From positions 124,001-188,000 of the forward strand of contig NZ_FNZK01000005.1 of NCBI RefSeq assembly GCF_900109225.1: a stretch of 64,000 nucleotides of DNA, in the 5' to 3' direction. Made by a program: the position numbers and the translations under genes. The notes below the pieces were generated by a model, which was given only the letters and a program-made list of their open reading frames with translations, made no database searches and was not told the origin of the DNA. Source of the stretch: Propionispira arboris (GTDB taxonomy: Bacteria > Bacillota > Negativicutes > Selenomonadales > Selenomonadaceae). Below, piece by piece: positions 1 through 64,000 of this stretch (positions within the stretch are counted from its first letter, which is position 1; the number at the start of each line of letters is the position of its first letter).

Positions 1-1
1 C

Positions 2-175
2 AATCTTTTATGGTTCATTTTTAAGTGTGTAGTTATTATGTTCTTTACGACTACGCTGATTCGGGCGATGCAGGCAAGAATGCGGATTGAGCAGGCCTAC
101 AAGTTTTACCTGCTGTTTCCGACTGCATTGGCGCTTATAAGTTTGGTTTTAACGGCGATATCTTTCAGAATATAG
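2..175 (+). CDS. Group 4 [NiFe]-hydrogenase membrane subunit (NuoH/HycD/EchB-like), C-terminal part
   Basis: This is the 3' end of a gene that starts outside the window; 57 codons are visible, ending in TAG. The protein end carries a hydrophobic stretch, then the charged loop RAMQARMRIEQA, then a last membrane helix. That arrangement is typical of the NuoH/HycD/EchB family, which anchors the hydrogenase arm in the cytoplasmic membrane and forms part of the proton or sodium channel. The small-subunit gene starts about 20 bases later, so the two are in one operon. The family is assigned from the C-terminal loop and the neighbours; the exact hydrogenase subgroup cannot be read from this fragment. 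Confidence 0.75.
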   Translation, partial: NLLWFIFKCVVIMFFTTTLIRAMQARMRIEQAYKFYLLFPTALALISLVLTAISFRI

Positions 176-195
176 GTTAGGGAGGCGAATTGATT

Positions 196-627
196 ATGGG
201 GGAATTGCTTCAAAATATCGTAAAGAAATCGCCCTGGATTTACCGCATCAATGCCGGCTCCTGCAATGGGTGTGACGTGGAAATGGCAACTACGGCATTG
301 ATTCCCCGGTACGATGTGGAACGGCTCGGGTGCCGCTACTGCGGCAGTCCGAAACATGCGGATATTGTCCTGATTTCTGGACCGGTTACAGCGGTTGTGA
401 AGGATAAGGTTTTGCGTGTTTATGATGAAATTCCAAATCCAAAGGTCGTTGTGGCGGTTGGCATATGTCCTATATCGGGCGGTGTTTTCCGTGAGAGTTA
501 TTCCATTGCGAACCAGCTGGATGCATATATTCCCGTAGACGTGAATGTTCCCGGATGTCCTCCGCGGCCGCAGGCAATTATCGACGGGATTGCCATGGCA
601 ATCGAAATCTGGAGAAAGAAGTTCTAA
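196..627 (+). CDS. Group 4 [NiFe]-hydrogenase small subunit (NuoB/EchC/HycG-like)
   Basis: The protein has 143 residues and carries the proximal [4Fe-4S] cluster that passes electrons to the NiFe site. The four ligands are visible: Cys23 and Cys26 in SCNGC, Cys91 in GICP and Cys121 in PGCPPRP, the NuoB-family pattern. The short length, with no export signal and no extra ferredoxin domain, fits cytoplasm-facing group 4 enzymes. I place the start at ATG 196, ten bases after GGAGG (181-185); an in-frame TTG at 190 is only four bases from it and is less likely. The gene sits between the membrane subunit and the ferredoxin-like subunit. Confidence 0.92.
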   Translation: MGELLQNIVKKSPWIYRINAGSCNGCDVEMATTALIPRYDVERLGCRYCGSPKHADIVLISGPVTAVVKDKVLRVYDEIPNPKVVVAVGICPISGGVFRESYSIANQLDAYIPVDVNVPGCPPRPQAIIDGIAMAIEIWRKKF

Positions 628-639
628 GGAGGGATATAC

Positions 640-1152
640 TTGAGTAAATTTTTAAAAGTCATTCTCAAAAATCTCATCAAAGGCCCGTCTACTATCAAAT
701 ATCCCTTTGAAGATTCCCCCGCGCCCGAAAAACTGCGGGGAAAGATCGTGCATAATGCTGATGCCTGTGTGGCCTGCCATCTGTGTGAATATGTCTGCGC
801 GGGCGGAGCCATCAAGATGCAGGAGTCAGAAGATAAAAAAGGTATTGATTTTGTTGTGTGGCACGATACCTGCACCTTCTGTGGCCTTTGTGAATATTAC
901 TGTCCAACCAAAGCGATTCATCTGACAAATGATTATCATACCGCGCATTTGCAAGCGGATAAATACAATTATGTTGAAAAGACTTTTGTTAAAAAGCAGC
1001 CCTGTACCTGCTGCGGAGAACCGATTGTGCCGATTTCACTGGCAATGGTGGAACAAATTTACGGCAAGGAAGGCGACATCAGAGGTTTGAGCAAAATGTG
1101 TCCACAATGCCGCAGGAAAATTCTATGGAAAGGTGGCGTGTCCAAACTATGA
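640..1152 (+). CDS. Hydrogenase polyferredoxin subunit (NuoI/HycF/EchF-like)
   Basis: This 170-residue protein starts with TTG behind AAGGAGGG. Two ferredoxin motifs, CVACHLCEYVC and CTFCGLCEYYCP, would bind two [4Fe-4S] clusters that feed electrons to the small subunit. The C-terminus carries further cysteines (CTCC near residue 127 and CPQC near residue 156), a pair resembling the extra cysteine tail of HycF/HyfH proteins of formate hydrogenlyases. That hints at an FHL-type complex rather than a minimal Ech. The gene ends in an ATGA overlap with the next subunit, indicating translational coupling. Confidence 0.9.
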   Translation: MSKFLKVILKNLIKGPSTIKYPFEDSPAPEKLRGKIVHNADACVACHLCEYVCAGGAIKMQESEDKKGIDFVVWHDTCTFCGLCEYYCPTKAIHLTNDYHTAHLQADKYNYVEKTFVKKQPCTCCGEPIVPISLAMVEQIYGKEGDIRGLSKMCPQCRRKILWKGGVSKL

Positions 1153-1739
1153 AAAAAGAGGCAATGGATCAGTTTCAGAGCCTGTTGACGCAGACTTTAG
1201 GAGAAACATTCGAGCTGAAGTGGGATATCGACCGAAAAGGCGTTGTTTGTGGTTGGTGCAAATTGGCAGCTCCAGATGATATTGTAATAGTTGCGGAAGT
1301 TGTGGCAGAGCTCAAAGGGAGAGTCATGACGATTTCTCCGCTTAATACCCCGTCGCCGTTAGTTGAACAAGTGCCAGTCGATTCAGAAAATATGGAACAG
1401 GGAAAATCGATTCAGGTTGTCATAAATTATCATTTCTACTTTAATGAGATTAATTTGACGGCGGCGATCACCTTGCCGGATGACCAGAGAACCGTGAACT
1501 CAATTACTCCAATACTGCGCAGCGCAGATTGGCATGAGCGGGAAATGCAGGAGCTTTTCAATATCAAGCTTCAGGGGCATCCAAATCCGAAACGTTTGTT
1601 TCTGGATAAAGATATTTATATGCAAGACCATACGATGATTCCTCTGTCAGAAGCATTGAATGGTGCCAGCACCAATACTTTATGGGAACGGATTATGGAA
1701 GCCAACCAGAAGGGGGCGAATTCCGATGAGCACTTATAA
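1149..1739 (+). CDS. Hydrogenase 30-kDa-like subunit (NuoC/EchD/HycE N-terminal type)
   Basis: The 196-residue protein has the NuoC signature near its end (DWHEREMQELFNI followed by GHPNPKRL), the interface region that docks the large subunit. It has no metal ligands. In E. coli HycE this domain is fused to the large subunit; here it is a separate protein, as in Ech. I choose ATG 1149 because it overlaps the previous stop as ATGA. A longer reading from 1098 would lie wholly inside the upstream gene. It overlaps the next gene by 14 bases. Confidence 0.88.
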   Translation: MKKEAMDQFQSLLTQTLGETFELKWDIDRKGVVCGWCKLAAPDDIVIVAEVVAELKGRVMTISPLNTPSPLVEQVPVDSENMEQGKSIQVVINYHFYFNEINLTAAITLPDDQRTVNSITPILRSADWHEREMQELFNIKLQGHPNPKRLFLDKDIYMQDHTMIPLSEALNGASTNTLWERIMEANQKGANSDEHL

Positions 1740-2808
1740 TATCCCCATTGGACCGATCCATGTGGTATTGGAAGAACCTATTTATTTTAAACTTCAGGTG
1801 GACGGGGAAACCGTTGTCGGTCTTGATATCAACGCGGGCCATGTACACCGTGGAATTGAATTTCTCACGATGCAGAGAAACTTTTATCAGAATCTGACGC
1901 TGACGGAACGAGTTTGTTCCCTTTGCTCCAATAACCATCCCTTTACCTATTGTATGGCATTGGAAAAGCTGGCAGGCATCCAGATACCGGTAAGAGCCGA
2001 GTATTTGCGGACAATAGCCGATGAAATAAAGCGAATTGCTTCGCACTTATTCAACATAGGACTTATTCCGCACATCATTGGTTTTGATTCGCTTTTTATG
2101 CACGTGATGGAAGTTCGGGAAACTATGCAGGATTTGAAAGAATCTGTTTTCGGTAACCGGATGAATTTGTCTGTGAATACTATCGGCGGAGTCCGGTACG
2201 ACATCACCGACGAACAGTCCAAATATATTAGCAAGACTTTGGAGGATTTAAAGAAGCCGCTCGAAGAAATAACGAAAATATGCCGAACGGATGCTTCCAT
2301 CCGCCGCCGGACCGTTGGCGTCGGCGTCCTTCCAAAAGATAAGGCTATTGAATATGGGGTCGTCGGCCCAGTTGCCAGGGCTTCTGGTCTCGATTATGAC
2401 GTAAGGGTGGTTAACCCCTATGCCGCATATGACAAAATTAAGGTCAATCCAGCCGTCGAGCAAAACGGCGATGTGTTTTCAAGGCTTTTGGTTCGTTTGC
2501 AGGAAACTGCGGAATCCATCCGTATTATTGAGCAAGGTCTGAAGGACATGCCCGCCGGCTCTACCGATCTTGGCTGTATGCCTGATATCCCGGCCGGCGA
2601 AGCCATTGCAAAATCTGAAGCTCCCAGAGGCGAATTGATTTATTATGTGCGCACAAACGGTACGCCGATTCCGGAACGGATTAAATGGAGGGTTCCTACG
2701 TATCCAAACTGGGCCGCGTTGAACGTCATGATGCCCGGATACAAGATTGCGGATATTTCAGTTATTATTGGCAGCATTGATCCCTGCATTTCTTGCACGG
2801 AAAGGTGA
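1726..2808 (+). CDS. Group 4 [NiFe]-hydrogenase large (catalytic) subunit
   Basis: This 360-residue subunit holds the NiFe(CN)2CO centre. Both ligand motifs are intact: ERVCSLCSNNHP near residue 65 and DPCISC at the C-terminus, so it should be a working hydrogenase rather than a Nuo-type homologue that lost nickel. The reading frame stops right after DPCISCTER, exactly where the maturation protease cuts other hydrogenases. No cleavable tail exists, so nickel insertion should not need an endopeptidase here. The start is ATG 1726, eight bases after AGGGGGCG. It is followed by hypA and hypCD. Confidence 0.94.
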   Translation: MSTYNIPIGPIHVVLEEPIYFKLQVDGETVVGLDINAGHVHRGIEFLTMQRNFYQNLTLTERVCSLCSNNHPFTYCMALEKLAGIQIPVRAEYLRTIADEIKRIASHLFNIGLIPHIIGFDSLFMHVMEVRETMQDLKESVFGNRMNLSVNTIGGVRYDITDEQSKYISKTLEDLKKPLEEITKICRTDASIRRRTVGVGVLPKDKAIEYGVVGPVARASGLDYDVRVVNPYAAYDKIKVNPAVEQNGDVFSRLLVRLQETAESIRIIEQGLKDMPAGSTDLGCMPDIPAGEAIAKSEAPRGELIYYVRTNGTPIPERIKWRVPTYPNWAALNVMMPGYKIADISVIIGSIDPCISCTER

Positions 2809-2842
2809 CAAATGCATTTTTTCGAAAAAGAGGTGTACTAAA

Positions 2843-3184
2843 TTGCATGAACTGGCGATGGTAAGGGGAATTTACAACGTTATCAATGAGCAGATCAAAG
2901 AGCATGATGTAAAGCGGGTTCTGCAGATAAGGGTTGTTGTTGGCGCATTGACCGGAGTCGAAGACACAACGATGAAGCTCTGTTTTGAGATGTATGTTCA
3001 GAGAACGCCGCTGAAGGGAGCGGAATTGGTGATAAAACGCGTTCCGGTTAAAGTACGGTGCCGTGTATGCGGGAATGAGTACGAAACAGGAATTCCATTT
3101 TCCGACTGTACGGTTTGCGGCAATAAGAAAATGCAGATTCTTTCCGGATCCGAGTTATATATTGAAAGTCTGGAAGTCGAGTAA
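2843..3184 (+). CDS. hypA: Hydrogenase nickel-insertion protein HypA
   Basis: HypA delivers nickel to the large subunit together with HypB. The protein is 113 residues, the usual family length. It begins with Met-His-Glu-Leu, whose His2 is the nickel ligand. A zinc site is formed by the cysteine pairs CRVC and CTVC around residue 75-95. I start at TTG 2843 because His2 must follow the initiator and because AAAAGAGGTG lies just upstream. It sits 34 bases after the large subunit. HypB is not in the window. Confidence 0.93.
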   Translation: MHELAMVRGIYNVINEQIKEHDVKRVLQIRVVVGALTGVEDTTMKLCFEMYVQRTPLKGAELVIKRVPVKVRCRVCGNEYETGIPFSDCTVCGNKKMQILSGSELYIESLEVE

Positions 3185-3216
3185 AATGAACATTGGAAAA
3201 AAAGGCGGTGATTACG

Positions 3217-4470
3217 ATGTGTATTGCGGCATTTGGGCAGATTGTAGAAATCAACGGAAAAACTGCGGTGGTTAGTTTTCGTGGAGCCCTGAAAAAGGTT
3301 TCTATCATGTTACTGTCGAAAATTCAACTGGGGGATACTGTAGTTGTTCATGCCGGTTTTGCGACAGAAATCGTAAAAGACCAACAAAAAGTTTATCGTG
3401 ATATTGTTGCGTCGGATGCTTATGCACGGCAGCTTTTAGACGCAATCGAAAAAGAGAGCAAACGGTTTAATGAACGCAAATTGAAGATTATGAATTTTTG
3501 TGGAACTCATGAAAATACAATTGCAAAGTATTCTTTGCGCAGCCTTTTACCGCCTAATATTCAGTTGTTGAGCGGTCCCGGCTGTCCGGTTTGCGTAACA
3601 CCCGAAGAAGAAATTGCTATGGGGTTAGAACTGGCGACAAGGAAGAATGTGATTATCACAACTTTTGGCGATCTCTTAAGGGTGCCTACCAGATGGGGTT
3701 CTTTGGAACAGTGCAGGCTTGGCGGTGCAGATGTCAGAATAGTTTACGATATTTCACAGGCACTCGATCTTGCCAGAAAAACAAAAGCGGAAGTGGTGCA
3801 TTTCGCAGTTGGATTTGAAACAACCGCACCCGGTACAGCTTGTGCAATCCAGGAAGCTGGGAATATCGAAAATTTCTCTATTCTCTCTTCACACCGGATC
3901 ACATCGCCGGCAATGGAATATGTCATGGAACATTCAAAAATGGATATTTTGCTTTGCCCTGGGCATGTGGCTATGGTCATCGGAACAGCTCCTTTTGAGG
4001 AGCTCGCACAGAAATATAATCTTCCATGCGTCATCAGCGGTTTTGAGCCGGTAGATATCCTCCAGTCTATTTTGCAAGCCATGTGTCAGTTTGGCAAAGA
4101 AAGCAGCACAGCAATCAACCAATATGAAAACGTCGTCAAAACAGAGGGAAACCCGTTGGCGAAGAAATTGATTGAAGAAACATTTACGCTCAAGGATGCA
4201 ACATGGCGCGGCGTCGGTGTTCTTCCAGAGTCTCGTTTGGTATGTAGAAAAGAATACAGCCGATTTGACGCCGAACTAAAATTCGGGTTGACTATGCCGC
4301 AAATAAAAGCAACAGAAGAAAACGCCTGTATGTGCGGCGATGTCCTGATGGGCATGGCGCCTCGGTATTGTCCTAATTTCGGTGGAGGATGCAGACCGGA
4401 ACATCCGGCCGGCCCGTGTATGGTAACCGGTGAAGGTGCCTGTAGCATCGCCTATATAAATCGCGGCTAA
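3217..4470 (+). CDS. hypCD: HypC-HypD fusion, hydrogenase Fe(CN)2CO assembly scaffold
   Basis: HypC and HypD together hold the iron atom while cyanide and CO are attached. Here they are one protein of 417 residues. Residues 1-70 are HypC, starting Met-Cys-Ile, whose Cys2 is essential; this fixes the start at ATG 3217 behind AAAGGCGGTG. The HypD part follows without a stop: CGTHE at 95, GPGCPVC at 120-126, and a C-terminal cysteine cluster (CMCGDVLMG, CPNFGGGC, GEGAC) that binds the [4Fe-4S] cluster. All expected catalytic cysteines are present. HypC and HypD are usually separate adjacent genes, so the fusion is unusual. HypE and HypF are not in the window. Confidence 0.94.
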   Translation: MCIAAFGQIVEINGKTAVVSFRGALKKVSIMLLSKIQLGDTVVVHAGFATEIVKDQQKVYRDIVASDAYARQLLDAIEKESKRFNERKLKIMNFCGTHENTIAKYSLRSLLPPNIQLLSGPGCPVCVTPEEEIAMGLELATRKNVIITTFGDLLRVPTRWGSLEQCRLGGADVRIVYDISQALDLARKTKAEVVHFAVGFETTAPGTACAIQEAGNIENFSILSSHRITSPAMEYVMEHSKMDILLCPGHVAMVIGTAPFEELAQKYNLPCVISGFEPVDILQSILQAMCQFGKESSTAINQYENVVKTEGNPLAKKLIEETFTLKDATWRGVGVLPESRLVCRKEYSRFDAELKFGLTMPQIKATEENACMCGDVLMGMAPRYCPNFGGGCRPEHPAGPCMVTGEGACSIAYINRG

Positions 4471-4558
4471 AAGAACTCTTTGGTGTCCTGTAATACAAAA
4501 TTTGTGTTGATAAAACGGATCGAAAGTCTGCATTAGCATCAAAAGGAGAGTGGTTGAT

Positions 4559-4780
4559 GTGATTGAAGTACGCTTATTTGCAACGTTCAGGGAAAAAAGA
4601 GATAAGGTGTATTTTCTTGAGCAGAAAGATTTTAAAAATGCCGGGGAAATTATAGATTATTTCCGGATACCTCGGGAAGAGGTGGCAATTCTTCTGATTA
4701 ATGGCGTATATTCGCCAATCGATACTTCCGTCAAAGACGGAGATATTCTTGCCCTATTTCCCCCAGTGGGAGGTGGCTGA
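4559..4780 (+). CDS. MoaD/ThiS-family sulfur carrier
   Basis: This small ubiquitin-fold protein (73 residues) ends in GGG. The C-terminal glycine is adenylated and then carries a thiocarboxylate. With MoaA downstream it is most likely the small subunit of molybdopterin synthase. The next gene is its likely activating enzyme. I prefer GTG 4559, ten bases after AGGAG; GTG 4550 is almost on top of the ribosome binding site. A large-subunit moaE gene is not visible nearby, so a related role in tungstopterin synthesis or another thiocarboxylate pathway remains possible. Confidence 0.8.
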   Translation: MIEVRLFATFREKRDKVYFLEQKDFKNAGEIIDYFRIPREEVAILLINGVYSPIDTSVKDGDILALFPPVGGG

Positions 4781-4781
4781 T

Positions 4782-5534
4782 TTGAGATATGAAAGACAGT
4801 TACTAATACCCCAAATTGGTCAGGAAGGACAAGAAAAACTGGAAAAAGCCAAGGTTACGGTTATTGGTGCAGGCGGACTTGGCTCACCTGTGCTTACCTA
4901 TCTTGTAAGTGCCGGTGTCGGCAAGATACAAATTGTCGACTGCGATGTCGTTTCGGAATCGAATTTGAATCGGCAGTTTCTTCATCATACCGGAGATGTT
5001 GGCAGACCGAAAGTTCTGTCGGCACAAGAAAAACTTGTCTCACTTAATCCAGATGTGGCGTTATCCACTGTAAATAAAAGGCTGAATCAAGAAAATATTG
5101 AGGAATGCATTATCGGATCGGATGTTGTAGTGGATTGTGTAGACAATATTGAGACCAGGGTCATGGTAGCGAGTGCGTGCATTCAACTGAATATTCCGCT
5201 TGTAGAGGGTGGTGTACTCGGATTCTATGGATATGTGATTGACATCGGCAGGGATTATCCATGTCTTTCCTGTTTGGGCTACGATAAAGCAAAACAAAAA
5301 ACGCCCGTCCCGGTTTTGGGAGTTACTGCAGGGGTTATAGGCTGTATGCAGGCGAATGAGTGTATCAAGCTGCTGCTTGGAATCGGCGAACCCCTTTATG
5401 GTCGAATGCTGAATTATGATGGGTTAAGCGGAACGTGGGAAGAGGTTAAAGTAGAAAAGGCCAAAAACTGTGCTGTTCATAAAAATGCAGAAACAGGAAA
5501 AAACGGGGAATTTTATTGGAACGGCGGTAAATAG
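4782..5534 (+). CDS. MoeB/ThiF/HesA-family carrier-protein adenylyltransferase
   Basis: The 250-residue protein has the ATP-binding GAGGLGS loop at 29-35 and the family pattern SNLNRQFL near residue 63. It should adenylate the C-terminal glycine of the preceding MoaD-like protein. Of the two usual zinc CxxC pairs the first is intact (CLSC near 165), but the second is reduced to CAVH, so the zinc site may use His or be lost. TTG 4782 is placed by GGGAGGTGG upstream, one base past the previous stop. The C-terminus lacks a rhodanese domain. Confidence 0.85.
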   Translation: MRYERQLLIPQIGQEGQEKLEKAKVTVIGAGGLGSPVLTYLVSAGVGKIQIVDCDVVSESNLNRQFLHHTGDVGRPKVLSAQEKLVSLNPDVALSTVNKRLNQENIEECIIGSDVVVDCVDNIETRVMVASACIQLNIPLVEGGVLGFYGYVIDIGRDYPCLSCLGYDKAKQKTPVPVLGVTAGVIGCMQANECIKLLLGIGEPLYGRMLNYDGLSGTWEEVKVEKAKNCAVHKNAETGKNGEFYWNGGK

Positions 5535-5536
5535 CG

Positions 5537-6511
5537 ATGAGAGATACTTTTAACAGAACAATCGATTATTTGCGCATTTCTGTAACAGATCGGTGCGATC
5601 TTCGATGCAAATACTGTATGCCGGAGGGCGGAGTCACACCGCTTACCCATGGAGCTATCCTTTCATACGAGGAAATGATTCGTTTGGCTGAATGCTTTGC
5701 ACGTTTAGGAATTCGCCGCATTAAAATTACTGGGGGAGAACCTATGGTACGACTTCATGTAATGGATTTTATAGAACAATTGAAGCAAGTGCGAGGGATT
5801 GAGCAGGTTACTCTAACTACGAATGGAACGCATCTTGAAGAGTATATCAGTCAGCTTGCTAAGCTGCAAATCGATGGTATTAATATCAGTCTTGACACAC
5901 TAAATCCGGTACTTTATAAAGAAATAACGGGTAGAGATGTGTTCGATAAAGTTTTTTCCGGGCTGAAAGAGGCACTTAAGTACTCGAATATAAAACTTAA
6001 AATCAATTGTGTACCGCAGGGAATACCTGGACAAAATATTGTAAAGGTTGCAGAACTGGCAAAAAATAATCCCATCCATGTTCGATTTATTGAGATGATG
6101 CCCATTGGACTTGGAAAAAATTTTACTTTTACAAGTGAGAACGACGTCATGCGAGAACTGGAACAGGCTTATGGTACGCTTGTACCTTTTAATGAAACCT
6201 TGGGAAACGGGCCTTGCCACTATTACAGTGTGGCCGGGTTTCAGGGGAAAATAGGATTCATCAGTGCGATGAGTCACAAATTCTGCAGCAGCTGTAACCG
6301 ACTGAGATTGACGGCGGATGGGAAGCTAAAAACCTGCTTGCAGTATGATGTTGGGATGGATTTAAAGGAGATGTTAAGAACAGGAAAATCTGATAATGAA
6401 CTCATAGCTGCAATTTTACAGGTACTTGAGAGTAAGCCTGGAGAACATCATTTTGCCGAGGAGTTTGTTGTCGGCAAAGAAATGAAGTCCATGTTTCAAA
6501 TTGGTGGGTGA
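5537..6511 (+). CDS. moaA: GTP 3',8-cyclase MoaA
   Basis: MoaA is the radical-SAM enzyme that starts molybdopterin synthesis from GTP. The N-terminal cluster ligands are Cys20, Cys24 and Cys27 (CDLRCKYC). The C-terminal second cluster is seen in CSSCNRLRL with a later Cys in KTCL. The protein ends in Gly-Gly, as required for catalysis in characterised MoaA. Its 324 residues match the family. It begins two bases after the stop of the MoeB-like gene, with only a weak ribosome binding site, which suggests translational coupling. A moaC gene is not seen in the window. Confidence 0.95.
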   Translation: MRDTFNRTIDYLRISVTDRCDLRCKYCMPEGGVTPLTHGAILSYEEMIRLAECFARLGIRRIKITGGEPMVRLHVMDFIEQLKQVRGIEQVTLTTNGTHLEEYISQLAKLQIDGINISLDTLNPVLYKEITGRDVFDKVFSGLKEALKYSNIKLKINCVPQGIPGQNIVKVAELAKNNPIHVRFIEMMPIGLGKNFTFTSENDVMRELEQAYGTLVPFNETLGNGPCHYYSVAGFQGKIGFISAMSHKFCSSCNRLRLTADGKLKTCLQYDVGMDLKEMLRTGKSDNELIAAILQVLESKPGEHHFAEEFVVGKEMKSMFQIGG

Positions 6512-6569
6512 GGTGAATTTTATGAAGCGATCAGGCTCATAACTGTGCCAGAAAGTAAAGGTGGATTGT

Positions 6570-6998
6570 ATGGGACAAGTAGTTGCAGTATGTATCAGTG
6601 AAATAAAGGGTGTTCAAAAAAGGAATGTGCACACGGCAAATTTCATAGAAGATTATGGAATTGAAAAGGATGCACACGCGGGTAAATGGCATCGGCAGGT
6701 AAGTCTTCTCTCCTTCGATAAAATCGAAGATTTCAAAGCGAAGGGGGCTGAAATCAAGGACGGTGATTTCGGAGAAAACCTGGTTGTCACGGGAATTGAC
6801 TTTCGAAATTGTTCGATAGGAACCCGCTTTCGCTGCAACGAAGTGATACTGGAACTCACTCAAATCGGGAAAGAATGCCATAATGGCTGTGAGATTTTCA
6901 AGATTATGGGTGACTGCATCATGCCGCGGGAAGGCGTATTTACCAAAGTTCTTCACGGCGGAACCATAACTGAGGGGGACGATCTAGAGATAATCTAA
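6570..6998 (+). CDS. MOSC-domain protein
   Basis: This is a 142-residue single MOSC domain with the core motifs DAHAGKWHRQVSLL, GDFGENL and the conserved cysteine in GKECH near residue 109. MOSC domains occur in molybdenum-cofactor sulfurases and in stand-alone proteins that may bind or move sulfur or the cofactor. The place between moaA and the tungstate transporter supports a cofactor role. ATG 6570 has AAAGGTGG at a good distance; GTG 6561 overlaps it. The exact reaction is not known for this short type. Confidence 0.85.
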   Translation: MGQVVAVCISEIKGVQKRNVHTANFIEDYGIEKDAHAGKWHRQVSLLSFDKIEDFKAKGAEIKDGDFGENLVVTGIDFRNCSIGTRFRCNEVILELTQIGKECHNGCEIFKIMGDCIMPREGVFTKVLHGGTITEGDDLEII

Positions 6999-7044
6999 TT
7001 TCAGACAGCAATCCATGTCGTTTTGAAATGAGAGGATGAAAAGC

Positions 7045-7938
7045 ATGAAAAAATTTATGGCAATTGTTTTGATGATGTTATTTTCGATGACTATACTTGC
7101 AGGTTGTGGGCAAAAGACGGATGAAAATGCTGGTTCCAATTCCAGCCAAAGTCAAAGTTCCAGTGCTGCTGCCGTGCCAAAAGGCGTATTGCTTATGTCG
7201 ACAACGACAAGCACACAGGATACTGGTTTACTTGATTATCTTGCCCCAATATTTCTGGAGGATACCGGATGGAACCTTCAGTGGACTGCTGTTGGTACCG
7301 GCCAGGCTTTGAAAATGGGACAGGACGGCGATGTTGATATTGTGCTTTGCCATGCAAAAGCCAGCGAACTGGATTTTGTAGAAAAAGGCTATGGAGTAAA
7401 GCGCTATCCGGTGATGTTTAACGATTTTGTTGTAGTCGGCCCGTCCAAGCCAATCGAAGCTACCAAAGACATTCAAACCGTGTTTACCCAGATTAACAGC
7501 CAAAAACTGTCGTTTATATCCAGAGGCGATGATTCCGGAACGGATAAAGCGGAAAAAGCGATCTGGGCTGCATTGAAAATTGATCCAAAAACAAATGAAA
7601 AATACATGAAGTCCGGTCAGGGGATGGGTGACACTATCACAATGGCCAATGAGAAAAATGCCTACTGCTTTACTGACCGCGGCACATGGTTAAAAATAAA
7701 AAAGGACTCCACTGTAAACATTGATCTTGATATTGTTTGCGAGGGTGACACTCTGCTAAAAAATCAATACGGAGTTATTGCAGTGAATCCTCAGAAATAT
7801 CCGAAAGTAAATAATCAGGCCGCTAATGATTTTATCAACTGGATCTGTTCAGACAGAGTTCAGAAAATTATTGCCCAATACGGTGTAGATAAATATGGTC
7901 AGGCATTGTTTACACCGAATGCCGGTACAAACTCATAA
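7045..7938 (+). CDS. tupA: Tungstate-binding lipoprotein TupA
   Basis: This extracytoplasmic binding protein (297 residues) captures tungstate for the TupBC transporter. It has a lipoprotein signal peptide ending in LAGC, a Ser/Gln-rich linker, and the TTTSTQDTGLLD motif characteristic of TupA, distinct from ModA. ATG 7045 is chosen because GAGG lies nine bases upstream; ATG 7036 touches the ribosome binding site. The presence of TupA, not ModA, indicates that the cofactor genes here serve a tungsten enzyme at least in part. Confidence 0.93.
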   Translation: MKKFMAIVLMMLFSMTILAGCGQKTDENAGSNSSQSQSSSAAAVPKGVLLMSTTTSTQDTGLLDYLAPIFLEDTGWNLQWTAVGTGQALKMGQDGDVDIVLCHAKASELDFVEKGYGVKRYPVMFNDFVVVGPSKPIEATKDIQTVFTQINSQKLSFISRGDDSGTDKAEKAIWAALKIDPKTNEKYMKSGQGMGDTITMANEKNAYCFTDRGTWLKIKKDSTVNIDLDIVCEGDTLLKNQYGVIAVNPQKYPKVNNQAANDFINWICSDRVQKIIAQYGVDKYGQALFTPNAGTNS

Positions 7939-7947
7939 GGTGCATTT

Positions 7948-7977
7948 AAGCAGGAGATGTTAAAACATCTCCTGCTT
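7948..7977 (+). terminator. Stem-loop between tupA and tupB
   Basis: A perfect 12-bp stem, AAGCAGGAGATG paired with CATCTCCTGCTT, closes a TTAAAA loop. No long T-run follows, so it is more likely a 3'-stabilising or partial-termination hairpin than a full stop. Such hairpins after binding-protein genes often raise binding-protein levels relative to the permease. Confidence 0.7.
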
Positions 7978-8013
7978 GTGTAGTATTTATTTCAAAAGTG
8001 ACGGGGGGATTTC

Positions 8014-8703
8014 GTGGACATTATAAATGAAGCAATACAGGTATTTACGGATGCAGGGATAGGCGACGCGGTTAGAGTAACGCTGGTTATGGCAGTGTGT
8101 TCAGTCACGATTTCTTCTTTTCTGGGGATCTCTCTGGGCCTTCTTTTGGAACAATATAATTTTCCGGGCAAGAGAGTTCTTATAAGAGTCAATCACACGC
8201 TGCTCGGTATCCCGCCTGTGGTAGTGGGCTTGCTTGTTTATTTGCTTTTAATGAGAAACGGCCCTTTGGGAATGCTGTCCCTTTTGTTTACAATAAAAGG
8301 CATGATTTTGGCGCAGATTATCATCATAACGCCTATTATAACCAGTATGGTTTATTCCTATGCGGTAAATACCGCGCCGGCAGTTCGGGCGTTTGCAGTC
8401 ACGATGGGGGCGAGCAAACGACAGACTAAGATATTGATTGTAAAGGAAATGAAGAATGAAATATACTTTGCAATTGTGACCGGCTTTGGCCGTGCCATTA
8501 GCGAAGTGGGTTCCGTCATGCTGGTTGGCGGCAATATTGAGGATCGGACAAGAACGATGACGACGGCGATTTCCATGTTGAAAAGCCAGGGTATATATAC
8601 TGAAGGGGTGACACTGGGCGTTCTTTTGCTTGTTTTTGCATTTATTCTGCAATGGGCGGCTGAAAGCTTCCAGAAAAGAGAGTTAGAAAATGAGAATTAT
8701 TAA
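8014..8703 (+). CDS. tupB: Tungstate ABC transporter permease TupB
   Basis: The 229-residue membrane protein has several hydrophobic helices and the ABC permease coupling loop (GRAISEVGSVMLVGG near residue 155-170) typical of TupB/ModB-like permeases. It starts with GTG behind GGGGGG. It overlaps the ATPase gene by 14 bases. The family and its neighbours make tungstate the expected substrate. Confidence 0.92.
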   Translation: MDIINEAIQVFTDAGIGDAVRVTLVMAVCSVTISSFLGISLGLLLEQYNFPGKRVLIRVNHTLLGIPPVVVGLLVYLLLMRNGPLGMLSLLFTIKGMILAQIIIITPIITSMVYSYAVNTAPAVRAFAVTMGASKRQTKILIVKEMKNEIYFAIVTGFGRAISEVGSVMLVGGNIEDRTRTMTTAISMLKSQGIYTEGVTLGVLLLVFAFILQWAAESFQKRELENENY

Positions 8704-9385
8704 TCTTAAAAAGAAGTTGGGAAAGTTTACGATTGATATACCATATTTGGAACTTGAAAGTGGTTGTATTCATGGCTTTATTGGCGAAAACGGCAGCGGG
8801 AAAACTACAACGGCCAAGCTTATAGCGGACATTTTGAAGCCTGATGCAGGTGAAATTCTTTATGATGGTTTGGATTCGCGAAGTATAACGATGACGGCTC
8901 AGAAACCATATATGCTTCATACTTCCGTCTATGAAAATATAATTTATCCGCTTAAAATTAGAAACATAAAGCCCAATGAAATTGAAATTGATACTATGCT
9001 CAAAAAATACGATTTATATGAGAAAAAGAAGCAGTATGCGAGATCTTTATCCAGTGGTGAGCAGCAGAAACTTTCCCTTTTAAGGACATTGATTTTCAAA
9101 CCGGAATTTGTGATTATCGATGAGACATTGTCAAACCTGTCCGCTGAAAGTCTGGAACTTTTTGAAAACCTGATCTTGGAAATTCAAAAAGCATGCTGTA
9201 TTACGTGGGTCCTTATCAGTCATCAGCCACATATTATCAATGAACTATGCGACACCGTTCACTTTTTTGCTAACGGCCGGTTGATCGAATCAGGAAAGAA
9301 AGAGCAAGTCTTTTTGTATTCTCAAAATCCAATCGTAAAAACCTATGTGCAAAGACAGGTGTTTGGATTATTGAAAGAGAGGTAG
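8690..9385 (+). CDS. tupC: Tungstate ABC transporter ATPase TupC
   Basis: The 231-residue ATPase has Walker A GENGSGKTT (32-40), the signature LSSGEQQKL near 120, and Walker B FVIIDE near 140. It powers uptake through TupB. It lacks the C-terminal TOBE domain seen in ModC, which fits Tup-type ATPases. The start lies inside the end of tupB, so the two are translationally coupled, and moeA follows three bases after its stop. Confidence 0.93.
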   Translation: MRIINLKKKLGKFTIDIPYLELESGCIHGFIGENGSGKTTTAKLIADILKPDAGEILYDGLDSRSITMTAQKPYMLHTSVYENIIYPLKIRNIKPNEIEIDTMLKKYDLYEKKKQYARSLSSGEQQKLSLLRTLIFKPEFVIIDETLSNLSAESLELFENLILEIQKACCITWVLISHQPHIINELCDTVHFFANGRLIESGKKEQVFLYSQNPIVKTYVQRQVFGLLKER

Positions 9386-9388
9386 CAT

Positions 9389-10615
9389 ATGGAATTACTT
9401 CAGACAAATACCTTACAATCTGCAAGAGAAAAACTTCTGGATTATTTGATGGGAAAGCATGATAAGAAAACGGTGAAGCTTATGGATGCGGAAGGTCAGG
9501 TGCTGGCTGAAGATATCCGAAGTCTCTCTCCTATTCCGTCTTTTCGGCGTTCCACTGTGGACGGATATGCGGTACTTAGCAGGGATACCCAGGGTGTAAG
9601 CGAGAGTATACCTGCCTTTCTGGAAAACGTAGAGGAAATTCGGATTGGCCATGAAGCGACATCCGTCCTGAAAAGTGGGCAGTGTGCCTATGTGCCTACT
9701 GGCGGTATGCTTCCTGAAGGAGCAGATGCCGTCGTCATGGTGGAATATTGTGAACCTTTTAGCTTGGAAAGTATAGCCGTGTACGACAGCGTTTCAGTGG
9801 GAAGAAATGTGGTCAATATTGGAGAAGATGTGGAAAGTAATGGTGTGATTTTAAAAAAAGGCACAACGCTGCATCCGCAGGCAATTGGCGCACTCGCATC
9901 TGCAGGAATTTCCCGTGTAAGTATTTATACATCCCTTAAACTCACAATTATTTCCACTGGAGATGAACTCGTATCATTGGACAAAGTTCCTGAATTGGGA
10001 CAGGTTCGGGATATTAATACGTATGCGTTAGAGTCCCTTGCGAAGAAAAACGGGTTTGATGTGGTTTCAACTTACGTTCTAAAAGATGAGGAAGAACTGC
10101 TCAAATCGGCAGTGCTTGATTCGATGCAGATAAGCGATATTGTGGTGATTTCGGGAGGCAGTTCGCAAGGCAAGCAGGACCTGACAGCACGAGTAATTGA
10201 TGCATTATCGGAACCGGGCGTATTTATACATGGAATTTCCATAAAACCGGGAAAACCTACGATTTTGGGCTATGACAAGCAGAGCAGTACAGCACTTATC
10301 GGGCTTCCCGGACATCCTGTCGCTGCCATGATCATTTTTGAGCTTATTGTCATATGGGTCAAAAACAAACTGATTGGGAAAAATGATGAAACATACATTT
10401 ACGCAAAGCTGAAAACGAATGTCGGCAGCGCTCCCGGTAAAACTACCTGTCAGATGGTCCGGTTGAGTGATTTTGAAGGAGAATATTTTGCTGAACCAAT
10501 ATTTGGCAAGTCAGGCATTATGTCAACTTTGACAGCCGCCAATGGATATACATTGATTGACATGAATAAGGAAGGACTTCACAAAGGCGAAATCGTTAAA
10601 GTGTTTTTAATCTAA
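9389..10615 (+). CDS. moeA: Molybdopterin molybdenum/tungsten transferase MoeA (first copy)
   Basis: MoeA inserts the metal oxyanion into adenylated molybdopterin. The 408-residue protein shows the family motifs RSTVDGYA near 49, PTGGMLPEGADAVVMVE near 103, STGDEL near 190 and GGSSQGKQD with KPGKPT in the MPT-binding domain. It follows tupC directly, which suggests metal delivery from the same transporter. A second MoeA follows at once; paired MoeA proteins are known in tungsten-using organisms and may separate W from Mo loading, which here is inference. Confidence 0.93.
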   Translation: MELLQTNTLQSAREKLLDYLMGKHDKKTVKLMDAEGQVLAEDIRSLSPIPSFRRSTVDGYAVLSRDTQGVSESIPAFLENVEEIRIGHEATSVLKSGQCAYVPTGGMLPEGADAVVMVEYCEPFSLESIAVYDSVSVGRNVVNIGEDVESNGVILKKGTTLHPQAIGALASAGISRVSIYTSLKLTIISTGDELVSLDKVPELGQVRDINTYALESLAKKNGFDVVSTYVLKDEEELLKSAVLDSMQISDIVVISGGSSQGKQDLTARVIDALSEPGVFIHGISIKPGKPTILGYDKQSSTALIGLPGHPVAAMIIFELIVIWVKNKLIGKNDETYIYAKLKTNVGSAPGKTTCQMVRLSDFEGEYFAEPIFGKSGIMSTLTAANGYTLIDMNKEGLHKGEIVKVFLI

Positions 10616-10657
10616 CAAAGCAACTCGACTCTTGACGCCTGAAAGGTGGTTATAAAT

Positions 10658-12565
10658 TTGGGAAATAGAAATTTATATTTAAGTAATACCCCTGTAGAAG
10701 AAGCTTTATCAACTTATATTGATGCGCTCAAAGGTAAAATTGCGGCATCCAGCGAAACGATACCTACGATTGAGGCACTGAACCGGGTTACAAAATCGGC
10801 GGTTTATGCAAAATACTGTTCCCCATTATATAATGCTGCGGCCATGGATGGTGTCATGGTCATTTCCTCGCATACAAACGGGGCTTCGGAGGGAAAACCG
10901 TTGGATCTGGTGCCCGGCAGGGATTATAAGATTATCGATACAGGTGATCCGATTTCTCCCCCTTATGATGCTGTAATCATGGCGGAAGATTTGATCGAAC
11001 TGGGTGACGGAAAGTTAAGAATTATTGCGTCGGCTGCACCGTGGGATCATGTACGCCCGATTGGTGAAGATATTGTGGCGGGAGAAATGATCCTGCCGAG
11101 TAACCATTTGATCCGTCCTATCGATATTGGAGTGTTGCTGTCCGCGGGTATACTGAACCTTGAAGTAATTAAAAAACCGCGGGTTGCCATTTTCCCTACA
11201 GGCACTGAAATTATTGAACCTACTGAAAAACCTAAGGAAGGCGACATTATTGAATCCAATTCCCGTATGTTTGAAAATATGGTCAATGTTAAGGGCGGAA
11301 TTGCTTTTCGGTTCCCGCCTGTCGAAGATAACTACGATAAGATAAAAGAAAAAGTTGCCGCCGCTTCTAGAGAGTATGATTTAGTAATTGTAAATGCTGG
11401 ATCAAGTGCCGGGACAGAGGATTTTACGGTTCATGTATTAAGAGAACTGGGCATAGTCATTATTCATGGCGTTGCGATAAAACCTGGGAAGCCGGTTATA
11501 CTTGCCATTGTAAATGATAAACCAGTCATTGGGCTGCCAGGCTATCCTGTGTCGGCTTATATCGGGTTTGAAAACTTTGTATCTCCAGTTCTTAGTATGT
11601 ATTTGGATCAAAAAATGATCGCAAAGGAAACAGGCATTGAGGCTATTATGGCAAAACGTATTGTCTCCAGTTTGAAGCATAAAGAATATGTTCACGTGAA
11701 AGTTGGCAGCGTAGGAGAAAAAATTATTGCTGCACCTTTAGCACGTGGTGCCGGAGCGGCTATGTCACTGGTACGTGCGGATGGCTTCTGCGTGATTGAG
11801 CAGAACAGTGAAGGTCTGGAAGCGGGGGAAAAGGTTCGAGTTGAGTTATATCGCAGCCTTGAGGAAATTAGAAATACTTTGGTGATCATCGGGAGTCATG
11901 ACCTGATGATCGATGTAATTGCGGATATGATGCCGAACCGATATAAAAATATGTATATATCCAGTACACACGTGGGAAGTATGGGGGGGCTGATGGCGCT
12001 AAAACGCGGCGAAGCGCATATGGCGCCGATTCACTTGCTAGATGAGAATACGGGAGCATACAATGTTACGTATATCAGGCAGATGTTCAGCAATCAAGTG
12101 GCAATCATCCGGGGCGTTGGAAGAGTGCAGGGATTTATCGTAAAAAAAGGCAATCCGTTGGATATCCACAAAATTGAAGATCTTAAAAAAAACCGATATG
12201 TGAACCGGCAAAGAGGAGCGGGTACCAGAATTCTATTTGATTTTATGCTGAAAAAAGCGAAACTTGATTCTGCCGAAATCAACGGCTATGCCAATGAGAT
12301 GACAACACATATGGCGGTTGCCGCGTTGGTTCAAAGTGAAAGTGCAGACGTTGGACTGGGAATTCAGTCTGCAGCTAAGGCAATGGGACTAGATTTTGTG
12401 CCTGTAGGACTGGAAGAATATGATTTTGCTATACCAAAGGAGTATCTGGAACTTGAATGTGTGAAAGCTTTTATCAGTATACTTAAAAGTGAGGAATTTA
12501 AGGAAAAGCTCACTGAGCTTGGCGGATATACCGGGGACCATTTGGGAGAAATTATCAATTTGTAA
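10658..12565 (+). CDS. MoeA fused to a periplasmic-binding-protein-like domain (second copy)
   Basis: Residues 1 to about 405 form a complete MoeA (AAMDGVM, ADAV-like MAEDL, FPTGTEI, AGSSAGTEDFT, KPGKPV, GLPGYPVSAY). The remaining 225 residues form a type 2 binding-protein-like domain (GSHDLMIDV, GSMGGLMAL, NRQRGAGTRILFD, DVGLGIQSAA). The domain has no signal peptide and so is cytoplasmic; in this known fusion family it is thought to sense or bind the metal oxyanion or a cofactor. TTG 10658 is placed by AAAGGTGG eight bases upstream. Its 635 residues fit the fusion family. It probably works beside the first MoeA. Confidence 0.9.
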   Translation: MGNRNLYLSNTPVEEALSTYIDALKGKIAASSETIPTIEALNRVTKSAVYAKYCSPLYNAAAMDGVMVISSHTNGASEGKPLDLVPGRDYKIIDTGDPISPPYDAVIMAEDLIELGDGKLRIIASAAPWDHVRPIGEDIVAGEMILPSNHLIRPIDIGVLLSAGILNLEVIKKPRVAIFPTGTEIIEPTEKPKEGDIIESNSRMFENMVNVKGGIAFRFPPVEDNYDKIKEKVAAASREYDLVIVNAGSSAGTEDFTVHVLRELGIVIIHGVAIKPGKPVILAIVNDKPVIGLPGYPVSAYIGFENFVSPVLSMYLDQKMIAKETGIEAIMAKRIVSSLKHKEYVHVKVGSVGEKIIAAPLARGAGAAMSLVRADGFCVIEQNSEGLEAGEKVRVELYRSLEEIRNTLVIIGSHDLMIDVIADMMPNRYKNMYISSTHVGSMGGLMALKRGEAHMAPIHLLDENTGAYNVTYIRQMFSNQVAIIRGVGRVQGFIVKKGNPLDIHKIEDLKKNRYVNRQRGAGTRILFDFMLKKAKLDSAEINGYANEMTTHMAVAALVQSESADVGLGIQSAAKAMGLDFVPVGLEEYDFAIPKEYLELECVKAFISILKSEEFKEKLTELGGYTGDHLGEIINL

Positions 12566-12590
12566 ATGGGATTTATGGGAGGCTTTGAGC

Positions 12591-14075
12591 ATGTATGATT
12601 TTGACGTAATTGTAATAGGCGGCGGCATACTGGGCTGCTTTACAGCCCGGAACCTTGCAAAATATCGTCTGAAGACGGCAGTCCTTGAAGAACGTGAAGA
12701 TTTATGCACAGGCATCAGCCGAGCCAACACAGCGATTGTATACAGCGGCTGCGATACAAAACCAGGTACCTTAAAAAGTCAAATGTGTGTCCATGCAGCG
12801 CAGAGCTTTGAGTCTTTGTGCACTGAACTCGCGGTTCGCTATAAACAATGCGGCTCTATCATGGTTTGCTGTGGTCCCAAAGGGGAAGAAATATTGCGCA
12901 AAAAGCTGTCACAAGGTTTGGCAAACGGTGTCAGGGGACTTAGACTGCTTGATCGAGATGAAATTCTGGCACTTGAACCGAAGCTCTGTGCCAATGTCCG
13001 GCGGGGGCTTTATGCTCCGGAATCCGGAACGGTTATACCGTGGGAACTTGGTCTGGCTGCGGCGGAAAACGCAGTCCGCAATGGCGTCAAAATTATGTTG
13101 AACACAAAAGTAACAAAAATCAAGAAAAAGAAAGATGGCTATGTTGTCTATTCGGCAAACACCGCTTTTTCTGCGCGGGGCGTGATTAATTGTGCGGGTA
13201 TGTACGCGGATGAAATTTTAGAAAAAGTAGAGAAACCTTCTGTGCGAATTTTTCCGGATTCGGGAGATTACATCGTACTTGATACAAAAGCAGGTCACTA
13301 CATTCAACACGTTGTTTTTTACGAACCGGAAGAAAGGGAGGAACGGTTGACACTTGTCCCAACAGTTGAAGGCAATATTCTCATTGGTTCAACAAAAAAT
13401 CAATCAGATGAAAAAGATATTTTTAAAACCGCTGGTGCCAGCATTGAAAAACTTAAATCTATTATCTCAGAGATTGTTCCCGATCTGCCGATGAAACATG
13501 TAATCAGGTCATTCGGCGCAATCAGGCCAAATCCATACTATGTGAGTTTTGATTCCGAGAGTGGATTATATGTGCCGATGGAAAAGGCAATCCATAGCTT
13601 TAGCATTATTGAATCGAAAGAAAATCCGGCGTTTTTAAGTCTTATCGGCATAAAGACGCCAGGGCTCACTTGTGCAAATGAACTGGGATGCTATGCAGCC
13701 GATAGAATGGCATCCATGTTAGGCACGGAGGTTAACACAGAGTTCCGTCCGAAGGAGACAGCCCCTCTGAGGCTGAATGACTTGTCGCTTAGCGAACGGG
13801 CGAATCTCATCCAAGACAATTCTGCCTATGGTAAGATTGTCTGCCGATGCAGAAATATTTCAGCAGGGGAAATCATAAACAGTATACATCGTCATCCAGG
13901 CGCCGTGACCGTTGACGGAGTGAAACGGAGAACAGGAGCAAGCTCAGGAAGGTGCCAGGGAAGTTTCTGTACACAGCGAATTATGGAGCTTCTGGCACGC
14001 GAACAAAATGTTTCAGTCGATTCGGTCAATAAAGATGGCCCTGGCTCAGATATCATTCAGAATGAAAAATTTTGA
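12591..14075 (+). CDS. FAD-dependent oxidoreductase with C-terminal BFD-type [2Fe-2S] domain (GlpA-like)
   Basis: The 494-residue flavoprotein has an N-terminal FAD site (GGGILGCFTARNLA), a DAO-fold body and a C-terminal BFD-type domain with CRCRN and GRCQGSFC cysteines that likely holds an iron-sulfur cluster. The layout matches GlpA-type glycerol-3-phosphate or 2-hydroxyacid dehydrogenases of anaerobes. The next gene is the usual partner flavoprotein. ATG 12591 has GGAGG at eight bases. The substrate cannot be read from sequence; glycerol-3-phosphate is the default guess. It lies 25 bases after the moeA fusion, so it may share the transcript. Confidence 0.85.
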   Translation: MYDFDVIVIGGGILGCFTARNLAKYRLKTAVLEEREDLCTGISRANTAIVYSGCDTKPGTLKSQMCVHAAQSFESLCTELAVRYKQCGSIMVCCGPKGEEILRKKLSQGLANGVRGLRLLDRDEILALEPKLCANVRRGLYAPESGTVIPWELGLAAAENAVRNGVKIMLNTKVTKIKKKKDGYVVYSANTAFSARGVINCAGMYADEILEKVEKPSVRIFPDSGDYIVLDTKAGHYIQHVVFYEPEEREERLTLVPTVEGNILIGSTKNQSDEKDIFKTAGASIEKLKSIISEIVPDLPMKHVIRSFGAIRPNPYYVSFDSESGLYVPMEKAIHSFSIIESKENPAFLSLIGIKTPGLTCANELGCYAADRMASMLGTEVNTEFRPKETAPLRLNDLSLSERANLIQDNSAYGKIVCRCRNISAGEIINSIHRHPGAVTVDGVKRRTGASSGRCQGSFCTQRIMELLAREQNVSVDSVNKDGPGSDIIQNEKF

Positions 14076-14181
14076 AACGGTAGTGTTTTTTGAAAACGTA
14101 ACACTTCAATTGCAGTCAACGATTTGGTTGTTCCTATAGAGTATCTTATAGAATTGTTGTGAAAGGATGGCTTCAGTAACT

Positions 14182-15261
14182 ATGAAATATGACCTTGTCG
14201 TTGTCGGCGGCGGCCCTGCCGGGATGGCAGCGGCGCTTCGTGCGCAAAAAGAAAGTGTCTCAAATATTCTCCTTGTTGAACGGGAGGAAGAACTCGGCGG
14301 AGTGCTGAGGCAATGTGTACATTTCGGCTTTGGACTCATCTATTTTGGCGAAGAACTCACCGGTCCACAGTACGCAGAGCGATTTGCTATAAAAATTAGA
14401 CAATCCAATATAGATGTATTTGTAGCTACATCCGTTGTCCAGCTTAAGCCGGATGGGGTGCTGGTTTTAAGCGGAGAAAAGTGCGGCCTTTTGGAGGTGA
14501 AAGCACAAGCTGTAATTCTTGCATCCGGTTGTCGGGAGCGCCCTCTTGGGACTATCCCCTTAACAGGGACACGACCTTCTGGGATTTTTACTGCCGGCAT
14601 GGCACAGAAAATGATGAACCTTGGAGGCTATGAAATTGGGAAAAGATTTGTTATTCTTGGCTCGGGCGACATAGGGCTTATCATGGCGAGGCAGTTGAAA
14701 CTTTTGAACAGAGATGTACTTGCGGTGATCGAAAAAGAGAAACAATGCGGCGGTCTTGAACGGAACAGGGTTCACTGTCTTGAAAAATATCATATTCCTT
14801 TACAACTCCGTTGTACCGTTACGGAAATTCACGGAAAAAACAGGATTACAGGCGTAACGATAAAAAATTTGTTCAACGAACAGGAGGAGTTTTTAGCCTG
14901 CGATACGCTCATTACCTCAATCGGTTTGATTCCTGAACGCGAGCTAGCGGAAGAAGTTTATTCCGATGGCAGACTTCCAGACTGGCTGTTCTTATGCGGA
15001 AATGCTTGTTATGTCCATGATGCTGTCGATGATGTAACGCTTGAAGCGGAAGAAACCGGAAGGCTTGCAGCACAATTTGTTGTCAGCGGCAAAATTACAA
15101 AAAGGGCGAAACATATTTCTTCAAGAACAGGAAATGCAGCCAATTCTGACATTATTTGCATCGGCTGTCCAAAAGCCTGCGCCTTGATAAAAACGGACAA
15201 TGGTTTTGCGGGTGCCGTGTGTGGGCGAAAGGATCCAGTTCCGTCTTGCCTATGTCATTAG
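14182..15261 (+). CDS. FAD/NAD(P)-dependent oxidoreductase with truncated DUF1667-like tail
   Basis: The 359-residue protein is a pyridine-nucleotide-disulfide-oxidoreductase-like flavoprotein (GGGPAGMAAALRA at the start, GSGDIGLIMAR in the middle). Such proteins sit beside GlpA-like enzymes and a small DUF1667 protein. The last 30 residues begin like DUF1667 (CIGCPKACAL) but stop soon after at SCLCH, so a fused partner seems cut off. The DNA just downstream is degenerate, consistent with a breakpoint near 15240. ATG 14167 abuts AAAGG and ATG 14182 is 15 bases away; neither is ideal and I use the second. Confidence 0.8.
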   Translation: MKYDLVVVGGGPAGMAAALRAQKESVSNILLVEREEELGGVLRQCVHFGFGLIYFGEELTGPQYAERFAIKIRQSNIDVFVATSVVQLKPDGVLVLSGEKCGLLEVKAQAVILASGCRERPLGTIPLTGTRPSGIFTAGMAQKMMNLGGYEIGKRFVILGSGDIGLIMARQLKLLNRDVLAVIEKEKQCGGLERNRVHCLEKYHIPLQLRCTVTEIHGKNRITGVTIKNLFNEQEEFLACDTLITSIGLIPERELAEEVYSDGRLPDWLFLCGNACYVHDAVDDVTLEAEETGRLAAQFVVSGKITKRAKHISSRTGNAANSDIICIGCPKACALIKTDNGFAGAVCGRKDPVPSCLCH

Positions 15262-15332
15262 CACGATCATAAGTAGACGTAATAACAATGATTTGCTAAC
15301 GTTTGTATTGGTGGGTATGGTTTTATATTTCA

Positions 15333-15508
15333 GTGTCCTATATAGGGGGAGCATATCAATATCACGTGTGGCAGTCTCTTTTCTTGGTATCATGAAAGAT
15401 ATTCGTAACATGCGAGAAAGTGTTATACTATCAGAATTGGTGATACTTATTTAAGGAGAAATAAATATGGATGATTTTATTAAAATTGGAATAAAGGAAA
15501 TATTCTAG
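15333..15508 (+). pseudogene. Decayed copy of the 5' region of the amidotransferase gene at 35460
   Basis: From about 15333 the sequence closely follows 35326-35499: the upstream stretch, the ribosome binding site AAGGAG and the first codons. The frame starting at ATG 15467 reads MDDFIKIGI like the intact MDNFVEIGI, then stops at TAG 15506-15508. It is therefore a truncated duplicate of that gene's leader and start. Confidence 0.75.
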
Positions 15509-15731
15509 TGAATATTTTCATGCCAGCGAAAAAGTCCTTGCATATCAGAAGCAAATCAAAAATGCACATTGCCCTTGGATTTGGAGAAAACTTTGGAACA
15601 ACTTGATGATGAATATAATTATATGATTCTGAGCGGAATGGATGTATATTATTGACAAGGTTTTTCTGATGCAGTCCGGTTGATTATGGAGACAATGAGT
15701 TGGCCCCCAACGCGGAGTTAAAAGGAACGTG

Positions 15732-15770
15732 CACCCTGGTGATTTTAAAAATCGCTTGGGTGTTTCTTTT
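15732..15770 (+). terminator. Probable intrinsic terminator
   Basis: A hairpin with CACCC...GGGTG at its base and GATTT...AAATC near the loop (15732-15762), with a few mismatches, is followed by TTTCTTTT. It lies downstream of the broken coding remnants. Confidence 0.55.
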
Positions 15771-15919
15771 TGCTTATTTGCTGTATTTTTTCACTTCACG
15801 GAAGGTGATTTTTTTAAGTTAGGGCTCTCTCATAAACGGGATATGCGGAAGTATGTCAAACAGATATTTCAAATATTTGTATTCGTTTATTTTATTAGCC
15901 TTCACATTTCTAAGGAACA

Positions 15920-16168
15920 ATGGGGGCGTGTTTTTTTTCGTTAATAAAGATACTATAAGAAAAAAAATCCGGTCTGGTGGGAAGATGAGTTGGCTTCACA
16001 ATCGGAACTGAAATGCAAAAAATACACTGGATAGAATCGAAAAGACACAAGCCCAAAACACAGTCGGCTCCGTACAGGGATATAACGAATCCGCTTTCTG
16101 AATTTCAGTATAGAAGATTCATTATAATCGTGTTCAGAAAATGTTTTAATTTATGGTACCATTATAGA
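15920..16168. repeat. Dispersed inverted-repeat element, copy 1 (right end lost)
   Basis: This copy begins with ATGGGGGCGTG followed by a T-run and TTAATAAAGATACTATAAG, then matches copies at 24099 and 38551 through the shared core (for example CACAGTCGGCTC and ATTTATGGTACCATTATA). It loses similarity before the right terminal repeat. It carries no gene. Size and inverted ends in copy 3 suggest a MITE-like element. Confidence 0.8.
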
Positions 16169-16209
16169 TTCAGCACACAGCATCATTGAGACTCTCCTTT
16201 AAGTAAATT

Positions 16210-17271
16210 TTAATAGTGTATAACATTTCCGCTATTTTTGATTTTATGGATGATGGGGAGTGCTTCTTTGCTTTGGAAAAAGCGCCAAGTTGTTTCTGGT
16301 ACAAGGTTCTTTAATACATTTATAGCGTCATCCTGGAGTGCTTTTCTTACGATAGAAGCGCTGATAATGTTGCCTTTTGCTTTTTTTCGAGGAATCACAA
16401 TACAGTCAATTCCTGCTTGAGGTAGTTTTTCGTGCATAATTTGATTATAAATTCCGGTAACTTGACTTAATGGTTCCTCCCCTATGTAACGACAATGGAT
16501 GCCTAATACAGATGATATTTTTTTAAAAATCTCCAAATCGAGTTCAGCCTGACTGCTTATGACAGCGACTTCATCCTTTTGAAAATAACTGGGGAAAGTG
16601 GCATTGCTGACAATGTAAGGCCCGCTGTCGTGATAAATAATATTGTGCAGATGGGAAGTTCCTTCTATGACAAGTTTCTTTCGGATGGAAAAAGGAATCA
16701 AACTAGCATCTTCACTCACTATAAAGAGATGTAGAATATCATTTTCTGATGCGGCTCTTTCTACAAGGTGCAGATGACCTAGAGTAAAAGGATTGGCATT
16801 CAAGACAATTGCTGCGATTTTACTTTGCTCAGAAACCAGAGAATTTTGCTTCTTATCGGAAAGTGCATGTAGATAATCAGCGAAGCCATTACGTCGGTTT
16901 TCCATAAAGACCACTTGATCTTCTATGCGGATAATTTCATAAAAGCCTAAGTCATCAAAAAACTTGGCGGTATTACATTTTGTATAGAGAAATAAATGAC
17001 AATTACCGCGAGCATATTCGAATTCAACGAGATGAGTGATCATTTTATTTAGAAGTCCTTCACTTTGATGGGTATTACTTACAGCGAGGCAACGCAGGGT
17101 ATTACCAAAACAACTGCCTGTAGCAATGATTTTCATATCATCATCATAAATTCCGCAAATGTAATCAAGATTTTTATCACGGTGGATACCTTCTTCTTCT
17201 AGCAACAAATCGATTTGCTGAAGGCTTGCTTTATCTGATAAATAAATTTTAGAAACATTATAGTCAAACAT
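16210..17271 (-). CDS. citC: [Citrate (pro-3S)-lyase] ligase CitC
   Basis: CitC acetylates the thiol of the CitD prosthetic group with acetate and ATP, switching citrate lyase on. The 353-residue protein has an N-terminal GNAT-like domain and a C-terminal nucleotidyltransferase domain with NANPFTLGHLHLVE near residue 160 and the ISAS.VR motif near 322. The length is normal. The gene overlaps the LysR gene upstream by eight bases, so both come from one leftward transcript diverging from citDEF. A decayed second citC lies inside the cit operon. Confidence 0.95.
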   Translation of the reverse strand: MFDYNVSKIYLSDKASLQQIDLLLEEEGIHRDKNLDYICGIYDDDMKIIATGSCFGNTLRCLAVSNTHQSEGLLNKMITHLVEFEYARGNCHLFLYTKCNTAKFFDDLGFYEIIRIEDQVVFMENRRNGFADYLHALSDKKQNSLVSEQSKIAAIVLNANPFTLGHLHLVERAASENDILHLFIVSEDASLIPFSIRKKLVIEGTSHLHNIIYHDSGPYIVSNATFPSYFQKDEVAVISSQAELDLEIFKKISSVLGIHCRYIGEEPLSQVTGIYNQIMHEKLPQAGIDCIVIPRKKAKGNIISASIVRKALQDDAINVLKNLVPETTWRFFQSKEALPIIHKIKNSGNVIHY

Positions 17272-18139
17272 AAGGAAATCCCTCCTGTGAATTTTTGATT
17301 AAATCAATAAAAGCTTTGACCTGTGGCAGAGCAAGAATTTGACTTGAATACATGATGTAGGTTGAGCGAATAAGGGGTTCTCCGTTTGCAAAGAAAAGTT
17401 GATGTACGCAGCCGCTGAAATTTTTTAGGCAAATTTCCGGTACAATTGCCCATCCTAGTCCCCGGCGTACCATTTCTACGCAGGTGATAATATTGTCGAC
17501 ATAAATGCCATGTTCTTCAGGTCGAATGTTATTTTCATGCATCCATTGAGCCAATTCCCTTTCAAAGTCCGCATCAGTTTTCCGACCAATGTAAGGAATT
17601 TCGGTTAAAGACGTATTTTCATTTTGCTGGTTGCAAATGGCGCAAATTTTCTCTCTGCTTAATAAAATTTTTTCGCCTTTCCAATCATTGTATTCACCTC
17701 GCAAAATAGCAACATCGATGATGCCATTTTGCAATTGCAGATAAAGGTTGCGACTTTGATCCGTAGTAATGCACGTATTTACGTGAGGATATTTTCCCCG
17801 ATAAGAAACCAAAAAGTCAGGAAGGCAAAAAAGAGCATAATTGATGGAAACACCGGCGTTTAATGTTCCACATATGTAATTTCGGTTCGCGTCGATAGAT
17901 TTGCGCATAAGTGCTAATTGTTTGGCTGCTTCAGAAGTGTGCTTTAGAACAGCTTCGCCAACTGCAGTGAAGTGTATGCCTTGGCGCGAACGCAACATGA
18001 GAGATACTCCGAGTTCTCGCTCAATGACTCGAATACGTTTTGATAGGGATGATTGTGAAATATATAAAATATCTGCAGCCTGAGTAATATTTCTGGTCTT
18101 GTTTAATGTAGTCAGTAATTTAAAGTCACGTTCGTCCAT
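17264..18139 (-). CDS. LysR-family regulator, likely of citrate lyase genes
   Basis: The 291-residue protein has the LysR helix-turn-helix at residues 1-60 (TQAADILYISQSSLSKRIRVIERELG) described here only by its start; an effector-binding domain follows. It is divergent from citDEFG and overlaps citC, so regulation of both units from the 250-bp gap is expected. Many cit operons instead use a CitAB two-component system or CitO/CitI; a LysR regulator is a less common choice. The effector could be citrate, which is inference from position. Confidence 0.9.
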   Translation of the reverse strand: MDERDFKLLTTLNKTRNITQAADILYISQSSLSKRIRVIERELGVSLMLRSRQGIHFTAVGEAVLKHTSEAAKQLALMRKSIDANRNYICGTLNAGVSINYALFCLPDFLVSYRGKYPHVNTCITTDQSRNLYLQLQNGIIDVAILRGEYNDWKGEKILLSREKICAICNQQNENTSLTEIPYIGRKTDADFERELAQWMHENNIRPEEHGIYVDNIITCVEMVRRGLGWAIVPEICLKNFSGCVHQLFFANGEPLIRSTYIMYSSQILALPQVKAFIDLIKNSQEGFPYV

Positions 18140-18268
18140 TTTTTCCCTTTCTAAGCTTTTACGACATGCAAAACAATTTCTAAAATAAAATATAATTGTC
18201 CATTCTAATTTTGACTAGTTTGTATCTTCATTATATCCATAGCATAAGAAAATGCAAAGAATAATTCC

Positions 18269-18288
18269 ATTCTATTTTAGAATAGAAT
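18269..18288. promoter_or_regulatory. Candidate LysR operator in the cit divergent promoter region
   Basis: A perfect inverted repeat, ATTCTATT-TTAG-AATAGAAT, lies midway between the divergent LysR and citD genes. A related half site (CATTCTAATTTTGAC) occurs near 18200. Position and symmetry suit a LysR-type binding site. A possible -10 (TATACT, 18349-18354) precedes citD; its -35 is weak, as expected for an activated promoter. Confidence 0.5.
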
Positions 18289-18389
18289 TATAAGAAAAAT
18301 AGGAATTTTACAAATAATATAAATTTTTGTTTAATTTAAGTAATGACATATACTTTGTAGAAAATTTAATATAAGGGAGCGACGTAATT

Positions 18390-18692
18390 ATGGAAATTCA
18401 GAAGCCTGGCATTGCTGGAACTTTAGAATCTAGTGATGTACAAGTCAGTGTTGAACCACTTGCTCATGGAATAGAATTGAGCATTGAGAGTAGTGTTATG
18501 AATCAATATGGGCGCCAGATAAAAGCAACTGTTTTAAAAACATTGGAACGGCTTGGAGTTAAAAATGGCAAGATCGTTGTAATCGATAAAGGCGCGTTAG
18601 AATGTACGCTGAATGCCCGCGTTGAATGTGCTGTATTTAGAAGTGCTGGAGCTTCCGAGAAAAATATTCCTTGGGGAGGTATTGTAAAATGA
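18390..18692 (+). CDS. citD: Citrate lyase acyl carrier protein (gamma subunit) CitD
   Basis: CitD carries the phosphoribosyl-dephospho-CoA prosthetic group on which acetyl and citryl groups are exchanged. The 100-residue protein has the attachment region GTLESSD at 10-16, with Ser14 the expected modified residue. The ribosome binding site is AAGGGAGCG. It ends in an ATGA overlap with citE. First gene of the rightward cit operon. Confidence 0.95.
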   Translation: MEIQKPGIAGTLESSDVQVSVEPLAHGIELSIESSVMNQYGRQIKATVLKTLERLGVKNGKIVVIDKGALECTLNARVECAVFRSAGASEKNIPWGGIVK

Positions 18693-19600
18693 TAACACGG
18701 CCTAAACCTCAAAAAAATCGTCTTCGTCGGACAATGATGTTCATGAATGCACAAAAACCAGGCTTGATTAAGGATGCATATATTTATGGTAGTGATAGTA
18801 TTATTTTGGATTTGGAGGATGCAGTTGCTGAAAATCAAAAAGATGCGGCGAGATTTTCGCTGTATCATACACTTAAAACAATTGATTATGGTGATACAGA
18901 AGTTATCGTGAGGATCAATGGACTCGATACACCGCATTGGCAGGAGGATATCCGTTGTGTCGTTGCTGGAGGTGCCGATGGTATCCGCATTGCGAAATGC
19001 GAAAGTGCAAAGGATGTAAAAACTGTTGAAGAGCATGCACTTGCGGCAGAACGAGAATTCGGTGTAGAAGAGGGTAGGACACTGATTATGGCTGCGTTAG
19101 AAAGTCCAAAGGGCATTATGAATGCATATGAAATCGTTACGGCATCGCCGAGAATGTTTGGTTGTGCAATTTCTGGCGGAGATTTCAGAAAGAGTATGCA
19201 TGTACAGATTGTCAAAGGAGGTATTGAAATGCTGGCGGCCAGAGGGCAGATGTTGCTTGCAGCTCGTGCTGCTGGTGTGCAATGCTTTGATACGATGTAT
19301 CCTAACATCGATGATATGGAAGGTTTTAAAGCAGAAGTGTCGCAAAACAGAGAAATGGGTTTTGACGGAAAAAGTGTCGTTAATCCAAAACAAATCCAGT
19401 TTGTTCACGAGACGTTTGCACCGACTAAGAAAGAAATCGCCTATGCAGAAAAACTTATTCGTTCCTTTAATGAACAGGTGGATGCTGGTGTCGGTGTTTA
19501 CACTGTAGACGGAAAAATGGTAGATATTCCATTTTTTGAAGATGCAAAACGAATTTTAGCGCTGGCAAGAGCATGCGGCGTCTACGATGGTGACTTATAA
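18689..19600 (+). CDS. citE: Citrate lyase beta subunit (citryl-CoA lyase) CitE
   Basis: CitE cleaves the citryl-thioester into oxaloacetate and the acetyl-carrier. The 303-residue protein has the HpcH/CitE TIM-barrel motifs RRTMMFM, LDLEDAV near 50, and MYPNIDD with the later VNPKQI. ATG 18689 overlaps the citD stop and has GGGGAGG nine bases upstream. Co-transcribed with citD and citF. Confidence 0.96.
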   Translation: MITRPKPQKNRLRRTMMFMNAQKPGLIKDAYIYGSDSIILDLEDAVAENQKDAARFSLYHTLKTIDYGDTEVIVRINGLDTPHWQEDIRCVVAGGADGIRIAKCESAKDVKTVEEHALAAEREFGVEEGRTLIMAALESPKGIMNAYEIVTASPRMFGCAISGGDFRKSMHVQIVKGGIEMLAARGQMLLAARAAGVQCFDTMYPNIDDMEGFKAEVSQNREMGFDGKSVVNPKQIQFVHETFAPTKKEIAYAEKLIRSFNEQVDAGVGVYTVDGKMVDIPFFEDAKRILALARACGVYDGDL

Positions 19601-19616
19601 AAGGAGGTTAAAAGCA

Positions 19617-21176
19617 ATGATAAATGCAGTTGGTAGAGAAATTCCAGATGAACTTCTAAAAGATGGGAAAGAGGTTTATCAGGGGAAATTTTATATGAAT
19701 GGAAAATATGTCAAGAAAGATTCACCGCGGACAAAACGCTATGAAACACCACAGGAAAGTAAAGTTTGTAAAAATATCCGCGAAGCATCCGAAAAATGCG
19801 GCGCTCATGACGGTATGACTTTTTCATTCCATTCAGATTTTCGTAACGGTGATTATGTGGCAAGTATGGTTGCAAAAGTTCTCGTTGAAGACATGGGCTT
19901 AAAGGATCTTACTATTGCAGCTACTTCTTTGGGAAGTGCTCAAGATCTTATTGCAGATTATATTACGAAAGGTAAAATTGTCGGTATACAGACTTCTGGC
20001 GTTCGAGGACGTATTGGTGAAGTGGTTTCCGCAGGAAAACTTAAAACACCTGCGATTATCCGGAGCCATGGTGGACGACCACGCGCAATCGAAGCTGGTG
20101 AAGTACATATTGATATCGCTTTCTTAGCAGCATCCAGTGCCGATTGCTATGGCAATGCCAAAGGTACTGGCGGTAAAAATAATTGCGGTTCGTTGGGCTT
20201 TGCTGTTCCTGATTCGCATTATGCAGATCATGTTGTAGTCATCACAGATACACTCTTGGATTTTCCAAGCCTTCCGGCAACAATTTCTTCCATTGATGTT
20301 GACTGCGTATGTGTTGTGAATTCTGTTGGTGATCCCGCAAAGATTGCTTCCCTGGAAGCTCGGATGACAGACAATCCTCGTGAATTGATGATGGCTGAGA
20401 ATGTTGCTGGTATTATTGCTGCAACTCCATATTTTAAAACGGGGTATTCCTTCCAAACGGGTGTTGGCGGTCCTTCGCTGGCAGTTACTCGTTTTTTGGA
20501 AAAACATATGGTGGAAAAAAATATCACTATGGGATTTGCTCTTGGCGGAATGAGCAGCGCGATTTGCAAATTACAGGATAAAGGTTTGGTGAAACAACTT
20601 CTTGATACACAGGATTTTGATAAGGGTGCTATTGAACACCTCGCAGCACATCCTGATCATCATGAAATTTGTACGAGTCAGTATGCAAATCCTGCCAATA
20701 AGGGTGCCTATGTAAATAAACTGGATTTTGTTGTTCTAGCAGCATTGGAAATAGATACACATTTTAACGTTAATGTTATTACAGGCTCGGATGGTGTTTT
20801 ACGTGGTGCTCCGGGAGGACATCCTGATACAGCGGCTGGTAGTAAATGTTGCATTATTGTTACACCACTTGTTCGTGGACGTATGGCTACTGTCTGCAAA
20901 GATGTAGTTACTGTTACTACGCCCGGCGATTGTGTCGATGTGCTGGTCACTGATTATGGCATAGCAGTAAATCCGCTGCGTTCTGATTTGATGGAGTGTT
21001 TGGATAAAGCAGGGATCTCTTATGTAACAATTGAGTCACTTCAGGAAAAAGCGTATAGTCTTGTCGGAACGCCAGATGATTTAGAATGGGAAGATCAAGT
21101 AATTGCCATTGTAGAAGCTAGAGATGGTACAATTCTTGACGTAGTACGTAGAATAAAGCCCTTGCAGCTGGATTAA
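19617..21176 (+). CDS. citF: Citrate lyase alpha subunit (citrate:acetyl-ACP transferase) CitF
   Basis: CitF swaps the acetyl group on CitD for citrate. The 519-residue protein is full length and shows the conserved transferase features HDGMTFSFHSDFRNGD, SHGGRPRAIEAGE and GSDGVLRGAPGGHPD. ATG 19617 has AAGGAGG at nine bases. It completes the CitDEF core of citrate lyase, which splits citrate to acetate and oxaloacetate in fermentation. No oxaloacetate decarboxylase is visible in this window. Confidence 0.96.
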   Translation: MINAVGREIPDELLKDGKEVYQGKFYMNGKYVKKDSPRTKRYETPQESKVCKNIREASEKCGAHDGMTFSFHSDFRNGDYVASMVAKVLVEDMGLKDLTIAATSLGSAQDLIADYITKGKIVGIQTSGVRGRIGEVVSAGKLKTPAIIRSHGGRPRAIEAGEVHIDIAFLAASSADCYGNAKGTGGKNNCGSLGFAVPDSHYADHVVVITDTLLDFPSLPATISSIDVDCVCVVNSVGDPAKIASLEARMTDNPRELMMAENVAGIIAATPYFKTGYSFQTGVGGPSLAVTRFLEKHMVEKNITMGFALGGMSSAICKLQDKGLVKQLLDTQDFDKGAIEHLAAHPDHHEICTSQYANPANKGAYVNKLDFVVLAALEIDTHFNVNVITGSDGVLRGAPGGHPDTAAGSKCCIIVTPLVRGRMATVCKDVVTVTTPGDCVDVLVTDYGIAVNPLRSDLMECLDKAGISYVTIESLQEKAYSLVGTPDDLEWEDQVIAIVEARDGTILDVVRRIKPLQLD

Positions 21177-21269
21177 TTTCAAGTTAAAACATGAATAGGT
21201 TGCCTTTTGTGTTTTTAAAATAATTGGTAGAACGATTATAAGCACAGAAGGCATTTTTCACAAGCTCTG

Positions 21270-21500
21270 GGAGGAGTACAGATTGTTTGCCAGTCAATTT
21301 GCGTCACGGCCAGGCGTGATGTTTTTCCGTACTATGAGATTCATCTCAATATCGTTAAACGCGTATCTGTTGGGGAAGAAGCGATAAGTGCGTCTGGAGT
21401 CCGTGACATGATTCAACGGGATGACGGGGATAGAATACAGAAAATGGTGCCGCCAACAACTTTTAAGTATTTGGCTTCATTTGCAACAAGAAAATATTGA
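21270..21500 (+). pseudogene. Remnant of a second citC (C-terminal part)
   Basis: In one frame ending at TGA 21498-21500 the DNA reads GGVQIVCQSI...VFPYYEIHLN...GEEAISASGVRDMIQ...MVPPTTFKYL. The ISAS.VR and VP.TT motifs align with the C-terminus of the intact CitC encoded at 16210-17271. There is no N-terminal half and no start codon. This is what remains of a citC in its usual operon place, now apparently replaced by the - strand copy. Confidence 0.75.
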
Positions 21501-21552
21501 AAATTAAAAAAATAATCAAGTCACTAACTTTATACAAAGGGAGAGCAAGTTG

Positions 21553-22437
21553 ATGGATTTATGGGAGTCGGTGCCGGAGGTTGTCGAAAAAATTGGGACA
21601 ATTGCGCTAGAGGCCATGCTGATGGAGGCTGCATGCGCTCCTGCCCCTGGTTTGGTTGATCGGTTTAATTCGGGTGCTCATAATGATATGGATATTTTTA
21701 CATTCATTAAAAGCAGCAGCGCATTAGGGCCAGCGATGTATCGCTGTGCGCTGGCTGGCTGGAAACATACTGGCTCGGATAAAGTTTTGCTGCCAATTTT
21801 GCGCTCTATTGGACAGAAGGCGGAAATGGCGATGTTTGAGGCCACTGCTGGTGTTAATACACAAAAAGGCCTATTGTTTTTACTGGGCATTATGGCGGCA
21901 GCCGCCGCAAGGAGTATCAGGCAGGGTGATAAAGGTTGCATAATTGAGGCGACGCTGCAGAGGGTAGTTAACATATGCAGCGGTATCGTCGAAGGCGATC
22001 TGGGCTCATTAGATCACTCTTTGCCGGACCGAAAGCTTACAGCTGGGGAAAAATTGTATTTGAATCATGGGGCCACCGGTATCCGCGGCGAAATTGCCGC
22101 AGGTTTGCCGGTAATTAAAACGCAGGGATTGCCTTGCCTTACCGCAGCTTTACTAGGAGGTCTTACCATCAATGATGCCTTAATACATGCGTTGATTGGT
22201 ATCATGAGTGAAACTCAGGATACCACAATCTTAAACCGACATGGTATACACACTCTGCTAGCAGTGCAACAATCAGCCAAGGCTATTATGGCGGCGGGAG
22301 GCATGTTGACGGAAGAAGGGCGCAGGCGAATTACTGAGCTGGACGGGGAATATTCAAATAAGAGAATCAGTCCGGGGGGATCCGCAGATTTAGTAGCGGG
22401 GACCTATTTTATAGATCGTATAAAATTTACTTTTTAA
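21553..22437 (+). CDS. citG: Triphosphoribosyl-dephospho-CoA synthase CitG
   Basis: CitG makes the precursor of the CitD prosthetic group from ATP and dephospho-CoA. The 294-residue protein has family motifs EAACAPAPGLVDRFNSGAH near the N-terminus and the C-terminal GGSADL. ATG 21553 is preceded by AAGGGAGAG. The transferase CitX, which attaches the group to CitD, is not found here either as a gene or as a fusion to CitG. Confidence 0.93.
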   Translation: MDLWESVPEVVEKIGTIALEAMLMEAACAPAPGLVDRFNSGAHNDMDIFTFIKSSSALGPAMYRCALAGWKHTGSDKVLLPILRSIGQKAEMAMFEATAGVNTQKGLLFLLGIMAAAAARSIRQGDKGCIIEATLQRVVNICSGIVEGDLGSLDHSLPDRKLTAGEKLYLNHGATGIRGEIAAGLPVIKTQGLPCLTAALLGGLTINDALIHALIGIMSETQDTTILNRHGIHTLLAVQQSAKAIMAAGGMLTEEGRRRITELDGEYSNKRISPGGSADLVAGTYFIDRIKFTF

Positions 22438-22520
22438 TGCAATCTAATAACTTTTCGCGCAGTAGTGTGCGATGAAGATGGGTTATGAGCTAACAAGAAT
22501 AGTAGCTGGAGGTATTTTGT

Positions 22521-22688
22521 ATGAATGTAGATAGCCAAAAGAAATGTATATATGCCTATGTCGGTCGCCGTACGACCAAGGAACGAAATGCCAGGGGGCT
22601 GGGGATAAATGTTTATTGTGTTGATTCGGTAACCGGAATGTTGCTTTTTATTGCAATACTGTCACTGAAGGGAGATTTATTATGTTGA
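22521..22688 (+). pseudogene. N-terminal fragment of a lactonase-like (beta-propeller) gene
   Basis: A 55-codon frame with a ribosome binding site (TGGAGG) reads YAYVGRRTTKERNARGLGINVYCVDSVTGM. This matches the first blade of the 6-phosphogluconolactonase/3-carboxymuconate-cyclase fold (YVGTYT...GIYV...TG). The rest of the gene is missing; the frame runs out into the start of the transporter gene. It is a deletion remnant. Confidence 0.6.
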
Positions 22689-23989
22689 CGTTATTGGGCC
22701 TTCTTATGGTTGTTACTTTCATGTATTTAATTATGTCAAAACGGATGACAGGTTTTGCGGCTTTGATCCTTATCCCGATACTGTTTGCATGCTTTGGTGG
22801 TTTTGCGTCCCAAATAGGCGTTATGATGATGAATGGCGTTAAGACGATTGCGCCGACGGCCATTATGATGATGTTTGCTGTAATATATTTTGGGGTCATG
22901 GTGGATGTTGGCTTATTTGATTTACTTATTATTAAAATATTACAAAAGGTTAACGGTGATCCGCTAAAGGTGGTTATGGGGACGGCAGTTTTGTCAATGA
23001 TTGCTTCTTTGGAAGGGGAAGGAGCAGTGTCGTTTATGATTACCTGCACGGCTATGCTGCCACTTTATAGACGGTTAAATATGGATCCTGTCATACTGGC
23101 AGTAATAGGAGCCATGGTTGCCGCTATAAAGAATATGTTTCCATGGGCAGCGCCTACGGCCAGGGTATTAGCTGCTTTGAAGCTGGATGCTTCAGTTATT
23201 TTCAACCCTTTATTACTTGTGATAGTTTGTGGTATAATTTGGTTACTGGTTACAGTATACTTTCTTGGAAAACAAGAAAGGGTCAGATTGGGAGTTTTGC
23301 ATATTGAAGAATCTACGATAAACCAGATTGCCGCAGAAGTTGTTTCAAAGAACCCTGAGTTTAAGCGTCCTAAATTATTTTGGATTAATTTAATCATGAC
23401 GTTGACGTTGATGGGGTTGTTATTGATTGAAAAGCAGATTGGCGTGCCAATTGCCATCATCTTTATGGTTGGTTCAGCTTTGGCGTTGATTGTCAACTTT
23501 CCGAACATTAAAGAACAACAGGGACGCCTGCTTGCGCATGCTAAGGAAGCCTTGCAGGTTACTAGCGTGGTTTTTGCCGCCGGGATATTCATGGGAATTT
23601 TGTCGGATACCAAAATGACGGATGCTATAGCAAAATACTTTGTGGGCATCATACCTGCCGATTTAGGTTCACATATGACGATGATCACAGCAATCATTAG
23701 TGCACCGCTTTCCTTTTTGTTATCAAATGACGCTTTCTATTTTGGCGTACTGCCAGTGCTTAATAATATGGCTGCTACTTATGGTATTAGTTCGGCAGAA
23801 ATTGGACGAGCCTCACTCTTGGGAACCCCTATCCACATGTTAAGCCCGCTGGTGGCATCACTATGGTTGTTGATAGGTATGTGTGACATAAACTTTGGTG
23901 AATTGCAAAAAAAAGGTATTTTATGGATGACGGGATTGATGGTTGTAAACATAGTGGTAGCTTTAGTGACGGGGTCTATTACCTTATAA
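22682..23989 (+). CDS. CitMHS-family citrate (metal-citrate) transporter
   Basis: This 435-residue, very hydrophobic membrane protein has the CitMHS features SLEGEGAVSFMI near residue 104 and MFPWAAPTAR near 153, with ten or more predicted helices. The family imports citrate complexed with Mg or Ca with protons. At the end of the citrate lyase operon it supplies the substrate. The ribosome binding site GAAGGGAG lies 8-10 bases upstream of ATG 22682. Confidence 0.92.
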   Translation: MLTLLGLLMVVTFMYLIMSKRMTGFAALILIPILFACFGGFASQIGVMMMNGVKTIAPTAIMMMFAVIYFGVMVDVGLFDLLIIKILQKVNGDPLKVVMGTAVLSMIASLEGEGAVSFMITCTAMLPLYRRLNMDPVILAVIGAMVAAIKNMFPWAAPTARVLAALKLDASVIFNPLLLVIVCGIIWLLVTVYFLGKQERVRLGVLHIEESTINQIAAEVVSKNPEFKRPKLFWINLIMTLTLMGLLLIEKQIGVPIAIIFMVGSALALIVNFPNIKEQQGRLLAHAKEALQVTSVVFAAGIFMGILSDTKMTDAIAKYFVGIIPADLGSHMTMITAIISAPLSFLLSNDAFYFGVLPVLNNMAATYGISSAEIGRASLLGTPIHMLSPLVASLWLLIGMCDINFGELQKKGILWMTGLMVVNIVVALVTGSITL

Positions 23990-24098
23990 CGAAATGATCC
24001 ATGCGTATTTACCTGCTAAAAAACCGGAAAATTCAGATTACTATTTAGTTGGAAAGTAGGAGAGATATAGGATAAATATGAAAGTAACAAGAGGAACA

Positions 24099-24327
24099 AT
24101 GGGGATGTGTATTTTTTGTTAATAAAAGGTGATACTATAAGAAAAAGAAGCTGGTCTGATGGGGAGATGAGTTGGCTTCACAATCAGACCTGAAATGCAA
24201 AAAATATACTGGATAGAATCGAAAAGACACAGGTCCAAAATACAGTCGGCTCCGTACAGGGGTATAATGAATCTGCTGTCTTGATTTATGGTACAATTAA
24301 AAGCTGACAAGAAAGATCTATCCCTAT
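24099..24327. repeat. Dispersed inverted-repeat element, copy 2 (internal deletion)
   Basis: The left end is ATGGGGATGTG followed by a T-run and TTAATAAAAG. The right end is GCTGACAAGAAAGATCTATCCCTAT, a decayed version of the right end of copy 3. It lacks about 50 bp of the core that copies 1 and 3 have. It abuts a transposase fragment on its right. No gene is carried. Confidence 0.8.
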
Positions 24328-24552
24328 TGACCATGCTGCGTGATGCGGTATGTTTGATTTATAATAATAGGGCGACCTGTTCTGGAATACGATGCTGAGG
24401 GCCAGCAGGAAAATCTGCATAGCTGGAATTCCCTTGATTTTGTTGGCATTGGCGGTGTGCAAGATTTTGGCGATACGATACTGTTGAAAAAACTGCATTG
24501 ATTTCACCGAAAGGCATTTCGTCTGATGGTTGTCTTGTGTTATACTTTTCAT
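24328..24552 (-). pseudogene. N-terminal fragment of an IS4-like transposase
   Basis: Read leftwards from ATG 24550-24552, the frame gives MKSITQDN, then QFFQQYRIAKILHTANANKIKG, IPAMQIFLLAL and FQNRSPYYY. This pattern (FF..., L..ANA.K.KG.P, ...F..RS.Y) is the N-terminal region of a family of IS4-type DDE transposases. The frame loses similarity at the inverted-repeat element, and no catalytic DDE domain is present. Confidence 0.6.
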
Positions 24553-24742
24553 AGCATGAGCCTCAATTTGTATGGTTTTATTTCGCAATTTTATTATACA
24601 AATATGGTTGTGGTTCATGCTATTTTTATTGTCATAAATATTGAATTTTCAGGGCTCATAGGCGATTATTTATCTGCAAAGTTTGAGTTATAAACAAAAG
24701 GCTGTTAACTTTAAAAAGTTGCCAAAGGTAAACATTTAAGTA

Positions 24743-24789
24743 TTGACTGAAGTGAAGTTAAGGACTATAATTTGATTGAAGTCAGTCAA
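24743..24789 (+). promoter_or_regulatory. Promoter and autoregulatory operator of the TetR gene
   Basis: A near-perfect sigma-70 promoter is seen: TTGACT (24743-24748), a 17-base spacer and TATAAT (24766-24771). The half site TTGACTGA overlaps the -35, and TTGATTGA-AG-TCAGTCAA (24772-24789) covers the start region. The same TTGACTGA/TCAGTCAA pair recurs at 26008-26029 upstream of the hydrolase genes, pointing to this TetR as the binder. Confidence 0.7.
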
Positions 24790-24808
24790 AATGAGGAGAA
24801 TGAATGCT

Positions 24809-25423
24809 ATGCCTAGGGTGTCAAAAGATCCACAAGTACGAATGGAAGAAATTCTTGATGCTGCAGAAAATTTGTTTTATACAAGAGGTTATCACGAAAC
24901 TGCAGTTAGTGATATTGTTAAAAAAATAGGAGTAGCTCAAGGAACGTTCTATTATTATTTTGAATCTAAAGAAGCGGCCTTAGAAGGTGTTATAAACCGT
25001 CATGTATTGAGTATTCAATCAAGAATTGAAGCAATCGCCAATTCGGATATAATACCGCCGCGTAAAATTGAACAAGTAGTATATACAACGTTCAATAATC
25101 TTCGTCACGGGGAGGGGTGGATGTTCGATTTTCTCTATAACGATCAATATTTACATATTGTAGATAAGCTTCTCCGCCATGGTAGGGAAATGTTTGCACC
25201 GTCACTCATAAAGATTATCGAAGAAGGAAACAAAACGGGGTATTTTAAAGTGTCCTATCCTACAGAAATGATGGTTTTTGTATCAGCGATACTACAGTGC
25301 TTATATCATTCGCTTTATCAAAAACTTTCTAAAGAACAACTAGTATGCAGGTTTGATATAGCTGGCAAATTGATTGAAAATGCATTGGGTCTAGCTGAAG
25401 GTACATTGCACCTTATGGTATGA
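24809..25423 (+). CDS. TetR/AcrR-family regulator
   Basis: The 204-residue protein has an N-terminal TetR helix-turn-helix (DIVKKIGVAQGTFYYYFESKEA near residue 40, cited in part) and a helical ligand domain. ATG 24809 is preferred: GAGGAG is ten bases upstream, while ATG 24800 and ATG 24791 overlap it. Its own promoter and the downstream hydrolase region share palindromic sites. The ligand is unknown; a hydrophobic ester or aromatic compound would fit the regulated hydrolases. Confidence 0.88.
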   Translation: MPRVSKDPQVRMEEILDAAENLFYTRGYHETAVSDIVKKIGVAQGTFYYYFESKEAALEGVINRHVLSIQSRIEAIANSDIIPPRKIEQVVYTTFNNLRHGEGWMFDFLYNDQYLHIVDKLLRHGREMFAPSLIKIIEEGNKTGYFKVSYPTEMMVFVSAILQCLYHSLYQKLSKEQLVCRFDIAGKLIENALGLAEGTLHLMV

Positions 25424-25441
25424 GAAAGTGGGGATTGATTA

Positions 25442-25858
25442 TATGTGAACCTGTATTTGAAAGGCTTTATGAGTGTGTCCTGCGTGGTTATGAAGTGAAT
25501 GAACTCATAAGAAACAAGGATTTTGACGTGTTAAAAGAAAAAAATGAAGATTAGTTTTAAAAGGGGGTTGTAAGGATGCAATCGGGCAGGCTGCAGAACC
25601 ACTTTTGCAGGGAAAAAAATCAAAGCCGATTATATCGATGAGATTATTCGCGGTGTTGAGGAAATTGGACCGTATATCGTACTTACGAAGCATGTGGCTT
25701 TGAAAAGTGCCATAGGTATTGTTACTTTGAAAACACCTGTGGCTTTTGGTAATAAGAATAATGATCCGGTAAAGTATAGGTTTTGTCTGAGTGCTAAGGA
25801 CAGTGGTGCGAGGATTTTTATAAATTACTCGATGAAACTCGGACAGCGCAAGAGGTAA
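25442..25858 (+). pseudogene. Broken PTS EIIA gene (fructose/mannitol/ascorbate type) with upstream fragments
   Basis: From 25578 the frame reads AIGQAAEPLLQGKKI, then YIDEIIRGVEEIGPYIVL, VALKSAIGIVTLKTPVAFGN and NDPVKYRFCLSA, ending at TAA 25858. This is a PTS EIIA type 2 domain. The phosphorylated histidine normally found in ALPHARP is gone (here ALKSA), there is no start and the C-terminus is altered. A short frame at 25442-25553 (CEPVFERLYECVLRGYEV) may be part of the same lost operon. It is not functional. Confidence 0.75.
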
Positions 25859-26360
25859 TTCATGTAAAGAACAGTAGTAGTATTTTCCCCTTTCTGACAT
25901 TATGCTGATGTATAAATTTATGGGCAGGCAACCTACTACTGGAACGATATTCCAATAGGTTGTTTATCAGATAAGCGTAATTCAATATTATAAGTATTTT
26001 TTTCTTTTTGACTGACTTAAATCAGTCAATTGAAAAAAGAGAGATTTATGCGGCTTAAATCTAGAAAAAAGTTAGATTCTTATATTATAAATGGGGTGTT
26101 TTTGATATTCAGGGATTGTTCAAGTGGGTATCTCTAAAAGCAAGCGATGCAATGTCTCAAAGTTTTCCAAGGCGTAATAATATATTTTTCAATAGGTTCC
26201 AATGGAACAGATTGTCACTATTACATCGATGCAAAGGTGGTTTTTACTGCCACGCAGAAGGTATCTTGATTCTAAGGTCAGCTGGTCTGGGCTGACTCAG
26301 GACATTAACTCAAAGGCCAAGTGGTTTTACAAAGACAATACAAGGAAAGAAGGGGTATAT
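25859..26360. other. Long leader of the hydrolase operon
   Basis: About 500 bases lie between the broken EIIA gene and the esterase start. Apart from the palindromic TetR-type operator at 26008 I see no gene. The reading frame of the esterase is open upstream to 26202, but this extension lacks a ribosome binding site and family similarity. Confidence 0.5.
26008..26029. promoter_or_regulatory. TetR-type operator upstream of the hydrolase genes
   Basis: The perfect palindrome TTGACTGA-N6-TCAGTCAA has the same half sites as those over the promoter of the TetR gene at 24809. It would let that TetR repress the esterase-amidohydrolase transcript. Confidence 0.65.
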
Positions 26361-27293
26361 ATGCCATTGAACCCAATATTTACAGATTTACTAAAAACCG
26401 ATTTTGACAATCTATATTGTCTCGGAATTGACAAACTGAGGGAATGGTATGACAACAGCTGGGATGACTTTCAAGGGGATGTGGAGGCAGTTCGTTTCGT
26501 AGAAAAACGTATGGTTAAAACTTCTGTAAGAGATACACCGATTAGAGTCTATTATCCGATGAATTCAGGACCTTATCCTGTATTTGTCTGGATTCATGGA
26601 GGCGGTTTCGTCCTTGGCAACATTGATGTTTATGATTCGATATGTCGCAAGATTACCAATCATGTTCAATGCGCGGTAATCTCCATTGACTATGGTCTAT
26701 CGCCGGAATATAAATTTCCGGAACCTCTTAAAGAATGTTATCAGGTTATAAAATGGATATATGAGAGTGCCCAAGTTTTAAATATAAATCCTGATAAAAT
26801 TGCTGTCGGTGGAGATAGTGCCGGAGGAACCCTAAGTGCTGCGATATGTCAACTAGCAAGAGATAGGAGAGAATTCCCGCTTGTTTACCAAGTGCAGATT
26901 AATGCGATGTATGATTTACTTGGCTTAACCAAACCGGCATCAAGGGTAGAGAACGCTGAGGGGTACAGACTCACTACAAAAGCCATCGAAGGTTTTTTTG
27001 TTCAACAGTATTTGAGAGAGCTAAGCGATGCAAGCCAACCTCTAGCCTCACCTTTGCTTGCCGATAGTTTGGCAGGTGTTCCTAATGCCTGTATAATAAC
27101 GTCAGAATTTGATCCACTACGAGACGAAGGCGAATATTATGCCAAGCGTTTATCCGAAGCTGGTATTGAGGTATGCCTTAGACGTTTTGACGGAATTATT
27201 CACGGATTCTTCAACATGCAGCGATTATTGCCGGAAGCACGAGACGCACTCGCCTTAGTATGTGCAAAACTCAGCGAAGTATTTCGCAAATGA
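26361..27293 (+). CDS. Alpha/beta hydrolase, HSL-type esterase/lipase
   Basis: The 310-residue enzyme belongs to the hormone-sensitive-lipase family. The oxyanion-hole motif HGGGF is near residue 78, the nucleophile GDSAGG near 155, and the acid/base residues are in EFDPLRDEG and HGFFN near the end. It should hydrolyse short-chain esters in the cytoplasm. ATG 26361 is preceded by AAAGAAGGGG; family length agrees. It is likely co-transcribed with the amidohydrolase 68 bases downstream. Confidence 0.9.
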   Translation: MPLNPIFTDLLKTDFDNLYCLGIDKLREWYDNSWDDFQGDVEAVRFVEKRMVKTSVRDTPIRVYYPMNSGPYPVFVWIHGGGFVLGNIDVYDSICRKITNHVQCAVISIDYGLSPEYKFPEPLKECYQVIKWIYESAQVLNINPDKIAVGGDSAGGTLSAAICQLARDRREFPLVYQVQINAMYDLLGLTKPASRVENAEGYRLTTKAIEGFFVQQYLRELSDASQPLASPLLADSLAGVPNACIITSEFDPLRDEGEYYAKRLSEAGIEVCLRRFDGIIHGFFNMQRLLPEARDALALVCAKLSEVFRK

Positions 27294-27361
27294 GGGCAGA
27301 CTGGATTCAACTCAATATTAAGTGTGATTGAAAATACAATTCTATTAGGAGGCGTGAAATT

Positions 27362-28333
27362 ATGTTGGAAACAGGAATAATTGATGTGCATCATCATATT
27401 ATCCCGAGAAAGTATGTCGAAGCGTTGGCAAAAAAGGGTATAGGAGCGGCTTTAGGAATGCCGTTCCCTCAGTGGGATATTGAAACAACACTTGAACTTA
27501 TGGACGTAAACGGTATTGCGACGGCGATAGTCTCAATCTCGGCACCAGGGGTTTATTTTAACACATTGCCGGATGCTGCGGTAGTGGCTTGTGATTTGGC
27601 CAGGCAAGTGAATGAGATAGCAGCACAATTGGTAGCTGATCATCCAAACCGATTTGGAGCTTTTGCGACGCTGCCATTGCCAGATACGGAAGCTGCTCTG
27701 AAAGAGATTGAATATGCCCTCGATACGTTAAAACTCGACGGGATCGTTCTACTAACAAATTATGATGGTTGCTATTTGGGTGATTCAAAGTTTGACGAAG
27801 TGCTTTTCGAATTGAATCGTCGCAATGCGGTAGTCTTTATTCATCCAGATACACCTCCGGAATTTGACAAAATTAAAATCGGTTTGCCAGCGTACGCGTT
27901 TGATGTATGTTTTGACACAACAAGAGCTGCCTATTCGTTGATATTGAGTGGAATGATGGAGAAATATTCTAGTATTCGCTTTATTTTGGCGCATGCGGGC
28001 GGTACGGTTCCGTATTTGGCATCACGAGTTCGTCTTATAAACTTAGCTTTGCCTGAAATTGCTAAGAAGATGCCTAACGGGCTAGAGTATTATCTTAAGA
28101 AATTCTACTATGATACGGCGTTATCGGCGTATCCTGCTACTTTTTCCTGCCTAAAGGAGGTTCTGGAGACAACACAGATAGTATTTGGCAGTGATTATGT
28201 TTTTGCTCCGGCTCCAGGTATACCAATAACGATTCAAGGAATAAGAGAATATAAAGGCTTTGATAAAGAAATGGTTGGCGCTATCGAAAGAGGCAATGCT
28301 ATGAGGTTGTTTCCTCGATTGAAAAGGGAATAA
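27362..28333 (+). CDS. Amidohydrolase-family protein (ACMSD/2,3-dihydroxybenzoate decarboxylase-like)
   Basis: The 323-residue protein has the metal ligands of the ACMSD group: DVHHH at 9-13, HPDTPP near 159, HAGG near 215 and GSDYV near 276. Family members are zinc-dependent, non-oxidative decarboxylases or hydrolases of aromatic or unsaturated acids. With the esterase before it, a route that first hydrolyses an ester and then decarboxylates an acid is conceivable (inference). The ribosome binding site is AGGAGGCGTG. Confidence 0.88.
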   Translation: MLETGIIDVHHHIIPRKYVEALAKKGIGAALGMPFPQWDIETTLELMDVNGIATAIVSISAPGVYFNTLPDAAVVACDLARQVNEIAAQLVADHPNRFGAFATLPLPDTEAALKEIEYALDTLKLDGIVLLTNYDGCYLGDSKFDEVLFELNRRNAVVFIHPDTPPEFDKIKIGLPAYAFDVCFDTTRAAYSLILSGMMEKYSSIRFILAHAGGTVPYLASRVRLINLALPEIAKKMPNGLEYYLKKFYYDTALSAYPATFSCLKEVLETTQIVFGSDYVFAPAPGIPITIQGIREYKGFDKEMVGAIERGNAMRLFPRLKRE

Positions 28334-28790
28334 AGTGTTTTTTAATAGCAAAAAAGTAATGTAATCAATATATATTTTGTAGATGAAAAGATATTATGCT
28401 GGTGCGTGTATAGACTCGTCTTCGGATTAGTCTATACATGTATATAAGGGGGACATTGTCTTAATCTATGGTTCCATTATAGTTATTTACAAACTTAATG
28501 TTGTATCATCCTTTGCTGTTTAAGTTGGCTGTGTATTGGATGTAATGGAGAAGGGGGGCTTATTCTCATATTCCAGAATACTTGAATTTGTTAGACAATG
28601 GTTGACAGAATATCAGACACAAGATGCTAATTTAACAGTTCTGATAGTGGCGAAGTAGATGGGAGGGTTAGAGGTCACCTAACTTTAATCTAGTTGCCGG
28701 ATATCCCTGCGAGCAGGAATATGTTCGATATGTGTTTTTTGAATAAGGACGTAAAAAACACCAAATTAGAAATGTATGGAGGAGAAAACA
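28334..28790. other. Intergenic region with inverted repeat and element fragment
   Basis: An inverted repeat TGTATAGACT...AGTCTATACA (28407-28416/28429-28438) follows the amidohydrolase; it could be a terminator or operator. At 28447-28480 GGGGGACATTGTCTTAATC and TATGGTTCCATTATAG resemble the end of the dispersed element, suggesting a small fragment. The rest shows no gene. Confidence 0.5.
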
Positions 28791-29675
28791 ATGCCTAATG
28801 AGGCGACTAACGGGATTCAGATTGAATATGATACTTTCGGTAATAGATCTTTTCCAGCTTTACTATTAATCGCCGGCAATGGTGCCCAATTACTCTTCTG
28901 GGATGCTGAGTTCTGCGAATTATTAGCGAAAACTGGGCTTTTTATTATTCGCTTTGACAATCGCGATGCTGGTCTTTCAAGCAAATTTGATGAAGCCGGA
29001 ATCCCAGATATTATGGCCGCAATCAAAGCCGCTATGGAAGGTAAGAAAATTGTAGCGGCGTATTCCCTGGATGACATGGCAGAAGACTGTGTGGGGTTAC
29101 TGGACGCTTTACACATTGAAAAAGCCCATATTTGCGGTGCTTCGATGGGCGGCATGATAGCCCAGGTTCTTGCTTATCGGTATCCACAGCGTGTTTTGAG
29201 CCTGACTTCCGTCATGTCAAATACAGGAAATCCAAATCTTCCGCAGGGACAGCCGGAAGCGATAACCGCTGTTCTTGTGCCGTCGCCAACGGAGCGTAAA
29301 GCATATATTGAACACAATATGAATGTATGGCGAAAAATTTGGAGTCCTGGTTTTCCATTTGAAGAAAATAGGGTTTGGACATACCTGGAAAAGAGTTATG
29401 ACCGCTCCTATTATCCACAGGGAATGGCACGTCAAAATATGGCTATTCTTTCCAGTGGCGATAGAACATCATCGCTTTCGTCCATTAAAGTCCCAACACT
29501 CGTCATACACGGGTCCGGTGATCCTTTGATTCCAGTCGAAGCGGGGAAGGATACAGCGAGGGTAATTCCAGGGGCAAATTTATTGATCATTTATGGTATG
29601 GGGCATGATATCCCAACAGGGGCCTGGCCGGAAATAGTAACCGCTATTTCCCGTCATATACAAAATGTAACATAA
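28791..29675 (+). CDS. Alpha/beta hydrolase (pimeloyl-ester/aclacinomycin-esterase-like)
   Basis: The 294-residue protein shows the alpha/beta-hydrolase pattern: GNGAQLLFW near the oxyanion hole, nucleophile elbow GASMGG near 119, acid in HGSGDPLIP near 245 and catalytic His in GMGHDIP near 275. The substrate is not known; family members cleave methyl or aromatic esters. ATG 28791 has GGAGG eight bases upstream. It stands alone with about 450 bases before it, so it may have its own promoter. Confidence 0.88.
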   Translation: MPNEATNGIQIEYDTFGNRSFPALLLIAGNGAQLLFWDAEFCELLAKTGLFIIRFDNRDAGLSSKFDEAGIPDIMAAIKAAMEGKKIVAAYSLDDMAEDCVGLLDALHIEKAHICGASMGGMIAQVLAYRYPQRVLSLTSVMSNTGNPNLPQGQPEAITAVLVPSPTERKAYIEHNMNVWRKIWSPGFPFEENRVWTYLEKSYDRSYYPQGMARQNMAILSSGDRTSSLSSIKVPTLVIHGSGDPLIPVEAGKDTARVIPGANLLIIYGMGHDIPTGAWPEIVTAISRHIQNVT

Positions 29676-29999
29676 CCCATATTTGCTTGAGATTTCAATA
29701 TTTTGGGGCTGCTTTGCGGTTACTTAAAGTATGGGATAAATAGTAGATATAAATGGTTGTTTACTAAAGTTTTCGATATTCTTATCGGGATAATATTAAA
29801 TACCCTTAGTTATTACCTGGGTAACGACTGCGGCCTTCTCAGTTTAATGGATGTGAAAAATAGGAGGGAAAAAACGAATAAATGTTAAGAGAGCAAAATA
29901 TGCATTGATTGACAAATTTTTAAAAAAAGTGTATCTTTATTTCATAATGCTTGTACTGCTGTTGTCTTTTCAGTACAGAAAATAAAGAGGGTGATTTAT
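29676..29999. other. Intergenic region before the second TetR gene
   Basis: Apart from the promoter and operator of the next gene (29909-29978) nothing is recognised. A possible small hairpin, TACCTGGGTAACGA, lies near 29815. Confidence 0.4.
29909..29978 (+). promoter_or_regulatory. Promoter and operator of the efflux-linked TetR gene
   Basis: TTGACA (29909-29914), a 17-base spacer and TATCTT (29932-29937) form a good promoter. Downstream lies TGTACTG-N12-CAGTACA (29952-29958/29971-29977). The same half sites with the same 12-base gap occur at 30628-30655 ahead of the efflux operon, so the TetR probably represses itself and the pump. Confidence 0.72.
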
Positions 30000-30563
30000 T
30001 TGCGTGATCAAATTCTTATGGCAGCTGCGGAAGAAATGAAAAATCGTGGGGTAAAATTTACTATGAGCGATTTAGCAAAACGTCTTAGCCTCAGCAAGAC
30101 TTCGCTATATGAACATTTCTCATCAAAGCGTGAACTGGTACATGATATCTTATTTGCTGCCATTCAAGATACTAAACAACAGGAAACAGAAATCTACAAC
30201 AGTAAGGAACTATCTCCTTTGGAAAAAATCAAAGCTTTATTGGAGGTGTCACCTCGGATTTTTGGACCGATAAACAACTACAGTATTTATGATGATCTTT
30301 GCCATTATTATCCTGAAGAGTGGAAAATGGTGTTGGGTTTTATCGATAAACAGTCTGATCGGTTGGCTTTGTTTGTCATTCATGGTATAGAAGTGCACGC
30401 TATCCGCAAAGTAAATGTGCCTGTGCTCAAACATCTGATAGCCAGTGTGATCGATGCGTTTCTCAGTCAGCGCTTCCTGGAGCAAAATAATATGACCAAT
30501 GCTGATGCTCTAGCTGCAATGGCAGATATTATCGTATATGGTTTAAACCCATCAAAAAAATAA
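30000..30563 (+). CDS. TetR/AcrR-family repressor linked to RND efflux
   Basis: The 187-residue protein has an N-terminal TetR DNA-binding domain (TMSDLAKRLSLSKTSLYEHF, near residue 20-40). TTG 30000 is chosen because GAGG ends nine bases upstream; GTG 29991 touches it. It lies upstream of and in the same direction as the efflux genes, separated by a strong terminator, and shares a palindromic operator with them. It probably senses pump substrates such as dyes, bile salts or antimicrobials. Confidence 0.88.
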   Translation: MRDQILMAAAEEMKNRGVKFTMSDLAKRLSLSKTSLYEHFSSKRELVHDILFAAIQDTKQQETEIYNSKELSPLEKIKALLEVSPRIFGPINNYSIYDDLCHYYPEEWKMVLGFIDKQSDRLALFVIHGIEVHAIRKVNVPVLKHLIASVIDAFLSQRFLEQNNMTNADALAAMADIIVYGLNPSKK

Positions 30564-30578
30564 TTTTCCCCTGCACCA

Positions 30579-30612
30579 AATTTTAAATCGCACGTAAGTG
30601 CGATTTAAAATT
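30579..30612. terminator. Strong bidirectional terminator after tetR
   Basis: A perfect 15-bp stem (AATTTTAAATCGCAC paired with its complement) closes a GTAA tetraloop. The A/T-rich outer stem gives T-runs in both directions. It separates the regulator from the efflux operon. Confidence 0.85.
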
Positions 30613-30627
30613 ATCGTTAAATACTGT

Positions 30628-30655
30628 CTGTACCGTAAAAATCATATCAGTACAG
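30628..30655. promoter_or_regulatory. TetR operator upstream of the efflux operon
   Basis: CTGTACCG-N12-CAGTACAG matches the site over the tetR promoter (29951-29978) in both half-site sequence and gap length, with one mismatch. It lies about 120 bases before the adaptor gene. Confidence 0.72.
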
Positions 30656-30771
30656 ATTTTAAAAAATTGCGATTATCCTGAAAACAATTAGAGTTTTTAG
30701 TGCATAGTATTGCTTAAATTGAAGAAAACTACAGTTTATACAAATAATGAATTGAGAGGACGCGTGATATT

Positions 30772-31899
30772 GTGAAGATATGGAATCGGATAACTAGGTT
30801 TTCTAAAACAAGATTCTATTACGGAGTTGTAACAGCTATGTTAATTATATGCATTGTCATAGCTTCCCTTTGGTATTTGCATCAAAAACCAAAGGCTGTT
30901 GTCGAAGAACCAACAAACGTCCAGACGACAGTGATTCGCAGTAATGCAACCAAGTCAGAATATACATATTCTGGGGAAGTCCGCGGGCGGTATGAGAGTC
31001 AGCTCGCTTTCCAGGTGAGCGGTAAGATCATTCGAAGAAATGTGGAAGTAGGGAGTACGGTCAATGCTGGTGATGTACTGATGGAGATCGATCCCAAGGA
31101 TATCCAACAGACGGTCAACAGTACTTTGGCCCAAGTATCTTCTGCTGAATCACAAGTTCATTTGGCGGAAAGTAATTTGAGGCGATATAGTCAACTATAT
31201 GAAGAAGGTGCTGTCGCACAAATGACCTATGAACAGTATCGTAACGCGTATGAAGTAGCTCTGGCTGCATCGCAGCAGGCTTCGGCTCAATATGCTCAAG
31301 GGAGCAATCAATTGGGCTACAGCCTTTTATATGCCGATAAGTCGGGCGTTATCTCGGCAATCAAGGCAGAAATCGGGCAAATCGTCAGCAATGGACAGAC
31401 TGTGATCACTATCGTACAGGATGGTGATCGCGAAGTAGAAATCAGTATCCCGGAAAACCGCATTAAGGATTTGCAACTGGGACAGGAGCTGAGTGTAACC
31501 TTCTGGGCTCTCCCTAATACGATGGTGATCGGGAAGGTACGAGAAATAGCACCTATGGCCGATCCGGCGACCCGTACATATAACGTGAGGGTCAGCTTGC
31601 CAAATCCTCCTCCAGAAATAAAATTGGGGATGACCGCCACGGTCGCCTTGGCAGGTAGCAGCAACGTTGCGGATTCCATTGACATTCCGTTGACTTCAGT
31701 ATACCAAAATGGTGATACCCCAAGCGTCTGGGTGGTCGATGGTGATATAGTCATCTTGAAGCCGGTAAAGCTGGGGCAGATGAACGATAAGATGATCCAG
31801 GTGCTAGACGGTTTGCAACAGGGCGAACGGATCGTGGCAAACGGGGTACATAAGCTCAGGCAAGGGCAGACCGTAAAAGTTGGTGATGATTCTTTATGA
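30772..31899 (+). CDS. RND efflux periplasmic adaptor (membrane fusion protein)
   Basis: The 375-residue protein has an N-terminal membrane anchor (about residues 15-35), a lipoyl/barrel-sandwich domain (YSGEVRGRYESQLAFQVSG), a coiled-coil hairpin rich in Ala/Gln/Ser at about 115-175 and a beta-barrel plus membrane-proximal domain. It links the inner-membrane pump to an outer-membrane channel, so an outer membrane is implied. It starts with GTG behind GAGAGGA and overlaps the pump gene by four bases (ATGA). No TolC-like gene follows in the window. Confidence 0.92.
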   Translation: MKIWNRITRFSKTRFYYGVVTAMLIICIVIASLWYLHQKPKAVVEEPTNVQTTVIRSNATKSEYTYSGEVRGRYESQLAFQVSGKIIRRNVEVGSTVNAGDVLMEIDPKDIQQTVNSTLAQVSSAESQVHLAESNLRRYSQLYEEGAVAQMTYEQYRNAYEVALAASQQASAQYAQGSNQLGYSLLYADKSGVISAIKAEIGQIVSNGQTVITIVQDGDREVEISIPENRIKDLQLGQELSVTFWALPNTMVIGKVREIAPMADPATRTYNVRVSLPNPPPEIKLGMTATVALAGSSNVADSIDIPLTSVYQNGDTPSVWVVDGDIVILKPVKLGQMNDKMIQVLDGLQQGERIVANGVHKLRQGQTVKVGDDSL

Positions 31900-34800
31900 A
31901 AAAGTTCAATCTCACCGAATGGGCCTTGAACCATAAGCAGTTCATTTATTTCTTCATTGCCCTTCTGTTTTCCGCGGGCGCATTTTCCTACATGCACCTG
32001 GGGCGGATGGAAGACCCTGACTTCACGATAAAGCAAATGGTAGTCAGTGTTGCCTGGCCGGGCGCGACTGCCCAGCAAATAGAGGAACAGGTAACAGATA
32101 AAATTGAGAAGAAATTGCAGGATCTGCCTGGTCTCGATTATCTCAAGAGCTATTCTGCGCCAGGTCAGACCTTGATCTATGTCAATTTGAAGGATCAGGT
32201 CCCTAAGAAGGATGTCAGGGGCAAATGGGTAGAAGCACGTAATATGGTAAATGATATCAAAGGGACACTACCGCAAGGAGTGTCAGAACCTATGTTTAAT
32301 GATCATTTCGATGATGTGTATGGCGTTATGTACGCACTGACGGGCGATGAGTACAGCTATGAGGATATGCGTCAAAGGGCGGAAAAGATCCGTCGCATCC
32401 TGTTAGGTGTACCAAGTGTCAGTAAGGTACAGATGATCGGAGTGCAGAGCGAAAAAGTATATATCGAGATAGAGAACAGCAAATTGGCACAGCTTGGGAT
32501 GAGCCCTTCACTGATCACTTCGACTTTACAGGCACAAAATGCTATGGCAGCAGCCGGAATGCTGGAAACCTCGTCAGACAATATTTATTTGCGAATTTCT
32601 GGGATGTTTGACGATCTTGAGGATATCAGAAATACGCCAATCCAGGCGAATGGCAACACCTTCCGTTTGGGAGATATCGCCAAGGTAACGCGAGGATATA
32701 CCGAACCTTCTGATCCTAAATTTTTCTATAATGGACAGCCAGCCATCGGGATTTCGTTGTCGATGGAACCAGGCGGAAATATCCTCACTTTAGGGGAAAA
32801 CCTCAAACAGGCTATTGCGCATATACAGAAAGAATTGCCGGCTGGTCTTGATATTACGCAAACGATCAACCAACCAGAAATCGTAAAGGACTCGATAAAT
32901 GAATTCATTGAATCCTTAGTCGAGGCGGTATTGATCGTCCTGGTTGTTAGCTTCATCAGTCTGGGACTCCGCTCTGGTCTCATCGTAGCTTGTTGTATCC
33001 CACTCGTTATTGCGGCGGTCTTTACAGCGATGAATCTTTTGCAGATTGATTTGCAGCGGACTTCCTTGGGAGCGCTTATCATCGCACTGGGGCTGTTGGT
33101 GGATGATGCGATCATTACAATAGAGACTATGGTCGTAAAACTCGAAGAAGGGTGGACCCGGTTCGATGCTGCCTGCTTTGCTTATACTTCGACGGCATAT
33201 CCTCGCCTGACTGGGGAATTGGTGACATGTGCAGGTTTCATCCCAATTGCTTTTTCCCAAGGGTCGGCATCCGAATATTGTGTGACACTTTTTTATGTAG
33301 TGACCTTGGCTCTGCTCATTTCTTGGATCGTAGCCGGAACGGTTACGCCGTTGTTCGGTTATTTGTTTATCAAGGTCAAACAGACAAAAGAAAATGAGGA
33401 ACCCAGAAAAAGCATGTATGATACCAGATTCTATCGCAAATTTAAAAAAATCTTGGTATTTTGTTTGATGCATCGCAAGACCGTATTACTTGGCACTGTT
33501 GCCTGCTTCATTATGTCTATTGGACTGTTGTCCAGCATCAAGCAAGAATTTTTCCCGTTGTCTACACGTCCTGAATTGATTGTCCAATTGAAATTGGAAG
33601 AAGGAGCATCTCTGAAGGACACGGAGGCAGTAGCGACTCGTTTCGCACAAGAGCTAAATGAGAATCAACAAGTCTCTTATTATACCTATCATCTTGGCGA
33701 GGGGGCACCACGTTTTGTCTTGAGTTTCGATCCGACCTTTCCGAAAAGCAATTTTGCCGAGTTCGTCATCATTGCACCGGATGCGGTTGCTCGTGATGCA
33801 CTGCGTACGCAGCTTGAACAGCTTTTGAACGAAAAATTTAGCAATGTTTCAGAACATACCAAGGTAGTCGAGATTGGTATGCCATCAGATTATCCCATCA
33901 TGCTTCGTGTCAAGGGCTATGATCATGACAAGGTTCGTGAAATAGCAGAGAAAGTACGTGATACCATGGCAGCTACGCCTGGAGCTAAAAATGTCTCGCT
34001 CAATTGGGATGAAAAAAGCAAAGAGCTCCATCTCACTATCGATCAAGACAAGGCCAGAGCTTTAGGAATCAGTTCCCAGGATTTAGCATCTTCATTGCAG
34101 ACCCAATTATCCGGTGCCACTGTTGCAGAATTCCGTAAGGATGATAGGACCGTCAGCATGGTTGTCCGTTTCGACCAGCAAGAGAGAAATGATCCAGCTT
34201 ATTTGAAGAACTTGAATATCTATTTAGGAAATGGCAAGTATGTGCCACTCGAACAGATTGCTAAGATTAGCTATGGTGCTGAGGAAGGCTTGATTTATCG
34301 TCGCGATTTGAAACCAACAATCATCGTACAAGCAGAGACCCGGAAAGGTTTCACTGGAGACGATGTCGTCCAAAAGGTATATGATCAGCTGGCGAACTAT
34401 CAAGCTAACTTACCCTTTGGCTATAGCCTCGAATTCGATGGAGCCAAGGAAGACAGCATGAAAGCTCTCAAATTTCTTGTAGAGCCCGTTCCATTCATGA
34501 TCATTATGATCATGATCCTGCTAATGGTTCAGTTGCAGAATATAGCAAAAATGGTCCTGACATTGCTTACGGCGCCCTTGGGCATAATAGGTGTGTCTGT
34601 CGGGCTTTTCCTTACGAACAGCCCGTTGGGGTTCGTTGTTCAATTGGGCATACTGGCTTTGGCGGGCATCATCATGCGCAATTCCGTTATGTTAATGGAT
34701 CAGATCCAGCAACAATTGGATACAGGGGTGTCCATGTGGGAATCCATCATCGATGCGACAGTAATTCGGCTACGACCAATCCTGTTGACAGCGACTGCTG

Positions 34801-35000
34801 CAATATTGGGGATGCTGCCTTTATTCCCAAGTGTTTTTTGGGGTCCGATGGCAATCGCAATAGCCAGTGGATTGTTTGGAGCCACGATACTTACTCTCAT
34901 TGTCTTACCAGTTATGTATGCCGCTTGGTACAAGGTTCAGCCCTCGCAGATAAAATCAATGCCATCTGCCGTCGATATTGAAAATCCCGAGGAAATATGA
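31896..35000 (+). CDS. RND-family efflux pump (AcrB/MexF-like inner-membrane transporter)
   Basis: This 1034-residue transporter has the two-fold RND layout: a helix at residues 12-30, a large periplasmic loop, six helices, then the same again. Helix 4 carries the Asp-Asp proton relay in LGLLVDDAI, matching AcrB Asp407/Asp408, so it is a proton-driven drug-type pump. Length is normal. With the adaptor and the divergent operator it forms a TetR-regulated efflux unit; the outer-membrane channel must come from elsewhere. Confidence 0.95.
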   Translation: MKKFNLTEWALNHKQFIYFFIALLFSAGAFSYMHLGRMEDPDFTIKQMVVSVAWPGATAQQIEEQVTDKIEKKLQDLPGLDYLKSYSAPGQTLIYVNLKDQVPKKDVRGKWVEARNMVNDIKGTLPQGVSEPMFNDHFDDVYGVMYALTGDEYSYEDMRQRAEKIRRILLGVPSVSKVQMIGVQSEKVYIEIENSKLAQLGMSPSLITSTLQAQNAMAAAGMLETSSDNIYLRISGMFDDLEDIRNTPIQANGNTFRLGDIAKVTRGYTEPSDPKFFYNGQPAIGISLSMEPGGNILTLGENLKQAIAHIQKELPAGLDITQTINQPEIVKDSINEFIESLVEAVLIVLVVSFISLGLRSGLIVACCIPLVIAAVFTAMNLLQIDLQRTSLGALIIALGLLVDDAIITIETMVVKLEEGWTRFDAACFAYTSTAYPRLTGELVTCAGFIPIAFSQGSASEYCVTLFYVVTLALLISWIVAGTVTPLFGYLFIKVKQTKENEEPRKSMYDTRFYRKFKKILVFCLMHRKTVLLGTVACFIMSIGLLSSIKQEFFPLSTRPELIVQLKLEEGASLKDTEAVATRFAQELNENQQVSYYTYHLGEGAPRFVLSFDPTFPKSNFAEFVIIAPDAVARDALRTQLEQLLNEKFSNVSEHTKVVEIGMPSDYPIMLRVKGYDHDKVREIAEKVRDTMAATPGAKNVSLNWDEKSKELHLTIDQDKARALGISSQDLASSLQTQLSGATVAEFRKDDRTVSMVVRFDQQERNDPAYLKNLNIYLGNGKYVPLEQIAKISYGAEEGLIYRRDLKPTIIVQAETRKGFTGDDVVQKVYDQLANYQANLPFGYSLEFDGAKEDSMKALKFLVEPVPFMIIMIMILLMVQLQNIAKMVLTLLTAPLGIIGVSVGLFLTNSPLGFVVQLGILALAGIIMRNSVMLMDQIQQQLDTGVSMWESIIDATVIRLRPILLTATAAILGMLPLFPSVFWGPMAIAIASGLFGATILTLIVLPVMYAAWYKVQPSQIKSMPSAVDIENPEEI

Positions 35001-35459
35001 ACTGAATTCTGTAATCGTTAGGCAATGGGCTATCGTCCCCGCTTCTGTAGGTGCAAACATGATACAAAGTGGACAGTTTGTTCTGCAGAAGTTATCAGAG
35101 CCAATTCCGTAAAGAATATGCTATAAGGCAACCCATAAATTTCCTTACACGGCTTTAAATAAGACACTTTGCATTCTTGACAATTAGCTGCAGACTATAT
35201 TTGGCGTATAGGTCGTTACCTTAATAATTCATTTGTACAAAAAATATGTCGAGGTAAGCAATTTGTTTTTTGCTTACCTCGACATTTGTTATAGAACCCT
35301 AAGAATAAACCTTCTTAAAGCATTTGTGTCCTATAGAGGGGTAGCATATCATATCAACATTTGACAGCTTTTTTTTATGGTAGAATGGAAGATATTCGTA
35401 ACATGCGGGAAAGTGTTATACTATCAGAAATGGTGATATTTATTTAAGGAGAAATAAAT
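35001..35459. other. Intergenic region after the efflux operon
   Basis: It contains the hairpin at 35247-35284 and, from 35326, the stretch duplicated at 15333-15508. A TTGACA at 35361 is followed by TAGAAT only 14 bases later, so no confident promoter can be named. No gene is seen. Confidence 0.5.
35247..35284. terminator. Strong hairpin, probable terminator
   Basis: A perfect 15-bp stem (TGTCGAGGTAAGCAA and its complement) with a T-rich loop lies between the efflux operon and the next gene. A long T-tail is lacking on the + strand (ATTTGTT), so termination may be partial. Confidence 0.6.
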
Positions 35460-36173
35460 GTGGATAATTTTGTTGAAATTGGAATAATTGGAGATTTTGA
35501 TTTAGAACGTCAATCCCATAAGGCGACAAACGAAGCATTAAATCACTGTGCGAATTATTTAGGAATTAAAATAAAAATACAATGGTTAAATACTGAGTCT
35601 TTGGAAAGAAATATCGATCATATTAGCGGCTTTGATGGATTTTGGTGCGCACCTGGTGTATATAAGAGTGAAAAGGGTGCATTAAATGCAATTCAATTTG
35701 CAAGAAAAAATAATTATCCATTTATTGGGACATGTGCAGGTTTTCAATATACAGTCATTGAGTATGCACGGAATAAATTAGGATTAAATGATGTACAACA
35801 TGCGGAATATAACCCAGATGCTTCGAATTTAATTATAACTCCGCTATCATGCTCTTTGATTGGAGAAACACGTAAGGTTTTTGTAAATAAAAATTCGATG
35901 ATTTACAAATACTATAATAAAACAGAGATTGAGGAACGTTTTAGTTGTACCTTTGGACTCAATCCTAAATATCGACAATGGATGGATGAAAGTGGTTTTA
36001 AAGTAGTCGGCACAGATGAGCAAGATGAAGTAAGAATACTTGAATTATCCCAAAATAAATTTTATATAGCTACATTATTTCAACCTCAACTAAGCTCATT
36101 ACCTACAAATCCTCATAAACTTATTTTAACATACTTAACTTGTTCGAAAGAATTCCATTTAAAGCGTTATTGA
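35460..36173 (+). CDS. Class I glutamine amidotransferase-like protein (CTP-synthase C-terminal type)
   Basis: The 237-residue protein resembles the glutaminase domain of CTP synthase without the synthetase part. The nucleophile elbow FIGTCAGFQ is near residue 95, preceded by FDGFWCAPGVY as oxyanion strand. The usual C-terminal His-x-Glu is not obvious: the region reads TLFQPQLSS where HPE would be expected, so glutaminase activity is doubtful. The start is GTG 35460 behind AAGGAG. Its leader and first codons are duplicated as a remnant at 15333. Its role is unknown. Confidence 0.8.
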   Translation: MDNFVEIGIIGDFDLERQSHKATNEALNHCANYLGIKIKIQWLNTESLERNIDHISGFDGFWCAPGVYKSEKGALNAIQFARKNNYPFIGTCAGFQYTVIEYARNKLGLNDVQHAEYNPDASNLIITPLSCSLIGETRKVFVNKNSMIYKYYNKTEIEERFSCTFGLNPKYRQWMDESGFKVVGTDEQDEVRILELSQNKFYIATLFQPQLSSLPTNPHKLILTYLTCSKEFHLKRY

Positions 36174-36287
36174 CGTACTAGAAAATATTGTGAATAGCGA
36201 GGCTCATCAGAGTGGTGTTTTCAACAGGTGGTTATATAAGCGTCACTGATAAAGTAGTCAAAATCGTGAAAACAAAGGAGCGATATT

Positions 36288-36752
36288 ATGATAAACAAAG
36301 TATTAATTTCCGGTGCAAATAAAGGGATTGGTTTTGAAACTGCCCGTCAATTAGGTCAACAAGGTTGGTCAATCTTATTGGGAGCACACGGAGTGAGAAA
36401 CGTGGCTTAGCAGCCGTGGCGGAGCTTAAATTTGAGCATTCCAACAGTTGCCAGTGATTTCTTTGCACCTTTCGCTTATATGACCAGTAAAGCATCATTA
36501 AACTCAATGATTGCGGCTTTTGGTGCGTACTATACAAAAAATAATATCTCAGTTGAAATATTTGGTGTGATGCCGGGCGGGATTACGACTGATTTGAACG
36601 GAAATATGACAGGATCATTCATGAAGACCCTTCCGCAAGGGGGCAAGGTCATTGTTGACCTTTTAACGGATGGAAAGCATCACCAAGGCAAGGTATTGAA
36701 CGAATATGGTGTGGCTATGGATTATGAAGCGAATTACTTACTAAAAGCGTAA
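36288..36752 (+). pseudogene. Short-chain dehydrogenase gene with internal deletion and stop
   Basis: A good ribosome binding site (AAAGGAG) and ATG 36288 begin an SDR: MINKVLISGANKGIGFETARQL contains the NAD-binding Gly motif. After about 40 codons the frame hits TAG. From 36435 another frame continues with the C-terminal half, including YMTSKASLN (the catalytic Tyr-x-x-x-Lys) and VMPGGITTDL. Roughly 100 codons of the middle are missing, so the gene is dead. Confidence 0.85.
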
Positions 36753-36816
36753 AATCCATATTAAGCCTGCAAAATAACGGGCGTATTATGAATTATACAA
36801 AGACGAGGTGCTGACA

Positions 36817-37250
36817 ATGGCAATTTACATCACAGGTGATATTCACGGTGAGCCACGAGAACGGTTTGCTAAAGCGTACTGCCGTGGTGGTCTGCTAAAT
36901 ACGGCAAGTCTTGGGGTGACAAAAAACGGTTGAATTGGCTTGCGAAACAGCCCTATACAACCGTTTTTGTCGATGGTAATCACGAAAATTTTCATTTGCT
37001 AAACAATTTACCAATAAAAATATGGAATGGTGGGCACGTTATGGCATCAGAAATATTATTAGATGGTTGGATTAAAGATGTAAAAAAACGGACTAGTGGA
37101 ATATTATCCATGAGGCCTAAGCGCCCTTTTCGAACCGTTGATTCACGATCTCCAGAAGAATCTGATGCATTAGCGTATGCTGTGATGCTAAATTGGAATA
37201 ATGCACTTGAAAGTGGGGTATTAAAAAGAGGAACCGGATGGAAGTTATAG
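36817..37250 (+). pseudogene. Broken metallophosphoesterase joined to an unrelated fragment
   Basis: ATG 36817 begins MAIYITGDIHGEPRERF, with the GDIHG metal motif of calcineurin-like phosphoesterases, then stops. A second frame from 36930 resumes with FVDGNHENF (the GNHE motif). After residue 38 of that frame (about 37046) the sequence changes to a 66-residue tail (SEILLDGWIKDVKKR...) that I do not recognise and that does not belong to the family. It is a deletion fusion. Confidence 0.75.
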
Positions 37251-37880
37251 GATATGTACCAAAAAAAAATGTCTTAAAAAATATGCTCATAAATCAAGTT
37301 GATAGTTATAAAGTGGAAAATTTTTGAGCTATACAGTCCAAGCTTTATAGGCTTAAGTAATTTGGAGCTCTCTGGTTAAGAGCAAAGAACTTTGGAAAAA
37401 AGCTCAGAAAGATACTGAAATAAAAAATTTATTAGCACCAGAAATTGAACGTTGATTAGGTTCGGACTGGTGCTTTTCTTATGAATAAAAAAGGTTAGAC
37501 GGATAGACCTAAAGCGTGACAGCTTTAACGTGTCGTTTTTGCTATTTGAATAACCAACTAAATTTGAAAAATTCAATACAATTAAGGGTATTAGAACCTT
37601 CCCTGTTGGCCCCTGAAATACAACTACCAGAAGTGCTATATAAAAAGGTGGTTTGGGAAATAGAGTATTTATGTTTATAAGAAGCTTTATTCTAAAATAT
37701 TTTACAACTTTTAGAAAATTCGGTAAGTATCAGTGTATTCCGCTGGTAGTTGATGCATGAGATTTTCTGATAACGCTAATTAATGAAGGAATTTACATAA
37801 AAAATATGGAAATAATGGTTTTGAGAAGATTTTTTCATTATCAAACGATAATGTTACATAAAAACCGAGGGGATAATGCT
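37251..37880. other. Gene-free stretch
   Basis: No supported gene is seen. Two segments with the inverted words GCACCAG and CTGGTGC (37434-37475) may form a loose hairpin. The leader before the exported protein is A/T-rich. Confidence 0.4.
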
Positions 37881-38540
37881 ATGGAAAAACAGGAATGGTT
37901 CTTTAGGTTCTGTATTGGTTATTTAGTGTGGATGTCTCTAGGGTTATTAGTGACAGGACAAAATGCTTATGCACAAAGTCCACCTCCAGAAATATTTAAT
38001 ATTGAACATAGGTGGCCAGCAGATATTGATAGTCCATTTGGGAAATATACTACAACGCGAATCAAGCAATATTTATCAGAGTTTCCCAAAGAAGCCGCAG
38101 AATATGGTGTAATTGAACCCGGTGACGAGGTTGAGTTAGTGACGACGGTTCTCTATACGTATCCAGTGAGATATCCAGTTTATATTAGAGCGATGGAGCC
38201 GAATTTATATCGAGACTTATCTAGGATGAATGGAAATAAACTGCTTCCACAGAAAGGGGATTATATTTACCTTTTGGCTTATACTGGAGAAGGGCTTTAT
38301 TTAGCTTGGTATGAAAATCAAGTTTTATATGTACCAGGTGATGGTATTCAAGGCCTGGCTGTTTCTTATAGAGGTGGGAAGGGATACAACAATTGGGGAG
38401 ATTACGAAGCTATAGCTGCACCTGAAAACGATTTTTGGATTTGTGTAAAAACTAATGAAGATAAGGCAGGGTGGCTCAAATATACCAATTATAATGATTG
38501 GCAGGGGAGATATAAAAGCAGCATTTTCTATACAAAATAA
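37881..38540 (+). CDS. Exported protein of unknown function
   Basis: The 219-residue protein has a clear signal peptide: charged start, hydrophobic core (IGYLVWMSLGLLV) and an AYA cleavage site near residue 33. The mature part has no cysteines that would suggest disulfides except one late Cys, and is rich in Tyr, Trp and Gly; motifs such as GDYIYLLAYTGEGLYLAWYENQ hint at a small beta-sheet (SH3-like) domain. It begins at ATG 37881, eight bases after GAGGGGA. I do not recognise a family. It stands alone. Confidence 0.7.
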   Translation: MEKQEWFFRFCIGYLVWMSLGLLVTGQNAYAQSPPPEIFNIEHRWPADIDSPFGKYTTTRIKQYLSEFPKEAAEYGVIEPGDEVELVTTVLYTYPVRYPVYIRAMEPNLYRDLSRMNGNKLLPQKGDYIYLLAYTGEGLYLAWYENQVLYVPGDGIQGLAVSYRGGKGYNNWGDYEAIAAPENDFWICVKTNEDKAGWLKYTNYNDWQGRYKSSIFYTK

Positions 38541-38550
38541 GGGGGGCACC

Positions 38551-38836
38551 ATGGAGACGTGTCTTTTTTTGTCAATAAAAGCGATACTATAAGGAAAAGA
38601 GTCCGGTCTGATGGGGAGGCGGGTTGGCTTCACAATCGGAACTGAAATGCAAAAAAAGCACTGGATGGAATCGAAACGACACAATCCAAAAACACAGTCG
38701 GCTCTGTACAGGGATATAACGAATCAGCTTTCAGAATTTCAGGATAGTAGATTTATTATAATCATGTTCAGGAAATGTCTTGATTTATGGTACCATTATA
38801 ATATTGAAAAAGCTGACAAAATAGACATGTCCCCAT
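38551..38836. repeat. Dispersed inverted-repeat element, copy 3 (complete)
   Basis: This 286-bp copy has both ends: left ATGGAGACGTGTCT..., right ...AGACATGTCCCCAT, which are inverted repeats over about 22 bases with a few mismatches (T-run and GTCA continue the match inside). It contains no gene. Copies 1 (15920) and 2 (24099) share its core. The size, inverted ends and lack of coding make it MITE-like. No clear target duplication is visible beyond a possible AT. Confidence 0.85.
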
Positions 38837-39285
38837 TGGCACTTAGTAAGACATTATCATATATCGATCACAAAACAGTATATGGGGTACATTAAGTAAT
38901 TGACTTATGAAGTTATGTATGAAATGAAATTCCCTATTTCGGTTAATGGGGTATAAGGGGACATATCATTTTTAGATGAAACGACAAGAAGTCAGTTTCG
39001 TATATAGGCGATTTGCTGATTTTTCATGCAAGGTCGCTGGACATCAGTAGATGTGCAGCGGTCTTGTTTTCATTAATAATGTAAAAGCAAGATTTAATAC
39101 CGTGTTACACTGTTTACTGGTATGGTTACAATGTAATGGATTATTGCCTAAAATTCTGTTTATGGTACTTTTTAGTTGAAAATATTTATTTGTAATTTAT
39201 TAATAGAAGATGATACAATAAGTCGTATATATTGGTTATTAAATAAAGGCTTGGAGCGGAATTCTAAGTAAGGATGTGATTTTCT
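38837..39285. other. Intergenic region before the GntR gene
   Basis: GGGGACATATCATTT at 38957 resembles an element end. A loose hairpin with AAGGTCGCTG and CAGCGGTCTT (39029-39066) followed by GTTTT may terminate transcription. No gene is seen. Confidence 0.4.
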
Positions 39286-39999
39286 ATGTTGAATAATCTA
39301 GCAGTACCGAAGTATGTACAACTGCAAAATATTATAAAGGATAAAATAATTACGAAACAATATCATAATGGAGATAAAATTCCTTCAGAAACTGAATTGA
39401 TGGGGACTTATTCTGTTACGCGAACGACAATACGTAAAGCATTGAGCAATCTTGTTTATGAAGGATTGTTGCGAAAAGAACAGGGAAAAGGGACTTTTGT
39501 AAACTTTCAAGATATAACGCATAGTATGTGGAATTTTAGTGGTTTTACAAATTATGCAATGTCGAAAGAGCAAATACCAGTATCTCGTGTTTTGGATAAA
39601 GCTATTATTGAAGTGGATGGACACTCGTTTTTTAAAATGGTACGCGCTAGAGGTATGGAAACTAATTTAAGTGTTTCATGGTATACGATTGATACATCGC
39701 TAACTCCATTGAAGTTGTTTAAAGGGATTGAAAAAAAAGATTTTTCTCTGCTTTCCTTATATAATGTGATGAAAAAAGATTATAATATTATTCCCAAAAC
39801 AGCATCGCTTGAGGTCAGCGCGGTGTCTAGTACAGCGTGGACTCGTGAAATATTAGCATATGACCAAGATGTTCCATTGGTGCGAGTGAAAGGGTCTATT
39901 TATAGTGATAAAAATATTGAGATTGAACGAGTAGATGTTGTTTATAATCCAAATGTAAAGATGCATATTATTACTAATATGTCAATAAATGATAAATGA
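39286..39999 (+). CDS. GntR-family (HutC/UTRA type) regulator, YegW-like role
   Basis: The 237-residue protein has a GntR winged helix (residues 10-75, with KIPSETELMGTYSVTRTTIRKAL cited in part) and a C-terminal UTRA ligand domain. It precedes the ADP-ribosylglycohydrolase-permease-kinase genes, as YegW accompanies yegTUV in E. coli. A large inverted repeat flanks the promoter of the next gene (40349-40403) and is the likely target. The ligand may be a sugar phosphate or nucleoside. Confidence 0.9.
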   Translation: MLNNLAVPKYVQLQNIIKDKIITKQYHNGDKIPSETELMGTYSVTRTTIRKALSNLVYEGLLRKEQGKGTFVNFQDITHSMWNFSGFTNYAMSKEQIPVSRVLDKAIIEVDGHSFFKMVRARGMETNLSVSWYTIDTSLTPLKLFKGIEKKDFSLLSLYNVMKKDYNIIPKTASLEVSAVSSTAWTREILAYDQDVPLVRVKGSIYSDKNIEIERVDVVYNPNVKMHIITNMSINDK

Positions 40000-40083
40000 T
40001 TTCAGCCATTTTTGCAAAGAAAGTTTTATTTTTAATATAATGAAGTTCTGTTTATTTCGTAAGATTATATAAAGAATGAGTGA

Positions 40084-40209
40084 GTACTTGATGATACCAT
40101 TGCGTCAGATTGGACTAAATGCTATAAAAGCGGACATATCGGCGCGGTTGACGTCAAGTTTATTCCATTTAATTACGAACAGTATATTGATGTATATACA
40201 AGAGGTTGA
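40084..40209 (+). pseudogene. C-terminal fragment of an unidentified gene
   Basis: A 41-codon frame without a start reads LDDTIASDWTKCYKSGHIGA, then VDVKFIPFNYEQYIDVYTRG and a stop. The composition is that of a real protein end, but I do not recognise the family. An in-frame stop lies directly upstream. Confidence 0.4.
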
Positions 40210-40348
40210 AATTTCTTTATTTAATCTCACGTGAAATAGAATAATATCAGCAGGCATCTTTTTACCGGGGATGTCTTTTTGTTATACATTTTAGGCATAA
40301 CAAACATTCTTTTTCAAGCGAAAAATATTCAATTCATAATTTAATTAA

Positions 40349-40403
40349 TACAAGTTAATTGAATATTGACATAATTAAATATTTATATTACAATTAACTT
40401 GTA
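40349..40403 (+). promoter_or_regulatory. Promoter flanked by a 13-bp inverted repeat (GntR operator)
   Basis: TTGACA (40366-40371), a 17-base spacer and TACAAT (40389-40394) form a promoter. It is bracketed by TACAAGTTAATTG (40349-40361) and its exact complement CAATTAACTTGTA (40391-40403), the right arm covering the -10. A third, weaker arm AGTTGATTG lies at 40418-40426. The layout fits a repressor bridging two sites. Confidence 0.75.
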
Positions 40404-40451
40404 CGCACAACTGTATGAGTTGATTGCGATATAATAATTTGGAGGAATTAT

Positions 40452-41450
40452 ATGAGAGAACGTATATTAGGTGCTTTATATGGGATGGCATTAGGTGATG
40501 CGATGGGAATGCCATCAGAACTTTGGAGTCGTAGGAAGATAAGAGAATTTTTTGGTGGAAGAATTACTGATTTTTTAGATAGCCCATCGGAAAATCCTGC
40601 GGCTATTGGTTTGAAACGTGGTGAATTTACGGATGACACGGCGCAGGCATTAGTAATTATTGACTCGTTGATAGAGAATAATTATGTTCCAGATCGAAAG
40701 GTAATTGCTAAAAACCTTATTGCTTGGGCTTTAAAGACAGATGCTTTTGATAAAAATATTCTTGGACAAAGTTCAAAGGCTGCGTTGCGAGCAATTCAAG
40801 ATAATATGGATCCTGAAATTTATACCGTTAAGGCAGTAACAAATGGTGCAGCAATGCGGATAGCACCAATAGGGTGTTTGTTTCCTAGTGCGGAAAAAGA
40901 GAAATTAGCAGAATATGTATTTCATATTAGTGAGGTAACGCATAAAACGGATGTGGCGATTGCTGGTGCTGCAATGATCGCTGCAGCGGTGAGTTCTGCA
41001 ATAGAGGATAAAAGTTGGGAGGATATAATCAATAATGTGTTCTCGATTTATCCAATTGCTATGAAATTCGGACATGAAACATATAGTGCATCTTTGGCTG
41101 CACGTTTGGAACTTGCATTGAGTTTGGCAGATAAATACCGAGGGAATGAACCCGGTTTTACGCAGTCAATTTATGATTTGATTGGAACAACAACTATGAC
41201 GAGTGAGGCGGTTCCAGCAGCTATTGCTATGGCATATTTTAATCGTGAACCAAAAGAATGCAGTATATCTTGTGCTAATTTGGGCGGTGATACGGATACA
41301 ATTGGTGCAATGGCCGTAGCTATATGTGGAGCAAAGTATGGGGTGAAAAATTTTGATTCATATTTGATAAAAACATTAAATGAGAGTAATAAAATTGATT
41401 TTTTACCGTATGCAGAAAGCTTGTTGCAACATAGAAGAAAAAACCATTAA
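40452..41450 (+). CDS. ADP-ribosylglycohydrolase-family protein (YegU-like)
   Basis: The 332-residue protein has the dinuclear-magnesium motifs of the family: GALYGMALGDAMGMP at 7-21, FTDDT near 57, GGDTDTIGA near 280. The family cleaves N-glycosidic bonds to ribose. Between a GntR regulator, an NCS1 permease and a PfkB kinase it probably hydrolyses a nucleoside-like or N-riboside compound rather than ADP-ribosylated protein (inference from the yegTUVW-like context). The ribosome binding site is GGAGG at six bases. Confidence 0.9.
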   Translation: MRERILGALYGMALGDAMGMPSELWSRRKIREFFGGRITDFLDSPSENPAAIGLKRGEFTDDTAQALVIIDSLIENNYVPDRKVIAKNLIAWALKTDAFDKNILGQSSKAALRAIQDNMDPEIYTVKAVTNGAAMRIAPIGCLFPSAEKEKLAEYVFHISEVTHKTDVAIAGAAMIAAAVSSAIEDKSWEDIINNVFSIYPIAMKFGHETYSASLAARLELALSLADKYRGNEPGFTQSIYDLIGTTTMTSEAVPAAIAMAYFNREPKECSISCANLGGDTDTIGAMAVAICGAKYGVKNFDSYLIKTLNESNKIDFLPYAESLLQHRRKNH

Positions 41451-41609
41451 AGCACACTTTTAAGGAGCAGGTCATCAGATTTTATTCTATCAGAGCAAAG
41501 ATTTAGAAAGGAGTATACATACATCTATATATGTACTTCTTGTGCATATGAAAAACTGAGAGATAAAGAAATTCCAGAAGAAAACTAAGATATATGAGGA
41601 GGAATAATC

Positions 41610-42995
41610 ATGGTAGCAGAGAAAGAAAAAGTATTTTTGTTGGCAGATGAAAGACAGGATAAACCTTTTGGGCTTTTTTTCCTTTATTGTGCGGCAAATA
41701 TGGGGATTCTTGGACTTGTATATGGTGCTATTGTATTAGGATTTAAATTAAGTTTTTTTCAGTCTGTATTAGTTACTATTTTAGGGTCTTTTTCTTATGG
41801 AATAGTAGGTCTAATGAGTCTCGCAGGAAAAGATACAGGAGCTGTGACTTTTGTGCTTTCACGTGCGTCTTTTGGCTTTAAAGGAAATCTTATACCGGCA
41901 ATTGCTGCTCTTATTGGACATGCGGGATGGCTGTCGATTAATGTTTGTACAGGAACGTTGACATTACTAGCTTTGTTTTTGACTCTGGGAATTCAATCAA
42001 CTCCGATGATCATGGGAGTGAGTTTATCAATTTTTATTGCATTGGTTCTTATTTCTGTTTTTTTCAGTCATGAAATGTTAGTGAAAATACAGACGGGATG
42101 TACGTATTTGTTTGGCTTTTTGACTTTGGTGATTCTATTCGTCATAATTCCAAAAACAAACTGGGCTGTTTTGTCTGCTATGCCGAGTGGTGATTGGTTG
42201 GGAAACTTTTTGCCGGCATTAGCTTTTGTTATGGCAGGAACCGGTATTGGCTGGACTAGTTATGCTGCGGATTATAGTTGTCATCAAGCACCCATGAATT
42301 CTTCAAGGAAAGTTGCTTGGGCTGTTACTTTAGGCGGTGTCGTTCCGTTAGTCTTAATGATTATGGTTGGAATATTACTTTCTACACAAGTGCCTGATTT
42401 GGCGAATTCAGCAAATCCAATTGAAGTTATAAAAGGTGCTTTACCCACACAATTAGCGATGGTATATTACATCACAGCAGTTGGGGGACTTACACCTCAA
42501 TGCTTTTTAGGACTGAAATCTTCTAAGCTTGTTTTAAAGGCAGCGAATCTTATTTTGAACGAAGCAATGATTTTTATTTTCCAGGCATTGGTCATTACGA
42601 TTATTCCAATTTATATCTTATTTGTAGCACAGGATTTTCAAGGAACTTTAGAAGGTTTTCTTGGCATTATTGGAAAGCTGTTAGCCGCATGGTCATCGGT
42701 ATTTCTAGTGGATTATCTGATGTTGCGCAAAAAACAGGGATATTCAGAAGAACTACTTAGTAATCCGGAAAAAAATAAAATTAATTATAAAGGGGTTATC
42801 AGCTGGATTGTTGGATTTGTAATAGGATTGTTATTTTCTAAGACATTTTTCTTTAATGGACCATTTTCTGCGGGGATTTTTGAGGGTAATAGTCTGAATG
42901 TATTGTTGACATTGATTATTAGTGGAACTTTATATTTCTTTTTGAATTTACATAATGGTGAGGACAGTACAGCTGACATTAGCATACAAAAATAA
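41610..42995 (+). CDS. NCS1-family permease (CodB/purine-cytosine type)
   Basis: The 461-residue membrane protein has about 12 helices and the NCS1 pattern (GAVTFVLSRASFGFKGNLIPA cited in part; WTSYAADYS). Members import cytosine, purines, uracil, hydantoins, allantoin or related ring compounds and nucleosides. In yegTUVW this position is held by the MFS nucleoside transporter YegT; the swap to NCS1 suggests a related but different substrate. The ribosome binding site is GAGGAGG. Confidence 0.9.
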   Translation: MVAEKEKVFLLADERQDKPFGLFFLYCAANMGILGLVYGAIVLGFKLSFFQSVLVTILGSFSYGIVGLMSLAGKDTGAVTFVLSRASFGFKGNLIPAIAALIGHAGWLSINVCTGTLTLLALFLTLGIQSTPMIMGVSLSIFIALVLISVFFSHEMLVKIQTGCTYLFGFLTLVILFVIIPKTNWAVLSAMPSGDWLGNFLPALAFVMAGTGIGWTSYAADYSCHQAPMNSSRKVAWAVTLGGVVPLVLMIMVGILLSTQVPDLANSANPIEVIKGALPTQLAMVYYITAVGGLTPQCFLGLKSSKLVLKAANLILNEAMIFIFQALVITIIPIYILFVAQDFQGTLEGFLGIIGKLLAAWSSVFLVDYLMLRKKQGYSEELLSNPEKNKINYKGVISWIVGFVIGLLFSKTFFFNGPFSAGIFEGNSLNVLLTLIISGTLYFFLNLHNGEDSTADISIQK

Positions 42996-43023
42996 TGGAA
43001 GAGAATAAAATGGAGAAAAGCAT

Positions 43024-43920
43024 ATGAAAAATAAAAAACTTGTTTCAAATAAGAAAATTTTAATTTTAGGTTCAGCGGTTATTGATGTTATTATTAATAT
43101 TGAACGTTTACCAAAAGCTGGAGAAGATATTACTGGTGTGCAAAAAGGTCAGAATGTTGGTGGATGTGCATACAATGTAGCTAAAATATTAAAACATCTT
43201 CAAATAAAACATGATTTATGTGTACCGGTAGGGAATGGTCCATATGCAGATATTATAAAAAGTGAATTATACAATCGTAATCAATCGATTTTGATAGAAG
43301 ATACTAGTGCAGATAATGGATATAGTTTGTCTTTAGTAGAGGCTGATGGAGAGAGAACTTTTATTACAGTAGATGGTATTGAAACTAAATGGTCATCTTC
43401 CTGGTTTGAAAATATTGATATACAGATATATGATTATATTTACATTTCAGGTTATGGGTTTCAAGACGCGAATGATAGTGGGGACGTTATTTTGTCATTT
43501 ATTCGGCATAAAAGAATGGATTGTCAGTTGATTCTTGACCCGGGACCACGTCTTATTGGGAAAAGATTTAAAGATGAAGTTTTAAAAATGAACACGATTC
43601 TTGAACTTAATGAGCAGGAAGCAAAAGCTTTGGCAGAAAATGAGGATATATTTTTGGCTGTAGAGCAGCTGTATGCTGTTACGCAAAATCCGATAATTGT
43701 AACAATGGGAAGCAAGGGGACTTTATGCTATACGTCGGGAAAATCCGAATTGGTTCCTGTACAAATAGTGAAAGCCATTGATACTATTGGTGCAGGAGAT
43801 TCACATACAGCCGCTTTTATTGCTGGAATTGCTGCAGGCTATGAATTGAGAGATGCCTGTGTATTAGCAAATGATATTGCATCTAGAGTTGTCCAACATG
43901 TTGGATGTTGTGTTCTGTAA
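43024..43920 (+). CDS. PfkB-family sugar/nucleoside kinase (YegV-like)
   Basis: The 298-residue kinase shows both PfkB signatures: GGCAYNVAKILKHL near residue 41 and the catalytic DTIGAGDSHTAAFIAG near 255, with Asp as base. It would phosphorylate ribose, a nucleoside or pseudouridine. It is the last gene of the GntR-controlled unit, 28 bases after the permease, with only a weak ribosome binding site (GGAG). Confidence 0.92.
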   Translation: MKNKKLVSNKKILILGSAVIDVIINIERLPKAGEDITGVQKGQNVGGCAYNVAKILKHLQIKHDLCVPVGNGPYADIIKSELYNRNQSILIEDTSADNGYSLSLVEADGERTFITVDGIETKWSSSWFENIDIQIYDYIYISGYGFQDANDSGDVILSFIRHKRMDCQLILDPGPRLIGKRFKDEVLKMNTILELNEQEAKALAENEDIFLAVEQLYAVTQNPIIVTMGSKGTLCYTSGKSELVPVQIVKAIDTIGAGDSHTAAFIAGIAAGYELRDACVLANDIASRVVQHVGCCVL

Positions 43921-44496
43921 TTAGTTCAATTTGCTATTGTCATTAAGGGGTAGTTATGATTGGTAAGGAGAATGATTCATAAATCGTTTTTTCGAAATAT
44001 ATGTCTAATGAATGATAGTTTTATTCATTGCATAGTGTTATAATTCGGTTGATTTATAGTAGAATGAATTATATTTTAACAATCTAAAGGGAGACTTGCA
44101 AGTATTGATTTTTATTTCTAGATTTGAGAGATTCCCAAATAAAAATCCGCATACTTCTTGGGGGTGCGGACAAAAATTTAGACTCTGGATAGGTTACCCT
44201 AAACCGGACAGATAAAATAAGGCCAGGTCCACGTTAGAAACGTGTATCTGATAATAAAGAAATTGCTATCTCTGGCTGCGTATTAGGTAGTAATTTCAAT
44301 ACGATTAAAATTTCTATAAGATAAAAACAATATTAGTCGCATTTTATATAACCAAAGTGGTTCGACAATCGATACAGATGGTTGACCAGTAAATTCAATG
44401 TGTTCAGGATTTTTGGCACACTTTAGTCAATGGGTTTTGGGCATAATTGATTAATAATTGTGTTTTGCAAGGTCCTTATAAAAGCAAATAATGTGT

Positions 44497-44533
44497 AAAT
44501 AAGTCCGACGAAAAATTTTCGTCGGACTTATTT
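44497..44533. terminator. Strong terminator hairpin, target of the adjacent intron
   Basis: A 14-bp perfect stem (AAATAAGTCCGACG and complement) closes an AAAAATTTT loop. The group II intron remnant begins one base after its 3' arm. Confidence 0.85.
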
Positions 44534-44534
44534 G

Positions 44535-44730
44535 GTGCGCCCGGCATGGGCGTTTACTCGTCGGTGAAAGTTCGATACAGGGGTTTGATAGTGCCAACCG
44601 TTAGTTTAAGATAAGGGTGTCCATCGTGAGGTGGAATCTGAAGGAAATTGGCGGCAAAGTTCTGGTTTGAGGAACACGAACTACATATAAGGCATATTCT
44701 GCATCCACACCGAACTGGTAGATATTGTAG
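44535..44730 (+). mobile_element. Group II intron 5' fragment (copy A)
   Basis: The sequence begins GTGCGCCCGGCATGGGCG, the 5' end of bacterial group II introns, and continues with domain I words GTGAAAGTTC, AAGGGTGTCC, GTGAGGTGGAATCTGAAGG and GAGGAACACGAACT. No reverse transcriptase and no domain V or VI is found downstream, so only the 5' ribozyme part remains. The end coordinate is approximate. Insertion right after a terminator stem is the habit of group IIC introns; the class cannot be fixed here. Confidence 0.75.
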
Positions 44731-45135
44731 GTGGTTTTAGTTGTTGATTACGCATGTCATCTTTCTTCATGCGCATTCATCAACGGTATAACCCTAGACA
44801 TAACGGCAGCAAAAAATGCAATGTAGTACGATTGATTATAATAATGGTTTAGCAGAAGAAAGTATCAATAATTAAAGGCTATTAAACGAAGTATGTATGG
44901 ATGGTGTAGTTTTGAAATGTTACGTAAAAAAATTCTAAGACCTGAAAACTACCTTTTCAACTCAGTGTAGAAAGAAGCAATTTATTGATTAATTTGTAAT
45001 ACGTCTTAGTCTATGTAATTTATACACAACTAACGGTAACTACTTCACGTTATTTTCAATAACCATTTACGTTGCCATATACATTTATTTTATCTGATAT
45101 TTTTGTACAAGCGGAAATGAATAATAAAATTGTTT

Positions 45136-46071
45136 TTACTGTGGCAAACGATACTTGCTGCGTTTGTCGGATGTCCCTTTAAACTGATGGAGCACTCGGT
45201 ATTGTGAAATACTAAGTTCTTCCCATTCTTTAAAAAGTTTAAACAGTGTTTGCGCTGAAGAAAAGCCAACAAGTTGGGCAATCTTTTCGATAGAGTAATT
45301 CGTATCGCATAAGTAATTTTTAGCGTAATTCAGTCGATATATGCTTAGGGTTTTACCGAAGCTTGTTCCAAAATATTTTTCAAAAAGTCGACTGATGTGG
45401 CGTGGGGTAACATGCAGCGCATTAGCTACATCAGTTAATGTAATGCTTTCGTTGTAATGTGCATGCATAAATTTAGTGATTTCAATTGCCATTGTTAAAT
45501 GAACCTGTTCTTTTTCGGTTGAAACTGGCGTGGGCGGAATGATATTGCGAAACGCATTAATTATAAATTCGAAATAATAATTGCGCATCATAAGTTGCCA
45601 GCCAAGGCTTTTGTATTGTATTTCTTCTTGTATTTTTGGAATCAACCCTCCAAATTGGCTCTGGTCTGCAGCTACAAAATATTCTCTTTTTTTGATGGTA
45701 TCGAAAATGGAATCCATAAACTCTTTTTCAAATTGGGAAGAATCTTGCTTATGAGTACTAATGCGCTCATGATAGTTGAACACCATAACAAAATATTGTT
45801 TTTGTACATTTGGCTCGTAAATGGAACCATGCTGTACTCCCGGTGCAATCAGCAGAAAGCGTTTTGGGGATAAAGCAACGATCCGGCTATTTACCCGAAT
45901 TTTTGAAATTCCCTCAAGAGCATAATAAATTTCATAATCACAATGATTATGAGAGAATTCTACAGCGCTGTTATCCAGAAGCTCAGTATAATTCACTTCA
46001 AAATAAAAACTAGACATGGGAATTTGCACTAAAAAAGGAAAGTATAATAATTTATTTGCCTGCCTATACAT
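45136..46071 (-). CDS. AraC-family regulator of the sugar/polyol locus
   Basis: The 311-residue protein has an N-terminal cupin-like sensing domain (HNHCDYEIYYALEG near residue 40) and two C-terminal helix-turn-helix units (LTDVANALHVTPRHISRLF and IEKIAQLVGFSSAQTLFKLF). It diverges from the GPH symporter and dehydrogenase genes and probably activates them in response to the sugar. The start is uncertain; ATG 46017 (MSSFYFEV) is an alternative 18 codons inside. Neither start has a clear ribosome binding site. Confidence 0.9.
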   Translation of the reverse strand: MYRQANKLLYFPFLVQIPMSSFYFEVNYTELLDNSAVEFSHNHCDYEIYYALEGISKIRVNSRIVALSPKRFLLIAPGVQHGSIYEPNVQKQYFVMVFNYHERISTHKQDSSQFEKEFMDSIFDTIKKREYFVAADQSQFGGLIPKIQEEIQYKSLGWQLMMRNYYFEFIINAFRNIIPPTPVSTEKEQVHLTMAIEITKFMHAHYNESITLTDVANALHVTPRHISRLFEKYFGTSFGKTLSIYRLNYAKNYLCDTNYSIEKIAQLVGFSSAQTLFKLFKEWEELSISQYRVLHQFKGTSDKRSKYRLPQ

Positions 46072-46523
46072 CTGATATATTCAACTCCATCCCATTTTTT
46101 TCGTATCCACAGAATATTTTTCCAACTTAATTAGTTGCAACTAATTAAGTTGGAAAAGGACTTACTTGTTGCTTAAAATGTCTGTTTCGACGATTGCAAT
46201 TTTTTCGGGGTAAGTTCATATGTAATTTATAGGATAATACAAGGATAATATTAATCAGATTATTCCAAATTTTTAAAATAATGTATATACGTTCTTTAAA
46301 AAAGACCTCTATATTATTATACCTATCTTTTTCAGATATTGTTAGAAAAATCTATTTAATTTAAAATAATAACAGAATAAAAAAATTGCAATGAAGTGAG
46401 GTGACATGGCAAACGCAGTATCAGCATCTCTTCGTCATAGAGAAATGTCTCAATCAATTATTTGCATCGAGCAAGTCCTCTGAATCCTTCATTCATAAAA
46501 TAATAAAATGGAGTTGGTGTAAT
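46072..46523. promoter_or_regulatory. Divergent control region of the AraC locus
   Basis: This 450-base A/T-rich region holds a 40-bp palindrome (46118-46157) and a direct repeat AGGATAATA at 46231-46239 and 46242-46250, a spacing of about one helix turn that suits an AraC-type activator. A short frame with its own ribosome-binding-like GAGGTG starts at ATG 46406 (24 residues) but is not convincing as a gene. Confidence 0.5.
46118..46157. promoter_or_regulatory. 40-bp perfect palindrome
   Basis: Two 20-base arms meet with no spacer: the left arm begins TTTTCCAACTTAATTAG and ends GTTG at 46137; the right arm, from 46138, is its exact complement. It lies just upstream of the AraC gene on its coding strand. 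It may be an operator for a dimeric regulator or a rare zero-loop terminator. Confidence 0.7.
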
Positions 46524-47972
46524 ATGGGAAAATCTCTGAATCTATTCGAAAAAAGCGCTCCCAACCCCGGTTTTTATAAGCTTGGCAGAAAAGAAATAGT
46601 AGGTTATTCGCTTGTCGATGGCGGGATGAATTTGGTTTTTCAATCACTGCTTATGTTTATTACCTTTTTTTACACGGATGTATATGGTCTGTCCGCCGCA
46701 GAAGTATCACTCTTATATTTTATCGCCAGAGGATGGGATCTCATCTGGGATCCCTTGATGGGCGTTATTGCTGAAAGAATGAATCCAAAAACAGGCAAGT
46801 ATAAACCATACCTTGCGTATGGCTCTATACCATTCGGCATTATTGCAATTCTAACATTTACAGTTCCCGAATTGGGACATGATGGGAAATTAGCTTGGGC
46901 TTATGTGACATATTTTCTATTGAATACATTATATACGTTCATCATTAATCCTTATATATCCTGTACTACCGTTATGACCGCCGACCCTGTACAAAGGACA
47001 AAACTAAATTCAGTCAGAATGACCTTTGCCCAGAGTGGCGGTGTGGTTGTTGCCCTGTTCATTCCGATCCTTTCAAAACTTTTCGGGCAGGGAGATACTG
47101 CGCTTGGCTATCAACTGACTATGGTGCTGCTTGTATGTATTACATGTTCCATCTTGTTTTATAGCTACACTACAGTGCATGAGCGCATTAAAATTAGATC
47201 CCATCTCGACCCCGTTACCTTAAAAAATTATATATATCAGATTACACATAATCAACCGGGAGTCATTCTTTTTTTGCTGTTTGTAGGTGCTTATGCTTTT
47301 TCAACGATCACATCTACAGCAGGTATTTATTATATGACTTATAACGTCAACAGACCGGATCTTGTGGCAATATTTAGTGTATTAAATGTTTTGCCATCTG
47401 TGATTTCCGTACCTTTTGTACCGCTACTGTTTCGGACCATACATAAGAAAAACACCGTTGCGCTAGGCTTTTTTTTTGGCGCTGTAGGATGTGCAGCCTT
47501 GTATGTAGTACCTTATTCTCAAATCTTCATGATCATGACCTGCAAAACAATCAGTGCCCTTGGCTATGGTTTATTAATGGGCAGCCTATGGTCCATCATC
47601 CCGGACGATGTTGAATATGCGGAATACAATACCGGTAAAAGATACCCGGCCATTGTGTACACGCTGATTACACTAGGATTAAAGGTATCCATGGCTGTCG
47701 GCGGAGTCATTCCCGCATGGATATTGGCAAGTGTCCGTTATGTTCCCAATATACAGCAGACTCAAGAAGCGAAAGATGGAATTTTATTCATGTCATCTGG
47801 TTTGCCGGCAATGGTGTGCATTGTGACACTCATTATCTTCTATCTTTTTTACTCTCTCACGGAAGACCGCGTTACCTCAATTATGGCTGAATTGGATATA
47901 CGTCATAAAAATACCCAGGGTGTCGCAAAATATGAACTGCTGGAGGATATGGAAGAAAATCCGCGGATATGA
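46524..47972 (+). CDS. GPH-family glycoside/sugar:cation symporter (first copy)
   Basis: The 482-residue membrane protein has about 12 helices and GPH features: EIVGYSLVDGGMNLVFQ at the start, WDLIWDPLMGVIAERMN near 70 with the conserved Asp, and TGKYKPYL in the loop between helices. It imports a glycoside, pentoside, hexuronide or polyol with H+ or Na+, without phosphorylating it. ATG 46524 has GGAG ten bases upstream. It heads the locus divergent from the AraC regulator. Confidence 0.92.
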   Translation: MGKSLNLFEKSAPNPGFYKLGRKEIVGYSLVDGGMNLVFQSLLMFITFFYTDVYGLSAAEVSLLYFIARGWDLIWDPLMGVIAERMNPKTGKYKPYLAYGSIPFGIIAILTFTVPELGHDGKLAWAYVTYFLLNTLYTFIINPYISCTTVMTADPVQRTKLNSVRMTFAQSGGVVVALFIPILSKLFGQGDTALGYQLTMVLLVCITCSILFYSYTTVHERIKIRSHLDPVTLKNYIYQITHNQPGVILFLLFVGAYAFSTITSTAGIYYMTYNVNRPDLVAIFSVLNVLPSVISVPFVPLLFRTIHKKNTVALGFFFGAVGCAALYVVPYSQIFMIMTCKTISALGYGLLMGSLWSIIPDDVEYAEYNTGKRYPAIVYTLITLGLKVSMAVGGVIPAWILASVRYVPNIQQTQEAKDGILFMSSGLPAMVCIVTLIIFYLFYSLTEDRVTSIMAELDIRHKNTQGVAKYELLEDMEENPRI

Positions 47973-48014
47973 GACTACATCAAAAAGAGAAAATGTGTGC
48001 TGATGTATTTCTCT

Positions 48015-48059
48015 GTCATTTAAGGCAGTAAACCGAAGTGGATGCCACAGCCAAATGAC
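48015..48059 (+). ncRNA. Candidate structured leader RNA
   Basis: Nested helices can form between the symporter and dehydrogenase genes: outer GTCATTT (48015-48021) with AAATGAC (48053-48059), middle GGC/GCC (48024-48026/48050-48052) and inner GTGG/CCAC around an ATG loop (48038-48048). No known riboswitch is recognised. It may be a processing or attenuation hairpin. Confidence 0.35.
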
Positions 48060-48127
48060 TGGCGATATTTATAGTGGTTTGTATTCAACCAGATATTTCT
48101 ATTCAACAAACAGAGGAGGTTTTTATT

Positions 48128-49186
48128 TTGAAAAGTGTTTCTGTTATTAAAGTCGGAAGTCTAAAGGATCCGAATGAAGCCACACGCGGAAAAGTGCAGG
48201 TAGTGGACATTCCCGAACAACTCATAGGTGACGAGGATGTTAAAATCAAAGTGGCTTATTGTGCCATCTGTGGTTCCGATCCGCATTTGGTAGAAAACAT
48301 TTTCGGGTGGGATGTTCCATTTGGAATAGGACACGAGGTTTCAGGCGTAATTATGGAATTGGGTAAAAACGCTACAAAGAAAGGGCTGAAGGTCGGTGAC
48401 CGCATCGCGGGTAATTTTCTAAAATTCTGCGGTACGTGCTATTATTGTCAAAATGGGCAGCAGCAGTTCTGTGAATACGGCAATGATTCTAATCACCCGG
48501 GTATGAGCGAATATATTGTCTGGCACGAATCCCAGGTTTATAAACTACCTGATGATGTAAGCCTGAAAATTGGCTGTTTGCTTGAACCGGTATCCATAGC
48601 AGTTCGAATTATGGATAAAATCGGGATGAAAATTGGGCAAAGGGTTGCCATTTGCGGAGGCGGACCGATTGGTTTGTTGGCAATACAGTCACTAAAAATG
48701 TATGGAGCAACCTCTCTGACACTGATTGAACCGATTTCAAATCGACGTGACTTCGCAGTGAAATATGGTGCTGACTATGTCATTGACCCTTTGACACAGG
48801 ATGTGGTAGAGGTTTCAATGTCACTGACCAACGGTCGTGGTTTTGATGTGGTAATCGACTGTTCCGGTTCCGTAAAAGCAGTGAATAATCTGCCCCAAAT
48901 TACTGCCAAAGGCGGCAAGCTGATTTATGCAGCCATGTATCCAAATACATTTGAAATGCCTCTTAACCTTTATCAATACTGTTATTTTAATGAGCTGACG
49001 ATTACTGGACTATATGTGGCGCCTTATGCGTTCCCAAGAGCATTGCAGTTACTGCCTAGAATGCAGCTTGAAGATTTTATTGCCAAAGTTTATCCGATTG
49101 ATCAGGTAGAGGAAGCTTTTGCTATGCAAGTAGAAGGAAAATACCCGAAGATTCTGATCCAATGTAATTCATTTGAAAAAGAATAA
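48128..49186 (+). CDS. Zinc-dependent medium-chain alcohol dehydrogenase (polyol type, copy 1)
   Basis: The 352-residue enzyme has catalytic zinc ligands in CAICGSD and GHE, a structural zinc lobe (FCGTCYYCQNGQQQFC) and the NAD site GGGPIGLLAIQ. It resembles sorbitol, threonine or idonate dehydrogenases and would oxidise a secondary alcohol to a ketone. TTG 48128 is eight bases after GAGGAGG. It shares the pattern MPLNLYQYCYF...PRALQLLPRMQL with the dehydrogenase at 52056, so the two are paralogues with possibly successive substrates. Confidence 0.9.
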   Translation: MKSVSVIKVGSLKDPNEATRGKVQVVDIPEQLIGDEDVKIKVAYCAICGSDPHLVENIFGWDVPFGIGHEVSGVIMELGKNATKKGLKVGDRIAGNFLKFCGTCYYCQNGQQQFCEYGNDSNHPGMSEYIVWHESQVYKLPDDVSLKIGCLLEPVSIAVRIMDKIGMKIGQRVAICGGGPIGLLAIQSLKMYGATSLTLIEPISNRRDFAVKYGADYVIDPLTQDVVEVSMSLTNGRGFDVVIDCSGSVKAVNNLPQITAKGGKLIYAAMYPNTFEMPLNLYQYCYFNELTITGLYVAPYAFPRALQLLPRMQLEDFIAKVYPIDQVEEAFAMQVEGKYPKILIQCNSFEKE

Positions 49187-49211
49187 ATATACAGTAAAGG
49201 AGAAAAATCAT

Positions 49212-50081
49212 ATGTATCAATATAATATAGACATTGAAATGGTAAAACAACTGGAAGAAAAAGCATTTAAAATAAGAAAAGATCTGTTGAATTTCATTTA
49301 CCGTATAGGCATGGGACATTTGGGAGGAGAACTTTCCATTGTGGATATGGCTGTAGCACTTTACTATAAATATATGAACTATGATCCGAAAAATCCAAAA
49401 TGGGAAGACCGTGATCGATTGATACTCAGCAAAGGGCATTGCAGCGAAACCTTATATACCATTTTTTCGGATATGGGATGCTATACAATGGACTACATGG
49501 TAGAGCATTTTGAAACGCTGAGTACCGCAAAATTTGGCATGCATTCCAACAGAAAATACGTACCGCAAATTGAGGCTTCGGCAGGTTCGCTGGGGCATGG
49601 TCTCCCGATCGCGCTGGGACTGGCACTGGGAGCGAGAAAACAAAAGAAAAACTGGAGGACCTTTGTCATCGTGGGAGACGGCGAATTGGATGAGGGAAGC
49701 AATTGGGAAGCGATCATGGCCGCCGGACATTACGAACTTGGCAATTTGGTTGCAGTTGTGGACAAAAACAAACTGCAGATGACCGGGCTCACTGCACAGG
49801 TTATGAATATAAATCCGCTGGATCAAAAACTTAAGGCATTCGGTTGGGATGTCATCAGCATTGATGGGAATGATATGTATGCGGTCTGCGAAGCATTACA
49901 ATCGCTTGCTCCGGCAGATCCGGTTTCGAGAAGAAAACCTATTTTTATTATCTCCAATACCATTAAAGGTAAGGGAGTTGATTTTATGGAAGGCAATGTA
50001 AAATGGCATGGCGGCGCTATTGCGAAAGAACAACTAGATGAAGCGCTGACCTCGGTGAACAAGAATAGGAAGGTGAGATAA
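49212..50081 (+). CDS. Transketolase, N-terminal subunit
   Basis: The 289-residue protein is the thiamine-diphosphate binding half of transketolase. It shows GHLGGELS with the catalytic histidine, SKGHCSETLY and the TPP motif GDGELDEGSNWE...NKLQMTG. The partner half follows two bases later. Split transketolases often serve special pathways rather than the core pentose-phosphate cycle. Start ATG 49212 behind AAAGGAG. Confidence 0.93.
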   Translation: MYQYNIDIEMVKQLEEKAFKIRKDLLNFIYRIGMGHLGGELSIVDMAVALYYKYMNYDPKNPKWEDRDRLILSKGHCSETLYTIFSDMGCYTMDYMVEHFETLSTAKFGMHSNRKYVPQIEASAGSLGHGLPIALGLALGARKQKKNWRTFVIVGDGELDEGSNWEAIMAAGHYELGNLVAVVDKNKLQMTGLTAQVMNINPLDQKLKAFGWDVISIDGNDMYAVCEALQSLAPADPVSRRKPIFIISNTIKGKGVDFMEGNVKWHGGAIAKEQLDEALTSVNKNRKVR

Positions 50082-50083
50082 CC

Positions 50084-51064
50084 ATGGCGGTAAAATCTAC
50101 TTTTGATTTTGATCAGATGTTATCAAATGCAAGAGAAGCATATGGTGAAGAATTGATGAAAATGGCAAATGATGGGCTTGATTTTGTATTTACCTACAGT
50201 GATAATGTGGCACCATCATCCAGCGCAGGAAAGTTTATCCAAAAATACCCCGATCGCTGCTTTAATTTTGGAATTGCAGAACCCAATCAGGTTGGTGCTT
50301 CGGCCGGTCTCGCGCTGTCAGGACAGACTGTGTTCGCCCAAGTGTTTGGACCATTTCTTCCATTGAGAGCGGCTGATCAGGTTCATACGGATATCGCGTA
50401 TAATGACGTCAACGTTCGTCTCATCGGCACCCATGCCGGCGTAACGGCGGGAGGTGGACCAACGCATAACTGTATTGCCGACCTTGCGCTATACCGTGCA
50501 ATTCCAAACCTTACGATTGTTGTGCCTGCAGATGCAGGACAGTGCTGTAAGGTGATCCGACAATCTATGTCATTCAAAGGACCAATGGTCATTCGTATTG
50601 ACCGTGGCGGCTCTCCGAATGTATATGCGGATACTAACTATGAATTTGAATTCGGCAAGGCAATTGAAACTGTACAGGGGACTGATTTAACTATTATTTC
50701 CGCGGGATCCAGTGTTTACTGGTCCATGATGGGGGCAAAATTGTTAAAAGAAAAACATGGAATTCATGCACGCGTCATTGATATGCATACAATCAAACCG
50801 CTAGATACTAATATGCTTTTAAAATGTGCAAAAGAAACTGGAAATATCGTAACAGTAGAAGAGCACTCTATTAATGGGGGACTTGGCGGTGCAGTTGCTG
50901 AATTTCTGCTGGAAGAAGGTTTCTGCGGTAAATTCAAGAGAATTGGTTTACCGGATGAATTTGCGGTACTTGGTGATCCGGATGAAGTATATAAGTACTA
51001 TGGAATGAATCCAGAGGGCATTGCAAGACAAATAGTAAAATTAATGAAAAAGCAAAATAAATGA
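50084..51064 (+). CDS. Transketolase, C-terminal subunit
   Basis: The 326-residue protein has the pyrimidine-binding domain and the C-terminal domain: FNFGIAEPNQVG with the catalytic Glu near 68, GTHAGVTAGGGPTHNC near 115 and VEEHSINGGLGG near 265. With the N-terminal subunit it transfers two-carbon units from a ketose to an aldose. No kinase is encoded nearby, so the donor ketose may be unphosphorylated or phosphorylated by distant enzymes. Confidence 0.93.
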   Translation: MAVKSTFDFDQMLSNAREAYGEELMKMANDGLDFVFTYSDNVAPSSSAGKFIQKYPDRCFNFGIAEPNQVGASAGLALSGQTVFAQVFGPFLPLRAADQVHTDIAYNDVNVRLIGTHAGVTAGGGPTHNCIADLALYRAIPNLTIVVPADAGQCCKVIRQSMSFKGPMVIRIDRGGSPNVYADTNYEFEFGKAIETVQGTDLTIISAGSSVYWSMMGAKLLKEKHGIHARVIDMHTIKPLDTNMLLKCAKETGNIVTVEEHSINGGLGGAVAEFLLEEGFCGKFKRIGLPDEFAVLGDPDEVYKYYGMNPEGIARQIVKLMKKQNK

Positions 51065-51135
51065 TATTTGTACAGAAACCTTTCCTCTATAAATCTTCAT
51101 TTATAAACCTATCATTAAAATTGGAGGTATGAATC

Positions 51136-51921
51136 ATGAATGAACAATTAAGTCGGTTCTCTATGGATTATTTTAGTTTAAAGGGAAAAACCGCCATTGT
51201 GACAGGGGCAAACCAGGGATTAGGTATGGCCTATGCGGTTGCATTTGCTAAGGCAGGTGCTGATTTATATATTCCTCACTTTACTGATGATATTCGTGAA
51301 ATTAAAGAATTGATTAACGCAGAGGGCAAAAAAGTTTCCTTTATTCAGGGCGATTTAACCGATCCAAATTACAGGAAGGAGGTAGTGGCTGGCTGTATCA
51401 GGGAATATGGAAAAATAGACGTGCTGGTAAATAACGCCGGGGTAAGTAAATTTGCGCATTTTACCGAATATCCGGATTCTGCATGGAAGCAATGCATTGA
51501 TATAGATTTAAATTCTGTTTACTATCTTAGCCATGAGATTGCTAATGTAATGATAAAACAGAAAAACGGTAAAATTATCAATATCGGTTCTGCACTTTCT
51601 TTTACAGCGGACAAAAAATGCCCACCTTATACCGTAGCAAAACATGGTGTTATAGGGATGACCAGAGTTTTTGCCAACGAGCTGGGAGAGTATAATATTC
51701 AGACCAATGCAATCTGCCCCGGATTTTTGGCAACGGAAGTTAATAAAGATCTGCGTGCAGACCCCAGCTTCTATAATAAAATTACCAAACGCATACCGAT
51801 GGAACGCTGGGGTGAACTCGATGATTTAATGGGTACAGCAGTATTTTTAGCGAGCAAGGCTTCTGATTATGTGAACGGATGGAATATCAGTATCGACGGC
51901 GGTTTTACCACCACTTTGTAA
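51136..51921 (+). CDS. Short-chain dehydrogenase/reductase (gluconate 5-dehydrogenase/KduD-like)
   Basis: The 261-residue SDR has the nucleotide loop TGANQGLGMAYA near residue 25, NNAG near 102, catalytic Ser in GSALSF near 155 and Tyr-x-x-x-Lys in YTVAKHG near 170. Similar enzymes interconvert sugar acids or polyols and their keto forms. ATG 51136 follows GGAGG at 13 bases. It works beside the polyol dehydrogenases and transketolase. Confidence 0.92.
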   Translation: MNEQLSRFSMDYFSLKGKTAIVTGANQGLGMAYAVAFAKAGADLYIPHFTDDIREIKELINAEGKKVSFIQGDLTDPNYRKEVVAGCIREYGKIDVLVNNAGVSKFAHFTEYPDSAWKQCIDIDLNSVYYLSHEIANVMIKQKNGKIINIGSALSFTADKKCPPYTVAKHGVIGMTRVFANELGEYNIQTNAICPGFLATEVNKDLRADPSFYNKITKRIPMERWGELDDLMGTAVFLASKASDYVNGWNISIDGGFTTTL

Positions 51922-52055
51922 ATGATAAACTAAAAATTCGTGTTGGTATTAATGATATGACTGATACTGGATTGAAGTTTGAAGATAATTTATAATCTAA
52001 AGAAAACGCACCCTATATTGATAATTATTCTATAATATTGAAAGGATGATATCCT

Positions 52056-53072
52056 ATGTCAACAATGAAACAGTTATGGTTTACTGCTAAAAATAAAGTT
52101 GCATTACGCAATGTGGAAATTCCAAAAGTAGAACGTAATCAGGTCAGAGTTAAAATCGCATATACTGCTTTATGCGCAACGGATATTCATCAAGTTTCAA
52201 TGGGGCTGTTAGGTGCCAAACCGCCAATGCCTTTGGGCCATGAAGCTTCCGGCGTGATTGAGGAACTTGGGGCAGGTACAGAAAAAAGTGGTTTAAAAAT
52301 TGGTGATAAGGTATGTCTTTATCCGGTGACGCATTGCGGAATTTGTCCTGCATGTACAAAAGGTCAACCGCAATATTGTGAAAATTCCCAAACAACCGGT
52401 GCTTTTGCTGAATACGTGGTTACAGATATCAGCGCGATATTTAAAATTCCAGACGATGCTAATTTGATGGCATATTGTTTAGTTGAACCGGCAAACTGTA
52501 CCGTCCGTGCGATGGACTTGGTAGGTATCAAACATGGCGCTTCGGTTCTCATTTCCGGCATTGGCGGAATAGGTTCAATTATGTTAAATATGATTCTATT
52601 GAGTGGCGGGGCTAAAATTACGGCTTCTGACCCGGTTGGTCCTAAACGACAATTGGCACTAGATATGGGGGCACAATATGTAATTGATCCGATGAATGAG
52701 AACCTTGTAGCGCGGGCCGCAGAAATCACAGATGGTTGTGGATTTGACTATGTATTTGAAATGTCGGGTTCCCCCCAAGCTGCTGAACCGACATTAAAAG
52801 TGTTGGCAAAATGCGGAACCATGGTTTATTTTGCAGTGTATCCGCCGCAATATACAATGCCTTTAAATTTATATGATTTATATATGAAAGAAGGCAGAAT
52901 TCAAACCGTGTTTACAACGACGACGATTATGCCGCGTACAATTAATTTAATTCCAAGATTGCAGATGGATAAGATTATCGGTAAAGTTATGCCACTCAGT
53001 GAAGCCGTTGAAAGCTTTGAAGTATTTAAAAAATCAATTTATCCTAAAATTTTATTAGATTGCAGCAAATAG
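52056..53072 (+). CDS. Zinc-dependent medium-chain alcohol dehydrogenase (polyol type, copy 2)
   Basis: The 338-residue enzyme has CALCATD-like catalytic zinc (LCATDIHQ), GHEASG, a structural zinc lobe (CGICPACTKGQPQYC) and the NAD site GIGGIGSIML. It is a paralogue of the enzyme at 48128 and probably oxidises a related alcohol. The 134-base gap before it contains TATAAT at 51990 but no confident -35. The ribosome binding site is AAAGG. Confidence 0.9.
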   Translation: MSTMKQLWFTAKNKVALRNVEIPKVERNQVRVKIAYTALCATDIHQVSMGLLGAKPPMPLGHEASGVIEELGAGTEKSGLKIGDKVCLYPVTHCGICPACTKGQPQYCENSQTTGAFAEYVVTDISAIFKIPDDANLMAYCLVEPANCTVRAMDLVGIKHGASVLISGIGGIGSIMLNMILLSGGAKITASDPVGPKRQLALDMGAQYVIDPMNENLVARAAEITDGCGFDYVFEMSGSPQAAEPTLKVLAKCGTMVYFAVYPPQYTMPLNLYDLYMKEGRIQTVFTTTTIMPRTINLIPRLQMDKIIGKVMPLSEAVESFEVFKKSIYPKILLDCSK

Positions 53073-53102
53073 TATATGTACAAGGATGGAGGGGAATAAT
53101 CC

Positions 53103-54490
53103 ATGTCCTTAATTAATAATATAGGACAGTCTAAAATTAAACTATCTCCATGGAAGAAACTTTCCTATGCAACTGGTGACTTTGCCAATAATTTCAGTTG
53201 GGCACTTGTCAGTTCCTATTTAATGTTTTTTTGGACAGATGTTGTGATGATTCCTGCTGCATTATGCGGAACATTTATGCTGGTTTCTAAACTATGGGAT
53301 GCAATACTTGATCTCGTGGTTGGCATTTTGGCTGATCATACAAAATCAAAATGGGGGCATTATCGGCCGTGGATTCTGTTTGCATGTATACCAATGTTGA
53401 TTGTAAATGTATTGTGTTTTACGACGTTGACGGGAGAATCGCTGATCATAAAGGCGTGTTATTCTGCTGCTTGCTATTTTATTTTAGTGACGTTGTATGC
53501 CTGTGTAAACAACCCATACAGTGCACTGCCGGCAGCATTGACACTTGATGGTGATACCCGATCAAGTTTGGCTAGTTACCGCATGACAGCTGCATTCGTC
53601 GCCACATTGGTTCTTTCACAAGCAATGCTTCCTTTAGTAAATTGGATGGGACAAGGCAATCCAGCAACTGGTTTTTTTTATGCCGCGTTTATTTTTTCAG
53701 CATTGGCATTTCCCTTTTATTTGTTTTGTTTTTTTAATACTAGGGAAGTCGTTGATGTTCCGACAGAAGAGTTTGATTTTCACAAATTAATGGATGCATT
53801 AAAAAAAATAGACCGGTTTGGATACTTCTGATTACCTTTGTTTTTTGGGGCTTTTATGAAGCATCGGTTGGTGTTGTCAAATTATATTATTTTACTTATT
53901 TTGTTGGTGATCAGTCATTGTTTGTTTTTAATGCCAGTTTATTGTATTTAGGACGAATTTTTGGAGCATTTTCTCTTTCAACATTGGTTGCTAAGGTCGA
54001 TAATAAACGTACTTTGCCGATGATTAGTTTTTTCGTCAGTGGCGTTTTGATGGTGATCATGACTTTTTTGCCCGTGCATACCCAAATAGGGCTTGATCTA
54101 TATAATTTTATGACATTCATTACTGGTATTGGTGGAGGATTGGGCTTGGCATCAATGTTCGGTATGGTACCAGATACGACGGAATATTCGCAACATAAAT
54201 CTCAGATTCGTGCAGCAGGATTTATTTCGTCATTCATCAATTTTGCCTTTAAAGTTGGAATGGCTATTTGTACGGCTGTGATTGGCTGGGTATTGGGATA
54301 CTTAGGATATGCTGCGAATATCATTCAAAGTCCAACGGTACTGAATGCGATTAATATTTGCATGAACATGGTTTGTGGTATTGTTTTACTTGTTGGTGGT
54401 TTTGCCATGATATTTTATAATTTAGATAAAAAGACCTATGCACACATGGTTGATGCATTAGAAAATACAAGGATAGAAAATAAGAAATAG
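53103..54490 (+). pseudogene. GPH-family symporter (second copy) split by a one-base frameshift
   Basis: Residues 1-242 form the N-terminal half of a GPH symporter (SYATGDFANNFSWALVSSYL, WDAILDLVVGILADHTKSKWGHYRPW in parts) and end at a stop after DRFGYF. In the next frame the protein continues without loss: NRPVWILLITFVFWGFYEAS, then the second half to 54490. The shift falls in an A8 run at 53801-53808; nine A would restore one frame of about 462 residues. It may be a true mutation, a sequencing error, or corrected by slippage on the A-run. Confidence 0.88.
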
Positions 54491-54526
54491 TTTCTTGAAA
54501 ATTAGCATTTGAGGGGGTTCTTTATA

Positions 54527-56473
54527 ATGAATAAATATCCACACGTATTCCAACCAATTAAGGTTCGCGGCTTAACCATCAAAAATCGAATTCAATTCAC
54601 GCCTATGGTTTGCTGTCTATCTAACGCCGAAGGCGAGGTAACCAATGAAATTGTTCAATTTTTAAGTAGCCAGGCCGCTACTGGAGTTGGCTATGTCACC
54701 ATTGGTGATACCCAAGTTGACCATGAACGCGCCATGTGTTTTTATGGAGAATTAAATGTTTTACATGACAAGTATATCACTGGACTATCTCTTTTAGCAG
54801 AAGAAGTGCATCGTTATGGTGCAAAACTTTCTATCGAACTTGCACATGCTGGTCGCGGCGGTGTTCCATCGATGAATGTCAAGCCTGGGTTTGCGCCTTC
54901 AAATGTTCCAATCCCAGGGTGTATGCAAGATTTGAAGGTAATGGATCGTGATGATATGGATTGGGTGGTCAAGCGTTTCTTCGAGTGTACAACCCGTGTA
55001 AGAAAGGCCGATTTTGATATGATCATGGTACACAGTGGTCACAATAATTTATTGGGGCAATTCCTTTCACCCGAAAGCAATTTCCGTACGGATGAATATG
55101 GGGGATCATTGGAAAACCGTATGCGGTTTCCACTAGAAATACTCAAGGCGATACGGCAAGCAGCTGGCGATAAAATGGTTTTAGAAATGCGTGTCAGCGG
55201 CGATGAAATGACTCGCAATGGTTTGCGTTTTGAAGAATGTATAGAATATGTGAAGCGCGCACAAGAATATATTGATATTGCACATTTTTCCTGTGGTAAT
55301 GTTTTTATGGCTGAAAGTGTGAAATATACTGCTCCGCTGTACTTGCAAGAACATATGCAGAATGTAAGATTTGCCGCAGCGGCAAAAAAAGTATTGCATA
55401 TTCCTGTTTCGGTAGTTGGTAATATTTTTTCGATGGCAGATGCGGAAGAAATCATTGCCTCGGGTAAGGCAGATATCGTTGGCATGTGCCGTTCGTTGAT
55501 GGCAGATCCAGAACTGCTTCATAAATCACAAAAAGGAGAAGAAGCGGACATTCGACCTTGCTTGCGATGTATGGATGGTTGTGGTCGAATCTTTCATGGT
55601 TATCCTGTCCGCTGTGCGGTCAATCCAGTAAATGGACGTGAATATCGTTATCGTAATATTCAGAAATCTGAAAAACCAAAAAAAATAGTTATTATCGGCG
55701 GTGGTCCTGCTGGTATGCAGGCAGCCCAGACGCTAATAAAACGTGGGCACGAAGTTATCCTTTATGAACAGGAAGGGCAATTGGGTGGATTACTTCATGA
55801 TGGCGGAGCGGTTACTTTCAAAAAATTGATGCGTGATTATGCGCAATGGGATATCCATACTACTATGAAATGTGGTGCAACAGTGAAGCTCAATACGAAA
55901 GTTACTCCGGAATTGATTATAGCTGAAAAAGCCGATGCGGTCATTTTCGCTACTGGTTCTACCTTTATCAAACCCAATATTCCGGGTATTGACGATAAAA
56001 ATGTAAAAATGCTTCGTAATGTAGAAAGAGAAAAGGAAACGGTCGGGCAAAAAATCGTAGTTTGCGGTGGTGGCTTATCTGGGGTGGAATGTGCAGTTAA
56101 CCTTGCTAAGCAGGGCAAAGATGTCAGCGTAGTTGACATGATTCCAGAATCGGATTTTTGTAAAGATATGTTCTATATCACTCGTATTGCGCTGTTTGAT
56201 GAAGTGAAGAAATATGGTGTTAGCTTTTTTGGCGATTATAAAATTATACGATTTACCTCTGAGGGCGTTGTAACTGCTGCCGAAAACGGAGAAGAAAGAG
56301 TATTTGAGGCCGATACCTGTATTATTGCAATGGGATTAAAATCCGAAAACAGTCTCGCTAAGGAACTACAGACTAAATTGTCTATTCCAACCTATATTGT
56401 AGGTGACTGTAATACAATAGGAACAGTAAGAAGTGCTAATTTTGATGCATTCAATATAGCAGTTGAGTTATAA
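54527..56473 (+). CDS. Old-yellow-enzyme/2,4-dienoyl-CoA-reductase-type flavoprotein (FadH-like)
   Basis: The 648-residue enzyme has an FMN-binding barrel (residues 1-350, with ELAHAGRGG and NFRTDEYGGSLENR), a [4Fe-4S] site CLRCMDGC with later CAVNP near 345-375, and a FAD/NAD(P) part (GGGPAGMQAA, then GGGLSGVECA). This family reduces C=C bonds next to a carbonyl, or demethylates. In this locus it might reduce an unsaturated keto intermediate. ATG 54527 has GAGGGGG at nine bases. Confidence 0.92.
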   Translation: MNKYPHVFQPIKVRGLTIKNRIQFTPMVCCLSNAEGEVTNEIVQFLSSQAATGVGYVTIGDTQVDHERAMCFYGELNVLHDKYITGLSLLAEEVHRYGAKLSIELAHAGRGGVPSMNVKPGFAPSNVPIPGCMQDLKVMDRDDMDWVVKRFFECTTRVRKADFDMIMVHSGHNNLLGQFLSPESNFRTDEYGGSLENRMRFPLEILKAIRQAAGDKMVLEMRVSGDEMTRNGLRFEECIEYVKRAQEYIDIAHFSCGNVFMAESVKYTAPLYLQEHMQNVRFAAAAKKVLHIPVSVVGNIFSMADAEEIIASGKADIVGMCRSLMADPELLHKSQKGEEADIRPCLRCMDGCGRIFHGYPVRCAVNPVNGREYRYRNIQKSEKPKKIVIIGGGPAGMQAAQTLIKRGHEVILYEQEGQLGGLLHDGGAVTFKKLMRDYAQWDIHTTMKCGATVKLNTKVTPELIIAEKADAVIFATGSTFIKPNIPGIDDKNVKMLRNVEREKETVGQKIVVCGGGLSGVECAVNLAKQGKDVSVVDMIPESDFCKDMFYITRIALFDEVKKYGVSFFGDYKIIRFTSEGVVTAAENGEERVFEADTCIIAMGLKSENSLAKELQTKLSIPTYIVGDCNTIGTVRSANFDAFNIAVEL

Positions 56474-56480
56474 AATTTGC

Positions 56481-56525
56481 AAATCACCCTATAGAAGAAG
56501 CTTTTCTCTATGGGGTGATTTTTCA
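56481..56525 (+). terminator. Intrinsic terminator after the flavoprotein gene
   Basis: AAATCACCCTATAGA pairs with TCTATGGGGTGATTT (one G-T pair) around a short loop and is followed by TTTTT. It ends the dehydrogenase-transketolase transcript. Confidence 0.8.
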
Positions 56526-56552
56526 CAAATATAGATATGAGGAGGTTTGAAA

Positions 56553-57647
56553 ATGAAAATAAGAGCTGCTCTAATAAAAAAAGCAAGAGAACCATTTCAA
56601 ATTGAAGAAGTAGACCTCGGTGTGCCATTGTCAAATGAAGTTATGGTGAAAATAGTTGCTTGCGGTGTTTGTCATACGGATGAAGTAGCGCAACAACAGT
56701 TTATTCCCGTTCCGTTACCTGCAGTCTTTGGACATGAAGGTTGTGGAATTATTCAAGAAATTGGTAGCGGGGTGTCTAATTTAAAAAAAGGAGATCATGT
56801 CTGTTTTTCTTTTGGTTTTTGCGGGGAATGCAGTAATTGTTTATCGGCAAAACCATTTATCTGTAAAGAATTTAATCATATTAATTTTGGGGGCGTGATG
56901 CCGGACGGCACTAAACGCTTATCACAAAACGGACAAAAAATATCTTCTTTTTTTGGACAGTCGGCTTTTGCAACCTACACGGTGGTCAATCAAAACAGTG
57001 TCATAAAAGTTGATCCAGATATTGATCTAGCCTTGACCGCTCCTTTGGGCTGTGGAATTCAAACTGGTGCTGGTACTATCTTAAATCGTTTGCATCCAGA
57101 ATTTTCCTCTTCAATTGTTGTATTTGGTTGTGGTACTGTTGGCATGAGTGCCATTATGGCTGCCAAAATAGTTGGTTGTGCAACGATTATTGCGGTTGGA
57201 GGTAATGATAACAGCTTAATACTTGCAAAAGAATTGGGTGCCACCCATATAATTAACCGCAAAGACTGTGATGATGTTGTCCGTAAAGTCAAAGAAATTA
57301 CCTCAGGTGGAGCTAATTATGCCATTGATACGAGTGGAGTTCCAGAATTTGTTCGCAAAGCACTTGCCTGTGTCGGCTATGGAGGAACAGCGGTCGTGTT
57401 AGGTGCAACTGGTGATTTGACAATTAATGTACAGAAGGAATTGATGGGAGATGGAAAGAGTTTAGTCGGTATTATAGAAGGCGATTCGATACCAAAACTT
57501 TTTATTCCAAAATTGTTGACATATTATAAGTCAGGAAAATTTCCTTTTGATAAGTTGATTGCTTATTACGATTTTAAAGATATTAATCAAGCTTTTGAAG
57601 ATTCACATAATGGTAAAGTCATTAAGGCAGTCTTGAAAATGTGTTAA
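56553..57647 (+). CDS. Zinc alcohol dehydrogenase, class III/aryl-alcohol type
   Basis: The 364-residue enzyme has CGVCHTDE and GHEGCGI catalytic-zinc motifs and a structural zinc lobe (CGECSNCLSAKPFIC). The long loop after it and the NAD site GCGTVGMSAI resemble aryl-alcohol, coniferyl or class III dehydrogenases, a different branch from the two polyol types above. It probably oxidises a primary alcohol or reduces an aldehyde. ATG 56553 has GAGGAGG seven bases upstream. It lies between two terminators and so is transcribed alone. Confidence 0.9.
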   Translation: MKIRAALIKKAREPFQIEEVDLGVPLSNEVMVKIVACGVCHTDEVAQQQFIPVPLPAVFGHEGCGIIQEIGSGVSNLKKGDHVCFSFGFCGECSNCLSAKPFICKEFNHINFGGVMPDGTKRLSQNGQKISSFFGQSAFATYTVVNQNSVIKVDPDIDLALTAPLGCGIQTGAGTILNRLHPEFSSSIVVFGCGTVGMSAIMAAKIVGCATIIAVGGNDNSLILAKELGATHIINRKDCDDVVRKVKEITSGGANYAIDTSGVPEFVRKALACVGYGGTAVVLGATGDLTINVQKELMGDGKSLVGIIEGDSIPKLFIPKLLTYYKSGKFPFDKLIAYYDFKDINQAFEDSHNGKVIKAVLKMC

Positions 57648-57721
57648 ATTTGAAATATCGAATTGTGGAAATGTTCACACCAATGACTGTTACTAAAAAC
57701 AAGAGGAAACACAGCACAAAG

Positions 57722-57772
57722 AGTAGCAACTACGACACTATGCATTTATGTGTCGTAGTTGCTACTTTTTTT
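57722..57772 (+). terminator. Strong intrinsic terminator
   Basis: A perfect 17-bp stem (arms 57722-57738 and 57750-57766) closes an 11-base loop and is followed by seven T. It isolates the sigma-54 promoter downstream. Confidence 0.95.
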
Positions 57773-57798
57773 ATTGATGTTTCAGGGTTTATGTGTAG

Positions 57799-57814
57799 TG
57801 GCACGCAGCTTGCA
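57799..57814 (+). promoter_or_regulatory. Sigma-54 (-24/-12) promoter
   Basis: TGGCACGCAGCTTGCA matches the sigma-54 consensus TGGCACG-N4-TTGCA at every fixed base, with GG at 57800-57801 and GC at 57812-57813. The start of transcription would be near 57825, about 40 bases before the dehydrogenase gene. The LevR-type activator gene at 62925 carries the GAFTGA loop that contacts sigma-54. Confidence 0.9.
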
Positions 57815-57866
57815 ATATATATGGACAGATGTTGGAGATTGACATCTTAAAGGAGGGAGCTGGAGG

Positions 57867-58823
57867 ATGAAAATGAAAGTAGTCATCGGTTCCAGAGCAC
57901 GTTCGCGAGCTCCGGAAATGATAAAACTTCTGGAAGATCAAGGTTATGAGCTGGTTATGAATCCTTTTGATCGCACGATGACAGAGAATGAGCTCATAGA
58001 AAAAATTCAGGGTGCAAGTGCCATGGTGGCTGGTAGTGATAAGGTGACCGAGAAAGTTTTAAAGGCCGGAATGCCATCACTTAAGGTCGTAGCTAAGCAA
58101 GGGGTTGGCTATAACAGCATCAATGTAGAAGCTGCAAAGAAGTTTGGCATTGCAGTTACGATCACCCCGGGAGCTAATAGTTGTGCCGTGGCAGATTTGA
58201 CTATGGGTCTTATACTTTCGTCAGCACGTAACATTCCAGCGATGGATCGGGCGATTCGCCGTGGAGAATGGTATCGCCATACAGGCTGTGAACTTGGAGG
58301 TAAGATTCTTGGAATTGTCGGTATGGGACACATCGGTGGTGAGGTTGCTAAAAGAGCTTATGCTTTTGGCATGAAGATTATCGCCTATGATGTTTATCCG
58401 CAGCAGGATTTTATCGACAAATATAGTGTATGTTATGTTGGAATTGATGAGCTTTTTAAAAAGGCTGATTTTATTTCACTGCATGCACCGGCAATTGCAT
58501 CGACAATTGGAATGGTAAATGCTGATCGGCTTAAGACGATGAAGCCGACTGCTTTTCTTATTAATGCAGCCCGCGGCGAGCTTGTCGTTGAACAGGATCT
58601 TTGTGACGCATTGCAAAATCATGTAATTGCTGGAGCAGCTCTCGATGTGTATACACAGGAGCCACCAGAAAAATCGGCACTTATGGATCAAGCGAACATC
58701 ACATTTACAGCGCATGCTGGAGCTTATACGCATGAAGCAATTATTGGAGCCGGTATCATGGCCGGTGAAGAAATTATTCGCGTTTTATCGGGTGAAAAAC
58801 CGAAATTCAATGTAGTGAAATAG
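57867..58823 (+). CDS. D-isomer-specific 2-hydroxyacid dehydrogenase
   Basis: The 318-residue enzyme has the NAD loop GIVGMGHIGGEVA near 148-160, the catalytic Arg in INAARGELV near 235, Glu in TQEPP near 262 and His in AHAG near 280. It reduces a 2-keto acid to the D-2-hydroxy acid. As first gene of the sigma-54 operon it may convert a 2-keto sugar acid phosphate, or act as a 2-ketogluconate-type reductase. ATG 57867 has AGGAGGG nine bases upstream; ATG 57873 is an alternative. Confidence 0.92.
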   Translation: MKMKVVIGSRARSRAPEMIKLLEDQGYELVMNPFDRTMTENELIEKIQGASAMVAGSDKVTEKVLKAGMPSLKVVAKQGVGYNSINVEAAKKFGIAVTITPGANSCAVADLTMGLILSSARNIPAMDRAIRRGEWYRHTGCELGGKILGIVGMGHIGGEVAKRAYAFGMKIIAYDVYPQQDFIDKYSVCYVGIDELFKKADFISLHAPAIASTIGMVNADRLKTMKPTAFLINAARGELVVEQDLCDALQNHVIAGAALDVYTQEPPEKSALMDQANITFTAHAGAYTHEAIIGAGIMAGEEIIRVLSGEKPKFNVVK

Positions 58824-58938
58824 AAAAACTTAGTATGTATTTTGTAAAAAAAGAGTGTTTTTATAAAATTTAACAGTAGGGTGGTTTCATCAAGTCTAGA
58901 ATTAGTGTGTCGAATATCGTTGTTTCATTGGTATACAA

Positions 58939-58964
58939 TTATCTATTCTAAACAGAATAGATAA
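58939..58964. promoter_or_regulatory. 11-bp inverted repeat before the aldolase gene
   Basis: TTATCTATTCT-AAAC-AGAATAGATAA is perfect and lies 22 bases before the aldolase start. It has no T-tail and could be an operator or a hairpin that tunes expression between the dehydrogenase and the aldolase. Confidence 0.55.
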
Positions 58965-58986
58965 ATTAAAAAGAGGAGTTTTTAAA

Positions 58987-59649
58987 ATGAGAAGTAAATA
59001 CGAAAATTTGAAAACAATTATCGAAAGTGGTATGATTTTGATCATTCGTTCAGACAGTTCAGAAGAAGCAGAAAAGGTTGCTATTGCAGCCGTTGATGGC
59101 GGTGTCAAAGCTTTGGAAATCACGATGAGTGTACCAGATGCACTTACGATTATTTCTCATTTGGCTAAAAAATATGGGGGAACAGATGTTGTTGTTGGTG
59201 CTGGCACGGTTCTTGATGCCGAAACAGCCAGTGCAGCTATGCTTGCTGGAGCAAAACTTCTTGTGAGCCCGAATCTCAATCCGAAAATGATTGAAATTGC
59301 CAATCGCTATCAGGCAGTAACTGTTTCAGGAGCGATGACGCCGACAGAAATACTTAATACGATCAATGCCGGTTCTGATCTTGTAAAACTTTTTCCGGCT
59401 GAACTCCTTGGATCTAAATACATCAAAATTATCAAAGCTCCGCTGACTCAGGCACAGATGGTACCGACGGGTGGGGTTAATCCGGGCAATGTTAAAGAAT
59501 GGTTCGACGCGGGTTGCAGCGCTGTCGGTGTAGGTAGCTATGTTTCAAAAGCACACAAAAAAGATGGTGATTTCGGTAAGGTAACGAAAGCTGCTCAGGA
59601 GTTTATGCAAGCAATTGCGGATGCACGTAATATAGAAGGTAAGAGATAG
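58987..59649 (+). CDS. KDPG/KHG aldolase (Eda family)
   Basis: The 220-residue class I aldolase cleaves 2-keto-3-deoxy-6-phosphogluconate or related keto acids to pyruvate and an aldehyde. The Schiff-base lysine is in DLVKLFPAE near 137, Glu in ALEITMS near 46, and phosphate-binding TGGVNPGN near 165. It is followed by the PTS genes after 11 bases. Ribosome binding site AGAGGAG. Confidence 0.94.
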   Translation: MRSKYENLKTIIESGMILIIRSDSSEEAEKVAIAAVDGGVKALEITMSVPDALTIISHLAKKYGGTDVVVGAGTVLDAETASAAMLAGAKLLVSPNLNPKMIEIANRYQAVTVSGAMTPTEILNTINAGSDLVKLFPAELLGSKYIKIIKAPLTQAQMVPTGGVNPGNVKEWFDAGCSAVGVGSYVSKAHKKDGDFGKVTKAAQEFMQAIADARNIEGKR

Positions 59650-59660
59650 AGGTGTTCAAC

Positions 59661-60089
59661 ATGGCAAAGCAGGAAAAAGAAATCCCTGGCATATTAGTTG
59701 TGACTCATGGGGATTGTGGAAAAGAAATTATAAAAAGTGCCGAAATGATTATCGGAACGCAGAAACATGTGAAAGCTTTGTCTTTGCTGCCGGGGATCGA
59801 TCCAGAGGAATTTCTGACAGAAGTACAGAAAGGGCTTGAAGGAATGGCGGACGGGTCACTTGTTATGAGTGATCTATTTGGCGGAACACCTTCCAATATA
59901 TCAGCGGCACTTGTCGGATATATGAATATTGCAGCGGTCACGGGAATAAACCTTGCAATGTTCATTGAAGCAATTGTATTGCGGTGCAATATGGCAGGCG
60001 AGGAACTCGCGGAAGCGGTTCTTAAGGCCGGCAGAGAAGGTTGTAAGAATGTTGGACAGGAACTTAAAAGTTTGGATAATGCTATTTAA
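59661..60089 (+). CDS. PTS mannose-family EIIA component
   Basis: The 142-residue protein is a mannose-type EIIA with phosphorylated His in VVTHGDCG near residue 16 and the DLFGGTPSN motif near 75. It takes phosphate from HPr and passes it to EIIB. ATG 59661 has GAGGTG eight bases upstream. It is co-transcribed with the aldolase. Confidence 0.93.
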   Translation: MAKQEKEIPGILVVTHGDCGKEIIKSAEMIIGTQKHVKALSLLPGIDPEEFLTEVQKGLEGMADGSLVMSDLFGGTPSNISAALVGYMNIAAVTGINLAMFIEAIVLRCNMAGEELAEAVLKAGREGCKNVGQELKSLDNAI

Positions 60090-60110
60090 ATATTGAAAGG
60101 AATGAGAAAT

Positions 60111-60599
60111 ATGGCAGATCTTGCATTAGTCAGAGTAGATTTTCGTTTAATACATGGTCAGGTTGTTGCACGATGGCTTAAGGAAATACAGGCAATAAAA
60201 ATAATTATCGTAAATGATACGCTTGCTAAGGATCGTACGATGGGCAATATTTATCGTATGTCTACGCCAGCTGGTGTCAGATGTTCTATCGTGAGTGTAG
60301 GGCATTTTGTGTCCTCATGGAATGAAAACCACCTGGGCGAAGGCAAGGCAATGGTCCTGTTTAAAGATATTACGACAACCTATAAAACATGGCAGGAAGG
60401 TTTCAAAATTCCTAATCTGCAAATTGGCGGATTGGGAGCCGGACCGGGACGTAAGGCAGTTTATCAGAATATGACACTTGATGAAAAAGACTTTAATATG
60501 CTGCAGGAATTGACAAAAAATATGCATATTTTTTTTCAAGCGACGCCTGAAGACAGTAAAAAAGATTATGAAGCAGTAGCTTCAACCGTAAATTTTTAG
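60111..60599 (+). CDS. PTS mannose-family EIIB component
   Basis: The 162-residue protein has the active-site motif DFRLIHGQV with phosphorylated His near residue 14. It donates phosphate to the sugar bound by EIIC/EIID. ATG 60111 has AAAGG ten bases upstream. The length is typical. Confidence 0.94.
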   Translation: MADLALVRVDFRLIHGQVVARWLKEIQAIKIIIVNDTLAKDRTMGNIYRMSTPAGVRCSIVSVGHFVSSWNENHLGEGKAMVLFKDITTTYKTWQEGFKIPNLQIGGLGAGPGRKAVYQNMTLDEKDFNMLQELTKNMHIFFQATPEDSKKDYEAVASTVNF

Positions 60600-60654
60600 G
60601 ATGAGTTGATTTTTATGAAAAAATTTATATATTTATATAATGGAGGTACAAACA

Positions 60655-61458
60655 ATGGCAGAAGCAATTATGGTTGCCATATTGGGCTGGTTCCAGTGTT
60701 CTTCGAATCCACTGGGGTGGTGGCTTGTTCGTGAACCGATTATGGCAGGTTTTTGGGTAGGCTTGATTTACGGCAAACCGGTGGAAGGTATCATTATAGG
60801 GGCAGCTATCAATGTTGCATTTTTGGGCTGGAATAGTACAGGTGGAGCAAATCCTTCTGATTTGTATTCAGCCGGACTTTTAGGAACAGCTATTGCAATA
60901 CAAGGGGATATTAGTCCGGAACAAGCCGTTGTTATTGCAATTTCACTTGGAGTAATCGGCAATTATGCATGGATCTTATTTATGTCAATCAATTCAATTA
61001 TTCCATCATTTCAGGACAAATGTGCGGAAAAAGGCGATATTAAAAAGCTTATGTTTTTACAGGTTGTTCCTTCTCAGTTGGTCGTTATCCTTGTAAGAGG
61101 CGTGCCTGCCTTTCTGGCAGCTTATTATGGACCACCAATTATTGTAAGCTTGCTGGCATCCATTCCAGTATGGGGTGTTGCGGGATTTAACGCCGTGGGT
61201 AAGGTACTTCCGGCTCTTGGAATTGCAATGCTTTTGAAATATATGGGACGCAAGGATCTTTTGGTATTCTTTGGTGTAGGCTTTGCAATCAGTGCTTATA
61301 CGGGTATGAATAATTTGTTGTTTGCAGCAATTATTGGTGCAGCCATGGGTTATATTTACGTTACATTGCAGCCGAAAGAAGCAACCATGGCAGCGCTGCA
61401 AGTCAAATCGTCTCAAACAGGTAAAGCATCTTTATATGAAGGCGAGGATGAAATATAA
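60655..61458 (+). CDS. PTS mannose/sorbose-family EIIC membrane component
   Basis: The 267-residue membrane protein carries family motifs REPIMAGFWVGLIYG near 24 and GAAINVAFLGW near 46. It forms the substrate channel with EIID. ATG 60655 has GGAGG eight bases upstream. Its stop overlaps the EIID start by one base (TAATG). Confidence 0.94.
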   Translation: MAEAIMVAILGWFQCSSNPLGWWLVREPIMAGFWVGLIYGKPVEGIIIGAAINVAFLGWNSTGGANPSDLYSAGLLGTAIAIQGDISPEQAVVIAISLGVIGNYAWILFMSINSIIPSFQDKCAEKGDIKKLMFLQVVPSQLVVILVRGVPAFLAAYYGPPIIVSLLASIPVWGVAGFNAVGKVLPALGIAMLLKYMGRKDLLVFFGVGFAISAYTGMNNLLFAAIIGAAMGYIYVTLQPKEATMAALQVKSSQTGKASLYEGEDEI

Positions 61459-62288
61459 TGGATGATAATAAAAATAAGACGGTAGGTTTATCAAAGCTTG
61501 ATTTGGAATTTGCAATTTTGCGTTGGTGGCTTATGAGCCATTTAGCATATAATTATCAAAGAATGCAGGCTGGTGGGTTTGCGTCTATGATGGGACCAAT
61601 TTTAAAAAAACTGTATCCGGATAAACCTGAAGAAGTTATAGCGGGACTCAAACGGCATATGATGTTTTTTAATACTGAACCACGCTGGGGTGCGGTTATC
61701 CACGGTATCGTTATCGCTTTGGAAGAACAAAAGGCAAAGGGTAGTGACATTGATGAAATGGCTATTGTTGATTTAAAATCATCGTTGATGGGACCTTTAG
61801 CTGGTATTGGCGATACGATTTCCGGTGGTTTATATAAACCTTGTGTTCTCGGAATTTGCTTAGGATGGGCCGCAACGGGCAGTTTTATGGGGCCGGTGAT
61901 GTTTGTTGCATGCATGCTTGGATATGATTTGATAATTACGCATCTGACGATAAGAAAAGGGTATAAACTTGGTACGTCAGCCATTACATCGATTTTAGAA
62001 GGCGGATTATTCAAAAAACTAACGACATTCTTTTCTATAATGGGCTTGTTCGTTTTGGGTATTATGGTATGTAAATTTATCACGATAGATTTTTCCTGGG
62101 TTCCAGTTCTTGGCGGCAAGGAAATTGTAGTTAAAGATTTGATGAATCAGATTGTTCCTAAGGCATTGCCATTGCTTATAACGCTTGCTGCCTGGAAGGC
62201 AATCATGCGTGGGGTAAAAGTAGTTTATGTATTGTTGGCATTGTTTGTTTTTGCATTAGTTGGTGGTGCATTAGGAATTATTGGCTGA
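61458..62288 (+). CDS. PTS mannose-family EIID membrane component
   Basis: The 276-residue protein shows GSMMGPILKK-like FASMMGPILKKLY near 38, FFNTEPRWGAVIHG near 70 and GPLAGIGDTISGGLYKP near 115, classic EIID motifs. With EIIC it forms the transporter. The substrate is probably a sugar acid because an Eda-type aldolase and a hydroxyacid dehydrogenase are in the same operon. It ends the operon before a hairpin. Confidence 0.94.
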   Translation: MDDNKNKTVGLSKLDLEFAILRWWLMSHLAYNYQRMQAGGFASMMGPILKKLYPDKPEEVIAGLKRHMMFFNTEPRWGAVIHGIVIALEEQKAKGSDIDEMAIVDLKSSLMGPLAGIGDTISGGLYKPCVLGICLGWAATGSFMGPVMFVACMLGYDLIITHLTIRKGYKLGTSAITSILEGGLFKKLTTFFSIMGLFVLGIMVCKFITIDFSWVPVLGGKEIVVKDLMNQIVPKALPLLITLAAWKAIMRGVKVVYVLLALFVFALVGGALGIIG

Positions 62289-62332
62289 TCTATAGAAAAT
62301 TTTGAGGGAAATCAGTTCATAGATTGATGAAA

Positions 62333-62359
62333 ATTGCCTATTCTTTTCGAATAGGCAAT
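62333..62359. terminator. Hairpin after the PTS operon, target of the adjacent intron
   Basis: ATTGCCTATTC-TTTTC-GAATAGGCAAT is a perfect 11-bp stem. An intron remnant starts nine bases after it. Confidence 0.75.
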
Positions 62360-62367
62360 CTGACGTT

Positions 62368-62570
62368 GTGCACCACGCATGGCACGTAATTCGGCAGTGA
62401 AAAGTCCCATGGGGGGGCTGGCGTTGCCAATTATTAGCCAAGCGCAAGGGTGTTCAGCATGAGGTGGAATTTGAAGAAAGTGTGATGAGCAAAGTTTCGA
62501 CATGAGGAACACGAATCATATTAGGCATTCGAAGTGGGATGAGTCTGCGATTCAAGGCGGTAACGTTAGC
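62368..62570 (+). mobile_element. Group II intron 5' fragment (copy B)
   Basis: GTGCACCACGCATGGCACG at the start pairs with itself as in group II intron domain I, followed by GTGAAAAGTCC, CAAGGGTGTT, ATGAGGTGGAATTTGAAG and GAGGAACACGAATC. It aligns with the fragment at 44535. No reverse transcriptase, domain V or VI is found before the next gene, so it is a 5' remnant; the right end is approximate. Confidence 0.75.
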
Positions 62571-62924
62571 CCTTTATGTAGTTCATATTGAACGAGCTTG
62601 ATCATACACTGGAACACAGAGTAATTCGCTTTTAGATATGCGAACGATATGTTGCTCTTTGCTAAGACAAAACGGTCACTTGCGGAACCGTTTGAGTAGT
62701 GATATGAGAGGTCAGCTATTCAAATAGTGGATAGATTCCTACTCGGCTTTGAGATTTTATAAAAGAGAACGAGGCGTTAGCGTGGAAGAAAATCAATGAT
62801 TTGCGAAACCGTATAAAACCCCACAGGGAAAAAAGGTGGGGGTAAAGAATATAATATTAAGTTTAGTATTGTTGCCGCTGCAAAAATTGGAATACAGGTA
62901 AGTTTGTTGATAGGGGGTATAGAT
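62571..62924. other. Gene-free stretch before the activator gene
   Basis: It may hold decayed intron sequence. A hairpin AAACGGT...ACCGTTT is seen at 62672-62693. No promoter is clear; TAGGGGG at 62911 serves as ribosome binding site of the next gene. Confidence 0.4.
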
Positions 62925-64000
62925 ATGGCTAGAATTGATAGAGTGATAGAATATCTTGAGCAATATGCTGCAATGGGAAGTAAAGGCGTTAGTGCACAGG
63001 ATGTGGCAGCGAAACTTGATATTCATCGTAGTGATGCTTCAGCGGATTTAAATCGACTCTTCAAGCAGGGCAAAGTGAAGAAAACGGGATCTCGTCCAGT
63101 AGTTTATCAATCTCTTGCAGTAGTTGCAAATATCAAGACAAAAGCGTGGGACAAAAAATCGGCATTTTCGGAAATTGTTGGTTATGACGGCAGCATTAAG
63201 GCACAAATTGAGCTTGCTAAGGCCGCAATTGTATATCCGCCGAACGGGCTGCATACCTTGATTTTTGGAGAAAGCGGTGTTGGTAAAAATTTGTTGGCGG
63301 AGGCCATGCAGAATTATGCCAGAGAATGCTGGACAAAAACTGATGATGAAGATATTCCGTTTATACAGTTTAATTGTGCGGATTATGCTGCAAATGAGCA
63401 GCTTCTCATAGCACAACTTTTCGGTTATGTGAAAGGTGCTTTTACGGGTGCGAATGAAGATCGAGAGGGTGTTGTCGATCACGCCCAGGGTGGGATCCTT
63501 TTCCTTGATGAAATTCATCGGTTGCCGCCAGCGGGGCAAGAACTGCTGTTTATGCTCATTGATAAAGGGGTTTATCGCAGGCTGGGTGCAACTCGTGCGG
63601 AATGCAAATCCCATCTTATGATCATTGGTGCAACCTCGGAAGATATATCGAGCTCATTACTCATGACATTTCGTCGCCGCATTCCAGTGCAGATCAGTTT
63701 GCCGCGTATTAGTGAACGGCCAATACGTGAACGTATAAATCTCATCATACACTTTGTGCATCAGGAAGCAATACGTCTTGGTGTGCCTGTCTGGATTGAA
63801 GGCAAGGCACTTGAAACTTTTGCAAATTACAATTGTCCAGCGAATATTGGCGAACTGCGTAATGATGTCCTACTCTGTTGTGCAAAAAGTTATTTATCCT
63901 ATATAGCAACCTTGGCCGAGCAGTTAGAATTAAAATCAGAAAATATTCCGCAGCGGGTATTTTCTCTCGTAAAGCATCAGACGGTTCTTGATGATAGGGT
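62925..64000 (+). CDS. LevR/ManR-type sigma-54-dependent activator, N-terminal part
   Basis: The gene runs off the window; 358 codons are visible. An N-terminal winged helix (SAQDVAAKLDIHRSDASADL) is followed by a AAA+ domain with Walker A GESGVGKN near 115, the sigma-54 contact loop GAFTGA near 173 and Walker B ILFLDE near 190. LevR-type activators carry PTS regulation domains after this part, not seen here. It lies just after the mannose-type PTS genes and most likely activates the sigma-54 promoter at 57799. Confidence 0.93.
   Translation, partial: MARIDRVIEYLEQYAAMGSKGVSAQDVAAKLDIHRSDASADLNRLFKQGKVKKTGSRPVVYQSLAVVANIKTKAWDKKSAFSEIVGYDGSIKAQIELAKAAIVYPPNGLHTLIFGESGVGKNLLAEAMQNYARECWTKTDDEDIPFIQFNCADYAANEQLLIAQLFGYVKGAFTGANEDREGVVDHAQGGILFLDEIHRLPPAGQELLFMLIDKGVYRRLGATRAECKSHLMIIGATSEDISSSLLMTFRRRIPVQISLPRISERPIRERINLIIHFVHQEAIRLGVPVWIEGKALETFANYNCPANIGELRNDVLLCCAKSYLSYIATLAEQLELKSENIPQRVFSLVKHQTVLDDR

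Follow-up and report, generated by a model that had tools for sequence, protein, structure and literature searches.

A candidate desmolase-like, kinase-free operon built around a split transketolase in Propionispira arboris

A 64,000 nt stretch of the Propionispira arboris genome (hereafter the window; contig NZ_FNZK01000005.1, positions 124,001 to 188,000) carries a locus in which transporter and dehydrogenase genes flank a split transketolase. An initial annotation had offered two alternatives: does this transketolase act on a non-phosphorylated ketone supplied by the neighbouring dehydrogenases, or does the pathway borrow a kinase encoded elsewhere?

Organisation of the locus

All the genes named in the initial annotation were recovered, in the order and on the strands it gave. 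Reading from the regulator, the locus encodes an AraC-type protein, GPH symporter 1, Zn-dehydrogenase 1, the split transketolase, an SDR, Zn-dehydrogenase 2 and a broken GPH symporter 2, followed by a flavoenzyme and Zn-alcohol dehydrogenase 3 (ADH3). The gene set assigned to nt 46118–54490 is therefore correct, but gene calls and profile matches in the window carry the operon past that end, to 57,647.

The regulator gene (45136–46071, minus strand) is divergent from the operon and matches PF12833 (68 bits) and, at its cut-off, PF02311. Position 46118, previously taken as the start of the locus, is one end of a perfect 40 bp palindrome (46118–46157) in the gap between regulator and symporter. 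This gap holds the sole genomic occurrence of its 16 bp half, even at up to one mismatch, and its arm is 20 bp, compared to a longest arm of 14 bp in the 16 other non-empty AraC gaps scanned. The palindrome is a candidate operator. Matches to promoters (51 found, 43.9 expected) and terminators (12 found, 9.6 expected) were near chance, and no tRNA was found in the window.

The operon genes lie on the plus strand. GPH-family cation symporter 1 (46521–47972, in an ORF opening with GTG at 46401) scores 343 bits with TIGR00792, over the cut-off of 231, and has relatives at 38–71% near family transketolases. Zn-dehydrogenase 1 (48074–49186) may, from comparison with relatives, truly start near 48128. 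It is followed by the N-terminal, ThDP-binding transketolase subunit (49212–50081; PF00456, relatives at 64–84%) and the C-terminal, pyrimidine-binding subunit (50084–51064; PF02779/PF02780, and the residues described below). The genome has nine Transketolase_N matches, including two in full-length frames (669 and 682 aa), so the split enzyme is probably not the housekeeping transketolase. The SDR (51136–51921) is KduD/IdnO-like, scoring 343 bits with NF005390, under the 369 cut-off, and precedes Zn-dehydrogenase 2 (52056–53072). The second symporter belongs to the GPH family, as annotated (PF13347), but its gene is split over two frames, 53103–53831 and 53918–54490. The second piece is 75% identical to its relative in locus L030, and the gene is a single 457-aa ORF in L034 and L055.

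The old-yellow-enzyme/FadH-type (BaiCD/FadH-type) flavoenzyme gene (54509–56473) starts 19 bp after the end of GPH symporter 2 at 54490. It scores 462 bits with the BaiCD profile NF041087, not reaching the 825 cut-off, and matches PDB entry 6qkg (NCR) at E 1e-69. The gene for ADH3 (56547–57647; class III/NDMA-type, 268 bits with TIGR03989, cut-off of 440 not reached) starts 74 bp further on and is followed by a 220 bp gap. Homologues of the flavoenzyme (33–73%) occur in L029, L030, L051, L062 and L102, and of ADH3 (50–73%) in L030, L062, L075, L081 and L102; both are beside a family transketolase in L030, L062 and L102. Each enzyme type is present in 6 of 57 family loci. A flavoenzyme search of 398 genomes of the phylum at 1e-180 returned G000 only.

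A transketolase family with its own dehydrogenases

A contig scan for transketolase relatives gave 79 loci, C. scindens not among them, and these are divided by an identity gap, with at least 64% inside the family and at most 53% outside. Neighbourhoods were counted in 57 loci with an N subunit (TKN) at 60% or more, and kinases and residues in 54 family loci. The family forms one clade (SH-aLRT 99) in a tree of 64 rows, with E. coli AptAB lying beyond a branch of 97, among the 32 other rows (a quick tree, in which AptAB is a long branch). Carriers are Clostridia, other anaerobes and two Bacilli. The carrier genomes are labelled with several phyla; many are MAGs, so some of the labels may be bin errors. 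No DNA match to the locus was found on plasmids, where 954 records match the C subunit by protein, all below 60%, and no relative was found in viral contigs.

In 49 of the 57 loci the same strand carries a Zn-dehydrogenase of the window's types (at least 45%) no more than 3.5 kb away; an SDR (at least 50%) is so placed in 44, and both in 38. Where 3.5 kb of flank is available on both sides (32 loci), the numbers are 29, 27 and 25. Within these limits 13 loci have no SDR and eight no Zn-dehydrogenase, some because the contig ends. An AraC-type relative (match of at least 30%) is found within 6 kb in 29 of 57 loci, in some cases as the DNA-binding part only. The neighbours of L040 are housekeeping genes.

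Linked kinases are rare among the families searched (FGGY, PfkB and PfkA), and none is a conserved companion of the transketolase. An FGGY kinase is linked in 1 of 54 family loci versus 19 of 25 other split-transketolase loci, and the single case (L072), which follows PfkA, is a glycerol kinase by score. The absence of a kinase noted in the initial annotation thus holds for FGGY, but PfkA is linked in five of the 54 loci, and the window itself has a PfkB kinase (43024–43920) upstream of the AraC regulator, adjoining a permease gene. Two PfkB seeds matched only two other family loci, L082 (25%) and L090 (23–26%, 9.5 kb away). In L082 the dehydrogenases are replaced by the PfkB kinase and an isomerase-like gene that is 47% identical to its counterpart in L032.

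All 54 family pairs lack Asp469 of pentose-phosphate transketolase, their substrate loop being one residue shorter there, a shortening shared by 1 of 44 other split transketolases. Every one of the 54 pairs retains the quartet R358 (Arg in 44, Lys in 10), S385, H461 and R520; other split transketolases also keep S385 (36/44) and R520 (42/44). With the quartet taken to be phosphate-binding, the pattern would fit an acceptor that carries a phosphate and a donor lacking the usual C4-OH, but a phosphorylated donor from an unlinked kinase would suit the quartet equally well.

Such a donor would belong to an ordinary sugar or polyol pathway, in which the dehydrogenases convert an aldose to an alditol and then a ketulose, and a borrowed kinase adds the phosphate; the transketolase would then cleave the phosphorylated ketulose, in the manner of AptAB with apulose-4-phosphate. 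Besides the kept quartet, the gene set of L082 and the RbsA-like ABC ATPase ORFs found within 8.1 kb in 10 loci are consistent with this, as is the growth on apiose of E. coli strains with AplK-AptAB and two putative oxidoreductases, a pair thought to replace the ApsI isomerase (PMC13001218); both are annotated as SDRs in E. coli strain SE15. The two systems share a split transketolase in a catabolic operon, and Asp469 is not conserved in AptAB either, being Leu in E. coli AptB. However, the identities to E. coli AptA and AptB are 39% and 36% (blastp) and the family forms a separate clade; its loop is shortened rather than substituted, it has no isomerase except in L082, and the FGGY apulose kinase is missing from the window and, the glycerol kinase of L072 aside, from the family loci. 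In view of the difference in FGGY linkage, these identities and the separate clade, a borrowed kinase is unlikely.

Comparison with DesC and known transketolase pathways

In a PDB search, Zn-dehydrogenases 1 and 2 both match 4OH1 best (E 6.6e-64 for the first and 1.7e-59 for the second, the next for the latter being 2e-41), far above the next structure. This is DesC of Clostridium scindens, described as a steroid 20α-hydroxysteroid dehydrogenase (PMC13348027), to which they are 33% and 37% identical. They group with it against E. coli Zn-dehydrogenases at SH-aLRT 90, below the 95 mark and with long outgroup branches. Among 398 genomes of the phylum, DesC matches at E ≤ 1e-52 are limited to 10 genes in six genomes (best match 43%), and seven of these genes share one cluster with a split transketolase; a search at 1e-75 in 119 phylum genomes was empty. 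The five genomes with the best TKN matches are five of these six. Without the window's genome it is four of four, or 4.9e-9 if independent, although two of the genomes are from one genus.

The operon resembles desABCD of C. scindens ATCC 35704 and desEAB in having a split transketolase, a Na+/melibiose-type symporter and no kinase, and its Zn-dehydrogenases 1 and 2 are DesC-like; in the desmolase the steroid's ketol side chain is proposed to leave via transketolation (PMC3735941, PMC13348027). Two window genes, one broken, are of the same GPH/melibiose family as DesD, a likeness at family level, and the parallel between the transketolase and DesAB is one of gene content. Unlike the des operons, the window has two DesC-like genes, a KduD-like SDR in place of DesE, an AraC-type regulator, a flavoenzyme, a third alcohol dehydrogenase and different carriers. 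That it is a true steroid-17,20-desmolase operon for corticosteroids is very improbable, despite its DesC-like dehydrogenases, DesD-like symporters, split transketolase and BaiCD-like flavoenzyme (compare PMC3735941), given the low identities to DesC, the absence of the DesE structure 6OW4 from the best 60 of 678 PDB hits of the SDR, the range of carriers, and the LysR-type genes that adjoin the published operons (PMC12876203). The carriers include many MAGs, acetogenic clostridia and two Bacilli, for which to our knowledge no steroid diet is evident.

The parallel drawn by the initial annotation was the sulfoquinovose pathway, whose SqwGH transketolase is reported to act on an unphosphorylated hexulose, sulfofructose (PMC11659671). 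The analogy concerns that activity; gene calls and profiles recognised no isomerase or sulfonate gene in the window operon, and by gene content, the basis of the comparison with SqwGH, the desmolase is closer. IdnD (a Zn-enzyme, L-idonate 5-dehydrogenase) and IdnO (an SDR, 5-ketogluconate 5-reductase) similarly pair a Zn-dehydrogenase with a KduD-like SDR, both working on one carbon adjacent to CH2OH, the window SDR being 38% identical to E. coli IdnO; unlike the window genes, they have no transketolase and adjoin a gluconate kinase.

The locus was also called undescribed. No paper assigning a function to this gene set was found in a search that left most subscription papers outside, but a 2013 paper had recorded desC-like genes in other anaerobes, adjoining those for transketolase subunits and a Na+/melibiose transporter (PMC3735941).

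A proposed pathway and its substrate

With sugar kinases rarely linked across the family, the best reading of these sequences remains that the dehydrogenases supply a non-phosphorylated ketone on which the transketolase acts. We propose, with a probability of about 0.6, a desmolase-like, kinase-free catabolic operon that transfers a C2 ketol unit to a sugar phosphate, the donor being an unphosphorylated ketone, and file it as neither a desmolase nor an apulose-4-phosphate pathway. The proposal draws on gene content, module conservation, the rarity of linked kinases in the families searched, DesC kinship and the residue changes; from these we infer transport, reaction order, acceptor and terminal ketol as follows. 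The symporter would import a molecule that carries no phosphate and ends in -CHOH-CHOH-CH2OH, or a tertiary-carbinol equivalent. The Zn-dehydrogenases and the SDR would oxidise it, or interconvert epimers, to give an alpha-ketol, R-C(OH)-CO-CH2OH, a site suggested by the enzyme types in DesC and IdnD/IdnO, which act on the carbon adjoining the terminal CH2OH. The split transketolase would then remove the C1–C2 unit as ThDP-bound glycolaldehyde and pass it to a sugar phosphate, which would enter central metabolism. The leftover aldehyde or ketone may go to ADH3 and the flavoenzyme, or to the aldehyde:ferredoxin oxidoreductase present in two relatives (L039 and L125).

A special case of this ketol transfer is a tetritol or apiose route, in which threitol, erythritol or apiitol is oxidised to erythrulose or apulose and used directly by the transketolase, freeing glycolaldehyde or dihydroxyacetone. 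It needs the gene set present, and RbsA-like ABC genes near some loci, the isomerase-like gene of L082 and the L072 glycerol kinase, which would take dihydroxyacetone, point the same way. That kinase is, however, one case in 54, and the route leaves unexplained the flavoenzyme, aldehyde:ferredoxin oxidoreductase, UbiD and corrinoid methyltransferase of some relatives; we regard it as improbable.

The accessory genes of relatives give two hints. One, from the aldehyde:ferredoxin oxidoreductase, corrinoid methyltransferase and UbiD found in a minority of relatives, is of methoxylated plant compounds; the other, from sugar transporters, one isomerase and one glycerol kinase, is of a sugar. Searches with two seeds each gave a corrinoid protein in two of the 54 family loci (L030 and L061) and URO-D in four (the same two, plus L045 and L078 at 23–29%), both being absent from the 25 other split-transketolase loci; the association was found later at L125, L150 and L151. 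In five genomes picked after the association had been seen (G047, G231, G153, G336 and C. magnum; fragments below 100 bits left out), a URO-D Pfam match lies within 10 kb of four of five family-type transketolases and none of 12 other split transketolases, the match in G231 being at 12.6 kb. Three of the five genomes carry 12 to 15 URO-D matches, so the contribution of chance is not negligible, and the association is weaker than at first sight. G000 has no URO-D match. At L129, HGD-D and BcrAD-type neighbours fall short of what a benzoyl-CoA reductase call requires.

The substrate class first proposed, a polyol, deoxy sugar or sugar acid, is not established, since the nearest solved relative of Zn-dehydrogenases 1 and 2 is a steroid enzyme and accessory genes in some relatives point to methoxylated plant compounds. 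A sugar, branched sugar, short polyol or sugar acid is a plausible but tentative choice; something else again is less probable, a non-sugar plant aromatic or phenylpropanoid-type alcohol somewhat less so still, and a steroid highly unlikely. More specifically, and doubtfully, the operon might trim the glycerol-type side chain of plant phenylpropanoids (e.g., lignin arylglycerols) or similar aromatic alcohols under anoxic conditions. Ar-CHOH-CHOH-CH2OH would be oxidised to the ketol, the transketolase would free Ar-CHO and pass C2 to sugar phosphates, and the aromatic part would go to the flavoenzyme and alcohol dehydrogenase or, in relatives, to aldehyde:ferredoxin oxidoreductase, UbiD and corrinoid methyltransferases.

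The family, its module and the residue marker provide handles for a substrate search. Transketolases that form a family with dedicated dehydrogenases, mostly lacking a linked kinase, would make desmolase-type chemistry a wider catabolic strategy of anaerobes, beyond steroids, and the family may be the pool from which the gut enzyme that converts glucocorticoids to androgens was drawn. If the phenylpropanoid reading is true, transketolation would be a general means of anaerobic C–C cleavage, with the steroid desmolase as one offshoot.

Operon structure and flanking genes

In the genome of Propionispira arboris (G000; 4.26 Mb, 40 contigs, with the window at C19:124001–188000), nine genes run in the same direction, bounded by a divergent AraC-type gene on one side and a 220 bp gap on the other. 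Their order is GPH symporter, Zn-dehydrogenase 1 (Zn-DH 1), the N- and C-terminal transketolase subunits (TKN and TKC), SDR, Zn-DH 2, a broken second GPH symporter (GPH2), a FadH/BaiCD-type flavoenzyme (OYE) and a third Zn-alcohol dehydrogenase (ADH3). The intergenic gaps are 3 to 135 bp, the GPH2 break excepted. The genes listed in the initial annotation were all recovered, but the operon extends beyond the end given there, to include the flavoenzyme and ADH3. GPH2 is split between two frames (nt 53831–53918) and is intact in loci L034 and L055; the break is either a recent pseudogene or an assembly error.

Directly downstream (57867–62288), ORFs read as D-2-hydroxyacid-dehydrogenase-like, KDPG-aldolase-like and PTS-like genes apparently form a separate sugar-acid operon. 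Upstream of the regulator (41610–43920), a permease (NCS1-like by reading) and a PfkB kinase, also assigned by reading of ORFs, are perhaps a nucleoside operon, and both sets are treated as operons apart from that of the transketolase. The AraC–symporter gap holds a perfect 40 bp palindrome (46118–46157), the half-site of which is unique to this position in the genome at up to 1 mismatch. No arm of this length was found in the other AraC gaps scanned.

Extent and gene neighbourhood of the transketolase family

Orthologues of the window TKN (P0001) with 74–75% identity were found in two of 60 relatives searched (G045 and G047), the next best being 48%. Scanning the genomes of 84,980 named species gave matches to 237 relatives; the best 80 were kept and yielded 79 loci. 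Among these best 80 of 237, TKN identity drops from 64% (L083) to 53% (L086, a Tannerella MAG) and then to 47% and below; two further genomes showed 52%. Of the 58 loci examined, 55 came from this set of 79 and the others from G045, G047 and the window; 57 of them have TKN identities of at least 60% (the family loci). The remaining 24 of the 79 (at most 47%) supplied the background, provided that they had a TKN-TKC pair. Carriers include Clostridium ljungdahlii, C. carboxidivorans, C. drakei (two loci), C. magnum, C. thailandense, C. bovifaecis, Petroclostridium, Lactonifactor longoviformis, Faecalicatena contorta, Sporobacter termitidis, Alkalibaculum, Paenibacillus validus and Halalkalibacter okhensis, as well as MAGs labelled Treponema, Synergistaceae and Planctomycetota (three times), labels that may reflect binning errors. 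A tree of 64 concatenated TKN and TKC rows groups all 27 sampled family rows, among them L086, in a single clade (SH-aLRT 99). The apulose-4-phosphate transketolase of E. coli (AptAB) falls outside it, in what is a quick-method tree without bootstrap that has AptAB, L075_1 and L004 among its long branches.

TKC adjoins TKN in 56 of the 57 family loci. A same-strand Zn-dehydrogenase of the window's types lies no more than 3.5 kb away in 49, and an SDR under the same limits in 44. With a limit of 6 kb, an AraC-like gene is present in 29/57 and a GPH symporter in 20/57; OYE and ADH3 each occur in 6/57. For the 32 loci with at least 3.5 kb of flank on both sides, the counts are TKC 32, Zn-dehydrogenase 29, SDR 27, AraC-like 17, GPH 15, OYE 6 and ADH3 4. 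Gene order within the module of transketolase, Zn-dehydrogenase and SDR is variable: the SDR can come first or last, and this variation speaks for a functional association. Where GPH is missing there are other transporters: ORFs for an RbsA-like ABC ATPase no more than 8.1 kb away in 10 loci (Pfam was used on their partners in L076, L062 and L082), TRAP binding proteins in L065 and L051, and an oligopeptide-type ABC system in L081.

A metallo-beta-lactamase-fold lactonase, assigned by reading, recurs near the module (L058, 499–1413; L049, 1938–2750; L051, 2022–3071; L065, 384–1199; L090, 18098–18847), accompanied in L049, L051 and L065 by a carboxymuconolactone-decarboxylase-like ORF. In C. 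magnum (L061, 15451–18526), two phage-integrase-family recombinases lie between methyltransferase genes and ZnDH2-GPH2, suggesting that part of this cluster is mobile.

Active-site residues and linked kinases

Residues were read by alignment to E. coli TktA for 54 distinct family pairs and 44 other split pairs. His100, His261, Glu411 and His473 are present in all 54 family pairs, as are Ser385, His461 and Arg520, which together with Arg358 (Arg in 44, Lys in 10) are the substrate-phosphate binders of the E. coli enzyme. Of the 44 other pairs, 33 have Arg and 4 Lys at position 358; Ser385 is retained in 36, His461 in 17 and Arg520 in 42. At Asp469, the loop is one residue shorter in 54/54 family pairs; the others carry Leu (25), Asp (12), Ala (5), Glu (1) or a gap (1). 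This lone gap belongs to L075_1, the second transketolase pair of a rumen MAG, located beside GPH2, ZnDH2 and ADH3 genes. The short loop is also seen in L086, L125 and L129 and not in L130; in L150 and L151 the loop looks to be of this type too. His461 and Arg520 are lost in L075_1 and L129. The rumen MAG locus (L075, 2803–8778) carries two different split pairs in one operon, the second of which (6968–8778), with those two residues lost, might act as a ketol-cleaving enzyme that lacks a phosphate site.

Asp469 (yeast Asp477) recognises the hydroxyl corresponding to C4-OH of a ketose donor, and transketolase variants at this position accept aromatic aldehydes. A D469E variant, and a split transketolase using phenylacetaldehyde, are mentioned in PMC7661550. 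Since the Asp469 position is lost and the phosphate-binding residues are kept, the donor of the family enzymes is probably not an ordinary ketose (AptAB-type enzymes lack Asp469 too), and the acceptor may still be a phosphate.

Kinases were sought with FGGY, PfkB and PfkA seeds. The loci used all carry both members of the TKN-TKC pair in full, and those of the background are longer than 5 kb. A flanking FGGY kinase was found in 1/54 family loci compared to 19/25 background split-transketolase loci, and the sole family match (L072) scores above glycerol kinase cut-offs. PfkA is linked in 5/54 family loci (L039, L055, L061, L072 and L102). PfkB seeds matched the window's own gene, which is in another operon, L090 (weakly) and L082, the last being ribokinase-type by NCBIfam, below its cut-off. 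Among 60 distinct neighbour proteins annotated (two from background loci, ten from the outer relatives L125, L129 and L130), the kinases named were those of L082, L072 and background L031. For these three kinase families, the initial claim that no kinase is present holds for the window operon but has these PfkA, FGGY and PfkB-type exceptions across the family. An FGGY kinase accompanies an isomerase-like gene in each of the three background loci with ORFs listed (L031, L032 and L033), joined by RbsA/RbsC in L031 and L032; this is the apulose-phosphate layout. The operon was not assigned to the AptAB pathway: the FGGY search gave no linked apulose kinase, and the transketolase belongs to another clade.

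Dehydrogenases, substrate clues and known systems

For both Zn-DH 1 and Zn-DH 2 the top PDB match is 4OH1, which leads the next structure by about 21 and 18 orders of magnitude, respectively. Its PDB label is L-iditol 2-dehydrogenase; PMC13348027 identifies it as DesC, a 20-alpha-hydroxysteroid dehydrogenase of C. scindens. Across 398 genomes of the phylum, ten genes in six genomes match DesC at 1e-52, and seven are clustered with a split transketolase (G231 has three of these, the window two, and G261 and G187 one apiece). Of the remaining three, two are single genes of G153 and G336, both of which carry a family-like transketolase pair elsewhere, and the third, from G261, adjoins an aldo-keto reductase. 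The five genomes of the 398 with the best TKN matches are all among the six with DesC matches; leaving out the window genome, the source of the query, this is 4/4 (4.9e-9 under independence; 7.4e-11 with it), although G153 and G336 share a genus, which makes the cases less than fully independent. A tree rooted on E. coli Zn-dehydrogenases and ADH3 places C. scindens DesC as the first branch of the group holding the transketolase-linked genes (support 90, not starred), three members of which are not so linked. This placement agrees with a 2013 tree (PMC3735941). The window SDR is KduD-like, with 38% identity to IdnO. A single carbon adjoining CH2OH is the site of action of both IdnD (Zn) and IdnO (SDR), and the same holds for DesC and DesE; by analogy we infer that the window Zn-dehydrogenases and SDR would share work in the same way.

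Clues to the substrate each come from a minority of loci. Those counted for plant aromatics are OYE together with ADH3 (window, L030, L062 and L102), aldehyde:ferredoxin oxidoreductase (L039, where it immediately follows the module, and L125, where it is next to TKC), UbiD (L065), and a corrinoid protein with a URO-D methyltransferase. This last pair lies between GPH2 and ADH3 in L030 and follows PfkA in L061, the two methyltransferases being 63% alike. Corrinoid and URO-D-like genes are also near the transketolases of L125, L150 and L151; in L150 (9012–17992) and L151 (6769–16500), which are of one genus, the family-like pair (52%) is beside URO-D-type genes and corrinoid-like proteins. The same stretch holds an ORF read as a pterin-binding methyltransferase, and both genomes have a DesC-like dehydrogenase elsewhere. 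A search of the P. arboris genome found no URO-D gene. Counted for a sugar are the GPH and ABC sugar transporters, the isomerase-like gene that replaces the dehydrogenases in L082, and the glycerol kinase of L072.

By analogy, the operon would work most like the steroid-17,20-desmolase system: a GPH-type symporter would import the substrate, a dehydrogenase would make or unmake a ketol, and the split transketolase would cut it. Filing it as a desmolase operon was set aside, as its SDR and regulator differ. The gene set was partly foreshadowed in 2013, when desC-like genes were observed beside transketolase and melibiose-type transporter genes (PMC3735941).
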